Source: Selenomonas sp. (lineage in GTDB: Bacteria > Bacillota_C > Negativicutes > Selenomonadales > Selenomonadaceae). From it: DNA of 64,000 nucleotides. Each line of letters begins with the position of its first letter. Within the stretch, counting starts at the first letter, position 1. Below are positions 1 through 64,000 of this stretch, piece after piece. A program made the position numbers and the translations under genes. Under the pieces are notes generated by a model. The model did no database searches. It saw only the letters and a program-made list of their open reading frames with translations, and had not been told where the DNA came from. The stretch covers positions 16,661 to 80,660 of the forward strand of contig NZ_JAILPX010000074.1 in assembly GCF_024699275.1 (NCBI RefSeq), in the 5' to 3' direction.

Positions 1-214
1 CCTTTAGATTTCCGAATTCCTGAAAAGATATAGCCGTTTCCCATTCTTCCCGTACCAGACCTGCGCCCCGCTTGACGGTTAAAAAATACTGGCTCTCCCC
101 TATCTGGCGGATGCGGATTTCCGGCTCCAGAGAAATATAGCCCTGTGCTAAGAAGGCAAATTTCTCCGGCAGTGGCGGCAGCTTTTCCACCAAGAATTGA
201 CGTTCGATTTCCAT
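1..214 (-). CDS. CYTH domain protein (partial, C-terminus beyond window)
   Basis: The protein starts at the ATG at 214 and runs off the left edge of the window, leaving about 71 N-terminal residues. It opens with MEIERQFLV, the EIERKFLV-type signature of CYTH proteins (triphosphate tunnel metalloenzymes), followed by a QGYIS segment, an EIRIRQ strand and a LTVKRGAGLVREEWE stretch. These carry the alternating charged residues (ExExR, RxR, TxK, ExE) that line the tunnel in this family. Family members hydrolyse triphosphates or make cAMP; which one cannot be told from the fragment. It begins 4 nt after the stop of the P-loop gene at 219, so the two are probably co-transcribed. Confidence 0.8.
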   Translation of the reverse strand, partial: MEIERQFLVEKLPPLPEKFAFLAQGYISLEPEIRIRQIGESQYFLTVKRGAGLVREEWETAISFQEFGNLK

Positions 215-218
215 GGGC

Positions 219-731
219 TTACCGCACCTTCAGATCCAAGGCGACTTTATCGGTTTCCCAGGGAGAAATTACCGTATAGGGAATCTGCCATTTTTCCAGA
301 ATCGTGATTATCTGTTCATCTTTCTCCTTGGCCTGTTCCAGATTGGTTTCCTTGCGGCCGTCAATGCTGATGAATTCGTCGTTGCGCCGCAGCAGGTAAT
401 TGTAGTTCTCGTAGCGGTTGAACTCCTGCATCACCAGCGTATCAAAGGCCTCACTGGGTTCCCGGTTATAGATGATATTCAGAGGCAAAGGGGAATCACA
501 GACGGCGTATTCCACCCCGTAATCGGCCAGAGTCCTGGTGCGGTGAGCCTGTTCGGCAAACAGATAGAGCTGATCCTTGACAATATCGGTGGCATTCTGA
601 TACCAGAGCCACTTGGCGTACTCGCCCACCAACTCTGTCCGGTAACCTTTTCGCTTGAGCTTGGAATACACATCGGCAGCGATGGTGCTCTTGCCGATAC
701 CGGCGCCGCCAAAGAAATTCAAAACTTTCAA
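219..731 (-). CDS. P-loop (AAA_28-type) ATP-binding protein
   Basis: A protein of about 170 residues with a clear N-terminal Walker A motif, GGAGIGKST, directly after a hydrophobic strand (KVLNFF). The body, with ELVGEYAKWLW, a Cys-Asp-Ser-Pro segment and ITILEKW, resembles small AAA_28/nucleoside-kinase-like ATPases. The substrate is unknown. Start choice: an ATG exists at 737, but a GGGAGG ribosome site (738-743) abuts it with no spacer. The TTG at 731 lies 6 nt from that site and is the better start. The gene is followed after 4 nt by the CYTH gene, suggesting a two-gene unit acting on phosphorylated small molecules (inference). Confidence 0.7.
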   Translation of the reverse strand: MKVLNFFGGAGIGKSTIAADVYSKLKRKGYRTELVGEYAKWLWYQNATDIVKDQLYLFAEQAHRTRTLADYGVEYAVCDSPLPLNIIYNREPSEAFDTLVMQEFNRYENYNYLLRRNDEFISIDGRKETNLEQAKEKDEQIITILEKWQIPYTVISPWETDKVALDLKVR

Positions 732-754
732 TGTCATCCTCCCTAATCATAAAG

Positions 755-779
755 GGGCAACGTCATCAAGACGTTGCCC
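755..779. terminator. Hairpin with T-run, possible terminator
   Basis: A perfect 10-bp inverted repeat (GGGCAACGTC / GACGTTGCCC) with a 5-nt loop lies just upstream of the P-loop gene. The T-rich tract (TATTTTTT) is on the plus-strand side and the minus side has only TTT. It may end transcripts arriving from the MATE gene or act in either direction. Confidence 0.5.
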
Positions 780-832
780 TATTTTTTATGGTTTTAGCAC
801 GGTTGAATACCGCGGTCTCTTCTAGAAGTTTA

Positions 833-874
833 CCACGCCAGAGCGGCAAAAGCAAGGCGGCCGCTCTGGCGTGG
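833..874 (-). terminator. 15-bp stem-loop after the NRPS operon
   Basis: CCACGCCAGAGCGGC and its exact reverse complement are separated by 12 nt and begin 8 nt beyond the stop of the MATE-fusion gene. The stem is strong and GC-rich but is not followed by a T-run on the minus strand. It is most simply the end of the four-gene operon, possibly as an RNA-stabilising or weak terminator hairpin. Confidence 0.55.
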
Positions 875-881
875 CACGGAA

Positions 882-2642
882 TCAAATCGTCAAGGTAATG
901 GTATTGAATCCCTGATAATTGCGATAGAGGAACTGCTGGGCATGGGATTTTACCGCATGCAGAACCAAAAGCCGAATATCGTAATTTTCCTTTTGGGCAG
1001 ATAGTTTAGCCAGATTTTCGGATATCAGGGACAAGGGGTCCAGCTTTTCCCCATTGTTCCGCAAATGGAGCTGAAAAGAACCATCCTCTTTGGCCAAAAG
1101 CGTCAACTGTGTCAGCAGGGAATCATCATCCATGGATTGGGCCCGCTCAGCCATAAGGCCGCAGATTTCCTCCACCGCCAGACGCAGGGTATGACGTTTC
1201 TGGGAATCTGCCCCCCATTGGGCGGCAAAGGCTTCAATAGCATCCAGCTGTTCGGCTACAACAGCAAGTTTTCCCAGAAAGGACGCACTATAAATTCGCT
1301 CCGGAGATAGTTTTACCTGCTCGCCATTTTTGCGCTTGTAGAGATAGAGAATTATCAATGTGCCAATCTCTGCTAAGGGATAGACCAGCCAAAAGGCCGC
1401 AAAACCAAACTCAGCCAACAGGAAAGCCAGGGGCATACTGACCCCTAACCGCCGCAGGAACACAATCAGAAAAGCGCCCTTTTCATCTTCTTCGGTTTGC
1501 AGATAATTTTGTAAGAGCAAAGTAAGCCCCATGAATATGGTGCCAATACAGAATACCCGGGCTGCATAGTACGCAAGCTCAGCATCCTGGATATCCTCCA
1601 GGCCGAAAAGCAGATCCAGGATTTGGGGATACAGGATAACCAGCAAAGTGGCCAGGATACCCCAAAACAGGGAGTACCCCAAGGCATAGCGAAAGGTCCG
1701 ATGCAGCTCCGTCTGATTCCCTTCGGCGAAGAAGGTGGAAAAGAGCGGCTGGGACGTCTTGCCGATGAATTCGTAAAGGAAGATGAACAGCAAGGACAGA
1801 TTTTCAATGATGTTGAATACCGCTACCCCATCGGTTCCCGCCAGCTCCAGCACCAGATGGATAGCTGCCAGGGTAAAGATGGCGTCAAAGATATACTCCG
1901 AAGAGGTGGCAAAACCCAGCCGCAGCGGCTTAATGGCATCCCGCCAGGGAATAGTCCGGGAACGGAGGGATAGTTCACCATCTTTCCGAAAGAGGATATA
2001 TCCCAAAGCGATACCAACAGCCAACAGATTGGCGATAAAGAAGCCAAAGCTGCAGCCGGCAATCCCCCAGTCAAACACGAAGAGCAGAAGAGCACTGATG
2101 CCCAGATTCACCACCCCGCTGGCTCCTTGAATGACCACAGACAGATTATCCGCGTTGTCATTGCGAAGATAAGCGGTCAGCACTTCCATGAGGATTTCAA
2201 AGGGTATGCCCAGGAGAATGTACAGGATATAACTCCTGACCATCTCATAGACCACCCCATCCTGGGGACCGGTGCCCAGCATGGCCAGCAGGCTGTCTTC
2301 AAAGAGCAGGCCGGCTGCGGTAATGGTAAAGCCCACAACCGCAGATAGACGCAGACAAAAGTTGAACAGTCCCAAGGCATCTTCCTTTTTTCCTTCGTGC
2401 ATAAGGTTGCTGAAGACGATGGCTCCTCCCATGGAAAGGCCAAAGACGAAGAAAGTAGCTAGCAGGAACAACGGGGATACAAAGCCTACGGCAGCCAAAC
2501 CATCCATGCCGATGGCATGACCCACCAGAATGGTATCCCCCATCTCGGCTAAAGACAAGCCTATGGCTGCCAAGGGTGCAGGCAGAACCGCATGGAAAAA
2601 CATCCGGCGGGTAAAATACGCGTAATCGATTTTTGGGTTCAA
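882..2642 (-). CDS. MATE family exporter fused to a degenerate RsbW-like ATPase domain
   Basis: Residues 1 to about 455 form a complete MATE/NorM-type transporter of about 12 membrane segments, with the typical early motif (AEMGDTILVGHAIG) and a second-half counterpart. It would export small organic molecules using an ion gradient. Residues about 465-586 are a cytoplasmic extension resembling the GHKL domain of anti-sigma kinases (RsbW/SpoIIAB). It has an LRLAVEEIC helix in the N-box position, NNGEKLDP in the G1-box position and a C-terminal FNTITLTI strand. The N-box Asn, the G1 Asp and the G2 glycines are absent, so ATP binding or kinase activity may be lost. The start is a TTG preceded by GAAAGGA. 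It is the last gene of the operon, 19 nt after the NRPS. I infer that it exports the NRPS product and docks the STAS protein. Confidence 0.8.
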   Translation of the reverse strand: MNPKIDYAYFTRRMFFHAVLPAPLAAIGLSLAEMGDTILVGHAIGMDGLAAVGFVSPLFLLATFFVFGLSMGGAIVFSNLMHEGKKEDALGLFNFCLRLSAVVGFTITAAGLLFEDSLLAMLGTGPQDGVVYEMVRSYILYILLGIPFEILMEVLTAYLRNDNADNLSVVIQGASGVVNLGISALLLFVFDWGIAGCSFGFFIANLLAVGIALGYILFRKDGELSLRSRTIPWRDAIKPLRLGFATSSEYIFDAIFTLAAIHLVLELAGTDGVAVFNIIENLSLLFIFLYEFIGKTSQPLFSTFFAEGNQTELHRTFRYALGYSLFWGILATLLVILYPQILDLLFGLEDIQDAELAYYAARVFCIGTIFMGLTLLLQNYLQTEEDEKGAFLIVFLRRLGVSMPLAFLLAEFGFAAFWLVYPLAEIGTLIILYLYKRKNGEQVKLSPERIYSASFLGKLAVVAEQLDAIEAFAAQWGADSQKRHTLRLAVEEICGLMAERAQSMDDDSLLTQLTLLAKEDGSFQLHLRNNGEKLDPLSLISENLAKLSAQKENYDIRLLVLHAVKSHAQQFLYRNYQGFNTITLTI

Positions 2643-2661
2643 GGCATAATTCCTTTCTCCA

Positions 2662-5600
2662 TCAGTGGTCCAACAAATGCATGATTTCCTGCACTTTTTT
2701 ACCGGCCACTAAAGCATGGATAACCTGAGTATAATCGGCCATGAATCTCTGCACAAAGGCATCGCTGTATTCTTTGGTATTATAGGTCAAATTCAGATAG
2801 AAATCGTCTTGACGGCGGTGGACAAAGAAATCAAAATTCTCTTCCTCAAAGTCCTCGATTTCTTCGTAATAAGCCTTGCCACCACAGAAATCAAAGGCGC
2901 CGTCCACATCCTCGCCCTGATAGGCAAAGGCAGCAATCAAAGGCACAGGATCGCCTTCGTAGAGGGCATGACGCCGACACTGAAGAATGCTGTCCTGGGT
3001 CTCTTTGACAAAGCGTTCAGCGGTCATATCCTCCTGCCAACGGACGCAGAGGGGATAATGACGGTATATGGCCCCCATGGTGCGCTCATAACGAATATCA
3101 TCACGGCCGTTGTAGATGGTCAGGGCAGCGGCGGCCTGTTCGCCATTATTCCGCGCCTGCAACAGGCCAAAGGAAGCTGCCAGCAGACTGCCGTCAGTAA
3201 TTCCCTGGGCCTTGGTAAAAGCATCCACCGCTTTAAGGTCGATATGCAGCGGGACCATGATATCCCGCGTGTCATTTTCGCCCTTAGGATCTAAATCACC
3301 GGGCAGTTCACTTGGCCGCTGCGTAAAGGACTGCACATAGTTATGATTCCACTGTTGTTCCTGCTTATAAGCCTCCGTAGCCATGGTATCTTCAATTTCA
3401 TCATAGTAGTCGAAGATGGTGTATTCTTCCGGCTCCAATTCTTTGCCCTGATAGGCTGCATCGATATCTGCCAGGAAAATATTGAGGGAATCCCCATCAA
3501 TAATGGGATGCAGGAAATCAAAGTAGAATTCCTTGCTATGTGTTCCGTCAGCTTCTTCAATAAGGAAGAGCCGGGTAACGAACATGCGGGTTTCCGGCTT
3601 GTTCATGGACTGGCGTATACTTTTCTTTAGGTTATCGTAATCCTGCCGGGATATATGCTCAACCACGGGCTTTACAGCTGCCATATCACCGCTGCGCCAG
3701 CGCAGCTCACCTGTTTTGGTGGCCGTAAGCCGGGCATCCACAGCAGGATGGGCTTTTAACGTCGATTCAATGGCCGCAGCCAGTCGTTCCATATCCGTTT
3801 TGGGGTCCAGGGATACCGTGGCATCACAATGAAGACCATAGCCCTCCTCCAGGGAGTTGCCCCAATCATAATGGAGCTGATGCAAAGGACCAAAGAAATG
3901 GGTATCCCGGACCTTGCCCTGAGAAGAATTCTTTTGACGCTGATTTAAGAGACTGGCTATGCCCATGGGGGTCTTGCCCTCATAAATCAAGTTGAAATTC
4001 AACTGCAAATCCCGGCATTCTGAAAGGAGCCGGATCATGCTGAGGCTGTCGCCGCCAGCGGCAAAGAAATCCTCCGCTGCACTGACTCTGTCCATTCCTA
4101 AGGCCACACCGAAGCCCCGGGCAAGTTCTGCCTCCACATCATTCTTAGGTGCCACATAGGGAGTAGCACTGGCATAGATTTCCGGCTCTGGCAGAGCTCT
4201 GCGGTTCAACTTGCCATTCTGATTGCGGGGAATGTCCGGTATCTGCATGATGGCTGCAGGTACCATATAGGGTGGTTTGCGCTCCCGGATAAAATCAGCC
4301 AGGGCTTTGGGATCAATCGTTTCTGAAGATACCACATAGGCTGCAATGAACTTGCCCCCCGCGGGGTTGTCACAGGCCACCACGGCAGCATTTTCCACCG
4401 GTGGAAAATCGTGGATGACGCTCTCCACCTCGGCTAGTTCCACCCGGAACCCCCGAATTTTCACCAGACCATCCCGGCGGCCCACGAATTCGATATTGCC
4501 ATCGGGTAAATACCGGACAATATCACCGGTACGATAGGCCGTAGCATAGTCCGAATGCTGACTGAAGGGATTGGCAATAAAGACCTCCTGCGTCTTTTCC
4601 GGCCGGTTAAGATAACCGCCTGTAACCTGCACACCGGCCGTCCAAAGCTCGCCCAATGCCCCTGGCGGCACCCGGCGGCCGGCACTGTCCACAACGTAGA
4701 TAGCCGTATTATCCATAGGCGTGCCAATGGGAATATCGGGTTGGTATTTGGTCACATCATAACAGGTAATGGCAACGGTGGACTCGGTGGGGCCGTATTC
4801 ATTGGCCATGATATAGGGATAGACAGGCTCAAAGGGAACCAGTTTCTCTCCCCCGACCACGATATATTTCAAAGAGGGACAATCCATGGTCAGGGCAAAC
4901 TGCCGCCCCACCTGGCTGGGGAAATCTGCCAGATAGATTTGATGCTTGCGGATGAGCTGCGCCAGTGCCGGCAGGTCTAATTTCTTTTCTTCGGGAATAA
5001 CCACCACAGCGCCCCCCACCGTCAATATGGGATACATATCCGCCAGGGAGCCGTCAAAACCATAACTGTTATAGCAGGTTACCCGCTTATCTGCCGCAGA
5101 GTCAAAATGGTGCCGGTGCCAGGATGCAAAAGCCATGAGATTTCTATGCAGGAGACGCACGCCCTTGGGCACGCCCGTGGTGCCGGAGGTATAAATCAGC
5201 ATGAACAGGTCATCCGGCTGCGGCCCTTCGATGGCGGCCAGTTCTGTTGCATTTGGTTTGGGCAGTTGGGGAATTTCCGACAAGCGCAGGGTCAGCCCTT
5301 GAAAATCCGGGAAATTAGCCAAACGATCTGCCAGCTGATCATCCACAATCAACAGTTTGACTGCAGCATCCTTCGTCATAAAGGAGAGGCGCTCATCGGG
5401 ATAGTTGGGATCCAGCGGCTCATAGGCGCAACCGGCTTTCAATACCCCCAGGGAAGCAATGACCATGTATTCAGAACGGTCAAGCAGAACCGCTGCCGTA
5501 TCTCCTCGCCCTAATCCCTGTTGATGCAGGAAAAAGGCTAACTTATCGGAAAGTTCTGTTACTTGTGCGTAAGTATATTCCCGCTCTTCATAGATGACGG

Positions 5601-6291
5601 CAATATTATCCGGCATCCTTTGCGCAGCCGCCCGAAACTGGTCAATAATCGTAGACTGACGGTCATATTCCCGCTCCGTTTGGTTAAACCGATCCAAAAG
5701 ACTCATGGTTTCTGCTGGCGTAATGACCATATCTGCCAGCGTTTCAGCCTGCGCTAGATGCAAAAGGATTTCCCGCCAGGATAGTCCCATGGACTGGATA
5801 AACGCTTCAGAATAATGGGCAGATGCATAGCGGATTTCCAGTTTATCCATTGTCACCTGGAAAATCAGTGCCAATCCCGCTTGCTGCTTCAGAGGAATAT
5901 CTCCATCCAAGGCCAAGGCTATGCCCCGACCCTTCTCCTGCCCCAACAAATCCCAAACAGCTTCCCTTGTCCAGCTGTAGGCAGCAGCTTCCTTGAGCAT
6001 GGAGGCCGAAGCTGCTGCCAATTTCTGCGGAGAATCTTCCTGACGCCAACTCTGCCGCAGAGGCAGGAATTCCTGCTTTTCATAGACGATGAGCCCGGCT
6101 TCTGTAAGTCCTCCATATACCCCCAGCAGATAAAGCACACTGGCAAGCTTTTCCCCTTTGCTGCTCTCATGTTCATAGGCCAGTGTCCATTTCTGCCACG
6201 GATTATCGGCAGATTCCCGCCGGTCTGGCAAAGGCAGACAGTCCGGCATTTCATCCGCAAAATTTTTTTGACACCATGTTTCCTTATCCAT
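2662..6291 (-). CDS. Nonribosomal peptide synthetase, (partial C)-A-T-C
   Basis: About 1,209 residues. Residues 1-200 look like the C-terminal lobe of a condensation domain without the HHxxxDG half, ending in the usual linker (LLDRFNQTEREYD). The adenylation domain (about 205-700) carries all core motifs: LKAGCAYEPLDPNYP, YTSGTTGVPKG, NEYGPTEST, YRTGD, GRRDGLVKIRGFRVE and NGKLNRRAL. A carrier domain follows with FFAAGGDSL (Ser about 749), then a second condensation domain with HPIIDGDS (His about 928, Asp about 932). There is no thioesterase or reductase domain. A manual alignment to the GrsA pocket gives roughly D-G-A-D-V-G-E-V-A-K, which I cannot assign to a substrate. The ATG at 6291 has a GGGG ribosome site; a TTG one codon earlier is less likely. 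It sits 21 nt after the STAS-C gene. Confidence 0.9.
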   Translation of the reverse strand: MDKETWCQKNFADEMPDCLPLPDRRESADNPWQKWTLAYEHESSKGEKLASVLYLLGVYGGLTEAGLIVYEKQEFLPLRQSWRQEDSPQKLAAASASMLKEAAAYSWTREAVWDLLGQEKGRGIALALDGDIPLKQQAGLALIFQVTMDKLEIRYASAHYSEAFIQSMGLSWREILLHLAQAETLADMVITPAETMSLLDRFNQTEREYDRQSTIIDQFRAAAQRMPDNIAVIYEEREYTYAQVTELSDKLAFFLHQQGLGRGDTAAVLLDRSEYMVIASLGVLKAGCAYEPLDPNYPDERLSFMTKDAAVKLLIVDDQLADRLANFPDFQGLTLRLSEIPQLPKPNATELAAIEGPQPDDLFMLIYTSGTTGVPKGVRLLHRNLMAFASWHRHHFDSAADKRVTCYNSYGFDGSLADMYPILTVGGAVVVIPEEKKLDLPALAQLIRKHQIYLADFPSQVGRQFALTMDCPSLKYIVVGGEKLVPFEPVYPYIMANEYGPTESTVAITCYDVTKYQPDIPIGTPMDNTAIYVVDSAGRRVPPGALGELWTAGVQVTGGYLNRPEKTQEVFIANPFSQHSDYATAYRTGDIVRYLPDGNIEFVGRRDGLVKIRGFRVELAEVESVIHDFPPVENAAVVACDNPAGGKFIAAYVVSSETIDPKALADFIRERKPPYMVPAAIMQIPDIPRNQNGKLNRRALPEPEIYASATPYVAPKNDVEAELARGFGVALGMDRVSAAEDFFAAGGDSLSMIRLLSECRDLQLNFNLIYEGKTPMGIASLLNQRQKNSSQGKVRDTHFFGPLHQLHYDWGNSLEEGYGLHCDATVSLDPKTDMERLAAAIESTLKAHPAVDARLTATKTGELRWRSGDMAAVKPVVEHISRQDYDNLKKSIRQSMNKPETRMFVTRLFLIEEADGTHSKEFYFDFLHPIIDGDSLNIFLADIDAAYQGKELEPEEYTIFDYYDEIEDTMATEAYKQEQQWNHNYVQSFTQRPSELPGDLDPKGENDTRDIMVPLHIDLKAVDAFTKAQGITDGSLLAASFGLLQARNNGEQAAAALTIYNGRDDIRYERTMGAIYRHYPLCVRWQEDMTAERFVKETQDSILQCRRHALYEGDPVPLIAAFAYQGEDVDGAFDFCGGKAYYEEIEDFEEENFDFFVHRRQDDFYLNLTYNTKEYSDAFVQRFMADYTQVIHALVAGKKVQEIMHLLDH

Positions 6292-6312
6292 CAATCCCCA
6301 TCCCTTTTCCGT

Positions 6313-7908
6313 TTATTTGAGCAGTTCCATGATTTGAACGTTCTCATCCTGTAATCCCTGTACCATCTTTTCCATGGTGGCGGCAAACTTACGCATATTC
6401 CCCTCGGTGTAGCGGAAGTTGTCATAATCCAGTACCAGGGAATAGGTGCCATCATCATGGGAATTCATTTCGATATCCAACGTGTTATCGGCAGCTGAAA
6501 TATCATTGGCAGGCATTTCTACGACATTGGCTTCTCCACCGGCAAATTTCATGGAGCCCCGGCGTCCCATACTGCCCTTCTGCAGGATAAAACTGGGAAT
6601 ACCATCATCCAAATCCTCTTCATAGACCACACGCAGGCTCTTCCGGTATTGCAGTCCTTCGTTAATCTTATCTTCCAGTTCCGTTAAGTAGGTCAGCACG
6701 TCCATTTCCCGGCCAAACTTCCAACGCAGGGGGAACTGGTCAATCATCAATCCCATAAGCCGCCGCTCGGCAGAAGTCATGCGGCCATTGTGCACCCAGC
6801 CCAGAATGGCATCCTTCCGATTCCTTGTCTTGGCTAAAGCCAACAGCGCTGCTCCAATAAAAAAGGTATTTTCTGTGAAACTTTTACCCTTAAAGAACTT
6901 TTTATCCATTCCGGCAAAGGGAACCTCAATCTCATGTTCCGGCGTTTCCCGTTCGCCCTGTACATCCGGTTCGGGCAGATACTCTTCCTCCGTAAAACCT
7001 TCCAGCATCTTACGCCAGTAATCCTGACCCACCTGTCTTTCTTCCTCAGAAAGATTATTTTCGGACAGGATATAATCGCTGTACATATGAATTTTCCCTA
7101 AGCCCTTTACTTCTTCCCCTTTCATGATCTGATTATAGCGTTTTTCCAGATCCCGCCAAAAGAGCAGCACGATGGCTGTGCCGTCCATGATGGCATGATA
7201 GAAATCCATATAAAAGAGATTAGCTGAGGCCGTCTTCATCAGGTAGATACGGTAGAGCGGATGGTCAATCAATTCATAAGGAAGCTTCAGCTCCTGTTTG
7301 CGTTTTTCCAATGCTTCATCCGACAGGGTTTCCACGTAAACCTTGCCCACTTCCCCATCAAACCTTTGGCAGATTTCCCCGGTTTCCGGATGAAAGACCA
7401 GGCGGCAGCGGAAGATATCGTAGGCGGTCAGCAGGCTGTTGAGTGCCTCTGCCAGTTTTTCCATATTGATGGAGGAATCCATCTGAACCAACGCGCCGGT
7501 GTTCAGCATGGTGGACTGGGCTTTCTGGAAATGGGTATCCACCATCCAGCGCTGTACAGGCCGCAGCGGATAGAATATGGGGCTCTTTGCATCGGTTTCC
7601 CGTTCCACAATGGTGACCACATTATCAAAACGGGTGGCATTGAATACGCCCATCACATCTTCCGTAGGATAAAGTACCTTTATATCCCCACCCTGTTGGG
7701 TCATTTTTTTCTTGGCTATGATCAGGGAGCGTAATCCAGCCGATGCGATATAGCTCAATTCGGAAAAATCCAATTCCGCTTCCTGTATCCCCTCGGCTGC
7801 TTCAGCGAAGGCCTCATTGAAATCTCTGGCCTCCAGTGTGCTCAATTTTCCCTGCAGCTTCATTCTTAAATGGCTTCCCTGTTTTTCGGTGGTAATCATC
7901 AATCCCAT
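6313..7908 (-). CDS. STAS domain fused to NRPS condensation domain
   Basis: Residues 1-105 form a STAS (SpoIIAA/RsbV anti-sigma-antagonist) domain. It includes the strand-helix LDFSELSYIASAGLRSLI, in which Ser56 occupies the position phosphorylated by anti-sigma kinases. Residues about 110-531 are an NRPS condensation-type domain: FYPLRPVQRWM at its start, then FYHAIMDG (His238, Asp242, Gly243) matching the catalytic HHxxxDG apart from the first His, and an IGWVH/LMGLMIDQFPLR segment in the second lobe. The domain would condense or position acyl and aminoacyl groups for the neighbouring NRPS, which lacks a complete N-terminal C domain. A GAGGA site precedes the ATG. I know of no characterised protein with this architecture. 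Phosphorylation control of condensation is inference. Confidence 0.85.
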   Translation of the reverse strand: MGLMITTEKQGSHLRMKLQGKLSTLEARDFNEAFAEAAEGIQEAELDFSELSYIASAGLRSLIIAKKKMTQQGGDIKVLYPTEDVMGVFNATRFDNVVTIVERETDAKSPIFYPLRPVQRWMVDTHFQKAQSTMLNTGALVQMDSSINMEKLAEALNSLLTAYDIFRCRLVFHPETGEICQRFDGEVGKVYVETLSDEALEKRKQELKLPYELIDHPLYRIYLMKTASANLFYMDFYHAIMDGTAIVLLFWRDLEKRYNQIMKGEEVKGLGKIHMYSDYILSENNLSEEERQVGQDYWRKMLEGFTEEEYLPEPDVQGERETPEHEIEVPFAGMDKKFFKGKSFTENTFFIGAALLALAKTRNRKDAILGWVHNGRMTSAERRLMGLMIDQFPLRWKFGREMDVLTYLTELEDKINEGLQYRKSLRVVYEEDLDDGIPSFILQKGSMGRRGSMKFAGGEANVVEMPANDISAADNTLDIEMNSHDDGTYSLVLDYDNFRYTEGNMRKFAATMEKMVQGLQDENVQIMELLK

Positions 7909-7918
7909 GGATAATTCC

Positions 7919-10099
7919 TCACTTTCCCCTATAGCGCAATCCCAGCATGGTTATATCATCGGATTGCTCAGCATCCCCTGCATATTGCCGGACAACCTGC
8001 AGCATCTGGTCTAAAATGGCCGATACATCCTGGCGGTCAGACAAATGATTAAGCCCCTCTTTAATGCGGGCTTCGGTAAACAATTCATCCTGTTCATTCA
8101 TGGCTTCAGAAACACCGTCCGTATAGATGAACAGGGTGTCCTGCGGCGATAAATCGATACTCTGCTGGGTATAATCTCTTTCGGTTAAACCCAGTACACA
8201 GTTTTTCTTCAAGGGCATGAATTCATAGTGGCCTTCATGCCCTAAGAGTGGAGGGCAGTGCCCGCCGTTGGCATAGGTGAAGTGCCCCGTCTCCAAATCC
8301 AGCACGCCGATAAATACCGTAACGAACATTGTGGCTTCGTTATTTTGACAAAGCTCATTATTAGCTTTCGACAAGATTCGTCCCATATCCTCCGGGTTAT
8401 CTGCCCGCAGTACGGCATTTTTCAGCACAGACTGGGATTTGGCCATGAACAGCGCCGCAGGGACTCCCTTGCCGGATACATCTGCCACGGTAACCACAAG
8501 ATAGCGTCTGCGCAGCAGATAAAAATCGTAAAAGTCACCGCCGACGTTCTTGGCTGGTTCCATCAAAGCATAAATATCGAACTCTGGATGGTCGGGGAAG
8601 TCCGTAAAATTCTGGGGCAGCATGTCCGCCTGAATTTTGCCTGCTACGGATAATTCTGTACGGGTACGCTCCTCCTTGGCTGCTACATTGGCCAGATTTT
8701 TCATGTATTTTTTCAGTTCATCCGTCATGAAATTAAAGGCCTCGGCCAAATGCTCCAGCTCATCACCTGTGGTCAGGGTAATCTTCTTGTCAAAATTTCC
8801 CCGGGCAATCTCGCGGGCACCTTCAGCCAAGCGGCGTACGGGACGGGTAAAGCGTCCCGCCAGCCAATCGCTGATATAGATGAGCAAGATCAGAATGGGA
8901 ATCAGGAGCAACAACCCCCAGAGCAGAACCGTGGATAAGGTTTCCTGCAGGGTTTTCTGGAAAGCCTGCACCTTGGTCATGACATCACTTTCTACCTTTT
9001 CTACCGGATCCATGATTTCCGAGCTATCCAGCAAAAGACAGAGACTCCAGCCGATGTTTTGCAGCGGCGCATAGGCCAGATAATAGGATTTCCCATCCAG
9101 CTCTACGGAAGTAACACATGTATCGCCTTTGGTCATACACTGGGCAGCTTCTGCTATACCGGGGTTATCGGACTGACGAAGGTCTTTTTTCTCAGATGCC
9201 ACCGACAACAACCCTTCTTTTTCAGAAGAGAGGATGATATTTCCGGAACCATCCACCACAAAACTATCCCCGTTGTACTCCATGGCAGTTTCCACCAAGG
9301 ATTCATAAATATCTTCCACAGTGTAACTTATCCCCATTACCCCGGCAAAACCATTGGCATCGTAATAGGGCAGAGCACAGGTCATGTCCAGATTTCCCTC
9401 TGCGCCGATATAGGCATTGGAAAAAATCGGTTTATCTGCATCTTTGCCCTGGATATACCAGGTCCGGTTGCGATGGTCATAGTTATTCAGGAAGTCCCTC
9501 TTGTGCTCCGGGGATGGAAATATACTGGTTTGCGTATTATCCGAGGTAACCAGATCAAGGCAGAGCAGATATCCGTTCTTGGACCCTGCATATAAAGAAG
9601 ACCGTCCGCCCATATAGGCCAGACTCATGGAACGCAGCACATCGGCAAAATTAGACGCCAGGGCGATTTCTTTTTCCATTTCCGGGCTGACACCCTGCTG
9701 CAGCATAGCCGCGCTGTAATGAATGTAGGGCTTGCCAGACAGGATATCCGCTTCCTTGCGCGTATCGGGCAGACTGCGAGGCCGGTAATCTTCCGGATGA
9801 GTCAGAATGATGTACATGGCATTGGCCATATAGCGTAAATCATCCTGAATATTATAGAGTTCCCGATCCAGATGCTGGGCCTTGGTGGCCGTAACTTCCT
9901 TCAATCGGGCTCGAGCAAAACGTTCGGTATAGCCCCCCATAGAGTCCGTTAAGAATAGGCCCAGGTTCGCACTTTCCCCCTCCATGGCCTTCCGGGTTTT
10001 GGTCAGACTGTATATGGATAAGCCAGCTACTGCCAGCGATGTTGTTATTACACCAGAGAGCAGGATGAACAAAACTTTCCTGCGAATTGATAACCTCAA
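7919..10099 (-). CDS. Membrane sensor protein phosphatase (Cache-HAMP-SpoIIE/PP2C, RsbU-like)
   Basis: The N-terminus has a membrane segment (about residues 9-32), then about 340 extracytoplasmic residues resembling a double Cache sensor, a second membrane segment, a HAMP linker and a C-terminal SpoIIE-type PP2C domain. All metal-binding motifs are present: GGDFYDF, ADVSGKGVPAALFM, IYTDGVSEAMN and SDDITML. Such enzymes dephosphorylate STAS proteins, and a STAS protein is the next gene, 10 nt away. Start: the frame is open to 10213, but the TTG at 10099 has a GAGGGG site 6 nt upstream. A likely promoter at 10125-10153 would place the transcription start downstream of the other ATG. The ligand sensed is unknown. 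Confidence 0.85.
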   Translation of the reverse strand: MRLSIRRKVLFILLSGVITTSLAVAGLSIYSLTKTRKAMEGESANLGLFLTDSMGGYTERFARARLKEVTATKAQHLDRELYNIQDDLRYMANAMYIILTHPEDYRPRSLPDTRKEADILSGKPYIHYSAAMLQQGVSPEMEKEIALASNFADVLRSMSLAYMGGRSSLYAGSKNGYLLCLDLVTSDNTQTSIFPSPEHKRDFLNNYDHRNRTWYIQGKDADKPIFSNAYIGAEGNLDMTCALPYYDANGFAGVMGISYTVEDIYESLVETAMEYNGDSFVVDGSGNIILSSEKEGLLSVASEKKDLRQSDNPGIAEAAQCMTKGDTCVTSVELDGKSYYLAYAPLQNIGWSLCLLLDSSEIMDPVEKVESDVMTKVQAFQKTLQETLSTVLLWGLLLLIPILILLIYISDWLAGRFTRPVRRLAEGAREIARGNFDKKITLTTGDELEHLAEAFNFMTDELKKYMKNLANVAAKEERTRTELSVAGKIQADMLPQNFTDFPDHPEFDIYALMEPAKNVGGDFYDFYLLRRRYLVVTVADVSGKGVPAALFMAKSQSVLKNAVLRADNPEDMGRILSKANNELCQNNEATMFVTVFIGVLDLETGHFTYANGGHCPPLLGHEGHYEFMPLKKNCVLGLTERDYTQQSIDLSPQDTLFIYTDGVSEAMNEQDELFTEARIKEGLNHLSDRQDVSAILDQMLQVVRQYAGDAEQSDDITMLGLRYRGK

Positions 10100-10124
10100 T
10101 AGTATCCCCCTCAAAGATAATGAC

Positions 10125-10153
10125 ATGATACGCAATCGTATAATGTAGGACAA
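10125..10153 (-). promoter_or_regulatory. Putative promoter of the phosphatase-NRPS-MATE operon
   Basis: On the minus strand TTGTCC (10148-10153), a 17-nt spacer and TATCAT (10125-10130) form a sigma-A-like promoter. The predicted transcript begins about 20 nt before the TTG start at 10099, which agrees with that start and argues against the longer reading frame. Confidence 0.45.
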
Positions 10154-10263
10154 AATAGAACATTCGACTTTATACGTGTAAAATCCTGCTTTCAGGAGGA
10201 TAATCCTTATCACGGACAGAAGTTTATCCTTGCCTGCGTACAGTTAAACCGCGTATTTATTGG

Positions 10264-11460
10264 TTAGGGCTTGGCAGCCGTAATGATTTTTGTACGAAAC
10301 CAGCAGGCATCGATTAACAGCAAAGCTGCCACCAGCAGAAAGAGATTGCGGATTCCCATAAGGGCCGCCAGCTGTCCACCGAAGAAGGCTCCGGTAAACA
10401 TGCCAATGAATTGGGCCGATTGGTTTAGGCCAAAGATGCGTCCCATCAATGCCGGAGGTGCCAGTTGACGAATCAGATTATTCGTCGATGGCATCAGTCC
10501 GGCAATGGCAATGCCATGGAAAAAACGTAGCAGCCCCAGCTGCCAGGGCGCTGTTACAAAGCCCTGAGGGATGGAAACCAGTCCGGAAATCAACAGGCAA
10601 CGGAAGAGAATCTTTTCTGAGCCAATGCGGTCAGCCAGCAGGCCCAGCCGGGAGGCAAAGAGCATACTAGCAAAGCCCGCAGCAGAAAAGACGGCTCCAG
10701 AGATTAGGGCAATATGGTCGATATTGCCGGCGATTTCCTGAATGTAGACCGTCAGAATCGGCGCGATACAGGACAGGGAAAAATGCAGCAGAATGGTGGT
10801 CAAAAACACGCCGAGGATGGTACTCTGCTGGCAGATTTGCCGGAAGGATGCGGTTGATTCTGCTTGGACAGCAGGAACTGGCTTATGCTTTTCCTGTACC
10901 TGGGTCAGCGCCAAAAATCCTAACAAACAGCAACAGCCAATAAACAGGAAGGCATCGCGGAATCCCAAAAGCTCACTGAGCCAGCCGCCAAAAATTGGTC
11001 CCAACAGGCCGCCGGAAACCTGAGCGGTAAAGAACATCCCCAGGGCCCAGCCAGAATGTTCCTTAGGCGTTTCCTGGGCCAGCAGGGGAATAACAGCGGC
11101 CTGAAAACCGCTGAGGCAGCCCTGCATCAGGCGCAGAATAACCAAGTGCCAGACACTCTGGGCAAAGCCCATGCCCAGCATGATGATGCCAAGCCAGCCC
11201 GAAGCCCGCAGTATCATGGGTTTGCGCCCCACCTTATCCGATAAACGCCCCCAAATAGGCGAAAAAATAGCCAGACTGATGAAATTGCAGCCAAAGACGA
11301 TGCCAGCCCAGCGGGCGATGTCTGCCGGATCATTTACCCCCAATTCCGCAATATACAGGGGCAGAATTGGTGCCATCTGGCTCATACCGATGGACACGAT
11401 AAAGGATGCTGCGCAACAAATATAGAGATTCTTTTTCCACAAAGGAAAAGCAGTTGTCAT
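10264..11460 (-). CDS. MFS multidrug-type exporter (MdtG-like)
   Basis: About 398 residues with 12 predicted membrane segments. The loop 2-3 signature FSPIWGRLSDKVGRKPMIL and the loop 8-9 counterpart ASRLGLLADRIGSEKIL identify a major facilitator. The N-terminal half (SIGMSQMAPILPLYIAELG, then a LMQGCLSGFQAAVIPLLAQE motif C-like stretch) resembles the proton-coupled drug exporters MdtG/YceE. The ATG at 11460 has a GTGGGGGC site 5 nt upstream and is preferred to the in-frame start 11 codons earlier. A TATAAT box (11498-11503, minus) lies about 38 nt upstream. The gene stands alone; its substrate is unknown. Confidence 0.75.
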   Translation of the reverse strand: MTTAFPLWKKNLYICCAASFIVSIGMSQMAPILPLYIAELGVNDPADIARWAGIVFGCNFISLAIFSPIWGRLSDKVGRKPMILRASGWLGIIMLGMGFAQSVWHLVILRLMQGCLSGFQAAVIPLLAQETPKEHSGWALGMFFTAQVSGGLLGPIFGGWLSELLGFRDAFLFIGCCCLLGFLALTQVQEKHKPVPAVQAESTASFRQICQQSTILGVFLTTILLHFSLSCIAPILTVYIQEIAGNIDHIALISGAVFSAAGFASMLFASRLGLLADRIGSEKILFRCLLISGLVSIPQGFVTAPWQLGLLRFFHGIAIAGLMPSTNNLIRQLAPPALMGRIFGLNQSAQFIGMFTGAFFGGQLAALMGIRNLFLLVAALLLIDACWFRTKIITAAKP

Positions 11461-11554
11461 GAAAAGCCCCCACTTCGTCAATATAATTAGCATACTTATT
11501 ATACCGCGATTTGTCTATATTTATTGGCAAAATTTGTTATCTTATGCAACAACT

Positions 11555-12778
11555 TTACAACTGCAAGGCATCCATAGTATTTAATAAGGGCATGATTATC
11601 GCCATAACCATAAAAAATACCAGTCCGCCAACGAGGAAAATAGCTGCAGGTTCTGCCAACGCCTGCAGGCGTGCGGATTCATTTTCGGCCAATACACTGC
11701 AGAAGTCGGCGGCTTTATTGAGCATGATTTCCAATTGTCCGGCCTGCTCCCCTGCTGCCAGCATTTCCTGCAGCATCGGCGGGAAAAATGGGCAATCCTG
11801 CAGGGCCATCAACAGCGAACAGCCCTGCTCCACCTTTACCTGGACTTTGCGTAATTCTTCTGCCAAATAATGGTTTCCTGCGGCCGATGCGGTGTTTTTG
11901 AGGGCTTCATGGAGAGGAATTCCCTGTTCCAGTTGCATGGCCAGAGTGCGCAGGGCAATGGACCAGGCCGTATGACCAGCCAGTTTTCCTAATAATGGCA
12001 GGGACAGCAGACAGCGGTGTCCGAAGCGTCGAATCAGCGGCCGTCGGGATAATGCAGACAGGCCAGCGAGGAAGAAAACACAAAGCCAGGCGGTTTCCAT
12101 GCCATAGGTCTGGAAAAAATCTGCCAGAAAAAGCAATAGCTTGGTGGGTAAGGGTAATTCTGCCTGCAGGTTTTGCAGCATGGCGGCAAAGGCCGGCAGG
12201 ATAAATAGCGTCATAAAAATAAGTACGGCTATAGCGGTTACGCCAATAATGACCGGATAAAGCAAAATCGATTTTAATTGTTCCCAGTCTTTTACCTGAC
12301 GAGCCAGAAAATCCGCCAGCCGGCTGAAGGTTTCCTCCAAGGTGCCGGCACTTTCTCCTGCAGCCACCAATTGACTGATTTGCGGGGAGAAATTATGGCT
12401 TTCCGCCATGGCCATGGATAAGGATTTTCCCTGCAGTACCTGTTGATAAAGCTGGTTGAGCAAGCGGGCATAACTGCCTTGTTTTCTGCTGGTCTGCAGG
12501 GCCTTCAGCGCGTCATGAACGGGAATGCCAGCCCCCAGTAACACTGCTAGCTGGCGAAAAAAGAGCGCAATCTGTGCAGGGGAAACCGCAACAGAAAAAA
12601 GGTGATGCAGAGAAATATTTTTCAGCTCGGGGATGGTCGTCTGTTTCGGGCAGGTAATGGCTGTTATCCATAGGCCCTGCCGGCGTATCTTATGGGCTGC
12701 TTCCTGTCGGCTTCCTGCTTCGACCGTTCCCTGAAACTGCTCTCTTTGCCGGTTACAGGCCTCATATTGATAGTGCAT
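11555..12778 (-). CDS. pilC: Type IV pilus / type II secretion inner-membrane platform protein PilC (GspF)
   Basis: 407 residues with two tandem GspF domains, each about 120 residues: FFRQLAVLLGAGIPVHDALKAL near residue 90 and AWSIALRTLAMQLEQGIPLHEALK in the second. Membrane helices sit between and at the C-terminus (LVGGLVFFMVMAIIMPLLN). The protein anchors the pilus machine in the inner membrane and works with an assembly or retraction ATPase. Its start overlaps the end of pilT by 17 nt, with an AGGAGGAG site inside pilT, so the two are translationally linked. No pilin, pilB, pilM-Q or prepilin peptidase is visible nearby, so the remaining parts must be encoded elsewhere. Confidence 0.88.
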   Translation of the reverse strand: MHYQYEACNRQREQFQGTVEAGSRQEAAHKIRRQGLWITAITCPKQTTIPELKNISLHHLFSVAVSPAQIALFFRQLAVLLGAGIPVHDALKALQTSRKQGSYARLLNQLYQQVLQGKSLSMAMAESHNFSPQISQLVAAGESAGTLEETFSRLADFLARQVKDWEQLKSILLYPVIIGVTAIAVLIFMTLFILPAFAAMLQNLQAELPLPTKLLLFLADFFQTYGMETAWLCVFFLAGLSALSRRPLIRRFGHRCLLSLPLLGKLAGHTAWSIALRTLAMQLEQGIPLHEALKNTASAAGNHYLAEELRKVQVKVEQGCSLLMALQDCPFFPPMLQEMLAAGEQAGQLEIMLNKAADFCSVLAENESARLQALAEPAAIFLVGGLVFFMVMAIIMPLLNTMDALQL

Positions 12779-13820
12779 ATTCTCCTCCTGCTGCTCCGGC
12801 TATTTTATCGAACAGGTTTCTTTCAATCCGACCTGCCTGCCATGCCTGCTGGACTGCGATGGCAAGTGTCTGCATCCCCATTGCCTGCTGACTGAGCATC
12901 ACCGAAGTCATCTGGTTGTACTTTCCCTGCCGAATCAGACTGCGTACAGCAGAATTTGCCAGTAGGACTTCTGTAACAGCTATGCGTCCTCCCTGCATAT
13001 CCGGTAGCAACCGCTGGGCAAAGACACCTTGCAGGACCTCTGCCAGCAAATAACGTAAACCGGACTGTTCGGTCAGAGGAAATAATCCCTCCATTCGCAG
13101 CATGGCATCGGCAGCCGTAGCACTGTGCAAAGTCCCCAGCACCAGCATTCCTGCAGAAGCAGCGCTAAGGGCTGTTGACAGGGTTTGGGCATCACGGATT
13201 TCCCCCACCAAAACAACATCCGGCATTTCCCGTAAAGCTCCCCGCAGTGCATTGGCAAAGGATAAGAAATCCAGCCCCAGTTCCCGTTGACTGATAAAGC
13301 AGTCTTTCGGCTGAAAAACATATTCAATCGGATCTTCCAAGGTGATGATATGATACGATTTCTCCCGATTCAGCTCCTCGATAAAAGCCGCCAGCGTAGT
13401 GGTCTTGCCTGAACCGGTCCGTCCGGTTACCAGAATCAGCCCCTGGTCCAGCTTCTTCATCTTCTGCCAGGCCTTGGGTGCGCCAATTTCCGCCAGGCTC
13501 GGAATCCTCTCCGGCAGCAAACGGAGCGCCAAAGCAGGATACCCCTGCTGGTAGTAGGCATTGACGCGGAAACGCCTGCCCTCAAAGGTCCAGGATAAAT
13601 CGATATCCTTATCCTTTTGCAGCCGGGCGCGTTGTTCAGCGCTCATAACGACTGAACAAAAATCCGCCAGAAAACCTTCCGTCAGCGGACGGCTGTCCAT
13701 TGGCTGCAATGTACCAAAACAGCGCATATGGGGCCTTTGCCCGACAGTCAGATGTATATCGGAGGCCTCGGCTTCAATAGCCTTGCGGATAAATCCTTGC
13801 CAATTTGCATCATCACTCAT
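12762..13820 (-). CDS. pilT: Type IV pilus retraction ATPase PilT
   Basis: 352 residues, the usual PilT length. The N-terminal PAS-like domain includes SDIHLTVGQRPHMRCFG. The ATPase core has Walker A GRTGSGKTTT (about 133-142), an Asp box with ITLEDPIEY, the PilT-specific ALRGALREMPDVVLVGEIRD stretch (close to the AIRxALRxDPD signature) and a His box GTLHSATAADA. It hydrolyses ATP to depolymerise pili for twitching or DNA uptake. A GAGGTGAG site lies 5 nt before the ATG. It overlaps pilC downstream, and together they form a two-gene pilT-pilC unit. Confidence 0.9.
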   Translation of the reverse strand: MSDDANWQGFIRKAIEAEASDIHLTVGQRPHMRCFGTLQPMDSRPLTEGFLADFCSVVMSAEQRARLQKDKDIDLSWTFEGRRFRVNAYYQQGYPALALRLLPERIPSLAEIGAPKAWQKMKKLDQGLILVTGRTGSGKTTTLAAFIEELNREKSYHIITLEDPIEYVFQPKDCFISQRELGLDFLSFANALRGALREMPDVVLVGEIRDAQTLSTALSAASAGMLVLGTLHSATAADAMLRMEGLFPLTEQSGLRYLLAEVLQGVFAQRLLPDMQGGRIAVTEVLLANSAVRSLIRQGKYNQMTSVMLSQQAMGMQTLAIAVQQAWQAGRIERNLFDKIAGAAGGEYALSI

Positions 13821-13889
13821 ATAGACTCACCTCGCCATTTCTAATATTCATGTACTTCTTCTACATACAAAGCCGAATACCTGCATGAA

Positions 13890-13937
13890 AACGGGGGTGT
13901 TGCATGAGTGAGAAATCACTTATGCAACACCCCCGTT
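13890..13937. terminator. Long near-perfect hairpin between GNAT gene and pilT
   Basis: AACGGGGGTGTTGCAT (13890-13905) pairs with ATGCAACACCCCCGTT (13922-13937). The pairing continues inward (AGTGA/TCACT) to a GAAA loop, giving about 22 bp. It follows the acetyltransferase gene on the minus strand, and only TTT follows the stem. It is probably a terminator for that gene. Confidence 0.6.
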
Positions 13938-14062
13938 AATTCTTATACCTTAAGTTCTGTACCATCCTGTAGTGTGGAGTATATTTCGCCTGGATTATAC
14001 ACTGTAATATGGTCAGATTCCTATTGGATTTATAAAAAAATTTTCCTTATATGATGCAAAAT

Positions 14063-14497
14063 TTAGGCGATTATAAGTTCCATACCTCTATGAGGAATAC
14101 CATCTTCGAGAAATTCCTCAGAACACACACGAAAACCTTCCCGTTCATAATAGCCAATTGCATAACACTGGGCTTCAATATAGATTACGGCAGGATGTAA
14201 TTTTTCCTTAACTTGCTCAATACCTTCCCGAAGGAGTTTACCACCCAAGCCCATACCATGCTTTACAGTAAGTACCCTTCCCATCTGCACCCGTCCATCT
14301 TCTCTTGGGAAAGCGCGCAGATATGCTGTTACCTTTCCAGTATCTTCATAGAATACATGCAGGCTTTTATAATCCTTGTCGTCCAGGTCCAGATATGCAC
14401 AGTCCTGTTCTACAATAAATATTTGTGCTCTTGCCTTTAGCAGCTCATATAATTCCCTGGTGGACAATTCCTGAAAAAATTTGGATTTCATTTCCAT
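14063..14497 (-). CDS. ElaA-like GNAT N-acetyltransferase
   Basis: 144 residues. The opening ELSTRELYELLKARAQIFIVEQDCAYLDLDDKD matches the ElaA subfamily of GNAT acetyltransferases (LxxRxxVFVVEQxCxYxExDxxD). It continues with the acetyl-CoA-binding strand and loop VQMGRVLTVKHGMGLGGKLL and a terminal YEREGF. Substrate unknown. Start: the frame is open to 14557, but the ATG at 14497 has GGGAGA 8 nt upstream, and a TATAAT box at 14531-14536 (minus) would place the transcript start downstream of the longer alternative. Confidence 0.85.
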   Translation of the reverse strand: MEMKSKFFQELSTRELYELLKARAQIFIVEQDCAYLDLDDKDYKSLHVFYEDTGKVTAYLRAFPREDGRVQMGRVLTVKHGMGLGGKLLREGIEQVKEKLHPAVIYIEAQCYAIGYYEREGFRVCSEEFLEDGIPHRGMELIIA

Positions 14498-14594
14498 AGA
14501 TTCTGTCTCCCTCATCTTATCATAATCCTTATTATAGCATATCAGAGCCATAGACAATATAAATATATCTTACCTCCTTTCCATCTTTATACAT

Positions 14595-14622
14595 GAAAAA
14601 AGCACCCCCACTGGAAGTGCTT
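14595..14622 (-). terminator. Rho-independent terminator after the 14745 gene
   Basis: On the minus strand AAGCAC and GTGCTT flank an 11-nt loop and are followed by TTTTTTC. It lies about 120 nt beyond the stop of the unknown gene at 14745. Confidence 0.6.
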
Positions 14623-14744
14623 ATCTGCGCCGATACGAAAAGATCATGTACCACTGCTTGCTCAAATCCCCCTTTTAAACTATTTTTTCCTGTCTAAAAA
14701 CGAAATCAACAGCGCAACTGTCATTCCATAAAGATTAAATATCA

Positions 14745-15140
14745 TCAGCTTCGTCTTTTTGCTCTTTCCGTCAAATTCTGTGCAGCTTTATAATCATAGA
14801 TTTCCCCATACTGAAGCCAACTGTCTATGGAATCAATGATAATATCCAGAATGACATGGGCACTAAGTTCAAAATTGCTTATGGAACAAATCAACAGCTG
14901 CTCGCCAGTCTTGACATGATGGAAGTGAATCGTGATTTCATATTTATGGATAGCTAGAACATATTTATTCTGAGTAGACTTTTCCTGAATCTGCATGATT
15001 TCAACGTCATCTTTACTGATCTGTTCAAAGCCAAAAGTCTTAAGTCTATCGATTAATTGTGGACTGACATTGCGATGAAAATTTTCATTGGCTGCGTCAC
15101 GGTGTTTTTCTAATTCAGTGAATAGCGGAAACGTAATCAT
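14745..15140 (-). CDS. Hypothetical protein, 131 aa
   Basis: I do not recognise a family. The protein is soluble and charged, rich in His, Ile and Glu, with no signal peptide or membrane segment. It opens MITFPLFTELEKHRDAANEN and has a strand-rich centre (KYVLAIHKYEITIHFHHVKTGEQLLICS) followed by a probable helix (VILDIIIDSIDSWLQYG). An AGGAGG site 7 nt before the ATG supports translation. The gene is preceded by its own promoter and a leader hairpin with a T-run, so it may be expressed conditionally by attenuation. A second copy of that leader at 18193 has lost whatever gene followed it. Confidence 0.65.
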   Translation of the reverse strand: MITFPLFTELEKHRDAANENFHRNVSPQLIDRLKTFGFEQISKDDVEIMQIQEKSTQNKYVLAIHKYEITIHFHHVKTGEQLLICSISNFELSAHVILDIIIDSIDSWLQYGEIYDYKAAQNLTERAKRRS

Positions 15141-15253
15141 TTTTGTACCTCCTAAAAAAGCAAGAAAAGGCGTCCTAAATCACGAACCTGCATGATTTAG
15201 GACGCCTCTGTCCTGCAAAACCAATATTATACTTACCAATAGCGATAATCCAA
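15141..15253 (-). promoter_or_regulatory. Promoter and attenuator-like leader of the 14745 gene
   Basis: Minus strand: TTGGAT (15248-15253), 16-nt spacer, TATAAT (15226-15231). The leader then forms a perfect 14-bp hairpin, GGCGTCCTAAATCA (15169-15182) with its complement at 15193-15206. It is followed by TTTTCTTGCTTTTTT and immediately by the AGGAGG ribosome site. The hairpin plus T-run has the form of an intrinsic terminator sitting between promoter and gene. Confidence 0.6.
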
Positions 15254-15350
15254 GGAGTATAAAAGCCTGGACGAACCAACATTTCGTCCAGGCTTCTTTG
15301 CCACTATTGATGGGTATACAATACCATAATGCCCATACCGTGTCAAGCTT
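15198..15350 (-). repeat. Repeat R copy 1 (promoter, hairpin, second promoter)
   Basis: About 150 bp shared with 18193-18345. Both copies lie a short distance after the stop of a minus-strand secreted-protein gene. Each contains TTGACA-17-TATTGT, then a stable hairpin carrying GGACGAA and TTCGTCC, then a second promoter and the shared block TTTAGGACGCCTCTGTCCTG. Confidence 0.7.
15258..15311 (-). ncRNA. Candidate small RNA of repeat R copy 1
   Basis: A promoter (TTGACA 15341-15346, TATTGT 15318-15323) would start a transcript near 15311. It runs into a 12-bp hairpin (15264-15275 with 15283-15294) followed by TTTTATA on the minus strand, giving an RNA of about 55 nt. It has no convincing open frame. 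The same layout recurs at 18250-18307 and before hutH. Confidence 0.4.
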
Positions 15351-15404
15351 ATAATAAAACTCTTCTTTTATATTCCCCAACTGCAATTTCTTATTAACCA
15401 ATCA

Positions 15405-15749
15405 TCATTTGTTATTCTGTTGGCCATGTTGAACCCCATCAGGTGGAGGCAACGGCTTACCATCTTTATCCTTAGGCGGTTCAGGTGGCTGCTCACCGTT
15501 ATGATTTGCTTTATCATGCCCCTGTAACTGCTTTCCATCTGGAGGCGGAAGCGGCTTTCCATTTGCATCTTTGGGTGGTTCAGGAGGCTGTTCGCCGTTC
15601 TTCATTTTCGGTGGCTGCTTATCTTTTGTGCTTTGACTTACCTGCTGAATACTAGCCGCATCAATATTGTGCGTAGCTGCCATTACAGGGATAGCACTAA
15701 AAGCCATAACTCCTGCCACCACGCCAGCTAGTAAAAGTTTCTTGCTCAT
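15405..15749 (-). CDS. Secreted proline-rich repeat protein (paralogue of 29318 gene)
   Basis: 114 residues starting at the ATG at 15749. An AAAGGA site lies 8 nt upstream; an earlier ATG at 15758 abuts it. An N-terminal signal peptide (KKLLLAGVVAGVMAFSAIPVMA, cleavage after AMA-type VMA) is followed by a polar mature part. That part has two copies of a roughly 21-residue unit beginning NGEQPPEPPKD and ending PLPPPDG, and a Gln/Asn-rich tail. No known domain; it is possibly a cell-envelope or extracellular disordered protein. The near-identical gene at 29318 shares signal peptide, repeats and promoter. The four 11-bp-spaced TTAA boxes upstream suggest control by an OmpR/PhoP-family regulator. 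Confidence 0.75.
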   Translation of the reverse strand: MSKKLLLAGVVAGVMAFSAIPVMAATHNIDAASIQQVSQSTKDKQPPKMKNGEQPPEPPKDANGKPLPPPDGKQLQGHDKANHNGEQPPEPPKDKDGKPLPPPDGVQHGQQNNK

Positions 15750-15798
15750 GTGTCTCATCCTTTCACAACAAACATAGCATTAACCATTTACATTTTGT

Positions 15799-15852
15799 AG
15801 TATATCCTCTTCAGATTAAATTGTACTTAACAGGCGATTAAAATTCCGTTAA
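15799..15852 (-). promoter_or_regulatory. PhoP-like box array and promoter of the proline-rich gene
   Basis: TTAA occurs at 15816, 15827, 15838 and 15849, exactly 11 bp apart, each in a TTAA(C/T/G) context on the minus strand. The nearest box lies 11 nt upstream of a TATACT -10 element (15799-15804). No good -35 is present, as expected of an activated promoter. The Bacillus PhoP box has this period (TTAACA-like hexamers with 5-bp spacers) and this position. The same array lies at 29716-29769. Confidence 0.65.
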
Positions 15853-16004
15853 AAATTTTTGGAGATTTAAATGATATAATCCTTTTCCATCCTTATACAG
15901 TTCATGTCCCTCTTTTCCTTTATCTCCTATTTTTTTTGTCAATCAAATACTTTTGCCATAAAGAAAGGTAAATCACCACTCTTTCACGAAAAGAAAAACC
16001 AATG

Positions 16005-16635
16005 GTAAATTGCAAGTTGAAATTGAACCAAAATATAATCAAGAAACATTATCAATAGAATAGACTTCATCGAGGAACATATCGAATAGTTCCGTGGGAG
16101 AATGGTAGCCTAGTATACGGCGTGGACGCTGGTTCAGTTCATCAGCCATATTCAAGATATCTTCATCAGTAAAACGCTCAATGGACATTCCTTTCGGAAT
16201 GAAATCCCGTAGCAGCCCGTTGTGACGCTCATTCTGAGGACGTTCCCAGGAACTATATGGATGCGTAAGGATGAATGACTCACAATTATTGCTATCGATT
16301 TTACAGGGCTTCCTCGAGTTCCTGCGATGTTCGACATAAGCTTTATGACCACGCTTTGCCGTGTACTGCGGAGCACGCCCGCGGCTGCTTTTACGCATCG
16401 GTGTACCACGTCGGAGTTCGTAAAATACAGTTGTGTGAGCACAGCCGACTTCAGCAGCGATTTTGCGAAGCGATAATCCTTGCCGATGAAGCGCCTGAAT
16501 CATGCCGCGTTCTTCCAAGGAAAGGTGACTGCCTAATTTACGTACATCTTCGATTGTGATTTGTTGCAAAACCATTTTAACACAGGAAGTCATTATGGAT
16601 TTTTATTTTTGATTAACTGTTCAACTTCATTTTAC
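16005..16635 (-). mobile_element. Degenerate IS30-family insertion sequence
   Basis: The ends GTAAATTGCAAGTTGAAA (16005-16022) and GTTCAACTTCATTTTAC (16619-16635) form imperfect inverted repeats around an internally deleted IS30-type transposase gene. At about 630 bp it is well short of the roughly 1.1 kb usual for the family. Confidence 0.7.
16039..16572 (-). pseudogene. IS30-family transposase with internal deletion
   Basis: The N-terminal part has the IS30 helix-turn-helix (HLSLEERGMIQALHRQGLS followed by RKIAAEVGCAHTTVFYELRRG). The C-terminal part has the end of the DDE domain (ERPQNERHNGLLRDFIPKG then NQRPRRILGYHSPTELF). The join at ESFILTHPYSSWE removes the middle of the protein, including the first two catalytic Asp residues. 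It is 177 residues instead of about 320-380, so it cannot transpose. The reading frame is intact across the deletion. The start at 16572 is a conservative choice. Confidence 0.8.
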
Positions 16636-16872
16636 AACGGACCAAACGTTTTTCAAACAAAATCAACTTTTTTTCAAAGCGATATGGGGTTCCATAACTT
16701 TCAGTTATCCCCGTCCGTACAAGGGATAAGCCACACAGGGACTCCCTTGGCTATTCCCCTGTTTGAAAAACGATTTTCTCGCATGGGGGCAGGTGCCGGA
16801 CGGACATCTGTCTCCCCATGGAGATTATGACCGCCCCTGTCCCATCAGCACATACAAAATTTCAGTTAAACC
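16636..16872. other. Intergenic stretch with inverted repeats, no gene
   Basis: No convincing reading frame. It holds two imperfect hairpins: one around GGGATAAGCC / GGCTATTCCC, and an 8-bp pair CATGGGGG / CCCCATG near 16788-16830. These may be remnants of mobile DNA between the IS30 relic and the abi locus. Confidence 0.4.
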
Positions 16873-16900
16873 TTGATTTTTCCAAAATTTCCTGTATACT
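16873..16900 (+). promoter_or_regulatory. Promoter of the abi locus
   Basis: TTGATT (16873-16878), 16-nt spacer, TATACT (16895-16900). It would start transcription near 16907, at the head of the hairpin element and 70 nt before the abi start codon. Confidence 0.55.
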
Positions 16901-16906
16901 AGTAAA

Positions 16907-16960
16907 TAACAGGACTCCCCGCACCTCTCAACGATGTGACCCAGGGGAGACATTTTTTTT
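16907..16960 (+). ncRNA. Candidate AbiF-associated small RNA with terminator
   Basis: Directly after the promoter, CTCCCC (16915-16920) pairs with GGGGAG (16944-16949) around a short inner pairing (CAC/GTG). Eight T residues follow (16953-16960). This gives an RNA of about 54 nt ending before the abi gene. AbiF genes are known to carry a conserved RNA (the abiF motif) just upstream, and position and size fit. I have not verified the consensus. Confidence 0.5.
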
Positions 16961-16977
16961 ATTCAGGGTGATACAAA

Positions 16978-17833
16978 TGAACGAACTAAAACAGCCAACC
17001 TCTATCGACGAGCAGATTGCCATACTAGAACGGCACGGCTGTATTGTTTCTGATACATCCTTAACCACGGAAGTTCTCTCGACCATAAACTACTACCGCT
17101 TCTCTGCATACTTTCTTCCGTTCAAACAGCCTGATGGCAATTACAAGGCTGAGACCACTTTTGAAAAGGTTCTTAAGCTCTACGAATTTGATCGCGAATT
17201 CCGTGCACTTCTTTTCAGTGCCATCGAATGCATCGAGGTCGCTCTCCGTGCCCGACTTTCCTATTTGCACGGCTTGAAGTATGGTTCGCTTGGAGATCTC
17301 GATTCTGCCAATTTCAATTCCCGCCATGATGAAATCAAATTCCATAGCAACCTGCAACGAGAAATATCCAGCAATCACAAAGTTCCTTTCGTAAAACTCA
17401 CTTGGAAAATTACGATGGTAAATTCCCTTTATGGGTGATTTCAGAACTTTTCACATTTGGAATGCTGTCCTATTTCTACAGCGATATGCTGACCAAAGAC
17501 AAAAAAGAGATTGCTCGTCAATACAACACCAATTACAAAGTTTTGTGCAGCTGGCTCCGCTGCTGCACAGACGCTCGTAATATCTGTGCCCATTATGGAC
17601 GGCTTTACTATCGCGTGTTTACAGCAGCTCCATCCGGTTTCGACCTACCAGAAAGCGTTCGCCACCGTGCTTGGGCTGTCATGCTGGTCATCAAGGCACT
17701 ATATCCATCAAAGGATAAGTGGCTGGCAGAATTCATGCCACATATGACTTCTCTAATGGAAAAATACAAAGATAACATAAATCTATATCATTTAGCCTTC
17801 CCCGAAAACTGGTGCGAAGAACTTAACAAGTAA
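16978..17833 (+). pseudogene. AbiD/AbiF-family (Abi_2) abortive infection protein, frameshifted
   Basis: The first part (KQPTSIDEQIAILERHGC, then INYYRFSAYFLPFK and FDREFRALLFSAIECIEVALRA) and the second part (ENYDGKFPLWVISELFTFGMLSYFYSDM, then CTDARNICAHYGRLYYR with the RxxxxH HEPN motif) together make a normal Abi_2 protein of about 285 residues. They lie in different frames. The frame changes at 17393-17399, where GTA AAA CTC should read onward in the -1 frame. One missing A in an A4 run restores VKTHLENYDG. The start ATG has a weak GGGTGAT site. Either the toxin is inactivated, or slippage on the A-run produces some full-length protein, or the base is a sequencing error. Confidence 0.75.
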
Positions 17834-17839
17834 CTATCA

Positions 17840-17860
17840 GACGGCATCAGCCGTCTTTTT
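17840..17860 (+). terminator. Rho-independent terminator after abi
   Basis: GACGGC, loop ATCA, GCCGTC, then TTTTT, starting 7 nt after the abi stop codon. Confidence 0.85.
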
Positions 17861-17870
17861 GTTATTAGAA

Positions 17871-18192
17871 AACCCCTGGTTAGACCAGGGGTTCCTTAAA
17901 GCTTTAGCGATGAGTCTCTAAAGGAAAGGAAAAACCTCCCTAGAAAATAATTATTGCGGTCCGTCAACTGCAAAATTATGAATAGGGAGGTTTTGTCGTA
18001 ATGCAAAAGAACGACATCCATAGTTTATCACACACGAAATGGGAGTGTAAATATCACATTGTTTTTGCGCCGAAGTATAGGCGGAAAGTGTTTTTCGGAC
18101 AAATGAGGTATGAGATAGGAAAGATAATACGTGAATTGTGTAGATGGAAGGGGGTGAATTTACTGGAAGCTGAGGCGTGTCCAGACCACATT
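17871..18192 (+). mobile_element. IS200/IS605-type element, left part only
   Basis: The left end has the subterminal hairpin AACCCCTGG-TTAGA-CCAGGGGTT (17871-17893). A long-range pair follows, AAAACCTCCCTA (17931-17942) with TAGGGAGGTTTT (17983-17994), whose 3' arm contains the tnpA ribosome site GGGAGG. That matches the known IS200 device that hides the tnpA start. The element stops abruptly inside tnpA at the border of repeat R copy 2. Confidence 0.8.
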
Positions 18193-18195
18193 TAG
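18001..18195 (+). pseudogene. tnpA: IS200-type TnpA transposase, truncated
   Basis: The first 62 residues are a typical TnpA Y1 transposase start (SLSHTKWECKYHIVFAPKYRRK). They end at ACPDHI, exactly where the family continues into the catalytic HUH motif (PDHVHM). The frame then meets a TAG contributed by the adjoining repeat. The catalytic Tyr and second half of the protein are missing, so it is inactive. Confidence 0.85.
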
Positions 18196-18345
18196 GACGC
18201 CTCTGTCCTGCAAAAGCAATAGTATACTTATCAATAAGAGACAAGCCAAAGAATAAAGGAGCCCAGACGAATCAATATTTCGTCCAGACTCCTTTGCCAT
18301 TACTGATAAAGCTACAATAACATATTGTCAGTACAGTGTCAAGTT
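18193..18345 (-). repeat. Repeat R copy 2
   Basis: Homologous to 15198-15350. On the minus strand it has TTGACA (18337-18342), a 17-nt spacer and TATTGT (18314-18319). A hairpin between AAAGGAG (18255) and CTCCTTT (18295) with T-rich flank follows, then a second promoter TTGGCT-17-TATACT (18221-18249) and the block ending GGCGTCCTAAAT. The leader hairpin seen complete in copy 1 is cut in half here by the IS200 junction. The first hairpin may also terminate the tpsA transcript. Confidence 0.7.
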
Positions 18346-18370
18346 TGTGTTTTATGTAGTTGTCAACGTT

Positions 18371-21300
18371 TTATTGTAGCTTCGTGAAGATATATACGGC
18401 ACGGATTTGATTCGGCATAGCACCGATATCTTGAATAGCGGATAGGATACCAGTCGAAAGAACGGCCCGAACCGCATTTTTACTTCCATGCATCAACACA
18501 TTCAATGAATCTTTATCCTCTGGATAAATTGCCACAATACCATTACCATACGTTACTTCATAATTTCCCTCGCGACTTTGATACATGAAATTGTAATCCT
18601 TAATCGAGTCCTTACGAATCTCCGAAGGCTCTGGAATCGTAACTTTTTGTGATGCCGGCATAATGGCTAATTTTTCCGGATTATAATTGATGGTGTAAAT
18701 TCCATCTAGCGTTTTTGATTCACCATCTGTATGCAGAACCGGGATAGCCCCCTGTGTTTCGCTGCGGCCATCTTCGCCTTTATGTTCACCAACATGATTT
18801 TCCTGCGTAGAAGATGTATTTTCTCCCAACACAAGACCAAAAGAACCATCAGCGGCTACTTCAAAGGACTGTGTTGATGGCTCATTGTCACCTCCCGTAA
18901 CCACAATAGAATTCGGTTGTAATAATGATCCTGCTATATTCACCGGAGCTTCGATATTGGGGTCCATCGTGCCGACTTCGGAAACAAAGCCGGCCTGGCC
19001 GCCAGAAACAGGTGCTGTCGATGAAAGCACAGACGAAACAGTTTGCGGTGTATCTGAACCGATTGTATGCGGGAGATTTGACTGTGTCCCTGCATCAATA
19101 CTTGTTTTGATAGTTGTATTCGTAACCAATTCAATTGCTATGTTTTCCGTCGGCTGCGGCTGCTCTGGTACCTCAGGCTCCGGTGTAGTCGGTTGTGATT
19201 CCGGTTCCGTTACCTGCGTATCGGGTTCATCTGTCGGCTGCGGCTGCTCTGGTACTTCAGGCTCCGGTGTAGTCGGCTGCGATTCCGGCTCCGTTACCTG
19301 CGTATCGGATTCATCTGTCGGTTGAGGTTTCTCTGGTACGGTTGGTTCCGGTGTAGTCGGTTGTGATTCCGGTTCCGTTACCTGCGTATCGGATTCATCT
19401 GTCGGTTGAGGTTTCTCTGGTACGGTTGGTTCCGGTGCATTTTGCTGCGATTCCTGCTCCGTTATACTTTTTTGTGCCTCTTCAGCATAAATCGTTAAAG
19501 TTCCTGGGGCATAAGAGAAGTTATAATTTTTCGGATCTGTCCCTACAAAAGTCCAACCATCACTGACGTGAATTGCATCCTTGTACACACCAGCATCCGT
19601 TGTCGGCTTCATATTTTCATCATAGTACATCGTGACATGGGTGATTTGATCATCATCGAGTAAACCACGGCCAGAACCGGTTGTACCGCGCTCTACCGTA
19701 TAGGCCTCTACTACGGGATTTTCTTCACCATAGGTACGTGAAGCAGAGCCTGCCGTAATTAAAACATCCCGCGGTTTGATATCCAGTTTTCCCGCTTGTT
19801 TATCAATTACGTAATCTCCTTTCTTCGCGTTTCCTATAACATTGACATCGGTGATATCAATTGCATAAGTACCAACGTTTGACCGTGAATTAGCCGTACT
19901 GGAATATTTCGTATTCAGACTATCGCCTGCCGCCAGTGTTCCTTCAGAAATTTTATACTGGAAATTTGGATTGTTTTCACCATATATTCGCGAATCATCG
20001 ATTGCCTGGATGGTTAAGTGACGCGGAACAATCTTAAAATCAATATGAATGGTTGCATTGAGATTATTATCGCCCGTGTATTCCACCAGACGATCCGTTT
20101 CGGTGGCAGTCCCCTGCGGAACACTGCCATAGACGGCACCTTCTGCCGGACCACCAGTTGTATTGACGTCGGTCGTTTTGGTTAATTTTTCATCCCATCG
20201 ATAGGATTTATCCGGCTCATTGCGCAATGCATCAAGCAACTGTTTATATTGGCTCCGCTCACGCTCCGTTCCCTTATGGTCTTTATCGGCCAGTTCCACC
20301 TTGAAGGCATCGCTGGTAATGAAATTGGCATTGCCATCACCGTAAGTGCGTTCGGAGGTTACGTTTACGACCAAGGGCTTGGTATAGGCCAGGACATTTC
20401 CATCCCAACCATAATCTTTCTGTTTCGGATTTTTGATTTCCGAATCATCCTGGGTATCGTAACGAATTCCGTTGGGAACCAGTGTGCCAGGGTTATCGCC
20501 TTCCGGGCTGTCCGTATGGATAATCCACCGCTGCGATTCTGGCGTCTTTATGACTTCTTTGCCTGGTTTAGTATTTTCATTGATGAAATGACCCTTGGAC
20601 GCATCCAGCATCACTCCCCCCACGGTCGATTCAATACTGCCCGTGGAATCGATTTTTAGGTTACCATCCGTCTGGAAAGTAACCGTCTCCCCTTGAATAT
20701 GGCCCGTAATCGTGGTTGTATTTTCGGTAACGGTTTTACCGTTTGCCGGTGTATTGTTTATGGCCACGGTTTTACCAGTCACATCGCCGATTTCCTTGAT
20801 ATGGTTTTCCGGATTGGACAGGTTGATATCGCCACCTGATGCAATTGTTACCTTATCGGCAGACAGGCCGCCACCGGTACTGCTCTGGTCGACATCACCT
20901 TTCGTCTGGATATTAACCACACTGGTGGTCGTGCCATTACTCTTAGGCGCCGTAAAATCATTGACCGTAATCTTACCCGTATGATCCTCGCCGCCAAAAT
21001 TGATTTCGTTAAAGCCATGGAAAATCGCAGTTTCCTTGGTCGTATCGGTATCAAACCAGGCCTTATCAATATCCAGCCCCTCTGTACCGGTCTTACCAAT
21101 ATGGATTTCCCGTTCCGGGTCAAAGGTATCCAGGGTCAACTTGCCGCCCTGTGTCGTCTTAATACTATTGCTCCCCTGGCTCGTGTCGTTCGTCAGACTG
21201 TTGGTCGAAATGTTGACATTACCCGTTGTGGTTTCAATATCCACACCGGAGAGTACAACGTTCTGGCTATGGATGTTATAATCCTTTTCGCCAAAGGACA

Positions 21301-24300
21301 TCTTGCCGCTGATTTTGACCGCCGCCTGGGCATTCCGATACCCTTGGATTACGTTAATCGTATCCTCGAAGTTGATGGTGCCCGCCTGCTCATAGCTGCC
21401 CTTGCCGGCACCGCGGCCGATATTGATGGCATCAAAGCCCTTGGCAAAAACACGCGTCTTAGAATCCGCATCAAAGTAAGACGAATCCAGATACAGCGCC
21501 TCCAGATACAGCGCCTCCAGCCCCAACTGCCCGTCAAAGCTCCCGACTTTAATGCCGCGATTCTCATCAAGGGTCCGGATATTGAGCTGACCGCCTTTAG
21601 CACCCGGCTTGCCAGCCGTTTTGATAGTTCCTTCCGCGTTGTTGCTCGTCAGATCTACCGTATCAGCAGTCAGCGTAATATTGCCGCTTTCAGTCTCGAT
21701 GGTGCTGGCCCCATTCATCTTGAAGGTTCCCGCCATAAATTCGATACCATCTGTTCCGGCTAAATGGATATGGGTCTGTCCGCTGATTGTTGTGGTTTTA
21801 GACTTGCTTACCGCCTGCTCAAAACCTGAACGAACCGTTGTGGGATCCAGGAAATGCAAATCTGTCGACGAATCGATGTTTGCATCTCCATAGCCACTGC
21901 CCAAATAGATATGACGGAAGCCATCTGCGATGGCGGGATTCTTATCATAACCGCCAAACCATGCCGATTGGAGATTCAAAGCCCCCTGGCCGTGCTTGTT
22001 AATGGCTGTATCGCCAATATTCAGGGCAACGCCCTCAGTCTTCTGCTCCATGGTAAGGTCGCCCTTGCCTGCAAGTTTTGCCTCATCCACGAGATCGAGC
22101 TGATCCGTCTTGAGATGGATATCACCGGTCGTGGCGGTAATGCCTTCGAGGCCGCCGACATTGCCGACCGAAAGCTTTTTTCCAGCCGCTTCTTCAATCG
22201 CAATGCTTTTTGCCCTAGCCGCGACCTTGCCAATCGCATTATTGCCTTCAAGCTCCACAGCGCCGCCCACAAAAGCCACATTATCCGCCTGAAGTCCCGA
22301 GCCGCTAATTGTACCTGCAGTGCTGGTGGTCAGCACTGTCGGCTTTTGCAGGGTCCCGCCAGCAATCGTAATGGCCTGCTGGTCCTCGTTGCCGATGGCA
22401 AAACTGCTGAAACTATTGGCAAATGCTCCTGTACCGTCAAGTAACGCGTCATAGAGATTGAGACCGCCAGCCTGTTTATCCTTGGTAATGGAAATAGTTG
22501 TCGAACCGTCGTAGGTTGAAAGGCCTAAGGTGCCTGTGCCCAGAATGGTCTTGCCATCCGTTCCTTTAAGCTGGCCGAGGTCATTGGTATAGATATTGAG
22601 CTGGCTGGCACCAGCCGCACCGCTTTGGGCTTCAAAACTGCCGCCTATTTCATTGGCAATCCTGCCGGCCTTTAGTGTAACGGCCTTGCCAGCTGCCACG
22701 CTATTGGCGCCTTTGAATACAATGGCGCCGCCGGCTCCATTCTGCAGGGTCAGGCTATTCGTAAAGCCAACCCGGTCAATGGACAGCGTGCCAGTTCCGG
22801 TTTCATTTCCCAGCATCAGCTCCGTAAAGCCATCGCCGAAAATACCGCCATTGATATCAGCCGCCGTAATGTGCAGCCCGTTTTCCGCTGCCGTCAGATC
22901 CTGCTCCACCAACATATTGGTCCCGGCATTCTTCGTCGACAGCGTCAACTCACCTTTTCCCTGAACATTCGTTGTGGCGTCACCGCGGTCTACCGTCAGA
23001 TTATCCGTCTTCATGGCAAAGCTGCCCGATCCGCCATCGATAAGCGCATCAGTTCCGATCGTTAACGCATCAGCCGTCAGTGTGACACTGCCTTTGCCAG
23101 CCGCTGAGGATTCCACAGGTCCTGCTTGAACGGCCAGCTTTGCCCCATCGCCCAGCTTGATTTCCTTAGCCATTGCATTGACCGTGGTATTCGCACCATT
23201 AATGGTCAGCGTCTTACCGGCAGCAAGCTCAATCGCACCATCCGAACTCCCCAGAGTAAGTTCCGTAGCGGCCGCCGGTTCGGTACTGCCCAGCGTGACA
23301 TCCTCCATAACGTGGACGCCCTTAGCACCGGAAATCTTAACGGATTTATCGATTCCTCCCTGATACAGGTAAACATTCTCCTTCGTGGTAATACCGAAGT
23401 CACTGAATCCCGTCAGGTTGGAATTTACCGTGCCATAGCCAATTTTATAGCCCTGCTCCTCACCATCCGGCAAGGAAAAACCGGCACCACCCAGATAGAT
23501 GTTTTTGCCCTCAGGCGTCGTGATATTAAGCTTGCCCGAGCCATTGATGATTCCCTCGCCTAAGTCGAGACTATCCGTCAGATTCAGATTCAGGTTGTGA
23601 TTCGCAATATCGGTTGTACTATCTTTGTCCAGTTGCAATCCTGTCGCATGAACCGTCAGATCACCGCCCACGATATTGCTGTCGGCAAATTCCACCTGAT
23701 TTTCGGTGCGCACCGTGGTTTTCGAAGAGAAATTCGTATGCTTGATGATGACTTTGCCCGTTTGGGAAACGCCGTCCTGCTCATCGGTCCGGCGGCCAAT
23801 GATGAGCTCACCATAAGAATTACCGAACGCCCCCGTCTGGGCAAATGCATCGCTGTCAATATTCAGTGCGCCCTCATGTTCCTTCGTATCGATGGCAATT
23901 GTCTTGTCGGCAGTAGTGGTATAGACCTGCACCTTGCCGCTTGTCGTCACCTTGCCCGTCGCTTTTCCCTTGGCAATCGCATCGGCCGAAATCGAGATAT
24001 CGGCAGCACCGGTATCAATTGTGCCCATGGTCAGCCCCTTATCCGCCGCCATGGTAATCTTAACCGCACCAGCTTTGGTGGTTATGCCCTCTGCCGTTGC
24101 AGTCTGGTCTCCGTTGCGGTTTTCAACAGAACCAATCGTCATATCGGTTTCGTTGTTCACCGTCAATGCACCGGAAATGTTCGCCGCTAAGGTCTTAATT
24201 TCGTTACGTTCTCCCGTAAGATCTGCCTTCCCGCCCTGCAAAAGCAAAGCATCGGCCTGAATGCTGCCACCGTCTTCGGCAATGCCCTTCTCAGCCGCCA

Positions 24301-27300
24301 GGACCAAGGATTTAGCCGTAACATTGCCCGTAATCGTCGCCGTCTGACCGGATTTCACCGTCAGATAGGCTGGCGTCTCAGCCATATCACCAAGAGAAAC
24401 TGCTCCACCACTTTCCGAGCCGATGATGACATTTTTGAAGGTATCCCCGATCTTGCCGAGACTTTCTGCCGTGATATAAGCGGATGCATCATTCCCACCA
24501 ATGGTGTAAGACTCCGTATTGCTTCGTGCAAAGGACAGTGTGCCAGTATTCTGCTTTGAGAATATGCCTTCCAGAGATAATTTATCGGCTTTAACCGCAA
24601 TGTCTGCTGTGCCCGCATCGAGTTCACTGCCCGCTTCCATAGCAAAGCCATCTTTTCCGGCTGCAGTAAAGGCCATCGCCTTATCGCCGGAGGAAACCTT
24701 GCCCTTTACGGTAATCGAGGAGCCTGAGGTAAAGGAGACATTATCGTTTACGGTTAACGTGCCGATATTGACAGCTCCCGTATCCTTGCTGCCAAAATGA
24801 ATCCCGGAAAAACCAGCGGCAGCAAAACCGATACCAGAAAGCTCGACATCACCTTTCGCATCGCCCAGGCCAAAGCTCTTGCCAACCGTCAGCGTATCAA
24901 TGGTCAGCACACCTTTCCCCCGAACAGAATCATCGGCCAGGGAAAAGGAATCAGCTTTCAGCTCAATATCGCCGGCCGTAGAATGAACGGCACCAGCTGC
25001 CGATGTCAGGATACCATCCGATTGAATCTGAATATCCTTTACTGCCGTCAACTGCCCTTCGGCATCGCCTAACGTTAACCCCCCGTTTTGACGGGAACTG
25101 GTATTCTTAATCGACAGGCTATTAGCCTGGCCCTTGATGACAGCGACATCGGTATTGAGTTTGACATCACCCTTTGTTTCGACATCCAGGACCTCTGCGG
25201 TAATTTTGCCGGCGTCCGTCGCCTGGACTTTTCCCGCCGTCCTGAGGGTAATACCCTGATCGGTCTTGAGCCCCGCGTTAAGTGCCAGCGAACCACCATG
25301 GATTACAAAATCGCCCGTCGTCTCGATATCGCTGCCGACCTGAACCAGACCGGCATTATCCTCCGCGCCGATTTTCGTTTTGGCAAAGCCGCCATCGAGC
25401 AGTTTCCCGGACACCTGCAGGCCTTCGCCGCTTCCCAGCGAAATCGTGCCATTACGGGTCTCCGTCTGAATCGAAAGGACACCCTTCTGCCCATCATCCG
25501 CCACACTCTGAATCTTACCAGAACCCTTGACCGCATCCATCGTCAGCTGCATATCCCTGGCAATCAACTCACCATCATAGGCCAGACCATTGCCGCCCGC
25601 TTCGTTATGCGCCAGCAGCGAAAGCTTACCTATCCCGGCATCCACCGTGCCGGTAATCTGAACACCGTCCGAATTCTCATCATTCGTAGCCCCATGCAGG
25701 GTAATATCACCGCCAGCTGTTGCAATCTTGCCCGCCAGCTGAATGCCGCTTTCCCCTTTCACAGTCGCTCTGGCCATATCGTCCTTGTTGCCGCCGTGGA
25801 AGTAGACACTTCCCCCATTGGTGGTAATCGTGGAGGAAGCAGCCTGGCTGATCTTGCCTCCCATGAATTTGCCTTTATTGCCGCTGTTGGACTGGAAATC
25901 AAGATTCAGTTGGTCCCCTTTGATGTCCTTGTTGATGATAATGTCCCGGGCAGCTTCTAAGGACAGGGTGGCATTGGTACCGCTGCTCTTTATCGCTCCA
26001 TCCACAACGATATCGCCATCGTCTGTTCCGGCACTGCCTGTCGAAATCCGCACCTTGGTATTATCTTTTAAGGCCGCATTGATTACGGTATTGGCAATTT
26101 GGGAATTCGGTTTTCCTGCCGTATAATCCGCGTTGATTTTCTCGCTGGCATCATCACCACCCTCGGTAATGGTCACATTATAAGGATCCAGTAGCCATTC
26201 CCCCTGCTGCTGGTCGCTGGCCGCCGAAACCTCTCCGGTCACATCGAGTACGTGACCAGATGTCTCGACCCGGCCGCCTGCACCAGTTCCTTTCCCTCGT
26301 GCAGAAATCGTGCCCTGGAAGCTGGTTTTGCCATCAGACCAAACAGCCACTTGGCCACCATGGCCATTTTCAGCCTGTGCATCTGCCTTAATATTGGCTC
26401 CCGCTTCAATCTGCACCTGTTTTGCATGGGCAAGGTCACCGCTGCCCTGCCAGCCGCCGCCGATTTCCACTTTACCGCCATCCGTGCCACGGACATCAAT
26501 CGTGCTGCCGGCTTTTACCTTCACATCATCGGCTGTCAGCTGCACCCTGCCCGTTTTCCCGTCAAAACTCTGGGCCTTGATCATGCCTTCCTGGTTGAGC
26601 ACGGAGTTCGTCAACTCGTCTCCTGCTGCTGCCGACATGAAAACCAGGCCTCCGTCCGCTTCGACGAGACCTCGGTTTGTCACAACATGGTCCACAGCTT
26701 CCTGGCTGGGAATAACGGACACTTTGCCATCACCATTGAAATCCAGGGAAATCGCAGATCCGGCTGCTAGTGCCGCCGTGCCCTTCTGGGCCACAATGAC
26801 ACCGTCATTTTCGGCTTCCTTGCCCAACAAAGCCACTAAGCCCTGATTCTGGGCAATCAATTCTCCGTTATTGATGACTTTTCCGCTGTCCTTCTGGCTG
26901 ACAAAAGCATAGCGGCCTGCCATAAAATCTGCATTGCTGATATCAAGGGTAGATGCAATGATTGAACTGGCATTGACCTGCGCTCCGGGAGCAAAAAGGA
27001 TTCCTGCCGGATTGACGACAAACACACGGCCATTTGCCTGTAAAGCCCCCAGTATCTGGGTGGCATGGCCGTCCATCACGCGATTCAGGATAGCCGCCTG
27101 ACTATTGGGCTGCAAAATATTGACGCGCTCATTAGCGCCAATATTAAAGGATTGCCAGTTGATGACCGCATTCTGGCTCATCTGACGAATAGCCATCTCG
27201 GCATTTTTCTGGGCGATTTCGGCAGCGCCTGCCACCACCTGCCCGCCCTGCGGCATTGCCAAGGTCTGGGGAGCGCTGCCCACCATCATGACACCTGCCG

Positions 27301-27445
27301 CCATAAAACTGGCACTGCGACGCAGCTGACGCATCAAAAAATTGCTTCTATTCCTGCGACGGGCCGCAGCCCGACGACATTTTCTCGAAACTCTCACTTT
27401 GCTTCTATCCTCATTTCCCTGCATTATTTCATCTATACGGAGCAA
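18371..27445 (-). CDS. TpsA-type filamentous haemagglutinin-like adhesin, 3,024 aa
   Basis: A very large exported protein. A long basic N-region precedes a signal core (SASFMAAGVMMVGSAPQTLA). The TPS secretion domain follows (about residues 65-320) with NAVINWQSFNIG, NPAGILFAPGAQVNASSIIAS and the repetitive beta-helix pattern of haemagglutinins. Residues about 330-2330 are degenerate parallel beta-helix repeats rich in Gly, Asp and Thr. MBG-like domains follow at about 2360-2640 (RTYGDGNANF, RIYGENNPNF, RTYGEENPVV), then a Pro/Glu/Thr repeat stalk and a roughly 260-residue C-terminus. It would be secreted by the adjacent TpsB and act in adhesion. The TTG at 27445 abuts the tpsB stop; an ATG at 27424 is also possible. 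Neither has a ribosome site, so translation is probably coupled to tpsB. Confidence 0.9.
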   Translation of the reverse strand: MLRIDEIMQGNEDRSKVRVSRKCRRAAARRRNRSNFLMRQLRRSASFMAAGVMMVGSAPQTLAMPQGGQVVAGAAEIAQKNAEMAIRQMSQNAVINWQSFNIGANERVNILQPNSQAAILNRVMDGHATQILGALQANGRVFVVNPAGILFAPGAQVNASSIIASTLDISNADFMAGRYAFVSQKDSGKVINNGELIAQNQGLVALLGKEAENDGVIVAQKGTAALAAGSAISLDFNGDGKVSVIPSQEAVDHVVTNRGLVEADGGLVFMSAAAGDELTNSVLNQEGMIKAQSFDGKTGRVQLTADDVKVKAGSTIDVRGTDGGKVEIGGGWQGSGDLAHAKQVQIEAGANIKADAQAENGHGGQVAVWSDGKTSFQGTISARGKGTGAGGRVETSGHVLDVTGEVSAASDQQQGEWLLDPYNVTITEGGDDASEKINADYTAGKPNSQIANTVINAALKDNTKVRISTGSAGTDDGDIVVDGAIKSSGTNATLSLEAARDIIINKDIKGDQLNLDFQSNSGNKGKFMGGKISQAASSTITTNGGSVYFHGGNKDDMARATVKGESGIQLAGKIATAGGDITLHGATNDENSDGVQITGTVDAGIGKLSLLAHNEAGGNGLAYDGELIARDMQLTMDAVKGSGKIQSVADDGQKGVLSIQTETRNGTISLGSGEGLQVSGKLLDGGFAKTKIGAEDNAGLVQVGSDIETTGDFVIHGGSLALNAGLKTDQGITLRTAGKVQATDAGKITAEVLDVETKGDVKLNTDVAVIKGQANSLSIKNTSSRQNGGLTLGDAEGQLTAVKDIQIQSDGILTSAAGAVHSTAGDIELKADSFSLADDSVRGKGVLTIDTLTVGKSFGLGDAKGDVELSGIGFAAAGFSGIHFGSKDTGAVNIGTLTVNDNVSFTSGSSITVKGKVSSGDKAMAFTAAGKDGFAMEAGSELDAGTADIAVKADKLSLEGIFSKQNTGTLSFARSNTESYTIGGNDASAYITAESLGKIGDTFKNVIIGSESGGAVSLGDMAETPAYLTVKSGQTATITGNVTAKSLVLAAEKGIAEDGGSIQADALLLQGGKADLTGERNEIKTLAANISGALTVNNETDMTIGSVENRNGDQTATAEGITTKAGAVKITMAADKGLTMGTIDTGAADISISADAIAKGKATGKVTTSGKVQVYTTTADKTIAIDTKEHEGALNIDSDAFAQTGAFGNSYGELIIGRRTDEQDGVSQTGKVIIKHTNFSSKTTVRTENQVEFADSNIVGGDLTVHATGLQLDKDSTTDIANHNLNLNLTDSLDLGEGIINGSGKLNITTPEGKNIYLGGAGFSLPDGEEQGYKIGYGTVNSNLTGFSDFGITTKENVYLYQGGIDKSVKISGAKGVHVMEDVTLGSTEPAAATELTLGSSDGAIELAAGKTLTINGANTTVNAMAKEIKLGDGAKLAVQAGPVESSAAGKGSVTLTADALTIGTDALIDGGSGSFAMKTDNLTVDRGDATTNVQGKGELTLSTKNAGTNMLVEQDLTAAENGLHITAADINGGIFGDGFTELMLGNETGTGTLSIDRVGFTNSLTLQNGAGGAIVFKGANSVAAGKAVTLKAGRIANEIGGSFEAQSGAAGASQLNIYTNDLGQLKGTDGKTILGTGTLGLSTYDGSTTISITKDKQAGGLNLYDALLDGTGAFANSFSSFAIGNEDQQAITIAGGTLQKPTVLTTSTAGTISGSGLQADNVAFVGGAVELEGNNAIGKVAARAKSIAIEEAAGKKLSVGNVGGLEGITATTGDIHLKTDQLDLVDEAKLAGKGDLTMEQKTEGVALNIGDTAINKHGQGALNLQSAWFGGYDKNPAIADGFRHIYLGSGYGDANIDSSTDLHFLDPTTVRSGFEQAVSKSKTTTISGQTHIHLAGTDGIEFMAGTFKMNGASTIETESGNITLTADTVDLTSNNAEGTIKTAGKPGAKGGQLNIRTLDENRGIKVGSFDGQLGLEALYLEALYLDSSYFDADSKTRVFAKGFDAINIGRGAGKGSYEQAGTINFEDTINVIQGYRNAQAAVKISGKMSFGEKDYNIHSQNVVLSGVDIETTTGNVNISTNSLTNDTSQGSNSIKTTQGGKLTLDTFDPEREIHIGKTGTEGLDIDKAWFDTDTTKETAIFHGFNEINFGGEDHTGKITVNDFTAPKSNGTTTSVVNIQTKGDVDQSSTGGGLSADKVTIASGGDINLSNPENHIKEIGDVTGKTVAINNTPANGKTVTENTTTITGHIQGETVTFQTDGNLKIDSTGSIESTVGGVMLDASKGHFINENTKPGKEVIKTPESQRWIIHTDSPEGDNPGTLVPNGIRYDTQDDSEIKNPKQKDYGWDGNVLAYTKPLVVNVTSERTYGDGNANFITSDAFKVELADKDHKGTERERSQYKQLLDALRNEPDKSYRWDEKLTKTTDVNTTGGPAEGAVYGSVPQGTATETDRLVEYTGDNNLNATIHIDFKIVPRHLTIQAIDDSRIYGENNPNFQYKISEGTLAAGDSLNTKYSSTANSRSNVGTYAIDITDVNVIGNAKKGDYVIDKQAGKLDIKPRDVLITAGSASRTYGEENPVVEAYTVERGTTGSGRGLLDDDQITHVTMYYDENMKPTTDAGVYKDAIHVSDGWTFVGTDPKNYNFSYAPGTLTIYAEEAQKSITEQESQQNAPEPTVPEKPQPTDESDTQVTEPESQPTTPEPTVPEKPQPTDESDTQVTEPESQPTTPEPEVPEQPQPTDEPDTQVTEPESQPTTPEPEVPEQPQPTENIAIELVTNTTIKTSIDAGTQSNLPHTIGSDTPQTVSSVLSSTAPVSGGQAGFVSEVGTMDPNIEAPVNIAGSLLQPNSIVVTGGDNEPSTQSFEVAADGSFGLVLGENTSSTQENHVGEHKGEDGRSETQGAIPVLHTDGESKTLDGIYTINYNPEKLAIMPASQKVTIPEPSEIRKDSIKDYNFMYQSREGNYEVTYGNGIVAIYPEDKDSLNVLMHGSKNAVRAVLSTGILSAIQDIGAMPNQIRAVYIFTKLQ
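19154..19489 (-). repeat. Four 84-bp tandem repeats encoding a Pro/Thr/Glu stalk in tpsA
   Basis: Units begin at 19154, 19238, 19322 and 19406. Each encodes 28 residues containing QPTDESDTQVTEPESQPTTP-type sequence, and the last copy is diverged. The in-frame 84-bp period can expand or contract by slippage, changing stalk length. Confidence 0.85.
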
Positions 27446-29131
27446 TCAGAAAAATTTGTACAACTGGAACCAAAGGCGTCCATTACAATCATCATCCGAT
27501 TCTGCGTTTTCTGAGCCAAGTTTCCAGGCATAATGTAACCGGGCTGCCCAATTATCTTCATGACTCCAGTTGACGCCCAGTCCCGCTCCATATAAACTGC
27601 GTCCATTCCCGCGACTGGCTGTACGGCTGTTTCCATCATGATAAGCATCCACATGACCTCCATCGACAAAGGCAATCAGCTGCCAGGTATTGGGATTATT
27701 CTCACGGCTTGGCAGATTCCAGCGCAGCTCGGTCGTCCAGCGCCAGCCATCATCCCCAGACGCCTCTCCCTGTGGATAAGCGCGGACACCATAAGGTCCA
27801 CCCAGGGTAAATTTTTCGGACCCATCCAGATTCTTACCGGCCCATTGGCGCTCATAGCTCAGCCATAACGCCACCCGGTCGTTCACCCGTTGTAAGCGGG
27901 TAAGGCTGAGATGATATTTATCAAAATGGCCATCTGTATGCGTTCCGTTCCGTAGACCTGGGGCTTCTATGGCATCTAGTTGACGTTGCAAATCATTTTC
28001 TAAAAATAAACGGCCATTTGTATACGTCAGCGCCCAGGTGTTCTTTCCACCAGAAGCAAAGGTATCCAGTTGGTCGCCATGAAGCATAATCGACCAATTC
28101 TTTGCCTCTTTTGGGTTGTCCAGAACGGCAAAAGAAGAAGACTCGGAGCGCAATTTTTTCCAATCGAAACGAGCCGTTGCATACCAATTGATATTGCGGC
28201 TTCGCTTGAAATTATGCTGCCACCAAATACTGGTTGTATCGGCTTTACCCGTCAACCCCATTGGCGCAAACCGATCGGCCAATGCATAACGCGACTTGCC
28301 ATAGCTGATTCCCAGTTTATTTCCCCGATGGGAAACAGGCGTCACATAGGATATTGACCCGCTCCAGGTGTCACTGCCATGATTGGCAAGCACACTGCCA
28401 ATGGAGAACAAATCCCCTTGGCGAAATGGACTGGCGTAATTCACAAAAGCGCTGTACTGGTACTTTCCTGTATAGCGGTATCCACCATTGTCAAATCCTA
28501 CATATCCCCATATACGATTTCCTTTAGGCTTAACCTGTACAAGCAAATCAGTCGTGCCGGGTTTACTGCCGGCCTTAAGCTGCGTTTTTGCCTCTACACG
28601 CTGTAAATCCCCGGTCAGCCAGACACCGCGCTCCAGATTCCTGTGTTTGACCACATCTCCTTTACGGATGCCGATTTCACGGCGCAGGGCTTCTTCCTGA
28701 ACATAGGTTTCATTCTTGACGATTACATTGTCGTAATGCCCTGGTACAATGCGCATTTCCACCAGACCTTTAGTGAAATCCTGCGGCGGCAAATAGACCA
28801 TTGCCACAAAATAGCCTTTCCCGCGCAGGTGCTTCTGTACCTCCTGTGCCTGTTCCTCCAACTGATGGATGGTCGCATTTTTTCGCTTATGTTTGTCTAA
28901 AAGCTGCTGCAACTCATCGTCAGTTACCGGGTTTTCTCCGGAAAAGACATAGCGGGCAACTGTGATGGACGGCTCAGCCTGCCCTGTTGCTTTCTTGGCA
29001 GCATCTGCCAGTCCTGTTGGAATTCCTATCAGGAAAATACCCGTCACGGCGCCTGCCGTAAATTTTGTCCACAAATTCCTTGTCTTGTTTTTCCGAATAT
29101 GTCTTGCCTGTCCACGGACATGCCTTCCCAT
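27446..29131 (-). CDS. TpsB outer-membrane transporter (ShlB/FhaC/HecB family)
   Basis: 561 residues. An N-terminal signal (LWTKFTAGAVTGIFLIGIPTGLADA) leads to two POTRA domains (about 55-210; YVFSGENPVTDDEL, GYFVAMVYLPPQDFTKGLVEMRIVPG). A C-terminal 16-strand barrel includes the family L6 motif LGGPYGVRAYPQGE and ends in aromatic LWFQLYKFF. It recognises the TPS domain of TpsA and moves it across the outer membrane. A GAGAGGAG site precedes the ATG. The stop codon directly abuts the tpsA start. It demonstrates an outer membrane in this otherwise Firmicute-like genome. Confidence 0.93.
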   Translation of the reverse strand: MGRHVRGQARHIRKNKTRNLWTKFTAGAVTGIFLIGIPTGLADAAKKATGQAEPSITVARYVFSGENPVTDDELQQLLDKHKRKNATIHQLEEQAQEVQKHLRGKGYFVAMVYLPPQDFTKGLVEMRIVPGHYDNVIVKNETYVQEEALRREIGIRKGDVVKHRNLERGVWLTGDLQRVEAKTQLKAGSKPGTTDLLVQVKPKGNRIWGYVGFDNGGYRYTGKYQYSAFVNYASPFRQGDLFSIGSVLANHGSDTWSGSISYVTPVSHRGNKLGISYGKSRYALADRFAPMGLTGKADTTSIWWQHNFKRSRNINWYATARFDWKKLRSESSSFAVLDNPKEAKNWSIMLHGDQLDTFASGGKNTWALTYTNGRLFLENDLQRQLDAIEAPGLRNGTHTDGHFDKYHLSLTRLQRVNDRVALWLSYERQWAGKNLDGSEKFTLGGPYGVRAYPQGEASGDDGWRWTTELRWNLPSRENNPNTWQLIAFVDGGHVDAYHDGNSRTASRGNGRSLYGAGLGVNWSHEDNWAARLHYAWKLGSENAESDDDCNGRLWFQLYKFF

Positions 29132-29200
29132 TCAGATACTCCTCTCTTACAATCCTTTTTATTCGATCCTTTTAATCGTATTTTAATATTATCGCCATTC

Positions 29201-29232
29201 TGTATAGACCAAAAGGCCATATGTCCTTTTGG
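29201..29232 (-). promoter_or_regulatory. Dyad operator and probable promoter of tpsB-tpsA
   Basis: CCAAAAGG and CCTTTTGG flank a near-symmetric CATATG core (29209-29232), next to a TATACA -10 box (29201-29206, minus). The -35 region lies inside the dyad and is poor (AAAGGA), so a protein bound there could repress or activate the TPS operon. Confidence 0.4.
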
Positions 29233-29261
29233 TTTATAATTTGCAAACAAGTAATTCTAAC

Positions 29262-29300
29262 AAAAAAGACGATATGATTCAAGGGTAGAATCATATCGTC
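29262..29300 (-). terminator. Rho-independent terminator after the second proline-rich gene
   Basis: GACGATATGATTC and its exact complement with a 7-nt loop, followed on the minus strand by TTTTTTG, 18 nt past the stop at 29318. Confidence 0.9.
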
Positions 29301-29317
29301 CGAAATAAATTTTTCGC

Positions 29318-29665
29318 TTATCCTTTATCTTTTTGCTGATTATGCTGCGCTCCATCAGGGGGAGGCAAAGAATTTCCGTCTTTATCTTTAGGGGGTTCAG
29401 GCGGCTGTTCGCCATTCTGATTCACACCATTATGCCCCTGTACTTTATCATCAGGTGGTGGGAGAGGATTGCCGTTTTCATCCTTAGGCGGTTCAGGCGA
29501 CTGCTCGCCGTTCTTCATCTTGGGTGGCTGACTGTTTTGGGTGCTTTGACTTACCTGTTGAATACCAGCCGTATCCAGCGAATAATAAGCAGGCGCCATT
29601 ACCGGAAGAGCACCTAAAGCTGCAATTCCTGCTACAATGCCAGCTAATAAAAGTTTCTTGCTCAT
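29318..29665 (-). CDS. Secreted proline-rich repeat protein (paralogue of 15405 gene)
   Basis: 115 residues from the ATG at 29665, using the same start logic as its paralogue. The signal peptide (KKLLLAGIVAGIAALGALPVMA) is almost identical. The mature part has two units beginning NGEQ(P/S)PEPPKD and ending PLPPPD or SLPPPDG, and a Gln/Lys tail. The Tyr-containing segment after the signal (PAYYSLDTAGIQQVSQST) differs most. It has its own PhoP-like box promoter and terminator, so it is a single-gene unit. With the 15405 gene it brackets the TPS/IS region. Function unknown. Confidence 0.75.
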   Translation of the reverse strand: MSKKLLLAGIVAGIAALGALPVMAPAYYSLDTAGIQQVSQSTQNSQPPKMKNGEQSPEPPKDENGNPLPPPDDKVQGHNGVNQNGEQPPEPPKDKDGNSLPPPDGAQHNQQKDKG

Positions 29666-29715
29666 GTGTCTCATCCTTTCGTCACAAACAACATGTTAAC
29701 CATCTACATGTTGTA

Positions 29716-29769
29716 AGTATATCCGCTGCAGATTAAATTGTGCTTAGCAGGCGATTAAAAATACGTTAG
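29716..29769 (-). promoter_or_regulatory. PhoP-like box array and promoter, second copy
   Basis: TTA(A/G) cores at 29733, 29744, 29755 and 29766, exactly 11 bp apart. A TATACT -10 (29716-29721) lies 11 nt from the nearest core, the same geometry as at 15799-15852. Sequence between the cores has drifted at some positions while the cores and spacing are kept. Confidence 0.65.
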
Positions 29770-29802
29770 AATTTCTTTTACCAAAGGTACCTGCTCCATA
29801 AA

Positions 29803-29844
29803 AATAGCTATGACCGACCTTTGCAAGGCACAATCATAGCTATT
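29803..29844 (-). terminator. Terminator after the chemoreceptor gene
   Basis: AATAGCTATGA and TCATAGCTATT pair around a 20-nt loop and are followed on the minus strand by TTTTATGG, 14 nt past the stop at 29858. Confidence 0.75.
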
Positions 29845-29857
29845 GCCTGTGTATTTT

Positions 29858-31537
29858 TTAGACTTTGAATTTGCTGACTTCGTCTCGCAGGGATTTTGCC
29901 AGGCTGGCTAACTGCTGGCAGGCATCCGTGATTTCATGCATGGTGGCAGCCTGTTCTTCGGTGGCTGCAGAAACATTTTGCGCTTCGTCGGTGGAAACCT
30001 TGCTGGAATCAACGACGCCCTTCATGCTGTTGGCTGTCTCATGGCTGGCATTGTTCAACAGTTCAATATGACCAATGGACTCCATGACCTTATCGTTTAA
30101 CTTGCCAACATACTCTTCAATAATCTTAAAGGATTCACCGGTGGCCGATACGATGGCTGCCCCCTCTCCCACGCTTTTATTTCCTTCACTGATGGACTGT
30201 ACCGCCAGTTCTGTATCGGACTGAATGGCGGTTACCAGTTGAGTGATTTCCTGGGTAGCATTGCGGGACTGCTCGGCCAGTTTGCGGATTTCTTCAGCCA
30301 CGACAGCAAAGCCACGGCCAGCTTCGCCGGCTCTGGCCGCTTCAATGGCAGCATTCAGCGCCAACAGATTGGTCTGTCCTGCGATATTGGAAATGGTCTC
30401 TACAATCATGCCAATCTCGGATGAACGTTTTCCCAAGGTTCCCACCACATTGGCAGAGGCATTTACCTGATTGGCGATATTCTTGATCTGTTCCACTGCC
30501 TGACCGACGGTCTTACGGCCGTCAATGGCTTTTTCCTTGCTTTGCTGGGCAACATTGGCCATGATTTCGGCATCGGCATGGAGAGTATGCATCTTATCGC
30601 GCATATTATTGGCACTATCCTGCAGCGTATTGATGGTGATGATTTGTTCATGGGTACCCTCGGCCAGTTTCACCGCACTTTCTGCAACCTGCTGGATGGA
30701 TACACTGGTCTGTTCTGCCTGGGTGGTTAAGGTAGCTGCTGAATCGGCAACACTGGAGGAAGATTGCTCCACACCAGACAGAAGACTGCGCAGCTTATCC
30801 TTCATCTGATTAGCGCTGGCCGCCAGTTCACCAATTTCATCGGGACTAACCTCCAGGGATTGACCGCGCATATCCCCTTCTGCAATTTTCTGCATAGCGC
30901 TATTTACCAGCTTCAAGGGGGCCATTGTTCTACCCGTCAAAATCCAGGTGGCTACTCCCATGAGGGCAATGATCACGAATAGTGCAATAATCATGGACCA
31001 GATGAACTTAGCCTGAATATCATCCAACTGATGAACAGACAGCCCTACAAACACCATGCCGATTACCTTTCCAGAGGCATCCTTAATGGGTCTGTAGGCA
31101 CTTTCATAGCTTTCACCAAGGACTTCTGCGCTCCCGGTGTAAGCCTGTCCCTGTTTCAGCACAATTTCCTGAACTTTAGCGGATGCCGGTGTTCCCACAG
31201 AACGTTTACCTTCCTTTTGGACGGTAGTCGTTACACGATTTTCTCCCTTGAAAAAGGTTACATGGCCGCTGACCATCTTCCCCAGAGCATCCACTTCCGC
31301 GTCAGCACCTTCGATTCGCTTATCGCCCTTAAAGAGCAGATTATTTTCCAGATGCCAGTCTCCAGGGTAACGCTCCTCCATGAGCTCTTGAATCAGGTTG
31401 ACACTCGAATCGGCTTTCATTTGCAAGGATTTACAAAACCCTTCCATCGCATTGTAATAGCCAATCATGCCAACACATAAGCAAGCAATTACAATGAATA
31501 GATTTATGCCTAAAACCGCTTTGGTCTGTAACTTCAT
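29858..31537 (-). CDS. Methyl-accepting chemotaxis protein
   Basis: 559 residues. The first membrane helix is at about 7-29. A single-Cache-like sensor (about 33-185) contains [23 protein letters not shown]. The second helix (about 192-215) leads into a HAMP domain, then the long helical signalling domain with the conserved hairpin tip ([20 protein letters not shown], then [23 protein letters not shown]) and methylation helices. It controls CheA in response to an unknown ligand. No C-terminal CheR/CheB-binding pentapeptide is seen. The ATG at 31537 follows AAGGAGG by 9 nt; the frame extends 36 codons further upstream without support. Confidence 0.93.
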
Positions 31538-31930
31538 ATTTTCCGGCCTCCTTGTTTTTAGTATTATGAATTTTTGCACTTTTAGCATTCGACAGGTCAG
31601 AATCCAATTTCTCTTCCTGGAAAGAAAGTTTCTGTAAATTCGCACGAATGCACTGTATGATTCCCCTTTTTCACACAGCCATATTCGTACTTTCTACATG
31701 GCTATCGCTTTCCTTCCGCTAAATCCCATTGCTGTTCATTTCCCCAGCTTTTTCCTCCTTCCCTGCAATAATTTCGGCGGTATACGGTTTTTTTCCTGCT
31801 GGGAAGAAGCGTTTTTCTTCCAGCATCGTCAAAAAAGCAGGTGATTGCAAATTCTTTCACGAAATATTAAGAAGATTGTGCTGTATGATTGCGAAAGGGA
31901 CAATGGATGCTTTAGTCTGGAGGAATTTCT
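31538..31930. other. Divergent intergenic region between chemoreceptor and zinc-ribbon gene
   Basis: No gene is evident in these 393 nt. A hairpin, GCTGGGAAGAA with TTCTTCCAGC (about 31797-31825), is not followed by a T-run on either strand. I could not pick a convincing promoter for either flanking gene. Confidence 0.4.
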
Positions 31931-32161
31931 ATGGTTAAGTATTATGATGGCTGCCCGCGCTGTGGCCGACGGGATTTTGGCGAGATCCTGCATTGCAAGC
32001 GTTGCAACACCGATTTTTGTACCAAGTGCCAAGGACAAAGAAAACTTCCTGTTGGTACAGAATATGGGTGCTGTCCCCGTTGTGGTGCGGAAATCGACGA
32101 TGATGATACGGTTATGGTGGTAACCACGGAAAAAGAAAATGCCCAGAGGAAGAACGCGTAA
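31931..32161 (+). CDS. Small zinc-ribbon protein, 76 aa
   Basis: It has four CxxC pairs: Cys8/Cys11 (CPRC), Cys22/Cys25 (CKRC), Cys30/Cys33 (CTKC) and Cys48/Cys51 (CPRC). That is enough for two zinc sites, and an acidic and polar tail follows. A GGAGG site 7 nt before the ATG supports expression. The paired knuckles suggest a nucleic-acid or protein-binding accessory factor, but I recognise no named family. It stands alone on the plus strand, divergent from the chemoreceptor. Confidence 0.7.
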   Translation: MVKYYDGCPRCGRRDFGEILHCKRCNTDFCTKCQGQRKLPVGTEYGCCPRCGAEIDDDDTVMVVTTEKENAQRKNA

Positions 32162-32407
32162 ATCCATGTTGTAGGAAAGAAGAACAAATATGCACGCCCT
32201 TCACTTCCCTAAATTGGGGGAATATAATCAAAGTTCGCTTTTAACTTAGCACCTGCCGGATAATCCGAACTTTTATGGTATAAGTTCATATTGAGGTCAC
32301 ATTTCTATGTTATCTTGTCCATGTGCTGTTCGGTGATGGACAGAAAATATTTGGTTCACACGTTATGCCCCACCAGGTATTGGAAACGTGCATAGGAGGA
32401 ATAGGTA

Positions 32408-32803
32408 ATGATTTCAGAGAATGTAAAAAAAGTATTTGCCGAGAACCCTTGGTTCATAGCTACCCATGGCAATGAGCTCAATGTTGTCCCTGTGGGATTC
32501 AAACACATTACCGAGGATGGTAAGTTCGCTATTGGTGCGGTTTTGCTGGATACTACCCTGGAAAACATCAAAAAAAATGGTCAGATCGCCATTGCGGTTG
32601 CCAATCCCACCACTGCGGAATCCTATCAGGTAAAAGGCAAGGCTGAGCTCTGTCAGGAAGGTGCTGCTTATGAGCAGTATGCTAAACTGGCCGAGGAAAC
32701 CTTCAAAGGGGCTCATCCAGTGAAATGTGCCATCCTGGTAACACCGGAAAAGCTCATTGTGGCAACGCCGAACAGCCGTAACCGTGAAGAACTCCCTCTC
32801 TAA
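32408..32803 (+). CDS. Pyridoxamine 5'-phosphate oxidase-like flavin-binding protein
   Basis: 131 residues with the split-barrel pattern of small FMN-binding proteins. The opening WFIATHGNELNVVPVGFKHI is followed by a strand pair (GKFAIGAVLLDTTLENIKKN), GQIAIAVANP and YQVKGKAELC. Such proteins bind FMN or a related cofactor and reduce or sense small molecules; the substrate is not evident. An AGGAGG site is placed 8 nt before the ATG. The 246 nt upstream hold no gene, only an inverted CACGTT/AACGTG pair near 32362-32392. It lies 45 nt before the ferritin-like gene and may be co-transcribed with it. Confidence 0.78.
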   Translation: MISENVKKVFAENPWFIATHGNELNVVPVGFKHITEDGKFAIGAVLLDTTLENIKKNGQIAIAVANPTTAESYQVKGKAELCQEGAAYEQYAKLAEETFKGAHPVKCAILVTPEKLIVATPNSRNREELPL

Positions 32804-32848
32804 AAGGCCATGCATTACCCTATTGGTTAACAAAAAGCAGGAATGATT

Positions 32849-33268
32849 ATGACGATGTTCGATTATGCACAAGATTCTAAGTTTGTAGAAATCATCAAAC
32901 AGATGCAGCAGGCAGAAACCGGAGGCAGTACGCTGTATTATACCATGGCCTTTTTAGCCAAGGAAAAGGGCTATGATGACCTCTATGAAGCCATCGTGCA
33001 AAATGCTGTAGAAGATTCTCTGCATGGCGGAATGTATAATGCCATGTTAGGCAAAGGGAAAGAGGATGAAGAAGCCTTCTGGAAGATGGTGGTGGGTTTA
33101 TATCAAGCCGAGAAAGGCGCTGAGGGCAAGCTGCGTTCCCTGGCCGATACGGTCCGCCAGGGCGGTGAAGAGCAGCTGGCTGCCTGCATTGAAGGCACCA
33201 TCGAAGAGGAAAATGAGCATGCCCGCCGTTTGGAAAAGGTATTCCAGGCCCATGGCATTGCCTACTGA
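32849..33268 (+). CDS. Ferritin-like / rubrerythrin-type protein
   Basis: About 139 residues, all-helical, with iron-ligand motifs spaced as in four-helix ferritin-like proteins: an early Glu in QMQQAETGGSTLYYTM, then NAVEDSLHGG, and EGTIEEENEHARR near the C-terminus (ExxH). The rubredoxin domain of classical rubrerythrins is absent. It probably handles peroxide or stores iron in this anaerobe. The ATG at 32849 is 6 nt from the AGCAGGA site; an ATG two codons earlier is too close to it. Confidence 0.65.
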   Translation: MTMFDYAQDSKFVEIIKQMQQAETGGSTLYYTMAFLAKEKGYDDLYEAIVQNAVEDSLHGGMYNAMLGKGKEDEEAFWKMVVGLYQAEKGAEGKLRSLADTVRQGGEEQLAACIEGTIEEENEHARRLEKVFQAHGIAY

Positions 33269-33289
33269 TTTCGGGGCATTTTCACCTTC

Positions 33290-33406
33290 TTGACACATGA
33301 CTTTTGATTTGCTATACGAACAATCAATTTGATAGGTATCGCCGGGTACATCCGATGCTGGTTCCGATAGGCCTTTGCAGGAACAGCTCTGGATGTACCC
33401 TTTTTT
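33290..33406 (+). promoter_or_regulatory. Promoter and attenuator leader of the guanidinium exporter gene
   Basis: TTGACA (33290-33295), 17 nt, TATACG (33313-33318). The leader then folds into a 10-bp stem GGGTACATCC (33344-33353) with GGATGTACCC (33391-33400), enclosing an inner hairpin GCTGGTTCC / GGAACAGC. TTTTTT (33401-33406) follows, 5 nt before the ribosome site. This is a terminator with an embedded structured element. Because the gene encodes a Gdx-type exporter, a guanidine riboswitch is the obvious candidate, but I could not match a specific class. Confidence 0.6.
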
Positions 33407-33423
33407 GTTAGAGGAGTGTTGTT

Positions 33424-33738
33424 ATGTATTGGGCCTATCTGCTGATTGCAGGTCTATTTGAAACGTTTTGGGCGACCATGCTCAAGTTTTCCCATGGCTT
33501 CAGCAAGCCTCTCCCCACCCTCATGACGATTCTAGGGATGCTGGTGAGTTTTTACCTGCTGGCTAAAGCATTAAAAGGGATTTCTCTGGGAATGGGGTAC
33601 GCTGTCTGGACTGGTATTGGCATTGTCGGCACTTTTGTCATCAGCCTGCTGGTCTTCCAGGATTCCTTTAATCTTGGCCAATGTATCTGTGTGTTCCTTA
33701 TTCTTGCAGGTATCGTGGGGCTGCGCATCTTAAGCTGA
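33424..33738 (+). CDS. gdx: Gdx/SugE-type small multidrug resistance protein (guanidinium exporter)
   Basis: 104 residues with four membrane helices. The essential Glu13 is in LFETFW. The sequence LKFSHGFSKPLPT after helix 1 and GYAVWTGIGIVGT in helix 3 are diagnostic of the Gdx/SugE subgroup, which exchanges guanidinium for protons as an antiparallel dimer, rather than of the EmrE drug-efflux subgroup. A single SMR gene is enough because the subunit inserts in both orientations. A GAGGAG site precedes the ATG. The attenuator-bearing leader upstream fits ligand-controlled expression. Confidence 0.82.
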   Translation: MYWAYLLIAGLFETFWATMLKFSHGFSKPLPTLMTILGMLVSFYLLAKALKGISLGMGYAVWTGIGIVGTFVISLLVFQDSFNLGQCICVFLILAGIVGLRILS

Positions 33739-33765
33739 ACACTTTTCTGGTGAAACCTATCTTAA

Positions 33766-34158
33766 TTATTCTTTTTGCAGCTTCAGATCCAGAACCGGTG
33801 TTCCATCCAGTACATCCACCCCAAGAAATTCAATGGTGGTATCCTCGATTTTCACCACTTGGATAACCGACGCGCCGATAAGATTCGGCCTGCGGGGACT
33901 GCGGGTGGCAAAGACTCCGGTCAGTGGACCTGTACCCCGTTTTTGGACCTGCAGGTTATGTTCCGTTCCCTGATGGAAATGAAAGAGCATCAAGAGTTTC
34001 ATGCCGGGCTCCACGCCCAGCAAGGCATCTTTATACGCCGGCAGGATAGTTAGCGTGGCGGTGTGCCGGCCGCTTTCGGTATAGTATTTGGGTGCATCCT
34101 CCCGATTCTTAAAAGGGGATTTGATATAGCCGATGGGCTGAAATTCAATGGGCTTCAT
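33766..34158 (-). CDS. trmO: TrmO/TsaA-like tRNA methyltransferase
   Basis: 130 residues of the TsaA/VirR-type fold: IGYIKSPFKNREDAP at the N-terminus, a central LLMLFHFHQ segment, and the characteristic TGVFATRSPRRPNLIGASVIQVVKIE stretch in which RSPxRPNxIG binds SAM. TrmO methylates the t6A base at position 37 of some tRNAs. The ATG at 34158 follows GAGGAG by 7 nt. It is convergent with gdx, with only 27 nt between the two stops. Confidence 0.85.
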   Translation of the reverse strand: MKPIEFQPIGYIKSPFKNREDAPKYYTESGRHTATLTILPAYKDALLGVEPGMKLLMLFHFHQGTEHNLQVQKRGTGPLTGVFATRSPRRPNLIGASVIQVVKIEDTTIEFLGVDVLDGTPVLDLKLQKE

Positions 34159-34361
34159 GTTTATACTCCTCATTCTTCACACTGTTGCAACGAGGTAACT
34201 ATTCCCTATCGATTGCATAAATACCTGCTTGATTTCAGGCGGCTTATGCGAATTTCTATCGTTACAATCTTCCCCAAAGGCAGGTAAAAACCAACAATTC
34301 CGCGAATTATTAGAGCGAGAGGCTATGCTGTAAGATTTTATTATGTTTATGGAGGTATTCT

Positions 34362-35642
34362 GTGAACGAAAATACCTTATCGCAGACCAGGGAGCACACA
34401 GAATTGGAAACGGTACTGTTTGCGGGAACGATTTTAGTCAGCAGTGGTTCTGAAGTACAGCGGACAGAAGATACACTGCATCATATTGCCCTGTCCATGA
34501 AAATGCGCTATTTGGATGCTTTTGTCACCAATCGGGGAATCTTTGCCACCGGGGAAAAAGCCAATGGACAAATCGAAACCCGGGTGGTCAGTGTACCGGA
34601 AACGGATGTCAATATCGATAAGATTGAAGCCGTAAATGAATTGTCGCGGAAGATAGCATCTCAGGAAACCAGTACCAGTGTTATTTGGTCTGAATTGGAC
34701 AAGATTAATCGCTGCGCGGATTATTCTTCGGCCAGCCGAGTTCTTGCCTATGGACTGGGGGCGCTGTGTTTCAGCTATGCCATCGGTACGTCGGTTCGTG
34801 ATTCGCTCTGTGCAGCGATTATCGGCCTCCTTATCGGTTTTTTTATGCTGCATATTCATCGCTGGATAAAAGCCAAGGTACTGATTACGATTCTGGCCAG
34901 TGCGTTGATTGCCCTGTTGGGTAACCTATGCCTGCACCTTGGTGTCGGCGAATATCTTCCCGTTATCATCCTGGGGGTCATGATTGACCTTGTTCCCGGG
35001 GTTCCCTTTGTCAATGCTGTGCGGGAATTCAGCCAAAATAATTTTTCTACTGGCGTAACCCTGTTGATGAGTGCTCTGCTGAGCTGCGTTTCTATGGCTG
35101 CCGGTGTGGCATCGGTACAGCTCTTTATGCCTGACTCGGTGTTAGTTTCGATGGTATTCAGCAATGCAGATGATATCGGTTATCCCATTATGCTGATGCG
35201 CAGCATAATGGCGGGCATTGGCACAACAGCCTTTTGCGTGATGTTTCGGGTTCGTCAGAATCATTTTGGGGATTGTGGCCTATTGGGGGCGATAACCTGG
35301 TTTATCTATATGGATATTTGCAGTGGGACAGGAAACGGCTTACTAGCGGTGTTTATCAGCGGCTTACTGGTATCCATTGTTTCACGTATATTGGCCGTAA
35401 CACGGAAATGTCCGGTAATTGTCTTCCTGATGACCAGCCTGTTTCCCCTGCTCCCTGGAATCAGCTTTTATATGGCTGTCTATTATCTGTTGGCGGGACT
35501 AGGGACCTTAGCCTTGGATTACGCCATGAAAAGCTTTCTGATTGCCTTTACCCTTGCCGTTTCCATTGTTCTGATCCAGCAAATATCGGTAAATCCCCGC
35601 TATCGAAAATGGCCCACCATGCGTTTTTATAAGCAAAAATAG
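34362..35642 (+). CDS. Threonine/serine exporter (ThrE family, fused form)
   Basis: 426 residues. The N-terminal cytoplasmic part (ELETVLFAGTILVSSGSEVQRTEDTLHHIA then ETRVVSVPETDVN) and the following membrane region are ThrE/DUF1212. The second membrane half (LMRSIMAGIGTTAFCVMFRV onward) is the ThrE_2/DUF3815 portion, often a separate protein in Firmicutes but joined here. About ten membrane helices are predicted. It would export excess threonine or serine. The start is GTG with TGGAGGT 5 nt upstream. No gene partner is adjacent. Confidence 0.85.
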   Translation: MNENTLSQTREHTELETVLFAGTILVSSGSEVQRTEDTLHHIALSMKMRYLDAFVTNRGIFATGEKANGQIETRVVSVPETDVNIDKIEAVNELSRKIASQETSTSVIWSELDKINRCADYSSASRVLAYGLGALCFSYAIGTSVRDSLCAAIIGLLIGFFMLHIHRWIKAKVLITILASALIALLGNLCLHLGVGEYLPVIILGVMIDLVPGVPFVNAVREFSQNNFSTGVTLLMSALLSCVSMAAGVASVQLFMPDSVLVSMVFSNADDIGYPIMLMRSIMAGIGTTAFCVMFRVRQNHFGDCGLLGAITWFIYMDICSGTGNGLLAVFISGLLVSIVSRILAVTRKCPVIVFLMTSLFPLLPGISFYMAVYYLLAGLGTLALDYAMKSFLIAFTLAVSIVLIQQISVNPRYRKWPTMRFYKQK

Positions 35643-35770
35643 AACAAAGGGAAGTTTTGAGGAATCCCGTGATGAAATTTTCTTTGTAATCGTAACAAAT
35701 GTAATAGCCTTATACAACCAGTCCTGATAAACTGATTGCAGAAAAAACACGGGCGTGAGGAGATTCGTAT

Positions 35771-36664
35771 ATGGAACTGGATAAGGCGATGAGGGATTAT
35801 CTGCAAAAGCAGGGAATCTTCTATAAGATGTTTGATGTGATTCGTCTGGTGGAACAGAACGGCAATTATGTATGCAGCTATCATACCGATGGCTCCTGTA
35901 CCGTAACCCATGAAAGTTGTTATTCCTTTTGGGGACGAAAGCATCCCTGCAGCAACTGTGTATCCCGACAGGCCTATAATGAGAACCGCCAGCATGTGAA
36001 ATTTGAATATGCCCGGGGCCGCTATTATTTTGTCGTTGCCCGGCCCGTTATGCTGGAAGGGCATCGCTATGCCTTGGAATGCGTTATGGATGTAACAGAA
36101 CAGTTTACCCAGTACAATCCCGGGGAAGAGAATTTCGTCATGAATCTCGTACATGAATTGGAGCGGGTGTCCGCCCGCGATTCCTTTACGGGCCTTTATA
36201 ACAAGAAATATCTGCTGGATAACTTGAATAAACTGCTGCAGAAGCGTCAGAATGCCATGCCCCCTGCTCCACTTTATCTGGCCCTTTGGGATATCGACTG
36301 CTTTAAGCAGGTCAATGATACCTACGGTCACGATATGGGCGATAAAGTCTTGCTCAATGTGGCACAGATTCTGCAGAAGAACACAAAAAAAGACGCCGGC
36401 TGGGCGGCCCGCTTTGGCGGCGATGAATTTGCTGTGGTATTTTATGATCAGGAAAAAAAAAGATGTGATGCCCTGTTGCAGCATATCCAACAGGAAATTG
36501 CGAATACGACCTATACCTGCACTGCTGACGATAAGCAGGTTTCCTTTCAGGTTACGGCCAGCTTTGGCCTGTCCGATGTGGTCCGCGCTCCGAATGCCGA
36601 AACAGCCATCAGCATGGTGGATAAGCCCCTTTATAGCTGCAAATATATCCACCATAGGAATTGA
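35771..36664 (+). CDS. Diguanylate cyclase with Cys-rich N-terminal sensor
   Basis: 297 residues. The C-terminal GGDEF domain is intact: DSFTGLYNKKYL, DIDCFKQVNDTYGHDMGD, FGGDEF (216-220) and a degenerate end. It would make cyclic di-GMP from two GTP. No RxxD inhibitory site precedes the GGDEF loop. The N-terminal 120 residues are a small PAS-like domain with five Cys (35, 43, 50, 60, 63; HTDGSCTVTHESC then HPCSNC) and nearby His residues, a pattern suited to metal, haem or redox sensing. No membrane segment. A GAGGAG site precedes the ATG. It ends at a bidirectional terminator. Confidence 0.88.
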   Translation: MELDKAMRDYLQKQGIFYKMFDVIRLVEQNGNYVCSYHTDGSCTVTHESCYSFWGRKHPCSNCVSRQAYNENRQHVKFEYARGRYYFVVARPVMLEGHRYALECVMDVTEQFTQYNPGEENFVMNLVHELERVSARDSFTGLYNKKYLLDNLNKLLQKRQNAMPPAPLYLALWDIDCFKQVNDTYGHDMGDKVLLNVAQILQKNTKKDAGWAARFGGDEFAVVFYDQEKKRCDALLQHIQQEIANTTYTCTADDKQVSFQVTASFGLSDVVRAPNAETAISMVDKPLYSCKYIHHRN

Positions 36665-36674
36665 TTGCCATACG

Positions 36675-36727
36675 AAAAAAGTGCTCCCCTCGCTTAATTC
36701 AGTAAAGCAAGGAGAGCACTTTTTTCT
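36675..36727. terminator. Bidirectional terminator
   Basis: AAAAAAGTGCTC and GAGCACTTTTTT flank a further interrupted pairing around AATTCAG. It lies between the convergent diguanylate cyclase and 66-aa gene, with T-runs on both strands. Confidence 0.9.
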
Positions 36728-36733
36728 ATATCT

Positions 36734-36934
36734 TCAATTTTCGCTTGCAAGACAACGCTCCCTCTTATAGGTTTCCAATCGCAACAGAAACTGTTTCTGT
36801 AAAGCCCGGAACCGATCTGCAGATATCACGATATTGCGTTTACGAGCACCGGCCATCTGGTCGATTTCCGCATCTTCCAGTTCCAAGATACCTGCGTCCT
36901 CTAACATCAATAATTCATCTGCCCTAATAATCAT
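36734..36934 (-). CDS. Hypothetical protein, 66 aa
   Basis: Not recognised. The N-terminal half is acidic (ELLMLEDAGILELEDAEIDQMAG) and the second half strongly basic (ARKRNIVISADRFRALQKQ then LRLETYKRER). It is predicted helical with no signal or membrane segment. A GGGAGGA site 9 nt before the ATG and the adjoining terminator support a real gene. The charge split suggests a small binding or antitoxin-like protein, but no partner gene is adjacent and I assign no function. Confidence 0.55.
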   Translation of the reverse strand: MIIRADELLMLEDAGILELEDAEIDQMAGARKRNIVISADRFRALQKQFLLRLETYKRERCLASEN

Positions 36935-37044
36935 AATTTCATTCCTCCCGATGTAGTGATTTTATCATTACATCCACATATACGATTAACAGGAGGCAGT
37001 ATTACAGATTTCTTAAAAATTTTTTCAGCAGCAGCACAAAAGTT

Positions 37045-37827
37045 TTAATGGCCTTTTTTTGTCGGTGTGGATAGAGAAAATTTCGAAGCAAAGACACCGA
37101 ACAGAGGCGTTTCACCATATAACAACCGTTCCTTTTCATCCCAGAGACGTTGCGTCAAATCAAATTCTGCATGAACTTCACCAAAGCCCAGTTGGCGCAG
37201 GATTTCCACATCCCAATAGGGGCGGTTGGTTCCACTGAGGGGAAGCTGTAACGGGTCCATTGGTTCTGTGATTTCAGCGGCGCTTTCCAAGGCGTCACCG
37301 TACTGGCGCAGGCATTCTGCTTTTCGGGCCTCCGCCCGCTGGGCCATGCCTTCGTCGTAGAGCGGCATATTCCAGTTGGCATCAAAGAGCAGCAATCGCC
37401 CGGAGGGCTGCAACAGACGCAGGCATTCGCGGTAGACCTGCCAGGGTTCGGACAGGGTCCAGGTCACATTGCGGCTCACGATGGCCGCAAAGGAGTTATC
37501 TGCAAAGTCCAGCTGGTTGATATCCATCTGCTGCAGGCGCACATCCACACCGGCGCGGGCAATCATGGCTCGGGCTTGTCTGAGCATGCCTGTAGACGAA
37601 TCCACGGCGGTTACCCGATAGCCCATCTTAGCCAGAATGATGGAAAAAAAGGCTGGTCCGCAGCCTAAATCCAGAATGTCGTTCGCCCCCTGGGGCAATT
37701 TTTCCCGCAACAATTCCTGCCATGCTTCTACCCGGAAACTGGCCAGCTCGTCAGCAATGATTTGTCCATAGTTTTCTGCATCCTGGGTCCAATAACGGGC
37801 CATGCCGTTTTGATCCAATTCCGTCAT
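37045..37827 (-). CDS. Class I SAM-dependent methyltransferase
   Basis: 260 residues. Motif I is ILDLGCGPAFFSIILAKMG (about 50-68), the acidic post-I residue lies in VTAVDSS, and motifs II/III are FAAIVSRNVTW and LLQPSGRLLLFD. The N-terminal helix (MARYWTQDAENYGQII) and the C-terminal cap indicate a small-molecule methyltransferase of the UbiE/type-11 group. The acceptor is unknown. It is the last of three minus-strand genes after the macrodomain and DUF1653 genes, 30 nt from the latter. Confidence 0.85.
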   Translation of the reverse strand: MTELDQNGMARYWTQDAENYGQIIADELASFRVEAWQELLREKLPQGANDILDLGCGPAFFSIILAKMGYRVTAVDSSTGMLRQARAMIARAGVDVRLQQMDINQLDFADNSFAAIVSRNVTWTLSEPWQVYRECLRLLQPSGRLLLFDANWNMPLYDEGMAQRAEARKAECLRQYGDALESAAEITEPMDPLQLPLSGTNRPYWDVEILRQLGFGEVHAEFDLTQRLWDEKERLLYGETPLFGVFASKFSLSTPTKKGH

Positions 37828-37857
37828 GTTTTCTCACCTGCGTTTTCGCATTTTTTC

Positions 37858-38151
37858 TTAGGTCTCATTTTTTCGATAAAACCGATAAACCTGTGTTACC
37901 TGAGGATATTTAGCGTGGTCCACTTCACTCATGAACATATCCAGCGGCCGGCAAAATATGCCATAATCGCCATACAAGGCCTGATAGACACAATAGCGTT
38001 CCCGGGTTTCCGTATGGATTACGGGACAGGCAATAATCTTATAGTCGTGCTCTTTGAAATGCTGCCAAAGCTCCCCTGCCTGGGGAATTTCCCGCTGATA
38101 TTTCTTTTGGAGCAGTACACGCTGCTCCTGTAGTTCTTTTGATTCCTGCAT
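37858..38151 (-). CDS. DUF1653 family protein
   Basis: 97 residues. HFKEHDYKIIACPVIHTETRERYCVYQALYGDYGIFCRPLDMFMSEV carries the DUF1653 signature (HFKGxxYxVxxxAxHSET, then VYQALYGDxxxWVRPLDMF). The biochemical role of the family is unknown. An N-terminal charged helix precedes the domain. It begins 8 nt after the macrodomain gene and is followed by the methyltransferase, so the three probably form one transcript. Confidence 0.8.
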   Translation of the reverse strand: MQESKELQEQRVLLQKKYQREIPQAGELWQHFKEHDYKIIACPVIHTETRERYCVYQALYGDYGIFCRPLDMFMSEVDHAKYPQVTQVYRFYRKNET

Positions 38152-38159
38152 GGCTCTCC

Positions 38160-38672
38160 CTACTCGCGCATTGCGCCATCATATATTAATTTCGTCCGTT
38201 CATCATACAGCACCCAGAGAATTTCCGTAAAGGCCTGGGGATGTTTTTGTACCACCTCCCTGACCGTCTGTACGGCAATTTCTGCGGCCATTTGCACGGG
38301 GTAGGCATAGACACCGGTGGAAATGGAAGGAAAGGCCACGCTGGTAATGCCCTGCTTTTGGGCAAGGTCCAGGGAATTACGATAACACTGCGCCAACAGC
38401 TCGGCTTCATTCTGGTCACCGCCATGCCATACCGGCCCCACCGTATGGATGATATAGTCACAGGGTAATTGGTAGGCCTTGGTCATCTTGGCCTGGCCGG
38501 TTTTGCAGCCCTTTAAGGTACGACATTCGGCCAAGAGCTCCGGCCCTGCTGCCCGGTGTATGGCACCGTCTACCCCGCCACCGCCCAACAGGCTTTCATT
38601 GGCCGCGTTAACAATGGCTGTGGCGTAATGTTTGGCGGTGATATCTCCCAGCTCCGTCTTTAGAATCGTCAT
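38160..38672 (-). CDS. Macrodomain O-acetyl-ADP-ribose deacetylase (YmdB-like)
   Basis: 170 residues, a single macrodomain. [38 protein letters not shown] contains the catalytic Asn and the GGGVDGAIH loop of the MacroD/YmdB class; [11 protein letters not shown] is the second phosphate-binding loop. Such enzymes remove acetyl groups from O-acetyl-ADP-ribose or ADP-ribose from protein side chains. A GGGAGG site lies 7 nt before the ATG. First gene of the three-gene unit running to 37045. Confidence 0.9.
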
Positions 38673-38754
38673 GGTAAAACCTCCCCTACTGGATTTTTAT
38701 GAGATACTGCTTTCATTATCGCCGATTTTGCCTTTTTCAGCAAGTCGGGAATAG

Positions 38755-38791
38755 GAAAAAGATGAAGCCTTGGGAAGACCTCATCTTTTTC
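38755..38791. terminator. Terminator after the chromate-transporter operon
   Basis: GAAAAAGATGA and TCATCTTTTTC form an 11-bp stem around a 15-nt loop. It has A/T-rich arms that work as T-runs in both directions and lies 45 nt after the stop at 38836. Confidence 0.75.
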
Positions 38792-38835
38792 GCTGCGTTT
38801 ATTTTTCTTGGTTGATAGCGTTAGATTATTAGTGG

Positions 38836-39417
38836 TCAGCAGAGAAATTGGCGCAGTACGCCCAAAACCAGCCCCGCGACGCCTGTGCCGGCTAGAATCT
38901 TGATAACGCCAATTTTCCTGCGTACAGCAAGCAAAGAAGCGGCCAGGATGACAATACCCAAGGGGTCAATGGTACTGAGGTCAGAAGGCAGGGTTTCCAC
39001 ATTCCAGAGGGCCAGCACCACAAAGCTGATGCCTGCGGCGGCAATCAGGGCCACTACTGCGGGGCGCAGGCCGTTGAGGATGCCGCGAATGGGACCGATA
39101 TCCCCGTATTTGAAGAAGAGGTTGGCCAGGATGATGCCTAGGATAAAGGACGGTGTACAAAAGCCTACAGTGGCGCTGATGGCACCTGGAATGCCGGCAA
39201 TCTTCATCCCCGCAAAGGTGGCGGCGTTAATGCCAATGGGCCCCGGGGTCATCTGGGAAATCGTAAAGATATCCACGAATTCGCTCAGGCTCATCCAATG
39301 GTAGGTGTCCACCACAGCATCCTGAATCAGCGGCATGGATGCATAACCGCCGCCAACACAAAAAATCCCGACTTTCGCAAATTCCCAAAAAAGTGTCAAA
39401 TAAATCACGGTCTTCAC
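38836..39417 (-). CDS. Chromate transporter family protein, half-size (second of pair)
   Basis: 193 residues with about six membrane helices and the CHR signature near the N-terminus (FWEFAKVGIFCVGGGYASMPLI, then EFVDIFTISQMTPGPIGINAATF). It is one of two short-chain CHR subunits that work as a pair with opposite topology; the other is the next gene upstream, 6 nt away. Substrate is chromate in studied cases, but sulfate or another anion is possible. Confidence 0.85.
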   Translation of the reverse strand: MKTVIYLTLFWEFAKVGIFCVGGGYASMPLIQDAVVDTYHWMSLSEFVDIFTISQMTPGPIGINAATFAGMKIAGIPGAISATVGFCTPSFILGIILANLFFKYGDIGPIRGILNGLRPAVVALIAAAGISFVVLALWNVETLPSDLSTIDPLGIVILAASLLAVRRKIGVIKILAGTGVAGLVLGVLRQFLC

Positions 39418-39423
39418 CCTCCC

Positions 39424-40011
39424 TTATTTTCCGTACTGAGCGCCGCGCAGGAACAACAGCCCTAAAATACCATCAATCACCACCAGCAGCATGATATTGA
39501 TATCAAAATAGAAGTTGGCGACAAAGGTACCGGCAATAATGGCCAGTGGCCAGAGCAGCCGTTTCTTGACCTGCTTCTGCAACAGGTCAATGGCTACATT
39601 GACAATCAATGCCGTAGCACCACACTGCATGCCCTTCAAGGCGTAACGTACATAAGGATTGGATGCAAACCAGTCATAGGCACAGGAAATGACGGATAAG
39701 GTAATGAGGGGCGGCAGAATAGTGGCCGATAAGGCCGTAAGTGCCCCCAGGACACCTGCCATACGGTAACCCAGGATAATGGAGGCATTGACGGCCACCA
39801 CACCTGGCATGGACTGGGCGATGGATACGAGATTCAGGGTTTCCTTATCGTTTAGCCAGCCATACTCATCCACATATTTGGCCCGCAATAGCGGAATGAT
39901 GACAAAACCGCCCCCCACGGTAAAGGCACTGATGAGAAAGGTGGATTGGAAGAGTTTCCAATAGAAATTTGGGCAGGATGCGACAACGGATTGCATTTCT
40001 TCGTTGGACAT
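39424..40011 (-). CDS. Chromate transporter family protein, half-size (first of pair)
   Basis: 195 residues with FQSTFLISAFTVGGGFVIIPLL and ETLNLVSIAQSMPGVVAVNASI, the CHR motifs, and about six membrane helices. The ribosome site AGGAGG lies inside the end of the upstream LysR gene, whose stop is 1 nt away, so regulator and both transporter halves form one operon. The paralogous half follows after 6 nt. Confidence 0.85.
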   Translation of the reverse strand: MSNEEMQSVVASCPNFYWKLFQSTFLISAFTVGGGFVIIPLLRAKYVDEYGWLNDKETLNLVSIAQSMPGVVAVNASIILGYRMAGVLGALTALSATILPPLITLSVISCAYDWFASNPYVRYALKGMQCGATALIVNVAIDLLQKQVKKRLLWPLAIIAGTFVANFYFDINIMLLVVIDGILGLLFLRGAQYGK

Positions 40012-40012
40012 G

Positions 40013-40921
40013 TTATTGTTCCTCCTGTTTTGTATTTTCTTCTGTCGTCAAAGGCAGGCCACAAAGAGCCTTCATGAATTGGTCCCCAATCTTAGATAAG
40101 GGAGAATTGCGGCGCCAGACGACGGCAATATGGTTTTCCAAGGCCGGTTCGTCGATTATTTTACAGTGTAGGTGCTCATGGGCGGCCAGGTCCACTGCAG
40201 AAGCTGGTGCTATGCCTATTCCCAGACCGGCATTGGCCCAGAGAATGGTGGTACGGGCATCGTCATTGCGACAATAGATTTCCGGTGTAATCTGTTTCTG
40301 ATCAAAGACGGCCTGCAGGACCTGCTGGAAGCGCCGATAGATAATCAAGGGCCGTTGATGCAGTTCCTCGACGGTAATTCTTTCCCGCTGGGTACACCAA
40401 TCCAGTTCCTCCGTCATAAAGGCGGCCATGGGCTCTGTATTCAGGAACCGGCAATTGAATTGACTGGTATTGAAGGGGGTCCGGACAATGCCGATTTCGA
40501 TAATCCCCTTTTCCAGTTCTTCAATCAATTGATAGGTATTGGCATCGTGAATTTCAAAATGGACATGGGGATATTCCCGGTGGAAGTTCTGCATGCCGGG
40601 ACTTAGCAGGATGCTGCCGGAAGAGGATATGGTACCGATGGACAAGGTTCCCTGCAGCGTCTGGCTGAGTTCACCGATTTCCCGGGTCGTGGTTTCGGCC
40701 AGGTCCAACAGCTGCTGTGCTCGGCGGGCCAGCAATCGTCCCCCCTCTGTGAGTTCGATAAACTGGGAACCGCGCCTAAAAAGCTGGGTTCCCAATTCAT
40801 TTTCCAACAATTTCATCTGGTGAGACAAAGGCGGCTGGGTCATGTTGAGCTTCTTGGCGGCTGCAGTGATTTGCTGTTCCCTGACAATGGTCAGAAAATA
40901 ATTTAATTGCTTTAAGTCCAT
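40013..40921 (-). CDS. LysR family transcriptional regulator
   Basis: 302 residues. An N-terminal winged helix (LKQLNYFLTIVREQQITAAAKKLNMTQPPLSHQMKLLENELG) is followed by a two-lobed effector-binding domain (about 90-290, GTLSIGTISSSGS onward). It heads the operon with the two chromate-type transporters, so it probably controls them in response to an anion or metabolite. An AAAGGAG site precedes the ATG. The upstream 60 nt are extremely A/T-rich with several TATAAT-like boxes. Confidence 0.9.
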   Translation of the reverse strand: MDLKQLNYFLTIVREQQITAAAKKLNMTQPPLSHQMKLLENELGTQLFRRGSQFIELTEGGRLLARRAQQLLDLAETTTREIGELSQTLQGTLSIGTISSSGSILLSPGMQNFHREYPHVHFEIHDANTYQLIEELEKGIIEIGIVRTPFNTSQFNCRFLNTEPMAAFMTEELDWCTQRERITVEELHQRPLIIYRRFQQVLQAVFDQKQITPEIYCRNDDARTTILWANAGLGIGIAPASAVDLAAHEHLHCKIIDEPALENHIAVVWRRNSPLSKIGDQFMKALCGLPLTTEENTKQEEQ

Positions 40922-41074
40922 ATTCGCTCCTTTCTTTTATTATATATTTTTTATATGCAGTATTTGATAAATATATTTTTTATATATCTATATGTACATC
41001 ATACCGCTATTTTTCATATTTGACAAGAAACTTTGCTGGATAAATAGAACAAGGCGCTTTTTAACAGATGAGAA

Positions 41075-41331
41075 AGGGAAGTCCATGTCAATAGTATTTC
41101 GTTCATGCGTGGTTCGGGGCAAGCGGGGGAGTAATTTTCTGTTTCCCGCCAAAACGAACCCTTTGGAAAATAGCGCGGTCCAGTTACCTGCCCGGCGCAG
41201 GTGGCTAAAAAGCCCATATGTTTGCTTGTGGGCCATTTAGTGGGACGGCGAAAAGTATTACCACCTCCGCGCCAACTGCGCTGTAACAAAAAAAGGAGGC
41301 ACGCAGCAACAGTGACAAACTGCAATTTGTC
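41075..41331 (-). repeat. Dispersed repeat A, copy 1
   Basis: In the 550-nt gap between LysR and hutD. On the minus strand it matches copies at 53901 and 63809 through GGCAGGTAACTGGAC, GTTTTGGCGGGAAACAG, AAAATTACTCCCCCGC and CACGCATGAACG. It has AAACTGCAATTTG (41317-41329) at one end. It carries an extra roughly 60-nt block and its other end has decayed. Short open frames on both strands here are not supported as genes. Confidence 0.75.
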
Positions 41332-41352
41332 CAAAATGCACCGATAATTTTA

Positions 41353-41402
41353 CAGAGCCCTCCATAAGTTAAATCAAAAAATCTAACTTATGGAGGGCTC
41401 TG
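41353..41402. terminator. 19-bp terminator hairpin after the hut operon
   Basis: CAGAGCCCTCCATAAGTTA and its exact complement with a 12-nt loop, flanked by ATAATTTTA and CATTTTG. It lies 70 nt past the hutD stop. A closely similar hairpin occurs beside repeat A copy 2. Confidence 0.75.
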
Positions 41403-41472
41403 CATTTTGTGTCAGCGCACTACATAGTAATGAAAAGGGATAGTTCGCAGTCCCTTTGATTTATGATGGTAA

Positions 41473-42045
41473 TTATTTTTGATTCAATGCAATATGAATC
41501 AAATGGGTGCTTTGTTGGTTTATTTGTTTAAGTTTGTAGGCCATAGAACCCTGGATATGCAAAAGCTCCCCTTTTTTCAGCAGAATCTCTTCTGTATCAG
41601 CATAGAGAAGAAAATCCCCATCATAGGCATAGAAAAAATCTGTGCCAACCGTCGAGTGTTGCCAATTTTCTCTGGTAATACATTGGATGGTTATTTGGAA
41701 AGGCGCTTCTTTATGCCACATCACGTTAAAATCCTGACAAATTCCCTGACTGATGGTTGTTACTCCCCCATCAAAATAATGGGGCTGGAAGGGTTGCAGC
41801 CTTTGAAACTCTCCTGGTCCATGCCGCAAACTGACCTGTCCTGACAGTACCATCAGACAGCGTTGGTATTCCGGTAAATTCGTGAAAATGGATGTTTCGG
41901 CTTCTACAGTAGCTGTACTGATTCGTAAGGTAAAATTCCTTTGCTTATAAGAACTGGTGGGTTCCTGCAGGTATAGTTCTCTAGTCAGGCCGCCAGACCA
42001 GGCAGTTGTGTGCTGTTCAGCAGGGACGATGATGTGGTAATTCAC
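41473..42045 (-). CDS. hutD: HutD family protein
   Basis: About 190 residues of the HutD/Ves cupin-like family: TTAWSGGLTRELYLQ, FTLRISTATVEAETSIFTNLPEYQRCLMVLSG and FDGGVTTISQG. HutD is found in many hut operons and is thought to tune histidine catabolism rather than to catalyse a step. Start: GTG at 42045 is 8 nt from AGGAGG; a TTG two codons earlier is too close. The start lies inside the hutI coding region (about 29-nt overlap), so translation is coupled. Last gene of the hut operon. Confidence 0.85.
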   Translation of the reverse strand: MNYHIIVPAEQHTTAWSGGLTRELYLQEPTSSYKQRNFTLRISTATVEAETSIFTNLPEYQRCLMVLSGQVSLRHGPGEFQRLQPFQPHYFDGGVTTISQGICQDFNVMWHKEAPFQITIQCITRENWQHSTVGTDFFYAYDGDFLLYADTEEILLKKGELLHIQGSMAYKLKQINQQSTHLIHIALNQK

Positions 42046-43282
42046 AGGCAACTCCTCCTTTGAATACGTTTTCCACCAGGTTAACGCCGGTCTTATAGGC
42101 CAAATAGCGGTAATCCGGTGCGTTGAGCAGGAGAATATCTGCTTGTTTACCGGCCTCGAGACTGCCGATTTCAGCGGCTTTACCTAAGGCGGCAGCACCA
42201 TTCAGCGTCATGCCTGTCAATACTTCGGCAGTAGTCATTTGCATTTGGATGACCGACAGAGCAAAAAGCAGCGCTGTGGAATAGGTATAGCAGCTCCCTG
42301 GATTGAAATCACTGGCCAAGGCCACAGCGGCGCCCTGTTGGATAAGCTGGCGGGCCGGTGCATAGGGACGGCGCATGCAAAAGGCCGTAGCCGGCAGCAG
42401 GACCGCAATGGTATTACTGTCCGCCAAGCGATGAATATCCTCGTGACTTATGGACAGCAGATGGTCTGCTGACAGGGCATTCAGTTCACAGGCCAGACCG
42501 GCACCACCGATGGAGGTCATTTCGTCGGCGTGAAGCTTTAAGGAAAAACCAAGTTCCTTAGCCCGCTCCAGAATTGCCCGGCTTTGTGCCAAATTGAACA
42601 CCCCTTTTTCACAGAATACATCCACGTAGTCCGCTAAAGCACGTTCTTCAATTTGGGGCAGCATGTTTTCTCGGATAAAATCCACATACCCATTACTGTT
42701 TTTCGCATATTCTGGCGGCACTGCATGAGCCCCCAGATAAGTGCGAAGAATAGTAATGGGCTGTTCCTGATCCAAGCGTTTCATTACGGCCAGTTGTTTT
42801 AATTCATCCGGCTCATTCAATCCGTAGCCGCTTTTCCCTTCCAAAGTGGTAATGCCAAATTGAAGCATTTCCTGCAGTGTTTCTTTCCCTTGTTGGAATA
42901 ATTCTTCAGCGGATGCTTCTCGTACGGCCTGCATGGTACTGCAGATACCTCCACCCTTAGCCAAAAGGTCCAAATAAGCCACGCCTGCCAATCGTTCATC
43001 AAATTCCTGAGCACGGGTACCTGCAAAGAGAAAATGGGTATGGGCATCCACAAAACCAGGGATAGCGCATTTATTTTTGGCATCCACCCAATGAATCTCC
43101 GGTAAGTCTGGCAAGGCTGCTATCACAGTGGAATCACTGTCAACCATGCGGATCTTATCCCCAGCAATCCAAATTGCACCATCTTCAATCAGGCGCAATT
43201 GTTTCATCTGTGGCCCCCTGCGGGCTGTTTGGCCTATGGGGGTGGCAATCTGGTGAATATGGCGCAATACCGTATGTTTCAT
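42017..43282 (-). CDS. hutI: Imidazolonepropionase
   Basis: 421 residues. Hydrolyses 4-imidazolone-5-propanoate to N-formimino-L-glutamate, the third step of histidine breakdown. An amidohydrolase barrel with the metal motif PGFVDAHTHFLFAGTR, substrate-loop residues in GKSGYGL, LRTYLGAHAVPPEY, the metal His of LKLHADEM and ASDFNPGS, all standard for HutI. The ATG at 43282 is 6 nt from GAGGTG. It follows hutU by 5 nt and overlaps hutD. Confidence 0.95.
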   Translation of the reverse strand: MKHTVLRHIHQIATPIGQTARRGPQMKQLRLIEDGAIWIAGDKIRMVDSDSTVIAALPDLPEIHWVDAKNKCAIPGFVDAHTHFLFAGTRAQEFDERLAGVAYLDLLAKGGGICSTMQAVREASAEELFQQGKETLQEMLQFGITTLEGKSGYGLNEPDELKQLAVMKRLDQEQPITILRTYLGAHAVPPEYAKNSNGYVDFIRENMLPQIEERALADYVDVFCEKGVFNLAQSRAILERAKELGFSLKLHADEMTSIGGAGLACELNALSADHLLSISHEDIHRLADSNTIAVLLPATAFCMRRPYAPARQLIQQGAAVALASDFNPGSCYTYSTALLFALSVIQMQMTTAEVLTGMTLNGAAALGKAAEIGSLEAGKQADILLLNAPDYRYLAYKTGVNLVENVFKGGVACELPHHRPC

Positions 43283-43287
43283 GAATA

Positions 43288-45309
43288 TCACCTCATCGAC
43301 TGAAAATGGGTGGCTACGGCCTGGGCGACCATTTGCTCATCAGCTAGACATGGTTCGGTGATATGGCTTTCGCCGGCAAAATCCTGATTGTATTTGCGCA
43401 CAGTTTCCAGCGAATGGATATTGCGTGCCCAGCTCCTGCGGGCTACACCTCCCATGACATCCCAAAGCAGGGCACTGCGGATGATGTCATCTACCCGTTT
43501 ACTGCCGTCCAGTACCAGACCAAAACCACCATTGATGGATTTGCCGATACCTACGCCACCGCCGTTATGCAGGGCACAGAGGCTCATGCCCCGGGCTGCA
43601 TTGCCGGCATAACACTGAATGGCCATATCCGCCATAACATTGCTGCCATCTTTGATGTTGGCAGTTTCCCGGAAAGGAGAATCCGTACCACTGACATCGT
43701 GGTGGTCCCTCCCCATCATGACGGGACCAATCTTTCCTTCCCGTACCAGTTCATTGAATTTCAAGGCAATCCGTATACGTCCTTCTGCATCCTGATAGAG
43801 TATACGAGCCTGGGTACCTACCACCAGCTGATTCTTTTCGGCATCGCGAATCCAATTGTAATTATCCCGGTCCTGATAGCGCCGGTTCGGATCGATACAA
43901 GCCATGGCGGCTTTATCGGTGGCGATGAGGTCTTCTGGCTTACCGCTCAGACATACCCAGCGAAAGGGGCCATACCCATAATCGAAGAGCTGAGGACCCA
44001 TGATATCTTCCACATAGGAAGGCAGGGTAAAACCATCCTTGTCATCGATGCCATTCCTGGAAAGTTCCTTGACTCCGGCATCGTAGACGGCCTTGAGGAA
44101 CGCATTTCCATAATCGAAAAAATAAGTCCCTTCATTCACACAGGCACGAATCAGTTCGTAATGATGACGCAGGCTTTTATTGACCAGTTCTATGAACTGC
44201 GGGCGATCAGCAGCCAGCATGGTCGTACGCTGAGCAAAGGTCAGGCCCTGAGGACAATATCCTCCATCGTAGACTGCATGGCAAGAGGTTTGATCACTTA
44301 GGAGGTCTACATGGATGTGCTGGTTCACCACATATTCCAATAAATCCACGATATTTCCTTCATAGGCAATCGATACGGCTTGATTTCTGGCCTGATGTTT
44401 TTTCACCGAAGCAAATACCTGATCCAAATCCTGATAGCGTTCCTGGACCCACCCCTGAGTCTGCCGCGTATCGATACGGGAAGCATCCACTTCAGCAATA
44501 ACCCCAATGCCGCCGGCAATTTCCACGGCCTTGGGCTGAGCGCCGCTCATCCCTCCCAGGCCGGAGCTGATAAAGAGTTTTCCCCGCAAATCGCCGTCAT
44601 GGGGAATTCCCAAATGCAAGCGGCCTGCATTCAGCAGGGTATTGTAAGTTCCATGGACAATTCCCTGGGGGCCGATATACATCCAGCCCCCTGCGGTCAT
44701 CTGACCGTAGTTGGCTACCCCCATTTCCTCGGCAATCTCCCAATCCTGCTGATTGTCGAACATCCCCACCATCATGGCATTGGTGATGATGACTCTGGGC
44801 GCATCGGGGCGGGACTTGAAGAGGCCTAAAGGATGACCAGATTCCACCACCAGGGTCTGTTGGTCCGTCATGACCTGCAGGTATTTCTGGATCAGACGAT
44901 ACTGCAGCCAGTTCTGACAGACACTTCCCGTTTCCCCATAGGTTACCAGTTCATAAGGATAAAGAGCCACTTCGAAATCCAAATTGTTGTCCATCATGAC
45001 CTGAAAAGCCTTTCCTTCCAAGCAATGGCCCGGGTACGCGGTAATGGGCTTACCATAGATGCGTCCCTGGGGACGGAAGCGATAGGCATAAATACGACCA
45101 TAGGTGGTCAGTTCCTGAAGAAATTCGGGAATCAAGGCTTCGTGCAGACTGGGGTCCACATAGCGCAGGGCATTCTTTAGGGCGGTCTCGGTCTGCGCCT
45201 GAGTCAAATGAAAGCCCCGGGATGGTGCCCGCCGTATTCCGGGGACAAAGGAAGGCATTTTCGGCAGGATTTTTTCTGGTTCAATGGTAAAGCGATGTTC
45301 TTCATACAT
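43288..45309 (-). CDS. hutU: Urocanate hydratase
   Basis: 673 residues, the longer urocanase form common in Firmicutes. Adds water to urocanate using tightly bound NAD+ as electrophile. Recognisable by YGKPITAYPGHCLEGKAFQV, NYGQMTAGGWMYIGPQGIVHGT, the GLGGMSGAQPKA dinucleotide loop, DQTSCHAVYDGGYCPQG and RDHHDVSGTDSPFRET. Start at the ATG at 45309, 9 nt from AAGGAG. It lies between the HutF-like gene and hutI. Confidence 0.95.
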   Translation of the reverse strand: MYEEHRFTIEPEKILPKMPSFVPGIRRAPSRGFHLTQAQTETALKNALRYVDPSLHEALIPEFLQELTTYGRIYAYRFRPQGRIYGKPITAYPGHCLEGKAFQVMMDNNLDFEVALYPYELVTYGETGSVCQNWLQYRLIQKYLQVMTDQQTLVVESGHPLGLFKSRPDAPRVIITNAMMVGMFDNQQDWEIAEEMGVANYGQMTAGGWMYIGPQGIVHGTYNTLLNAGRLHLGIPHDGDLRGKLFISSGLGGMSGAQPKAVEIAGGIGVIAEVDASRIDTRQTQGWVQERYQDLDQVFASVKKHQARNQAVSIAYEGNIVDLLEYVVNQHIHVDLLSDQTSCHAVYDGGYCPQGLTFAQRTTMLAADRPQFIELVNKSLRHHYELIRACVNEGTYFFDYGNAFLKAVYDAGVKELSRNGIDDKDGFTLPSYVEDIMGPQLFDYGYGPFRWVCLSGKPEDLIATDKAAMACIDPNRRYQDRDNYNWIRDAEKNQLVVGTQARILYQDAEGRIRIALKFNELVREGKIGPVMMGRDHHDVSGTDSPFRETANIKDGSNVMADMAIQCYAGNAARGMSLCALHNGGGVGIGKSINGGFGLVLDGSKRVDDIIRSALLWDVMGGVARRSWARNIHSLETVRKYNQDFAGESHITEPCLADEQMVAQAVATHFQSMR

Positions 45310-45322
45310 ATTCAACAGCTCC

Positions 45323-46654
45323 TTATGCTTCCAGATAATTCATCGTGTTTTTTACGTGGGACAAAACCTGTGCTTCGGTCATATTCAACAAGCGGTTATG
45401 ACGTACTGTTTCCACGCCATTAACCATTACCCGGTCGATGGCCGTCGGCTGCAGAGAATAGATCAGATTGGGCAGGAATTGGTCAGCTTGACTCAATGGC
45501 TGCAGGGAAAAATCATCCAGCCTGAGGCCGACAAAATCCGCCGCTTTCCCCGGAGCCAACTCTCCTACCGGCAGGTCCAGAACACCAGCTCCCTGCCGTG
45601 TGCCCATGTCCATGGCATCTTGATAATTGACGCAAAGAGCATCCAGTGTCCGGGCTTTTTGCAACAAAGACACCATTCGCATCTCTTCAAAGACGCTGAT
45701 TCGGTTATTGCCGCAGGCACCATCACTGCCCAGTGCAATCGGAATGTGCTGGCGCAGGAAGGCCGGAATATCGGTAATCCCGTCAGCTAAAAACATATTG
45801 CTGGAAGGACAGTAAATCAAACGGCAGCCCTGCTGTCCCATGCATTCGATTTCCTCCTGTTCCAGCCATACACCATGAATGATACACAACCGTTCATCTG
45901 CTACGCCCAGTTTATCCAGATAGCGCAAGGGTGTTGTGCCGAAGGTTTTGCGAACTTGTTCGACTTCAAAGCGCTCCTCCGATACATGGATATGAAAGGG
46001 CGTCTGAAATTTGTGGGCTAGATCCCAGCCGGCCTGCACCATTTCGGGACTGGCCGCATGAAGACTATGCGGTGCCGGCAGTACCTTAGTCATACCGCCG
46101 GGATACTTCTGCATAAGCTGTCCCGTGTTTTCGTAGGCCTGCTGTACCGTCTCCACATAGCCTGCAGGGGCTCCCTGCCAGTCGTACATCGTTCTGGCCA
46201 GCACCAGTCGTATGCCAATATCCCGGGCAGCCTGAATGACGGCTTCATCCCCTTCTACTCCGTCATTGTGCAGATAAAAGAAATCACAGACCGTGGTAAC
46301 ACCACACTTCATCATCTCGGCAAAGGCAAAGAGGGCTCCCGTATAGATATCCTGGGGACGCATTTTGGGGGAATACTTATAAAGGGATTCATCCCGCCAT
46401 TCCAGGAAGGGCCTGTCGGCAGCAATGCCCCGCAACAAGCTCTGGAAACTGTGGTTATGGGCATTGACCGTTCCTGGAACCAAGGCTAGATTATCCCAGT
46501 GGCTGATGCTGGAGCCGGGATATTCTTCCTTCAGCGCAGCCGCCGGTCCAATCGCTGTGATAGTACCGTCTGTCACGAGAATTCCTATCCCCTTTTGTAA
46601 GCGGTTTTCCCAGAAACAAGCTTCCGGTTCAATAATGGTTCTAAGCATCTGCAT
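45323..46654 (-). CDS. Amidohydrolase, probable formiminoglutamate deiminase (HutF-like)
   Basis: 443 residues of the TRZ/ATZ/HutF deaminase group. The metal sites are VNAHNHSFQSLLRG, the conserved CDFFYLHNDG, HIHVSEE, IIHGVWL and LGSDGACGNN. In the hut setting the best fit is deimination of N-formimino-L-glutamate to N-formyl-L-glutamate plus ammonia. Guanine-type or other deaminases have the same scaffold, so function rests on context. The ATG follows TAGGAG by 5 nt and overlaps the M20 hydrolase stop by 14 nt. Confidence 0.75.
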   Translation of the reverse strand: MQMLRTIIEPEACFWENRLQKGIGILVTDGTITAIGPAAALKEEYPGSSISHWDNLALVPGTVNAHNHSFQSLLRGIAADRPFLEWRDESLYKYSPKMRPQDIYTGALFAFAEMMKCGVTTVCDFFYLHNDGVEGDEAVIQAARDIGIRLVLARTMYDWQGAPAGYVETVQQAYENTGQLMQKYPGGMTKVLPAPHSLHAASPEMVQAGWDLAHKFQTPFHIHVSEERFEVEQVRKTFGTTPLRYLDKLGVADERLCIIHGVWLEQEEIECMGQQGCRLIYCPSSNMFLADGITDIPAFLRQHIPIALGSDGACGNNRISVFEEMRMVSLLQKARTLDALCVNYQDAMDMGTRQGAGVLDLPVGELAPGKAADFVGLRLDDFSLQPLSQADQFLPNLIYSLQPTAIDRVMVNGVETVRHNRLLNMTEAQVLSHVKNTMNYLEA

Positions 46655-47909
46655 CCAATCTCCTATCCAGCAACAATACAGCTTGCAACAACGTATTGGC
46701 TGCTATCTCAATGGCATCGTCTGGGGCGGTTTCCCGGGGACAATGGCTGTATCCCTCTGTGGTACGGACGAACAACATTCCCGACTTTGTAAGCCGGGCC
46801 ATATTGGCAGCATCATGGCCAGCCATGCTCACCAAGGGTTCTGTGCCCTGTACCGTAGATTCAGCTGCATCCTGCAAGGCCTGAATCACCTCCGCATCCA
46901 TGGGCATTTCCTGCTGATCAAGATTCAGTTCCCGTTGGATTTTTATGGAGCGGCGACTCTGAATATTTGCCAGTTCTTCCTGCCAGAATGCTAAGGCTTG
47001 TTGCCGCAATCTTGGATTTGCTGTGCGTAAATCCAGGGAAAGCATCACCTTTCCCGGCACGATATTGGAGGCATTAGGGACTACCTTCAGCCTGCCCACG
47101 GTAGCTGCAATTTCAGCAGGGTCGAATTTGGTCATGATGGTTTCTGCCGCCAAAATGATTTCTGCCGCAGCTGCCAGTGCATCCTGCCGGTCCTTGTAAT
47201 GAGTTGTTCCCGCATGATTGCTTTCGCCGCAGACGGTGATGATTTCCCGATAAATGCCGGTAATACAGGAAACCGGGGCTATGGCCTGTCGTTTTTCATC
47301 CAGAATTCTTCCCTGTTCAATATGACATTCCAGAAAAGCCGCAATCCGATTTGGAGCCAAGCGAGCTGCATCGACCTCCTGTATATTCCCTCCCAGCCGT
47401 GCCAATGCCTGAGGAAGCGTTTCACCGGTCCTCCGATGGCGCATCCGGCTGACCTGCTCGGCATCCAGGCGTCCACAAAGCACCTTGGAACCCAGAGTCG
47501 ATACCGAAAAGTCATTGGGTTCTTCGCCGGTAAAGGAAATCAACTGCAGGGGATGTTGAAGTTTCACTTGCTGTTCCTGCAGGGTTTGCAGAATTTCCGT
47601 AGCCATCAGCACCCCTAATGCTCCATCGTATTTACCACCATTGGGCACTGTGTCGTGGTGCGAGCCTAAAAGAATTGGTTTGCTGGAAGATGGGGATGGT
47701 TGCATTCCCCAAAGATTGGCTATACCATCGGCAATTACCTGAAGTCCCAATTCTTCCTGCCAGCACTTGCGCAGCCATAAGCGCCCCTTTTCATCCGCCT
47801 CACTGCCCAGTTGACGGTCAATGCCACCAGCACTGTTTCGTCCAATTTCGCCTAAGGCATCCAGACGGGACAGTAGTCTGGCCCGATTGATTTTCAACTT
47901 ATCGTTCAT
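46641..47909 (-). CDS. M20-family Zn amidohydrolase (hydantoinase/carbamoylase type)
   Basis: 422 residues from the ATG at 47909, which has AAAGGTGATG upstream; the 55-codon extension is unsupported. Metal ligands are in LLGSHHDTVPNGGKYDGALG, FTGEEPNDF and ECHIEQG, with the lid-domain SNHAGTTHYKDR. The family removes N-carbamoyl, allantoate or N-acyl groups from amino acids. In this operon HutF would release N-formylglutamate and no HutG is present, so this enzyme is a good candidate for the deformylase step (inference). It overlaps the HutF-like gene. Confidence 0.8.
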   Translation of the reverse strand: MNDKLKINRARLLSRLDALGEIGRNSAGGIDRQLGSEADEKGRLWLRKCWQEELGLQVIADGIANLWGMQPSPSSSKPILLGSHHDTVPNGGKYDGALGVLMATEILQTLQEQQVKLQHPLQLISFTGEEPNDFSVSTLGSKVLCGRLDAEQVSRMRHRRTGETLPQALARLGGNIQEVDAARLAPNRIAAFLECHIEQGRILDEKRQAIAPVSCITGIYREIITVCGESNHAGTTHYKDRQDALAAAAEIILAAETIMTKFDPAEIAATVGRLKVVPNASNIVPGKVMLSLDLRTANPRLRQQALAFWQEELANIQSRRSIKIQRELNLDQQEMPMDAEVIQALQDAAESTVQGTEPLVSMAGHDAANMARLTKSGMLFVRTTEGYSHCPRETAPDDAIEIAANTLLQAVLLLDRRLDADA

Positions 47910-47931
47910 TTCATCACCTTTTCTATTCGGA

Positions 47932-48699
47932 TTACAACATATTCTGCAAGAATTCTCGTGTGCGCGGCTGTTGCGGATGTTCAAAGATTTCTTCAGGGGT
48001 TCCTGCCTCAACCACATTGCCATCGGCCATGAAGAGTACACGATTTGCCACTTCCCGGGCAAAATGCATTTCATGGGTCACCACAATCATGGTCATATGT
48101 TCTTCGGCCAGTTCCCGCATGGTATGAAGCACCTCACCGGTCAGTTCCGGATCCAAGGCAGACGTGGGTTCATCGAAAAGCATGATATCCGGCTGCATGG
48201 CCAGCGCCCGCGCAATAGCCACGCGCTGCTGCTGTCCACCGGAAAGCCGCCCAGGGTAGGCATCCTTTTTATGGGACAGGCCCACCCGCTGCAAGAGATC
48301 TTCTGCCAAGGGCAGGATTTCCTCCTTGGTCTGCTTTTTTACATGGATGGGTGCTTCGACCAGATTTTCTATAACGGTCATATGGGGAAAAAGGTTGAAC
48401 TGCTGAAAGACCATGCCCATTCGTCCTTGAATCTCTTTGGATTTTTCCGGTTCAGCATAGACCACTTCCCCTAAATCATTTTCTTCCACAAACATATCCC
48501 CTTCAATCTGAATCCAACCGCCATCAACTTCCTCCAGACGATTGATGCAGCGCAGCAGAGTAGACTTACCGGAGCCACTGGGCCCGATAATGGCCAGTAC
48601 ATCTCCTTGTCTGACTTCCACATCGATGCCGGAAAGAACCTCCTGTCCATTGAACTGTTTACGGATACCATGGGCATTTACCATCATTTTTTTATGCAT
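47932..48699 (-). CDS. Polar amino acid ABC transporter ATP-binding protein
   Basis: 255 residues with Walker [11 protein letters not shown]-loop [12 protein letters not shown], signature [15 protein letters not shown], Walker [16 protein letters not shown] and switch VVTHEMHF. This is the HisP/GlnQ subfamily. Start at the ATG at 48699, 7 nt from AGGAGGG. It forms an importer with the next two upstream genes and lies in the hut operon, so it probably takes up histidine. Confidence 0.93.
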
Positions 48700-48711
48700 G
48701 TTCATTCCCTC

Positions 48712-49353
48712 CTATTCATATTTACTGAAATGTGCTTCCAGACGGTTGAATATCCAGGTGAGGATAAAGGTCATCAGCAGATAAAAACCAGCAGCCACCA
48801 CAAAGGGCGTCATGTCAAATTCCCGCTGCACGATGGTACGGGCTGCTCGCAGCAGATCATTCATGGCCAGGATATAAATCAGCGAAGTATCCTTTACCAG
48901 ATTGATGGTTTCATTGCTCATGGGGGGCAGGACCCGCCGTACCATCTGAGGAACAATGATGCGGTACATGGTCTGGGAATAACTCATGCCCAACATCTTG
49001 GCCGCTTCATACTGTCCTTTATTAATGGACTGGATGCCGGCCCGGAATATCTCGGCAAAGTAGGCCGTATAGTTCATGGTGAAAGCCAATAAAGCTGCTG
49101 TGATATCCGGCAGTTTGATACCAGCCAGCGGCAGGGCAAAATAGACAAACAAGAGCTGCAGCATCAACGGCGTTCCCCGCATGAGCCAGATATAAAGTTC
49201 TAACAGCAGCTGCAGTGGACGAAAGCGGGAAGTTCGTCCTAAAGCCGCCAGCAATCCCAGTGGCAATACCATGGCGAAGGTGAGCAGAAAAATCTCCAGC
49301 GTCAGCTCGGAGCCTTCCAGCATTGGCTGCATATACTGCAGTATCTTGTCCAT
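48712..49353 (-). CDS. Polar amino acid ABC transporter permease
   Basis: 213 residues with about five membrane helices and the HisM/GlnP inner-membrane signature: LTLEIFLLTFAMVLPLGLLAALG, WLMRGTPLMLQL and the EAA loop EAAKMLGMSYSQTMYRIIVPQ. ATG at 49353, 8 nt from GGGGG; two upstream in-frame ATGs are closer to that site. A single permease gene implies a homodimeric channel. Confidence 0.92.
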   Translation of the reverse strand: MDKILQYMQPMLEGSELTLEIFLLTFAMVLPLGLLAALGRTSRFRPLQLLLELYIWLMRGTPLMLQLLFVYFALPLAGIKLPDITAALLAFTMNYTAYFAEIFRAGIQSINKGQYEAAKMLGMSYSQTMYRIIVPQMVRRVLPPMSNETINLVKDTSLIYILAMNDLLRAARTIVQREFDMTPFVVAAGFYLLMTFILTWIFNRLEAHFSKYE

Positions 49354-49375
49354 ATTCATATCCCCCATTGTCTGC

Positions 49376-50179
49376 TTATTTTTTCATGATGTCCTTGCCA
49401 AACCATTTTTCAGAAATTCTGGCCAGTGTACCATCTTCTTTCATCGCATCCATGACTTTCTGAATCTCAGTGCGCAGAGCCGTATCGTCTTTACGGAAGC
49501 CAATACCAAAATCGCTGACAGGACCAACTACCACATCCAATGCCGCCAGACTTTCCGGGTGTTTGCTCAGATAATAACGGCCAGTGATTTCATCGGAGAC
49601 AATGGCATCTAGGCGTCCATTTTCCAAATCCATGAAAGCAGAGATGTAATCCGTATACTTCTTGACCTCCTTCAGGTTGTTTTTCAATTCAGCATGATTG
49701 TCAAGGTATTCCTCTGCTGTTCCACCACTTTGAGTACCGATGACTTTTCCCTGCAAATCCGCTACGGAATGAATGGTATCCACACTATCCTTTCGTACAA
49801 AGACAATCTGCCGGTTTTCCATATAGGGCTCAGAAAAGGCCATGTTTTCCTTGCGTTTTTCCGTTATATCCAGTCCGTTCCAGAGCACATCGATGCGCTT
49901 GCTCTTGAGTTCAGCTTCTTTACTATCCCAGTCGATGGCTTTGAATTCAACTTCCCTCCCCAGGCGTTTGGCCGCTTCCTTCGCTATATCCACGTCAAAA
50001 CCGGTAATGGTATTGTTTTTATCCTTGAACCCCATAGGGGGATAGTTATCATCCAGTCCCACCACAATCTTAGGTGTGCTGACAGCAGAAGGATTATCCG
50101 CTGACGTATCCTTGCCACAGCCCATCAGAAAGGGCAGACATAAAGTCAGTATAAGTCCTGCAAACAGTGATTTTTTCAT
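49376..50179 (-). CDS. Amino acid ABC transporter substrate-binding lipoprotein
   Basis: 267 residues. A lipoprotein signal with lipobox LMGC is followed by a type II periplasmic binding fold (SBP_bac_3): VVGLDDNYPPMGFKDKNNTITGFDVDIAKEAAKRLG, LWNGLDITEKRKENMAFSEPYM and GTQSGGTAEEYL. The NxxDITxxR region contacts the ligand carboxylate in homologues. ATG at 50179, 8 nt from AAGGAGG. It directly follows hutH, pointing to histidine as ligand (inference). Confidence 0.92.
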   Translation of the reverse strand: MKKSLFAGLILTLCLPFLMGCGKDTSADNPSAVSTPKIVVGLDDNYPPMGFKDKNNTITGFDVDIAKEAAKRLGREVEFKAIDWDSKEAELKSKRIDVLWNGLDITEKRKENMAFSEPYMENRQIVFVRKDSVDTIHSVADLQGKVIGTQSGGTAEEYLDNHAELKNNLKEVKKYTDYISAFMDLENGRLDAIVSDEITGRYYLSKHPESLAALDVVVGPVSDFGIGFRKDDTALRTEIQKVMDAMKEDGTLARISEKWFGKDIMKK

Positions 50180-50203
50180 ATTCATTTCCTCCTTGTAACT
50201 GTA

Positions 50204-51730
50204 TTAAATCTGCAGAGGGCCGCAAACTTTTTCCACGCCAGCAACCAATTCACCGCTGGCAATATAATCATGAAGTTTTTTGATTTCTGGTGACAGGAAC
50301 CGATCTTTTTCCAAATGAGGTAAAATGGAACGAACTCCTCGATGAGCGGCGGTTGTGCCCGTGCCCGGAGTTAGTGGTGCAAGAAAGTCAATTCCTTGAA
50401 CAGCAGCCATGATTTCAATGGCCAGAATATGCAACACATTGTCCAAAATTTCCCGGGCTTGTCTGGCGGCAATGGTTCCCATGCTCACATGGTCTTCCTG
50501 ATTAGCTGATGTGGGAATGGAATCGGCACTGGCGGGATGAACCAGTACTTTGTTTTCGGATACCAGGGATGCCGCCACGTATTGCGTAATCATCAGACCG
50601 GAATCCACACCGGGAAAAGCCGTCAAAAAGGGAGGTAAATCACTAAGATGCATATCCAGCAGCCGGTTCGTCCGCCGTTCGGATATATTGCCCAATTCGG
50701 CTATAGCCAGTTTCAGATAATCCATCACCAAGGCAATTGGCTGGCCATGGAAATTGCCGCCGGAAATGGCTTCTCCTGTATCCGGCATAATCAGTGGATT
50801 ATCGGTAACGGCATTGATTTCAATGTTTAGGGTTCGCGTTGCCTGTGCCAAGGCTTCCTTAGAGGCTCCATGAACCTGAGGAACACAGCGCAGGGAATAG
50901 GCATCCTGTACCTTTTGGCAATGAATATGGGAGGCAATGATGGCACTATCTTCCGTCAGCTTCCGCATGTTTTCTGTGGTAGCTATCTGTCCGGGATAGG
51001 GACGAACCTGACTGATTCGTGGATCAAAGGCTGCCCGGGTTCCCTTTAACCCTTCAAGACTCAAGGCCGCTGCGATATCGGCAGCCTTCATCAGATTTAC
51101 GGCTTCCTGCCAGACAATACAGCCCACAGCCGTCATGATTTGGGTTCCATTGATTAAAGCAAGCCCTTCTTTGCCACTGAGCACGATAGGCGATAAACCT
51201 TTACAAGCCAGAGCTTCTTTGCCCGGTAGCAATTTTCCGTCCACATAGGCCTCGCCTTCCCCCAGCATGACCAAAACCATATGGGAAAGAGGTGCCAGGT
51301 CCCCACTGGCACCGACAGAGCCCTTGCAGGGAATCGCCGGTGTAATCTTGTGGTTCAATAGGTCAAGCAGCAACTGCACTGTTTCCAGACGGATGCCAGA
51401 ATAGCCTTTGGCCAGGGAATTGACGCGCAGGAGCATGGCTGCCCGTACCACTTCAAAAGATAAATGCTGCCCCACACCCGTGGCGTGGCTCAAGATCAGA
51501 TTGCGTTGCAGCTTTGCTCGCTCTTCCTTGGGAATGAATACCTTGCTGAAATCGCCAAATCCTGTGGAAACACCATAGACGGGTTGTTCTTCTTCCAAAA
51601 TGCGATCGACAATCTTACGGCTGGCTTTAATCTGTTCCTCTCCTACCGGACTTAAACAGGACTCTTCTCCTTTGCAGGCAACGCGTATGACCTCTTCCAG
51701 GGTCAAGGATTTTCCATCTAAATGAATCAT
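50204..51730 (-). CDS. hutH: Histidine ammonia-lyase
   Basis: 508 residues. Deaminates L-histidine to trans-urocanate. The self-forming MIO cofactor comes from Ala141-Ser142-Gly143 in GSVGASGDLAPLSHM. VYGVSTGFGDFS supplies the catalytic Tyr, and NRLLDMHLSDLPPFL with TSANQEDHVSMG are active-site segments. First gene of the nine-gene operon. GAAAGGAAG lies before the ATG. Transcription probably starts about 240 nt upstream and must pass a terminator hairpin. Confidence 0.95.
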   Translation of the reverse strand: MIHLDGKSLTLEEVIRVACKGEESCLSPVGEEQIKASRKIVDRILEEEQPVYGVSTGFGDFSKVFIPKEERAKLQRNLILSHATGVGQHLSFEVVRAAMLLRVNSLAKGYSGIRLETVQLLLDLLNHKITPAIPCKGSVGASGDLAPLSHMVLVMLGEGEAYVDGKLLPGKEALACKGLSPIVLSGKEGLALINGTQIMTAVGCIVWQEAVNLMKAADIAAALSLEGLKGTRAAFDPRISQVRPYPGQIATTENMRKLTEDSAIIASHIHCQKVQDAYSLRCVPQVHGASKEALAQATRTLNIEINAVTDNPLIMPDTGEAISGGNFHGQPIALVMDYLKLAIAELGNISERRTNRLLDMHLSDLPPFLTAFPGVDSGLMITQYVAASLVSENKVLVHPASADSIPTSANQEDHVSMGTIAARQAREILDNVLHILAIEIMAAVQGIDFLAPLTPGTGTTAAHRGVRSILPHLEKDRFLSPEIKKLHDYIASGELVAGVEKVCGPLQI

Positions 51731-52005
51731 ATACGTCTTCCTTTCTTTTTCAATTATGGACTTTTGCCTAATGTTCTTATTTGCTCATCATAGAAATTCT
51801 GAAAAGCAAATAAAAAAATAGCGTTCGAAACAAATTCTGTCTCGAACGCCATTGTTCATCATCACTCCTGGCTGTCCCTGTCATGATCTGCAGAGACATA
51901 CGTTCTTTATGAAAATGACAAAGGACAAAGGAGCTGATATTCATCAACCAGACTCCTTTGTCCTTTGCATGTGTATAAAATATCACATATATTTACGTAT
52001 GTCAA
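51731..52005 (-). promoter_or_regulatory. hut operon promoter and long leader
   Basis: Minus strand: TTGACA (52000-52005), 17-nt spacer, TATTTT (51977-51982), start near 51970. The leader has a first hairpin GGACAAAGGAG / CTCCTTTGTCC (51923-51963), similar in layout to the repeat R hairpins (GGAGTCTGG), and a second, stronger terminator at 51812-51849. No regulator gene (hutP, hutC) is present in the window. Confidence 0.6.
51812..51849 (-). terminator. Terminator inside the hutH leader (attenuator)
   Basis: GCGTTCGA and TCGAACGC, extended by a G-T pair and ACA/TGT, enclose a 5-nt loop and are followed by TATTTTTTT on the minus strand, about 80 nt before hutH. Nothing upstream on this strand needs terminating except the hut transcript itself. 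Confidence 0.75.
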
Positions 52006-52063
52006 TACATATCCTTGATTTTTGTAAAGATATGCGAAGATAAAACTTACAGGCCAAGAGAGC

Positions 52064-52163
52064 TTGCCATATTCCAGCGTATGTGTTATTATACCTATTA
52101 CATCGGAGGGTGCATAGGCGCTGGATAAGATGACGGGCAACCGGAATCTTATCCAGCTTTTTT
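52064..52163 (+). promoter_or_regulatory. Promoter and attenuator leader of the drug exporter gene
   Basis: TTGCCA (52064-52069), 17 nt, TATTAT (52087-52092). The transcript then includes CGGAGGGTGCATAGGCG and an 11-bp hairpin CTGGATAAGAT (52121-52131) with ATCTTATCCAG (52146-52156) followed by TTTTTT, 11 nt before the ribosome site. It has the form of a conditional terminator; I could not match a known riboswitch. Confidence 0.6.
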
Positions 52164-52187
52164 GTTTTATTCTGGAGGAGGTTTTTG

Positions 52188-53360
52188 ATGATTACCCAGA
52201 AATATCTTTCTACCCCGGTTTTGGTGGGTTTTATCACCTTTATGAATATGTTCATTCCCTTGTCTACAGACCTTTATCTGCCCGCTTTGCCGGAAATGGG
52301 CGACTATTTTGGTGCGAATAGCTTTCTGGTGGGGCTGACCTTGTCGTCATTTTTTGTGTTTTTTGCCATTAGCATCGTCTTTTTTGGACCGGTCAGTGAT
52401 AAGTATGGACGTAAGCCTGTACTTATCGGCAGTGCGGTACTCTATACGCTGGCTTCTTTGCTCTGTGCCTTGTCCGGCAATGTCTACATGTTGATTGGTG
52501 GGCGTATCCTGCAGGCTGTGGGGGCTGGTGCTATCATTACCGTGGCCACGGCCCTGATTAAGGAGTGTTTCAGCGATTCGCTGATGACCAGAATTTTGGC
52601 CATCAGCCAGGCCCTGGGGGTTATTGCGCCCATGTGTGCCCCCATCATTGGCGGTATGCTGCTTACGTTTACCTCCTGGCAAGGGGCCTTTTATCTGTTG
52701 ACTGCCTTAGGGTGCGTAAATATTCTGTTGGCCTGCCTGCTGACGGACCCCTTGCCCGCAGAAAAACGCTATCAGGACAGCCTGATTGCTTCCTTTTCGC
52801 TGTTGGGGCAGTTGCTGAAATACCGGAGGTTCATGCAGATTCTCCTGATGTTTTCCCTGCTGGCAGCTCCCTATATGGCTTATTTGGCGGTTTCCTCCTT
52901 TGTCTATATCGAGCAATTCCAGTTATCCGCTCAGCAGTACAGTTATTACTTTGCTGTAAATTCCGCTGCAGCTGTTGTAGGGCCTATCCTATACCTGCGG
53001 CTAAAGAGCAGCTTTTCCAACAATCGCTTGATTGGCATGTCCTTTGCCTTTGCGCTTGCCAGTGCCATGGCGGTAATGTTGGGCGGCCCCTGGGGGGCAC
53101 TGTATTTCCTGCTGGCCTTTCTGCCCTTCACCATCATTGAGTCTATGGTACGTCCCTTTAGCATGGATATACTGCTGCGGGAAATGGATAGAAATGTGGG
53201 CACCGCCGCGGCTATGATTAATTTCGTCCAGACTTTTCTAGGCAGTGTTGGCATGTTGGCTGGGACATTGCCTTGGCCGGACTTCATTCAGGGATTGGGT
53301 TATATCATGATCGGCTTTACGGGTCTGGGAATTTTCTTCTGGCGCACCCTGCCGCGATGA
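52188..53360 (+). CDS. MFS drug exporter, Bcr/CflA type
   Basis: About 390 residues with 12 membrane helices. FITFMNMFIPLSTDLYLPALPEM at the N-terminus is the Bcr/CflA hallmark. FGPVSDKYGRKPVLIGS and GGRILQAVGAGAIITVATALIKE are MFS motifs A and C-like. It would export a drug or amino-acid derivative in exchange for protons. The ATG at 52188 is 6 nt from GGAGGAGG. Expression probably depends on the attenuator leader upstream. It is divergent from hutH. Confidence 0.85.
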   Translation: MITQKYLSTPVLVGFITFMNMFIPLSTDLYLPALPEMGDYFGANSFLVGLTLSSFFVFFAISIVFFGPVSDKYGRKPVLIGSAVLYTLASLLCALSGNVYMLIGGRILQAVGAGAIITVATALIKECFSDSLMTRILAISQALGVIAPMCAPIIGGMLLTFTSWQGAFYLLTALGCVNILLACLLTDPLPAEKRYQDSLIASFSLLGQLLKYRRFMQILLMFSLLAAPYMAYLAVSSFVYIEQFQLSAQQYSYYFAVNSAAAVVGPILYLRLKSSFSNNRLIGMSFAFALASAMAVMLGGPWGALYFLLAFLPFTIIESMVRPFSMDILLREMDRNVGTAAAMINFVQTFLGSVGMLAGTLPWPDFIQGLGYIMIGFTGLGIFFWRTLPR

Positions 53361-53465
53361 TATTCCGGTAGAAGTAAAATGTAAAGTTTTTGTTAATTGG
53401 GCGGTCCTCCGCTTCATTTGTGCTAAAATAAAGGATAGATATTTGGTGCATTGGGGAGGCCGATT

Positions 53466-53880
53466 ATGCTGAAAACAACCATTACTCGTCGCTTTGTTAC
53501 CTCCATCCTGCTGGTTATTTGCATTTCCTTGGCGGGCTTGGGGGTATTTTTGCTGAATTTTTTCTATAATAATACCATGCAGCAGGAACAGGAGGCGCTG
53601 CTCTGCAATGCCCGCATCATCGAAACGGCATTGGCGGATAAGCTTTGGGCCAAGGATCCAGACCTCAAATCCATCACCGATACCATCAGCCAGGAAACAC
53701 ATCTGCGCATTACCATTCTGGACCGGGATGGGCAGGTGCTGGCTGATACCTCGGAGCCGGCGGAGGAACTGGATAATCACCTGCAGCGCCGGGAGGTACA
53801 GCAGGCGCTGTCTGCTGCTGCGGGATATGGTTCTTCCACCCGTTACAGCAATCCCCTGCATGAAAATTTGATGTATAAAC
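53466..53880 (+). pseudogene. PhoR-like sensor histidine kinase, truncated after the sensor domain
   Basis: About 138 residues remain. They comprise a first membrane helix (FVTSILLVICISLAGLGVFLL) and the extracytoplasmic PhoR/WalK-type sensor half (ETHLRITILDRDGQVLADTSEPAEELDNHLQRREVQQAL, then RYSNPLHENLMY). The homology stops at about 53877. A few foreign residues and a TAA follow at the edge of dispersed repeat A. The second membrane helix, HAMP, His-phosphorylation and ATPase domains are missing. A GGGGAGG site precedes the ATG. No partner response regulator is adjacent. Confidence 0.75.
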
Positions 53881-53900
53881 CGAGAAATATTTTACACTAA

Positions 53901-54077
53901 GGCCCACAAGAGTGTGTTTAAGCTTTTTGGCCACCTTGCGCCCGGGCAGGTAACTGGACAGTCCTATTTTCCGAAGGGGTCGTTTTAGCGGGAAACAGAA
54001 AATTACTCCCCCGCTTGCCCATTACCACGCATGAACGGAATACTATCAGCAGGAACTTCCCGAAAAACTGCAATTTG
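53901..54077 (+). repeat. Dispersed repeat A, copy 2
   Basis: Begins at the broken kinase and ends with AAACTGCAATTTG (54065-54077). From 53941 onward it is almost base-for-base the same as copy 3 (63870-64000), with one visible difference. The 327-nt gap between the kinase remnant and the flavin reductase contains only this repeat and the following hairpin. Confidence 0.85.
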
Positions 54078-54100
54078 CATAAAACACGTTGATAATTTTA

Positions 54101-54150
54101 CAGAGCCCCCCATCCGTTAGATTTCTTGATCTAACGGATGGGGGGCTCTG
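54101..54150. terminator. 22-bp terminator hairpin after the flavin reductase
   Basis: CAGAGCCCCCCATCCGTTAGAT and its exact complement with a 6-nt loop, then TATTTTAT on the plus side and TAAAATTATC on the minus side. It is related in sequence to the hairpin at 41353. Confidence 0.8.
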
Positions 54151-54228
54151 TATTTTATACAAGCACACTATATATCCATATAAAGGGATATTTCACCCCC
54201 TTTTTCTCCACCTTCTTCGCCTGAAAAA

Positions 54229-55911
54229 TCAAAACGACTTGCCCATAATGTGCTTGCCTGCCAGATAACCAAACGTATAAGCACGCCCATGACTATTGCC
54301 CATAACCGTCATGCAGTAATCGTTGGCATAGAAACTGCCGGAATTATTGCCTGCGGCATAGAGTCCCGGAATAATCTGTTTTTTCTTGTCCAATACCTGC
54401 ATGTGCTCATTGATTTTAAGTCCGCCCAGCGTAACCAGCAGGGCGATGGAAATATGTGCCGCATAGAAAGGAGGCTTTTCGATGGTCGTCAGACATTCCT
54501 TCCGCTTATAGAAATCATCATCGAACCCTTTTCGTGCCAGTTCGTTATAGCGGTCAATCTCCGCTTTCACCTTTTCATACGGCAGTTTCATCTTCCGGGC
54601 TAGTTCCTCAAGGCTGTTCGCCGATTTTACGACATTTTCCGCAATGAGTTTCTTGAGCCGCTCCGGATTATGATACACACTCTTCAGCGATTTACAGGCC
54701 GTCTGATGCATCGCCGGCGCCTCCACCGGCCACTTGGAATCCCAGATATTCCATTTCGTGTAATCCGGTTCCTGCCGGACGCCATTGGCAATAAACGGGT
54801 ATGGCACATCTTCATTGGCAAAACGCTCTCCATAATTGTTCAGCGACAGCCAGGGCTGGCGCATAACCGAATCTGCCAAGCCTGGCGCATCGACCATACC
54901 AAAATCGAAATACATCGGCGCATGCGGTCCCTCATCAATATCCGCACCGACCCAGAGGCCCATCTTATGTCCATCACCGGTATTGGCCTTGCTCGGATAA
55001 AGGTTGATTTTCACCGTATCCGAACTGGGAATATAATAATGCAGCATTTCCTCATCATGACCATAATCCCCGGCGCAGAGAATTACGCCTTTGCTGGCTG
55101 TAAATTTCCGATAAGCTCCATTCTTGTCCTGCGCAATGACAGCACTAACGCGGCCGGTATTATTCTCCTCGCGGACCAGCTGCACTGCCGGCATCTTAAA
55201 ACGGATATCCACGCCCTTATCCTGGGCCGTAGAAAGCAGGGTATACGCCATCGCAATAACCGGCTTGCCGCCAATCATCCCCTTCGGTGCCTTTTCGATG
55301 GCCTCCTGTGTCGGCTCTAACACAAAGGTCATTGACGGCCGTGTCGGCAGCGTCGCCCCCTCCGCCACCATCTCATCCTTAGTCCAGATATGTTGAACTT
55401 TACAGCCTTTCGCCAGGGCCATATCAAGCAGCCAGTCGTTGACATGACCACTGTGCTTAACCCATTGCATGACCACCTTCTGATTAGGCTTATAGGCGCC
55501 AAAGCGCATAATTTCCCGTGTAACATCCACGGGATCGATATCGTTTCCTACCTGCTGTTGGACACGGGAATTCACCGCTGCATAATCATACCCGCGGAAA
55601 TTCACCGTATTCGTCTTCTCGAGCACAATAACGCGAGCGCCCTCTTCCGCCGCCGAAATCGCCGCACACAGGCCGCTCATACCAGCCCCGACAATCACAA
55701 CATCAGCCGCCTCTGTCTGCGTAATCAGACTGTCATCGATGGGAGCCGGTGCCTTCATAAACGGCGGCTCCTCCGGCTCCCGCTTGAACTTGCCATTCTC
55801 ATCCAATTCATGATGCCGACCGTTTCCACAGCCGCTGAGCAGTGATGCCGTAAAAACACCAGCCATGGACAGCGCTCCGTCCTTAATAAAATTTCGTCTG
55901 GATAATTTCAT
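54229..55911 (-). CDS. Tat-exported FAD-dependent reductase (fumarate-reductase-like flavoprotein)
   Basis: 560 residues. A Tat signal (SRRNFIKDGAL) ends in a lipobox (LLSGC, Cys28), so the protein is exported and probably lipid-anchored. The FAD-binding start is VVIVGAGMSGLCAAISAAEEG. The C-terminal LKINEHMQVLDKKKQIIPGLYAAGNNSGSFYANDY and GNSHGRAYTFGYLAGKHI are typical of flavocytochrome c/fumarate reductase flavoproteins. The usual GGNS motif after the first FAD strand is replaced by FRGYDYAAVNSR, so the substrate may not be fumarate; urocanate, acrylate-type or other enoates are options. It follows the multihaem cytochrome by 21 nt, its likely electron donor. Confidence 0.85.
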   Translation of the reverse strand: MKLSRRNFIKDGALSMAGVFTASLLSGCGNGRHHELDENGKFKREPEEPPFMKAPAPIDDSLITQTEAADVVIVGAGMSGLCAAISAAEEGARVIVLEKTNTVNFRGYDYAAVNSRVQQQVGNDIDPVDVTREIMRFGAYKPNQKVVMQWVKHSGHVNDWLLDMALAKGCKVQHIWTKDEMVAEGATLPTRPSMTFVLEPTQEAIEKAPKGMIGGKPVIAMAYTLLSTAQDKGVDIRFKMPAVQLVREENNTGRVSAVIAQDKNGAYRKFTASKGVILCAGDYGHDEEMLHYYIPSSDTVKINLYPSKANTGDGHKMGLWVGADIDEGPHAPMYFDFGMVDAPGLADSVMRQPWLSLNNYGERFANEDVPYPFIANGVRQEPDYTKWNIWDSKWPVEAPAMHQTACKSLKSVYHNPERLKKLIAENVVKSANSLEELARKMKLPYEKVKAEIDRYNELARKGFDDDFYKRKECLTTIEKPPFYAAHISIALLVTLGGLKINEHMQVLDKKKQIIPGLYAAGNNSGSFYANDYCMTVMGNSHGRAYTFGYLAGKHIMGKSF

Positions 55912-55932
55912 TTTTTTGCCCCCTGTCCGCGC

Positions 55933-56481
55933 TTATTCCGCAATCTTCTTGACCTTCTGCCATTCCGGCGGCAGCTGTTTCAGAAATTCAAAATCATGAC
56001 AATCCTGGCAGGCCGCCTTGGACTTCTGATGCATCCGATGACAATCCGAACAGGTGAGATCGCCCAGATGCGAATCATGCGGATTCACCCCATTGCCCTG
56101 ATCTGTCTTTGTCACAATTTCATCGAGGTTCGTGTGGCATTTCGTACACATCTGATTGTCAAAATGACGCTTAGCCGGCGGATCATCAAAATCATCCGTC
56201 ACATACCAGACCGTCTCCTTAACCTTGTCCTCAATTCCATTTTCATGACAGTCGATACAGGCAACCCCTGCCTGCTGATGCTTCTGTGCCAGCAGTTCCC
56301 CCTGATGATACCCTTCAACATAAGGCTCCATCACATGACAGGGTGAACAAGCCAGCTGCGGTATCTTTTCCGCCTGCGCCATCCCTGCCCCCCCGGCCAC
56401 AATCAGCACAAACACCACGACCAGACTTCCCAAAGGATGTCCTTTCATCCACTGAAAGATCTTCCTCAGCCATTTCTTCAT
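55933..56481 (-). CDS. Membrane-anchored multihaem cytochrome c (NapC/NirT-like), five CxxCH
   Basis: 182 residues. An N-terminal membrane helix (GSLVVVFVLIVAGGAGMA) is followed by five CxxCH motifs at Cys45, 75, 112, 144 and 158. The first sits in CSPCHVMEPY as in NapC/NirT-type quinol dehydrogenases. It would oxidise quinol in the membrane and pass electrons to the exported flavin reductase encoded next. The ATG at 56481 is 8 nt from GGGAGGG; the longer frame upstream is unsupported. A promoter lies 55 nt upstream. Confidence 0.9.
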   Translation of the reverse strand: MKKWLRKIFQWMKGHPLGSLVVVFVLIVAGGAGMAQAEKIPQLACSPCHVMEPYVEGYHQGELLAQKHQQAGVACIDCHENGIEDKVKETVWYVTDDFDDPPAKRHFDNQMCTKCHTNLDEIVTKTDQGNGVNPHDSHLGDLTCSDCHRMHQKSKAACQDCHDFEFLKQLPPEWQKVKKIAE

Positions 56482-56517
56482 GAATATTTCCCTCCCACAG
56501 TACGATTTATGTAAATA

Positions 56518-56579
56518 ATTACACGTATTAAACAACATTATATTAACTCTTTTAAACGACCTCGTCAATATCGTGTAAT
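56518..56579 (-). promoter_or_regulatory. Promoter flanked by an ATTACACG inverted repeat
   Basis: Minus strand: TTGACG (56563-56568), 17 nt, TAATAT (56540-56545). ATTACACG (56518-56525) and its complement CGTGTAAT (56572-56579) bracket the promoter with 46 nt between them, so a dimeric regulator could bind both sides of the cytochrome/reductase promoter. Confidence 0.5.
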
Positions 56580-56640
56580 AAAATACAGGATAAATCTACG
56601 CTGGAGCTGTACTGAGGACTTTCATGCCCAAAAGAAAAAG

Positions 56641-56710
56641 ACAAGGAGCTGGGAAGAAACATAAAACCTTCTGTTTTGAAGAAAGCTTTATGTTTTTCAC
56701 AGCTCCTTGT
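56641..56710 (-). terminator. Terminator of the peroxidase operon
   Basis: Outer stem ACAAGGAGCTG / CAGCTCCTTGT and inner stem AAACATAAA / TTTATGTTT, followed on the minus strand by CTTTTTCTTTTG. It lies 28 nt after the stop at 56738. Confidence 0.8.
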
Positions 56711-56737
56711 TCATGATTATTCACTTATACAAGGGGA

Positions 56738-57283
56738 TTACAAAAGTTTTTCAATGGCCGGGACCATATTCGCCGGAGTGGTGGTGGGTTCAAAGCGTTC
56801 AATTACGTTGCCTTCCCGGTCGATGAGGAATTTGGTGAAGTTCCATTTGATGCCGTCACCTTCCAAATATTCCGGGAAGTTCTTCTTCAAGGCATCCAGC
56901 AATACAGCTGCAATTTCGTGTTTTTCGTCAAAGCCCTTAAAGCCTTTTTCCTTGGTGAGATACTGGAATAAGGGCTGTGCGGTTTCGCCGCGGACATCAC
57001 CTTTTTCAAAGATCTGGAAGCTGACACCGTAATTTTTACGGCAGAAGGTCTGTACCTCTTCGTTGGAACCGGGTTCCTGGGCACCAAACTGGTTGCAGGG
57101 GAAGCCGAGGATTTCCAACCCCTGATCCTTATATTTATCATAAAGATCCTGCAGTTCTTTATACTGGGGGGTAAAACCACATTTGCTGGCCGTGTTCACA
57201 ATGATGAGCACCTTTCCCTTATAGTCCCCCAGAGATTTTTCTTCACCACGATTGGTCTTTACCGTAAAATCATATACACTCAT
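56738..57283 (-). CDS. Glutathione peroxidase-family thiol peroxidase (Cys type)
   Basis: 181 residues from the ATG at 57283 (AAGGAG upstream). [16 protein letters not shown] carries the peroxidatic Cys35, not selenocysteine. The tetrad partners are in [12 protein letters not shown] and [14 protein letters not shown]. Bacterial Cys enzymes of this family normally draw electrons from thioredoxin rather than glutathione. The operon order (thioredoxin-reductase-like, glutaredoxin-like, peroxidase) suggests the electron path to it. Confidence 0.92.
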
Positions 57284-57315
57284 GTTCGTTTCTCCTTTCA
57301 ACTGTCTCTTATTAT

Positions 57316-57549
57316 TTAGTTAAGGCCCAGCATGGCATCAATTTTGCCCTTATCAAAGCCCAGTACATATTCCTTGCCATCAACAGTTACTACAGGAACT
57401 GCTTCATCATTGGTCAGCGCCTGGCATTCTGCCAATGCTGCTGCGTCATCTTCAATATTGCACTCCTGATAATCCACATTGCGGGATTTCAGATATTTTT
57501 TTACTTTGTCACACCAAGGACAATTATGAATGGAATAAACCTTTACCAT
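57316..57549 (-). CDS. Glutaredoxin-like protein
   Basis: 77 residues: [27 protein letters not shown] with redox pair Cys10-Pro-Trp-Cys13, then [25 protein letters not shown], where VPV contains the cis-Pro of the thioredoxin fold. The size and CPWC motif fit NrdH/glutaredoxin-like carriers. It sits 6 nt after the reductase gene and 32 nt before the peroxidase, consistent with shuttling electrons between them. Confidence 0.88.
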
Positions 57550-57555
57550 AGAGCA

Positions 57556-58509
57556 TTACCCCTTTCTCATTTTCGATAGATATTTTTCCGCTAAAATTGC
57601 CGCTGTTGTTCCATCGGCTGCGGCAGTGGTAAGTTGTCGTACCTCTTTGCTGCGCACATCACCGGCAGCAAATACCCCGGGAATATTGGTGCGGCAGTCT
57701 TCGCCAGCTTCGATTCGGCCATCTGCCGCCCGTTTGATATCATTCTTGAACAGTTCGGTGTTGGGAGTAACACCGATATTGACAAAAATACCATCTACGG
57801 CCAATTCCCGATGGGTATCGTTGGCTTTGTCATGGATTTCAACGGTTTCCAGACGTTTCTCACCCTTTAAGGCCACCACATCGGTTTCCAGCAGGATTTC
57901 CACATTTTGCTTATCCTTCAACTTTTCGCGCGACGATTCATCGGCACGCAATTGTGAACGATGCAGGAGATAAAGTTTCTTGGCGTATTTGGTCAGGAAA
58001 TTTGCTGCATCTACAGCGGCATTTCCTCCTCCCATGACGGCAATCACTTTGTCCTGATAGAGGTGCCCGTCACAGAGCTCACAATAATGTACCCCTTTCC
58101 CGGCGTATTTTTTCTCTTCCGGCAAGGGAAGCTTGCGCCGCTCCATTCCCGAGGCAATGATGACGCATCCCGCCTCATAGATATGCGCTTCGGTTTCGAT
58201 AATCTTGCGTTCCGGCGTCAAACTTACACGTTCAATCGCATCGAATTCATCGATTACGGCGCCAAAGTTCTCTGCCTGTTGCTGCAGGGTGCCAATCAAA
58301 TCCTTGCCGGCCACGCCAGGAAGTCCCGGATAGTTTTCAATACCTGTGGCATTAGCAATCTGACCACCGACTAAGGCTGACTCCAGCACTAAAACCGACA
58401 GATTCATGCGTCCGGCATAAAGGGCCGCCGTAAGTCCGGCCATGCCAGCACCGATGATAACGATATCCTTTTGCAGATGTTCTTTCTTATCTGGTACCAC
58501 AATCACCAT
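57556..58509 (-). CDS. Thioredoxin-disulfide reductase family flavoprotein
   Basis: 317 residues. FAD motif IVIIGAGMAGLTAALYAGR, redox pair Cys143-Glu-Leu-Cys146 (GVHYCELCDG), NAD(P)H motif VMGGGNAAVDAANFL and C-terminal FAD motif GVFAAGDVRSKEVRQ. The active site is CELC rather than the usual CATC, so the partner may be the adjacent glutaredoxin-like protein rather than canonical thioredoxin. The start is uncertain: the ATG abuts AAGGGA, and GTG codons at 58506 or 58500 are possible. Confidence 0.88.
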   Translation of the reverse strand: MVIVVPDKKEHLQKDIVIIGAGMAGLTAALYAGRMNLSVLVLESALVGGQIANATGIENYPGLPGVAGKDLIGTLQQQAENFGAVIDEFDAIERVSLTPERKIIETEAHIYEAGCVIIASGMERRKLPLPEEKKYAGKGVHYCELCDGHLYQDKVIAVMGGGNAAVDAANFLTKYAKKLYLLHRSQLRADESSREKLKDKQNVEILLETDVVALKGEKRLETVEIHDKANDTHRELAVDGIFVNIGVTPNTELFKNDIKRAADGRIEAGEDCRTNIPGVFAAGDVRSKEVRQLTTAAADGTTAAILAEKYLSKMRKG

Positions 58510-58592
58510 TCCCTTCCGTATTAGCCGTTCCTGTTCTTGATTACATCCTCATTATAGGTATAGTTTGTGACCTTTATATGGCTTTTATTTGG

Positions 58593-58617
58593 TTTTTTAC
58601 AATTTTTTTGTAAAAAA
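58593..58617. other. A/T inverted repeat TTTTTTACAA-N5-TTGTAAAAAA
   Basis: A perfect 10-bp dyad lies between the thioesterase stop and the thioredoxin-reductase start. It could be a weak terminator of the thioesterase gene or an operator for the peroxide operon, whose TATAAT-like box lies about 40 nt further on. Confidence 0.4.
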
Positions 58618-58627
58618 TCCAGTGCAA

Positions 58628-59140
58628 TTATTCTTTTGCCGCTTTGTTCTTGACGCTTTGCTGCTTCCGCCGTTCTTCATCCCGTTGTTTTTTCCGTTCA
58701 TGATAGAGCTCATGGCGTTTTTGCGCAGCGGCAAAGGCGGCTTTTTGGGCAGGACTTTCAATTTCCAGCGGCGGTACCGTCATGGGTCGTCCGTTCCGGT
58801 CTAACGCCACCATGGTAAAGTAGGCCGAAAGGGCATGCTGAGGCCCCTGCTCTGCTTCTAATACTTCAACTTCCACATTGACGGCTACCTCCATGGAGGT
58901 ACGGCCAACATAGATAACTTCCGCTGTACAGGTCACCAAGTCGCCAATCAGAATAGGCGTATGAAACTCCAGTTCATCCACCCGGGCAGTCACCACATTC
59001 CCCCGGCTGTACTTCCGGGCCGCTGCATAGGCGGTAGAGTCCATCATCTTCATGAGCTCTCCCCCATGGACATTGCCACTAGGGTTGGTCTGACTGGGCA
59101 TCATCACTTCGCTCAGATAGATTTTTGTAGGTTTGGCCAT
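58628..59140 (-). CDS. Hotdog-fold acyl-CoA thioesterase (BFIT/BACH type)
   Basis: 170 residues from the ATG at 59140, 9 nt from GGGAGG. TNPSGNVHGGELMKMMDSTAYAAARKYS contains the conserved Asn-His-Gly-Gly hotdog signature with the catalytic acidic residue; DELEFHTPILIGDLV and TSMEVAVNVEVEV follow. It hydrolyses acyl-CoA of unknown chain length. The C-terminal 40 residues are a strongly charged helix (ERKKQRDEERRKQQ) not needed for the fold. Confidence 0.88.
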   Translation of the reverse strand: MAKPTKIYLSEVMMPSQTNPSGNVHGGELMKMMDSTAYAAARKYSRGNVVTARVDELEFHTPILIGDLVTCTAEVIYVGRTSMEVAVNVEVEVLEAEQGPQHALSAYFTMVALDRNGRPMTVPPLEIESPAQKAAFAAAQKRHELYHERKKQRDEERRKQQSVKNKAAKE

Positions 59141-59180
59141 TGGCGTAATCCTCCCTTTTTCAGTTGTTTTTAACATACGT

Positions 59181-59218
59181 AAAAAGCAGGCTGCGCACTT
59201 GCTTAAGATTGTGCAGCC
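59181..59218 (-). terminator. Terminator after the MBL-rubredoxin gene
   Basis: GGCTGC...GTGCAGCC pairing (59189-59218), followed on the minus strand by CTGCTTTTTAC, about 65 nt past the stop at 59283. Confidence 0.6.
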
Positions 59219-59282
59219 CGCTCAAAACCAGCTCAATAAAGACCTATACAGGCATTAGCCACGAACAGTATGCTTTTCTTTC

Positions 59283-60242
59283 TCATGCCCGGTTAAATTT
59301 ATCTTTGCTTTGTTTGCAGACGGGGCATTTCCAGTCAGCAGGCAAATCCTCAAAGGAAGTACCGGCCGGAATGCCATGTTCCGGGTCCCCCACCGCGGGA
59401 TCGTAAACTGTACCACAAACGGAACAGACATATTTTCCTGTTGTCTGTTGAACACCATAATCCATCTTTGGCGGAATGGGTTTGGGCATATGAGCTAAAT
59501 CTACGACTTTCTGGTTATCCAGATTTTCGTAACCTAAAGGCGTATGTGTCGACAGATAAATAACCTGGTGTTCCGTAATAAAGGTACGCAACCGATTCAG
59601 GGTATCCCTGGCCGCAGCTTTATCCTCGGTAGCAATAGAGAGCTTGTTTTCATAAAGCGCTTCATCGGTGTAGGTCACATCTCCATGGATAACATAATGA
59701 AGCCCCTCCTGCTCCACGATGATGATGCTGTTGCCGGTGGTATGCCCAGGAGCAAAGATATAGTAGACTCCGGGGACAATCTTTTGGCACCGGTCAAAAC
59801 TCCCATAAGCACCATCCGTAAAGTCCACCCGGACGACATTGTCACCCTGTAGTTTCATAGCATCAGCCTCAACCCGGGAAATATAGATTTTCGCATTCGG
59901 AAAAGCGCGTAGTTCTCCTGTATGATCAGGATGTTTATGGGTGATGAGTATTTTGGTTACCTGCTCCTTTTGATAACCCATTTTTTCCAAAGCAGTCACA
60001 TAATCATCGATACGGGCTCCCAGATAGATAGGGGCATTGATGTCTGCAGCCATATCCGGCTGTTCCTCCGGCATGCCTGTATCCACCAGAATCACTTCGT
60101 CACCGGTATCAATCAGGTAGTTTTGCAGGGTACTGCGGTATTTCACCGCTTTATCGAATTTCTCTTCACCGTCTTCCAATCCCATGGCAAAGGGCTGGGT
60201 CATAAAACCATTTTCGTAAAGTTTCACGGCTTTAATTTTCAT
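59283..60242 (-). CDS. Metallo-beta-lactamase-fold hydrolase fused to rubredoxin
   Basis: 319 residues. Residues 1-255 are a metallo-beta-lactamase domain: metal motif THKHPDH (His102, His104, Asp106, His107), [15 protein letters not shown] and LSTHTPLG, closest in style to lactonase-like enzymes. Residues about 268-319 are a rubredoxin with [13 protein letters not shown] and [13 protein letters not shown], giving an Fe(SCys)4 site. No flavodoxin domain is present, so this is not a flavodiiron protein. The fusion suggests a redox-coupled reaction at the metal site, or dioxygen/NO handling. AAAGGAG precedes the ATG. Confidence 0.88.
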
Positions 60243-60354
60243 CTGTTATACTCTCCTTTCTACAAATCCATATCATCCAGTTCTTATTATACGGATTGAA
60301 TATGACTTCAATATGACTTTTTTAATCTTACGAATATTTTTAACGATATTTTCC

Positions 60355-61485
60355 TCAGCCACCGGAAAAATCGGTATCCATGATGACATCTAAGGTATAA
60401 TCTGGAAATTGCTGCTGAACGTGGGCTACCACTTCCTGGAAGACGGCCTGCCGGTCTGGAGCATCAAAGCTGACAACCAAATCAAAGCGCAGGTTCTTGC
60501 TTTCCTTGGTTAAGTAGAAACCATGAATCTGACGTACATAGCGATGGGAAAAAATAATCTCCCTTACCTTCTTTTCCGTTTGGATGATTTCTTCATCCTG
60601 GGTATTGTAGGAATAGACGCCAATAGCGGTCAGCATTACGTTGTGCTGCTCCATGACCTTTACCATGATTTCCCGCAGCATCCGATCCAGCCGGTTCGCA
60701 TCGTAGGTATCTGGGACTTCAATATGAATGGATCCCTGCCAGGCGTTGGGGCCATAATTGTTTAAGACCAAATCGTAAGCCCCTCGCACCCCAGGAAACC
60801 CATTTACCGTATGCTTAATGGCCTTTGCCAACTCCGGGTCGTTGCGCTCCCCTAGAATCTTAGAAATCGTTTCTTTGAGCATATCCAGGCCAGCTTTGAT
60901 TATAACCAGAGAAATGATGGCACCCAACCAAGCTTCCAGAGAAATCTGGCAGGTTAAGAATATACCGGCAGCGGCCAGGGTGGAAGCTGAAATCACCGAA
61001 TCCAGCTTGGCATCTTCACCAGAATTGATGAGGGCATCCGAATTGACCCGTTCCCCCACCATTTTTGTATAACGGCCTAATGCTATTTTTACCACTACGG
61101 CCACGGCCAGAATGGCAAGGGAAATTGTATTGTATTCTGGTGTTTCGGGCTGCAGGATCTGTTTGCCCGATTCAATCAGCGAAGTAACACCGGCATAAAA
61201 TACCAGCACCGAGATAATGATGGCACTCATGTACTCAATGCGTCCATAACCAAAGGGATGCTCTCTATCCGGCCTTTTTGCAGCCAGCTTAGCGCCAACG
61301 ATGGTGATGAGGGAACTGGCCGCGTCGGATATATTATTGACGGCATCCAGCGTAATGGCGATGGAATTGCTCAGGAAACCAATTATCGCTTTGAAAACTG
61401 CCAGAAATACATTGGCTGCAATGCCGATTATACTGGCTCGGATAATCGTTTTTTCACGTTGATTTTTTTGTAAGTTTCTCGTCAT
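60355..61485 (-). CDS. Cation diffusion facilitator (CDF) transporter
   Basis: 376 residues from the ATG at 61485 (AAGGAGG 7 nt upstream). Six membrane helices: helix 2 has SIAITLDAVNNISDAASS (DxxxN here, near the family HxxxD/DxxxD metal site), and helix 5 has DALINSGEDAKLDSVISAS. DREHPFGYGRIEYMSA is the CDF signature. The long cytoplasmic tail has two ferredoxin-like repeats. It exports Zn, Mn or Fe; the Asp/Asn ligands hint at Mn or Fe rather than Zn (inference). Confidence 0.88.
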   Translation of the reverse strand: MTRNLQKNQREKTIIRASIIGIAANVFLAVFKAIIGFLSNSIAITLDAVNNISDAASSLITIVGAKLAAKRPDREHPFGYGRIEYMSAIIISVLVFYAGVTSLIESGKQILQPETPEYNTISLAILAVAVVVKIALGRYTKMVGERVNSDALINSGEDAKLDSVISASTLAAAGIFLTCQISLEAWLGAIISLVIIKAGLDMLKETISKILGERNDPELAKAIKHTVNGFPGVRGAYDLVLNNYGPNAWQGSIHIEVPDTYDANRLDRMLREIMVKVMEQHNVMLTAIGVYSYNTQDEEIIQTEKKVREIIFSHRYVRQIHGFYLTKESKNLRFDLVVSFDAPDRQAVFQEVVAHVQQQFPDYTLDVIMDTDFSGG

Positions 61486-61670
61486 AGCCAAACCTCCTTG
61501 TCCTTTGGCAGCTAAAGTGTTGATTGTGGCACTCGAAAGGGAGCAGGATGACAATCTAACAGCTTTACTGCTGGTTTATGGTTTTCTTTCGTGACGAATC
61601 AGGAAAATCCTGCTTACTTTCTGTAGCGGTGCTGCCAAAGAAGAAAATCTTCCCTTTGCACGCCAATTTA

Positions 61671-61699
61671 TTGACATGTAAATATTATCATGTTATAGT
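61671..61699 (+). promoter_or_regulatory. Strong promoter of the MFS gene with internal dyad
   Basis: TTGACA (61671-61676), 17 nt, TATAGT (61694-61699). ACATG and CATGT form an inverted repeat with a 10-nt centre exactly within the spacer, a likely repressor site. The rest of the 61486-61746 gap shows no gene. Confidence 0.6.
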
Positions 61700-61746
61700 A
61701 ATTTACTGCCCATAATAATCAATAGAAAGGATGTATACGATATCTT

Positions 61747-62934
61747 ATGAATCGTGAAAAACTCTGGACTCATAATTTTCTGGCACTTATTGCAGCCAAT
61801 GGTTTTCTCTTTGCCAGCTTTCATTTTCTTCTGCCAACCATTACCCTCTACGCAGCAGGTTTAGGTGCAACAGGACTTCAGATTGGCCTGATTGGCGGCA
61901 TTTTTGGCTATTCGGCCATCTTTATTCGTCTGTTCACCGATACAGGGGTGCGCGCCTTTGGCAAAAAGAACTGTCTTTATGTTGGGCTGTTGCTCTGTAT
62001 TTTAGCTACGCTGAGTTACCTCATGCTGGCCAACCCCACGGCCATTATCTTAGCCCGGGTCATCCATGGACTGGGATTTGGCCTTTCCACCACCTTTGCG
62101 GCAGCCATTGCTGCCGATGTGATTCCCGCTTCGCGCCGGGGCGAGGGAATTGGTTATTTTGGCCTGGGCAGCACCGTTGCCATGGCCTTGGCTCCAGCCT
62201 TGGGTCTGTGGCTGCTCAGCGAAGGCTCGGCCTACCTTTTTCTCTCCTCCATTGCCGTCAGCAGTCTGGCCATTATCATGGCCTGGCTTTGCCGGACAAA
62301 GGCAGCCGTGTCAGAACTTCCGCCTACGCCACCGCTTCACTCCTCTATCCGCAACCGCCTTTGTGAGCGTGGTACCGCAGGGCCTTCCCTCTTAACGATC
62401 CTGTTTGGTGCCGGTTATGGCAGTGTGAACACCTTTATTGCCATGCTGGCTGCGGAAAAGAACATCGAGCAGGCAGGTTTGTTCTTCGTGGTGGGAACCC
62501 TGTTTGTCTTTATCTCTCGTCCCTTTGGCGGGCGTCTGTTGGATAAGCATGGTGCCTTTGCGGTGGTTCTTCCAGGAGCCGTTTCCTATCTGCTGGCCTT
62601 GGTCATTATGGTACAGGCCACTACCCTGACCGGCCTGTTGAGCGCTTCTGTCCTTTATGGACTGGGAGCGGGGGCGCTTCTGCCGGCACTGCTCACCTGG
62701 ATGTTAAACCGCGTACGCCCGGACCGTCACAGTGCCGCCAGTGCCACCTTCTACAACATGCTGGACATCGGCACCAGCACCGGTCTCATCGCCCTGGGAA
62801 CCATAGCGGGCAATATCGGCTATACCCGTATGTTCTATGGGGTGATTGGTCTTATGGCATTGTTCCTAATCTTGGCCATTGTACAATATTATTATCGCCC
62901 TCAGGCAGAGTTCAATGAAATTGAAGATGCTTAA
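61747..62934 (+). CDS. MFS transporter
   Basis: 395 residues, 12 membrane helices: LLPTITLYAAGLGATGLQIGLIGGIFGYSAIFIR at the start, and RVIHGLGFGLSTTFAAAIAADVIPASRRGEGIGYFG in helices 4-5, an arrangement typical of small-molecule or drug exporters of the YwoG/YfcJ type. Substrate unknown. The ribosome site (GAAAGGATG) is unusually far from the ATG (13 nt), so translation may be weak. A strong promoter with a dyad in its spacer lies 48 nt upstream. Confidence 0.82.
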   Translation: MNREKLWTHNFLALIAANGFLFASFHFLLPTITLYAAGLGATGLQIGLIGGIFGYSAIFIRLFTDTGVRAFGKKNCLYVGLLLCILATLSYLMLANPTAIILARVIHGLGFGLSTTFAAAIAADVIPASRRGEGIGYFGLGSTVAMALAPALGLWLLSEGSAYLFLSSIAVSSLAIIMAWLCRTKAAVSELPPTPPLHSSIRNRLCERGTAGPSLLTILFGAGYGSVNTFIAMLAAEKNIEQAGLFFVVGTLFVFISRPFGGRLLDKHGAFAVVLPGAVSYLLALVIMVQATTLTGLLSASVLYGLGAGALLPALLTWMLNRVRPDRHSAASATFYNMLDIGTSTGLIALGTIAGNIGYTRMFYGVIGLMALFLILAIVQYYYRPQAEFNEIEDA

Positions 62935-62985
62935 TCGGAATAGAGATATCGGTTATCCCTTTAGCCTCTACATATAGAGAATGAT

Positions 62986-63014
62986 AAAACCGCAACGGTC
63001 ATTGTTGCGGTTTT
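62986..63014. terminator. Rho-independent terminator after the MFS gene
   Basis: AAAACCGCAAC, 7-nt loop, GTTGCGGTTTT. The A and T arms make it functional in both directions; it lies 52 nt after the MFS stop. Confidence 0.85.
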
Positions 63015-63072
63015 GTTATGTTTATGCTACCCTTGGCCGTTGGATAGGAATTTGGCATTTAATGGTAAAAAA

Positions 63073-63101
63073 TTGACTTTCATGCAGGATAAGCCTATAC
63101 T
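63073..63101 (+). promoter_or_regulatory. Promoter of the YczE-like gene
   Basis: TTGACT (63073-63078), 17 nt, TATACT (63096-63101), followed 10 nt later by the AAGGAGGA ribosome site. Confidence 0.65.
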
Positions 63102-63128
63102 GGGAACGTTAAGGAGGAATTCATTTAT

Positions 63129-63782
63129 ATGACTTTGTTTACCCGATATTTTTTATTTATCTTTGCCGTAATCGTGCAGGCTTCCGGGATTGCCCTGGTG
63201 GTTAAAAGTCTGCTGGGCACCTCCCCCATCTCCAGCCTGCCCTATGTAATCAGTCTGGCTTTTCCCGTTACCCTGGGACAGATGACCTTTTCCATCAATA
63301 TGTTATTGGTTCTAGGCCAATATCTGCTGCTGCGGAAGGACTTTGATTCCCTGCAGTTCTTGCAGGTGCCGGTTACCATGATTTTTGCCTGGTTCATCGA
63401 CTTTTTCATGGATGTCTGGGGCTGGGTTGTTCCCCATAACTATATTATGCAGCTTCTGCCCCTTTTGGCAGGTACCACCTTCATCGCCTTTGGTGTGGCG
63501 GTACAGGGCATTGCCAACGTGCTGATGCTTCCCGGTGAAGGTATTGTCTACGCTGTATCCCGTCACTTTCAGCTGGAATTTGCCAAGGTAAAGACTGGAA
63601 ACGATGTGACGCTGGTTTTCCTAGCGGCTGTGATTTCCTGGATTTATCTGGATGGCATTGAGGGCATTCGAGAGGGAACATTGATTTCGGCGCTGATTAC
63701 CGGCGTTATTGCCCGATTCTTCCTGCATCATCTCAGCATCGTCAACGACAAGGGGCAGCTGATTTTTCATCCCCATTGGTGA
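63129..63782 (+). CDS. YczE/YitT-like integral membrane protein (DUF6198 type)
   Basis: 217 residues with about five or six membrane helices. FLFIFAVIVQASGIALVVKSLLGTSPISSLPYVISL at the N-terminus and FIAFGVAVQGIANVLMLPGEGIVYAVSR in the middle are features of the YczE/YitT-like membrane family, whose role is not established. AAGGAGGA lies 10 nt before the ATG. It has its own promoter, and the dispersed repeat A follows directly. Confidence 0.75.
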   Translation: MTLFTRYFLFIFAVIVQASGIALVVKSLLGTSPISSLPYVISLAFPVTLGQMTFSINMLLVLGQYLLLRKDFDSLQFLQVPVTMIFAWFIDFFMDVWGWVVPHNYIMQLLPLLAGTTFIAFGVAVQGIANVLMLPGEGIVYAVSRHFQLEFAKVKTGNDVTLVFLAAVISWIYLDGIEGIREGTLISALITGVIARFFLHHLSIVNDKGQLIFHPHW

Positions 63783-63808
63783 TTGCTTCCAAAATACAAG
63801 GAATTTGT

Positions 63809-64000
63809 AAATTGCAGTTTATCGCTGTTACTGCGTGCTTTATTTTTTGTCACAGCGCAGTTGGCCTGCCCGGCGCAGGTAACTGGACAGTCCTATTTTC
63901 CGAAGGGGTCGTTTTAGCGGGAAACAGAAAATTACTCCCCCGCTCGCCCATTACCACGCATGAACGGAATACTATCAGCAGGAACTTCCCGAAAAACTGC
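63809..64000 (+). repeat. Dispersed repeat A, copy 3 (runs to window end)
   Basis: Begins with AAATTGCAGTTT (63809-63820), the mirror of the AAACTGCAATTTG end seen in copies 1 and 2. It includes CGCTGTTACTGCGTGC and CACAGCGCAGTTGGC, absent from copy 2, and reaches the terminal AAACTGC at the window edge. This gives a unit of about 200 bp with roughly 13-bp terminal inverted repeats and no usable reading frame. Confidence 0.85.

Follow-up and report, generated by a model that had tools for sequence, protein, structure and literature searches.

In the stretch of Selenomonas sp. DNA analysed here (64 kb, hereafter the window), an outside signal seems to switch an enzyme that makes a small peptide, together with its export pump, by putting phosphate on and taking it off, with the switch built into the enzyme. 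We read the locus as a sigma-independent partner switch in which the STAS antagonist is part of an enzyme, the exporter tail is a docking partner, and a small NRPS and its exporter are under control; this is quite possible, if somewhat short of probable. This reading starts from what was observed, namely the domains with their conserved residues, the linkage, a tail that has lost kinase motifs and is under purifying selection, and a free kinase in relatives; from these we infer phosphorylation, docking and product.

Gene layout and domain make-up

ORF calling gave four minus-strand ORFs at 7919-10213, 6313-7908, 2662-6294 and 882-2642. They encode, in gene order, a dCache-HAMP-PP2C phosphatase, a protein that joins STAS to a condensation domain (STAS-C), an NRPS with a single A-T-C module and a MATE exporter that ends in an RsbW-like tail. 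The gaps between them are 10, 18 and 19 nt, in line with the first-pass annotation, which had put the four genes 10-21 nt apart. The domain make-up it had claimed is likewise supported, by Pfam and, for the tail, by profile-profile comparison with free kinases. The features are as follows.

7919..10099, minus strand: dCache-HAMP-PP2C (SpoIIE) sensor phosphatase (Pfam; predicted TTG start, ORF reaching 10213)
6313..7908, minus strand: STAS-C fusion, 531 aa (Pfam; homologue listing; AlphaFold model)
7579..7908, minus strand: STAS domain with putative phospho-acceptor Ser56 (codon 7741-7743) in YIASAGLR (45-row alignment)
6316..7575, minus strand: free-standing condensation domain, His238-x3-Asp242-Gly243 (45-row alignment)
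2662..6294, minus strand: one-module NRPS, an N-terminal extension of ~205 aa followed by A, T and C (Pfam; motifs)
4180..5655, minus strand: adenylation domain, residues 214-705, specificity positions D-G-A-D-V-G-E-V-A (by-eye mapping)
2704..3837, minus strand: C-terminal condensation domain of the NRPS (Pfam; no thioesterase or reductase seen)
882..2642, minus strand: MATE exporter with C-terminal HATPase-like tail, 586 aa (Pfam; structure model)
885..1307, minus strand: degenerate RsbW-like tail, residues 446-586 of the exporter, N-box Asn replaced, EEICGLM (profile comparison; alignment; dN/dS)
754..780, both strands: terminator-like hairpin, 3' of the last gene, MATE (consensus scan)

The hairpin is weak evidence by itself, because 14 terminator-like sites were observed in 600-10600 against a mean of 10.7 in shuffles. 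A profile search found no additional STAS, kinase or PP2C elsewhere in the window.

The phosphatase scores 156 bits for SpoIIE/PP2C, 65 for dCache_1 and 58 for HAMP, and a PP2C motif check found GGDFYD, ADVSGKG, YTDGV and SDDITML, as expected of the sensor-linked phosphatase of an RsbU/RsbV/RsbW module. Its start is probably the TTG at 10099, behind GAGGGGG at 10112-10106 (a Shine-Dalgarno judged by eye), and not 10153 or 10213. Its top NCBIfam match is SiaA, at 96 bits against a cut-off of 700.

The fusion protein matches STAS at 41.8 bits (cut-off 22.6) and Condensation at 137, and both domains are present in 117 of the 120 homologues listed, from a total of 325. The closest PDB matches of its AlphaFold model (mean pLDDT 83) are NRPS condensation domains. 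Across a 45-row alignment, which includes the window and one duplicate (L088, the same stretch as L011), every row has Ser at STAS position 56 and keeps the H, D and G of the C domain. The antagonist of an RsbU/RsbV/RsbW module carries Ser or Thr at this conserved position, and Ser56 is the putative phospho-acceptor here. It is the covalent fusion of the two domains that suggests a direct, SiaABCD-like effect of STAS on the enzyme.

Pfam scores for the NRPS are 252 bits for AMP-binding, 21.8 for PP-binding (cut-off 20.8) and 97.5 for Condensation, and with GGDSL in the T domain and LHPIIDGD in the C domain, the A, T and C domains carry the catalytic and phosphopantetheine motifs of an NRPS. 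The N-terminal ~200 residues had no Pfam match. No release domain (thioesterase or reductase) was found in the four proteins by Pfam or NCBIfam (for the NRPS, the best 25 of 106 families), and the terminal C domain of the NRPS is predicted as the one that may release the product. The specificity positions of the A domain were assigned by eye and are putative. Among aligned NRPS frames of at least 600 aa that score at least 400 bits to the window A domain, 23 of 25 rows show the pattern DG[AGTC]DVGE[VI][SA], or 22 of 24 once the duplicate is dropped, the exceptions being L030 and L035. Two acidic positions in this by-eye mapping might fit a basic amino acid substrate.

The fourth protein matches MatE at 95.6 bits. 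The closest PDB matches of its model (mean pLDDT 85) are solved MATE structures, in a whole-model fold search dominated by the transporter part, which places it in the MatE family fold.

Linkage and distribution

A scan of a genome collection, anchored on two peptide patterns and covering up to 80 loci, found at least 43 STAS-C loci, a lower bound in which near-identical loci are counted separately and three pairs come from one genome each (L026/L075 by title, L013/L071 and L016/L027 by isolate). The first-pass annotation had called for a search for the four-gene order, and all four genes occur in order at 15 of these loci, including one with a shortened NRPS frame of 638 aa (L002) and one whose phosphatase is cut by the contig end (L008). 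In 4 of the 15, an extra STAS gene lies between the phosphatase and STAS-C. Within 200 bp after STAS-C, the next recognised gene is an NRPS (22) or a MATE (19) in 41 of the 42 loci with at least 1.5 kb downstream; the remaining one, L018, has an overlapping NRPS ORF. L077-L079, which have no countable C gene, were left out of the linkage counts. Among 189 genomes of the order, where the best candidates in each genome were scored (up to seven tailed MATEs and up to three NRPSs), all 20 tailed-MATE matches (E≤1e-60) adjoin a STAS-C or NRPS gene, and 16 of 17 NRPS matches (E≤1e-200) adjoin another gene of the set. The 17th is a different protein of 2446 aa, 39% identical. Homologues occurring mostly apart had been named beforehand as the pattern that would speak against the operon; STAS-C, the NRPS and the tailed MATE show the opposite, and these counts rule out a chance neighbourhood. 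A PP2C gene lies within 4 kb upstream in only 20 of the 36 STAS-C loci with enough flank (15 of 20 where the NRPS is present), which counts against the partner-switch reading. STAS-C, the NRPS and the tailed MATE nearly always travel together, and the phosphatase is often along.

The gene set is held together in many rumen bacteria. It is present in Selenomonas ruminantium (S137, ATCC 12561) and Succiniclasticum ruminis DSM 9236, which are strains and not metagenome assemblies, so the ideas put forward here are testable.

It also counts against that reading that STAS and the MATE tail are not strictly coupled across loci. The Lachnospiraceae/Oribacterium loci have STAS-C and the NRPS with a MATE that lacks the tail (441-454 aa at L028, L035 and L039) and no adjacent PP2C, and in many Selenomonadales a tailed MATE stands next to a C domain without STAS. 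In several Selenomonadales STAS-C is directly followed by MATE, often near DUF6056 genes, and a search of the genome did not find this NRPS (G004, G011, G012, G014 and G015; two of these, G011 and G012, are possibly incomplete MAGs). In addition, 13 of 34 C-domain-only relatives have a MATE within 300 bp. Such loci would fit a condensation domain in STAS-C that does not work specifically for this NRPS, with STAS-C and MATE being an ancient core that makes or moves some other product, for example with DUF6056 membrane proteins, and to which the NRPS is an optional supplier. We think this rather unlikely: in window-type loci the NRPS sits between STAS-C and MATE, its matches occur in the gene-set setting in all but the one case above, and the Negativicutes share the A-domain specificity positions with all of the four Lachnospiraceae/Oribacterium loci but L035 (L028, L038 and L039 agree).

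The exporter tail and a separate kinase

The HATPase_c_2 score of the exporter tail, 23.2 bits, is below the cut-off of 27.4. Comparison of the tail with free-kinase profiles gave an hhalign probability of 96.8% and an E of 2.8e-10, and on this profile-profile evidence we class it as RsbW-like; against PDB sequences, the tail profile returned two chance hits only. The first-pass annotation had held that the operon contains all three parts of the switch. Its phosphatase and STAS antagonist stand, but its kinase does not, as no HATPase kinase with an intact N box is found inside the window operon. In an alignment of MATE frames of at least 520 aa, with L088 left out, the N-box Asn, which 10 of 10 free kinases have, is missing from each of the 23 tails of the window subfamily, and none of the 23 has a complete G-G-x-G motif. 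Because of this missing Asn, the tail is not credible as a kinase and would be a non-kinase relative of RsbW; an ordinary kinase is ruled out on the same count. Decaying debris is also ruled out, as tail dN/dS is 0.02-0.19 in 11 pairs, similar to the STAS domain, these values being rough because synonymous divergence exceeds 1 in several pairs. Purifying selection acts on the tail.

An intact free kinase, with E-E-N, D-x-G and G-G-x-G, lies within the same gene run at five loci (L006, L008, L011 from Succiniclasticum ruminis, L012 and L105, with L006/L008 and L011/L012 as close pairs), which provides in relatives the linked kinase of an RsbU/RsbV/RsbW module. The free-kinase profile matches solved RsbW (6m36) at 1.1e-8. 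Judged by frame length, two sets of genomes have small free HATPase frames of 136-223 aa, in 8 of 8 and in 13 of 14, with none in G018. It could still be argued that the tail does act as a kinase, through an unusual active site, and that the four genes are a complete switch. The tail is homologous to RsbW-type kinases and the subfamily keeps one or both N-box Glu; moreover, 11 of 13 tails fetched from the other tailed-MATE group keep the Asn, and three of these 11, L096, L097 and L099, belong to a MATE directly behind larger NRPS genes. With both motifs defective throughout the window subfamily and a separate intact kinase linked at the five loci, we regard this as improbable.

Regulatory target, proposed mechanism and known systems

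The RsbU-RsbV-RsbW system of Bacillus provides the sigma-B partner-switching logic, and classical PP2C/STAS/kinase modules regulate sigma factors. An ordinary partner switch acting on transcription, with the fusions incidental, would fit this background. The first-pass annotation had noted no sigma factor nearby, and in agreement none was found among the 45 distinct window ORFs run through Pfam, which covered small ORFs in part. With the SigBFG model, a SigB/F/G match over the cut-off was found in 0 of 8 relatives and in 1 of 14 control genomes. Sub-cut-off matches to sigma factors occur in all 8 relatives, so a sigma target stays conceivable; in 6 of the 8 they include frames of 253-267 aa at 94-110 bits, presumed to be motility-type sigma factors. 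For a comparable set of genes, Leahy et al. 2010 suggested that expression of the NRPS is what is controlled (PMC2812497). Against this stands the fact that STAS forms part of an enzyme at all of the at least 43 loci, and we give a transcriptional target little probability.

Under the partner-switch reading that we prefer, the dCache domain of the membrane phosphatase would bind an extracellular ligand, and the phosphatase would remove the phosphate from Ser56 of STAS-C. A separate RsbW-type kinase, suggested by intact motifs and linkage, would phosphorylate the same residue; its gene belongs to the run in some relatives, and other relatives carry it at a distance from these genes. The phosphorylation state of Ser56 would set whether STAS-C partners the kinase or its working partners. 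In the least certain step, the MATE tail would serve as docking site for dephosphorylated STAS-C, and STAS-C, the A-T-C NRPS and the exporter would meet at the membrane only with the signal present. The product would be a small N-capped amino acid or short peptide. A broader proposal, possible but doubtful, is that these loci form a distinct class of signal-controlled natural-product systems in rumen Firmicutes, where partner switching governs complex assembly on the exporter and not transcription. STAS would be an integral part of the condensation enzyme, a pseudo-RsbW domain in the MATE would act as its phospho-dependent receptor, and a shared free kinase would also serve other condensation-domain, cNMP-binding and MATE-HATPase modules in the cell.

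Compared with RsbU-RsbV-RsbW of Bacillus, the PP2C, STAS antagonist and HATPase kinase families are the same and RsbW is the PDB match of the free kinases found in relatives, whereas here no SigB-like target exceeds the cut-off in the 8 relatives, STAS is fused to a condensation domain, and the HATPase domain that the operon encodes is a degenerate one on a transporter. In SiaABCD of Pseudomonas aeruginosa, too, a STAS-like protein is phosphorylated or not depending on a HAMP-PP2C phosphatase and a kinase, and its target is an enzyme and not a sigma factor. There, however, the enzyme is a diguanylate cyclase, SiaC stands alone as a protein, and the parts described include no NRPS or exporter (PMC7647112, PMC8457831). 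SiaC-SiaD is a precedent for direct control of an enzyme by a STAS-like protein (PMC8457831). RsbW3 of Mycobacterium smegmatis is an RsbW homologue that is reported to work by protein interaction, being itself an antagonist of RsbW1; it differs in that it acts on a sigma-factor pathway, and the passages cited mention no transporter fusion (PMC7693655). Of the NRPS clusters of Methanobrevibacter ruminantium M1 (mru0066-0071 and mru0512-0516), one has serine phosphatases, an anti-sigma factor antagonist and a MatE efflux gene around an NRPS, and a second has phosphatase, antagonist and anti-sigma kinase (Leahy et al. 2010, PMC2812497). They differ in being archaeal, in a two-module NRPS whose terminal domain is called a thioesterase, and in the expression control proposed by the authors; compared by description, the passages cited mention neither a STAS-C fusion nor a HATPase tail (PMC2812497). 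A similar PP2C/antagonist/NRPS/MatE set was thus already noted in 2010, and the fusions and the pseudokinase tail look new. Among the matches listed from the open-licence literature, none describes a STAS domain fused to a condensation domain, or a MATE that is linked to an NRPS and carries a HATPase tail.

The usual view is that transcription and the supply of substrate set how much an NRPS makes. If the proposed mechanism is true, a phospho-switch on a condensation enzyme and a kinase-derived exporter domain would let a signal gate synthesis and secretion directly and fast. Besides SiaABCD, this would be a further case of partner switching whose output is not a sigma factor, and it would indicate that a kinase fold is convertible into a receptor; the product may matter for rumen ecology.

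The four-gene operon and the linkage of its parts

The first-pass annotation described four closely spaced minus-strand genes as a sigma-B style switch fused to an NRPS and an exporter. Its main points are correct: the gene order holds, Pfam confirms the domains other than the HATPase-like tail, which scores below cut-off, and the intergenic gaps are 10, 18 and 19 nt. The most likely start codon of the phosphatase, judged by eye, is TTG at 10099.

Features of the operon, in order of transcription
minus strand, first gene: dCache-HAMP-PP2C phosphatase
minus strand, second gene: STAS-condensation fusion (STAS-C), 531 aa
minus strand, third gene: NRPS, 1210 aa; A, T and C domains, preceded by ~205 N-terminal residues without assignment
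minus strand, last gene: MATE exporter with HATPase-like tail, 586 aa
754-780: terminator-like hairpin, shortly past the end of the set

Elsewhere, the window carries a two-partner secretion pair at 18371-29131, in which a ShlB/FhaC-type partner adjoins a TPS-domain exoprotein of 3024 aa that contains MBG repeats. At 41473-51730 there are genes for histidine degradation (aromatic amino acid lyase, urocanase, amidohydrolase/imidazolonepropionase-like, HutD) together with an ABC transporter for amino acids. The protein encoded at 15405-15758 is small, looks secreted, repeats proline/lysine-rich motifs of the EQPPEPPKD type and had no Pfam match.

Protein searches returned 325 relatives of STAS-C, with both domains in 117 of the 120 matches listed; for the MATE protein they returned 102. 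When genomes of 84,980 species were scanned with pattern anchors, 82 relatives came up and 80 of them were retrieved. The STAS-C fusion is present at 43 of these loci, and at 34 a related C domain lacks STAS (C-only). For 42 STAS-C loci the sequence extends 1.5 kb or more downstream: an NRPS is the next recognised gene in 22 and a MATE in 19, and the remaining one has an overlapping NRPS frame. A MATE lies within 9 kb downstream in 39 of the 42; the other three contigs stop within 3.3 kb. The complete ordered set is present at 15 of 43 STAS-C loci (L001-L004, L006-L013, L016, L029 and L075), with the NRPS frame shortened in L002 and an additional free STAS gene between phosphatase and STAS-C in L013, L016, L029 and L075. 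By record title, the hosts are Selenomonas (including S. ruminantium S137 and ATCC 12561), Succiniclasticum ruminis, assemblies of Selenomonadales, Veillonellaceae and Acidaminococcaceae, and one MAG labelled Fretibacterium. Linkage of the PP2C phosphatase is looser: of the 36 STAS-C loci whose upstream flank measures 2.5 kb or more, 20 have it within 4 kb upstream. Where the locus includes the NRPS the figure is 15/20; L005 and four Lachnospiraceae/Oribacterium loci (L028, L035, L038 and L039) lack it.

Linkage was also examined in reverse, in 189 genomes from the order of S. ruminantium S137, with at most 7 or 3 candidates scored per genome. A STAS-C relative (E<=1e-40) was found in 77 genomes, 28 of them with the whole fusion (query start <=21). 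The tailed MATE gave 20 matches in 19 genomes (E<=1e-60), all adjoining STAS-C or NRPS (18 by coordinates, two by contig reading), and the NRPS gave 17 matches in 16 genomes (E<=1e-200), 16 adjoining another gene of the set. The first-pass annotation had named homologues mostly occurring apart as an outcome that would count against it; for STAS-C, NRPS and tailed MATE these counts therefore show the opposite.

Two side observations concern neighbouring genes. Just upstream of the main cluster, L029 has a second switch-like one (537-7274) with a free STAS, another NRPS (1302 aa) and a PP2C. DUF6056 membrane proteins, often at least two, adjoin STAS-C/MATE or C-only/MATE pairs in L015, L017, L023, L026, L031, L032, L040 and L072 (assigned by Pfam for the L023 pair, by sequence cluster elsewhere).

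Putative switch residues, exporter tail and separate kinases

All 45 of 45 aligned rows conserve Ser56, the putative STAS phospho-acceptor, as well as the condensation motif's His, Asp and Gly. The MATE tail scores 23.2 bits as a HATPase, under the Pfam cut-off of 27.4; profile comparison relates it to kinases of the RsbW type (hhalign 96.8%, E 2.8e-10). In this fold, the N-box Asn is required for Mg-ATP binding. It is present in 0/23 tails of the window's MATE subfamily versus 10/10 free kinases; the count is 3/15 in a second STAS-C group including L040 (His in 12/15), 0/14 in the C-only group and 11/13 in other tailed MATE proteins retrieved. Despite this loss the tail is constrained, with dN/dS over 11 pairs of 0.02-0.19 (STAS 0.02-0.22, C 0.07-0.17, transporter 0.04-0.15).

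An intact kinase lies within the same gene run at five loci. In L006, L008, L011 and L012 the run continues as MATE, STAS, kinase and second PP2C; in L105, where the beginning of the contig truncates STAS-C, the order from there is NRPS, STAS, kinase and PP2C, and no MATE intervenes. In the Selenomonas and Anaerovibrio genomes examined, kinases are located away from the four-gene set, adjoining varying combinations of STAS, PP2C, a second HATPase-tailed MATE or a condensation-cNMP-binding protein. A SigB/F/G model gave no match above cut-off in 8 genomes; weaker, sub-cut-off matches occur in all eight, including 253-267-aa frames in six.

Related fusions were also seen. HATPase-tailed MATE proteins with intact N-box Asn directly behind larger NRPS genes (L096:5342-7093, L097:4838-6583, L099:6014-7765) are possible exporter-kinase fusions. 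Condensation domains fused to a weak cyclic-nucleotide-binding-like domain, under the Pfam cut-off (L081:8464-10371, L084:9549-11402, L090:6106-7974), lie near a STAS gene and an intact kinase of the RsbW type; a pattern search found no His-x3-Asp-Gly motif in these three proteins, and their condensation domain may therefore be a pseudo-enzyme. STAS fusions to an aminoglycoside-phosphotransferase/kinase-like domain, labelled by sequence reading, occur at L078:16096-17649 (HATPase also fused), L091:8386-9591, L092:1531-2781, L093:4943-6199 and L094:1093-2283, near a HATPase-tailed MATE in L091-L093 and adjoining NRPS genes in L093.

Known systems and a proposed mechanism

Leahy et al. 2010 (PMC2812497) report an M. 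ruminantium NRPS that has a MatE gene, an anti-sigma factor antagonist and serine phosphatases around it, and propose roles in sensing, expression regulation and export; this gene set is similar to the window's. SiaABCD is a phosphatase/kinase/STAS-like switch with an enzyme as target (PMC7647112, PMC8457831), and for RsbW3, a homologue of RsbW, action through binding is reported (PMC7693655). The available text of a review of STAS-only proteins has no 'peptide synth', 'condensation' or 'efflux', and none of the open-licence papers among the matches listed describes the STAS-C fusion or the tailed MATE.

Beyond the parts list, conservation and kinase-motif loss, which are observed, we infer phosphorylation, docking, a product and its export. 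A signal outside the cell would activate the phosphatase, which would dephosphorylate Ser56 and free STAS-C from the kinase; the freed STAS-C would dock on the exporter tail together with the NRPS, and the product would be made and exported. Docking on the tail is the weakest step, since in evolution STAS and tail do not always go together: the MATE has no tail in L028, L035 and L039, and C-only Selenomonadales have the tail and no fused STAS. This NRPS was not found in some lineages, and the STAS-C/MATE pair may therefore be the older core.
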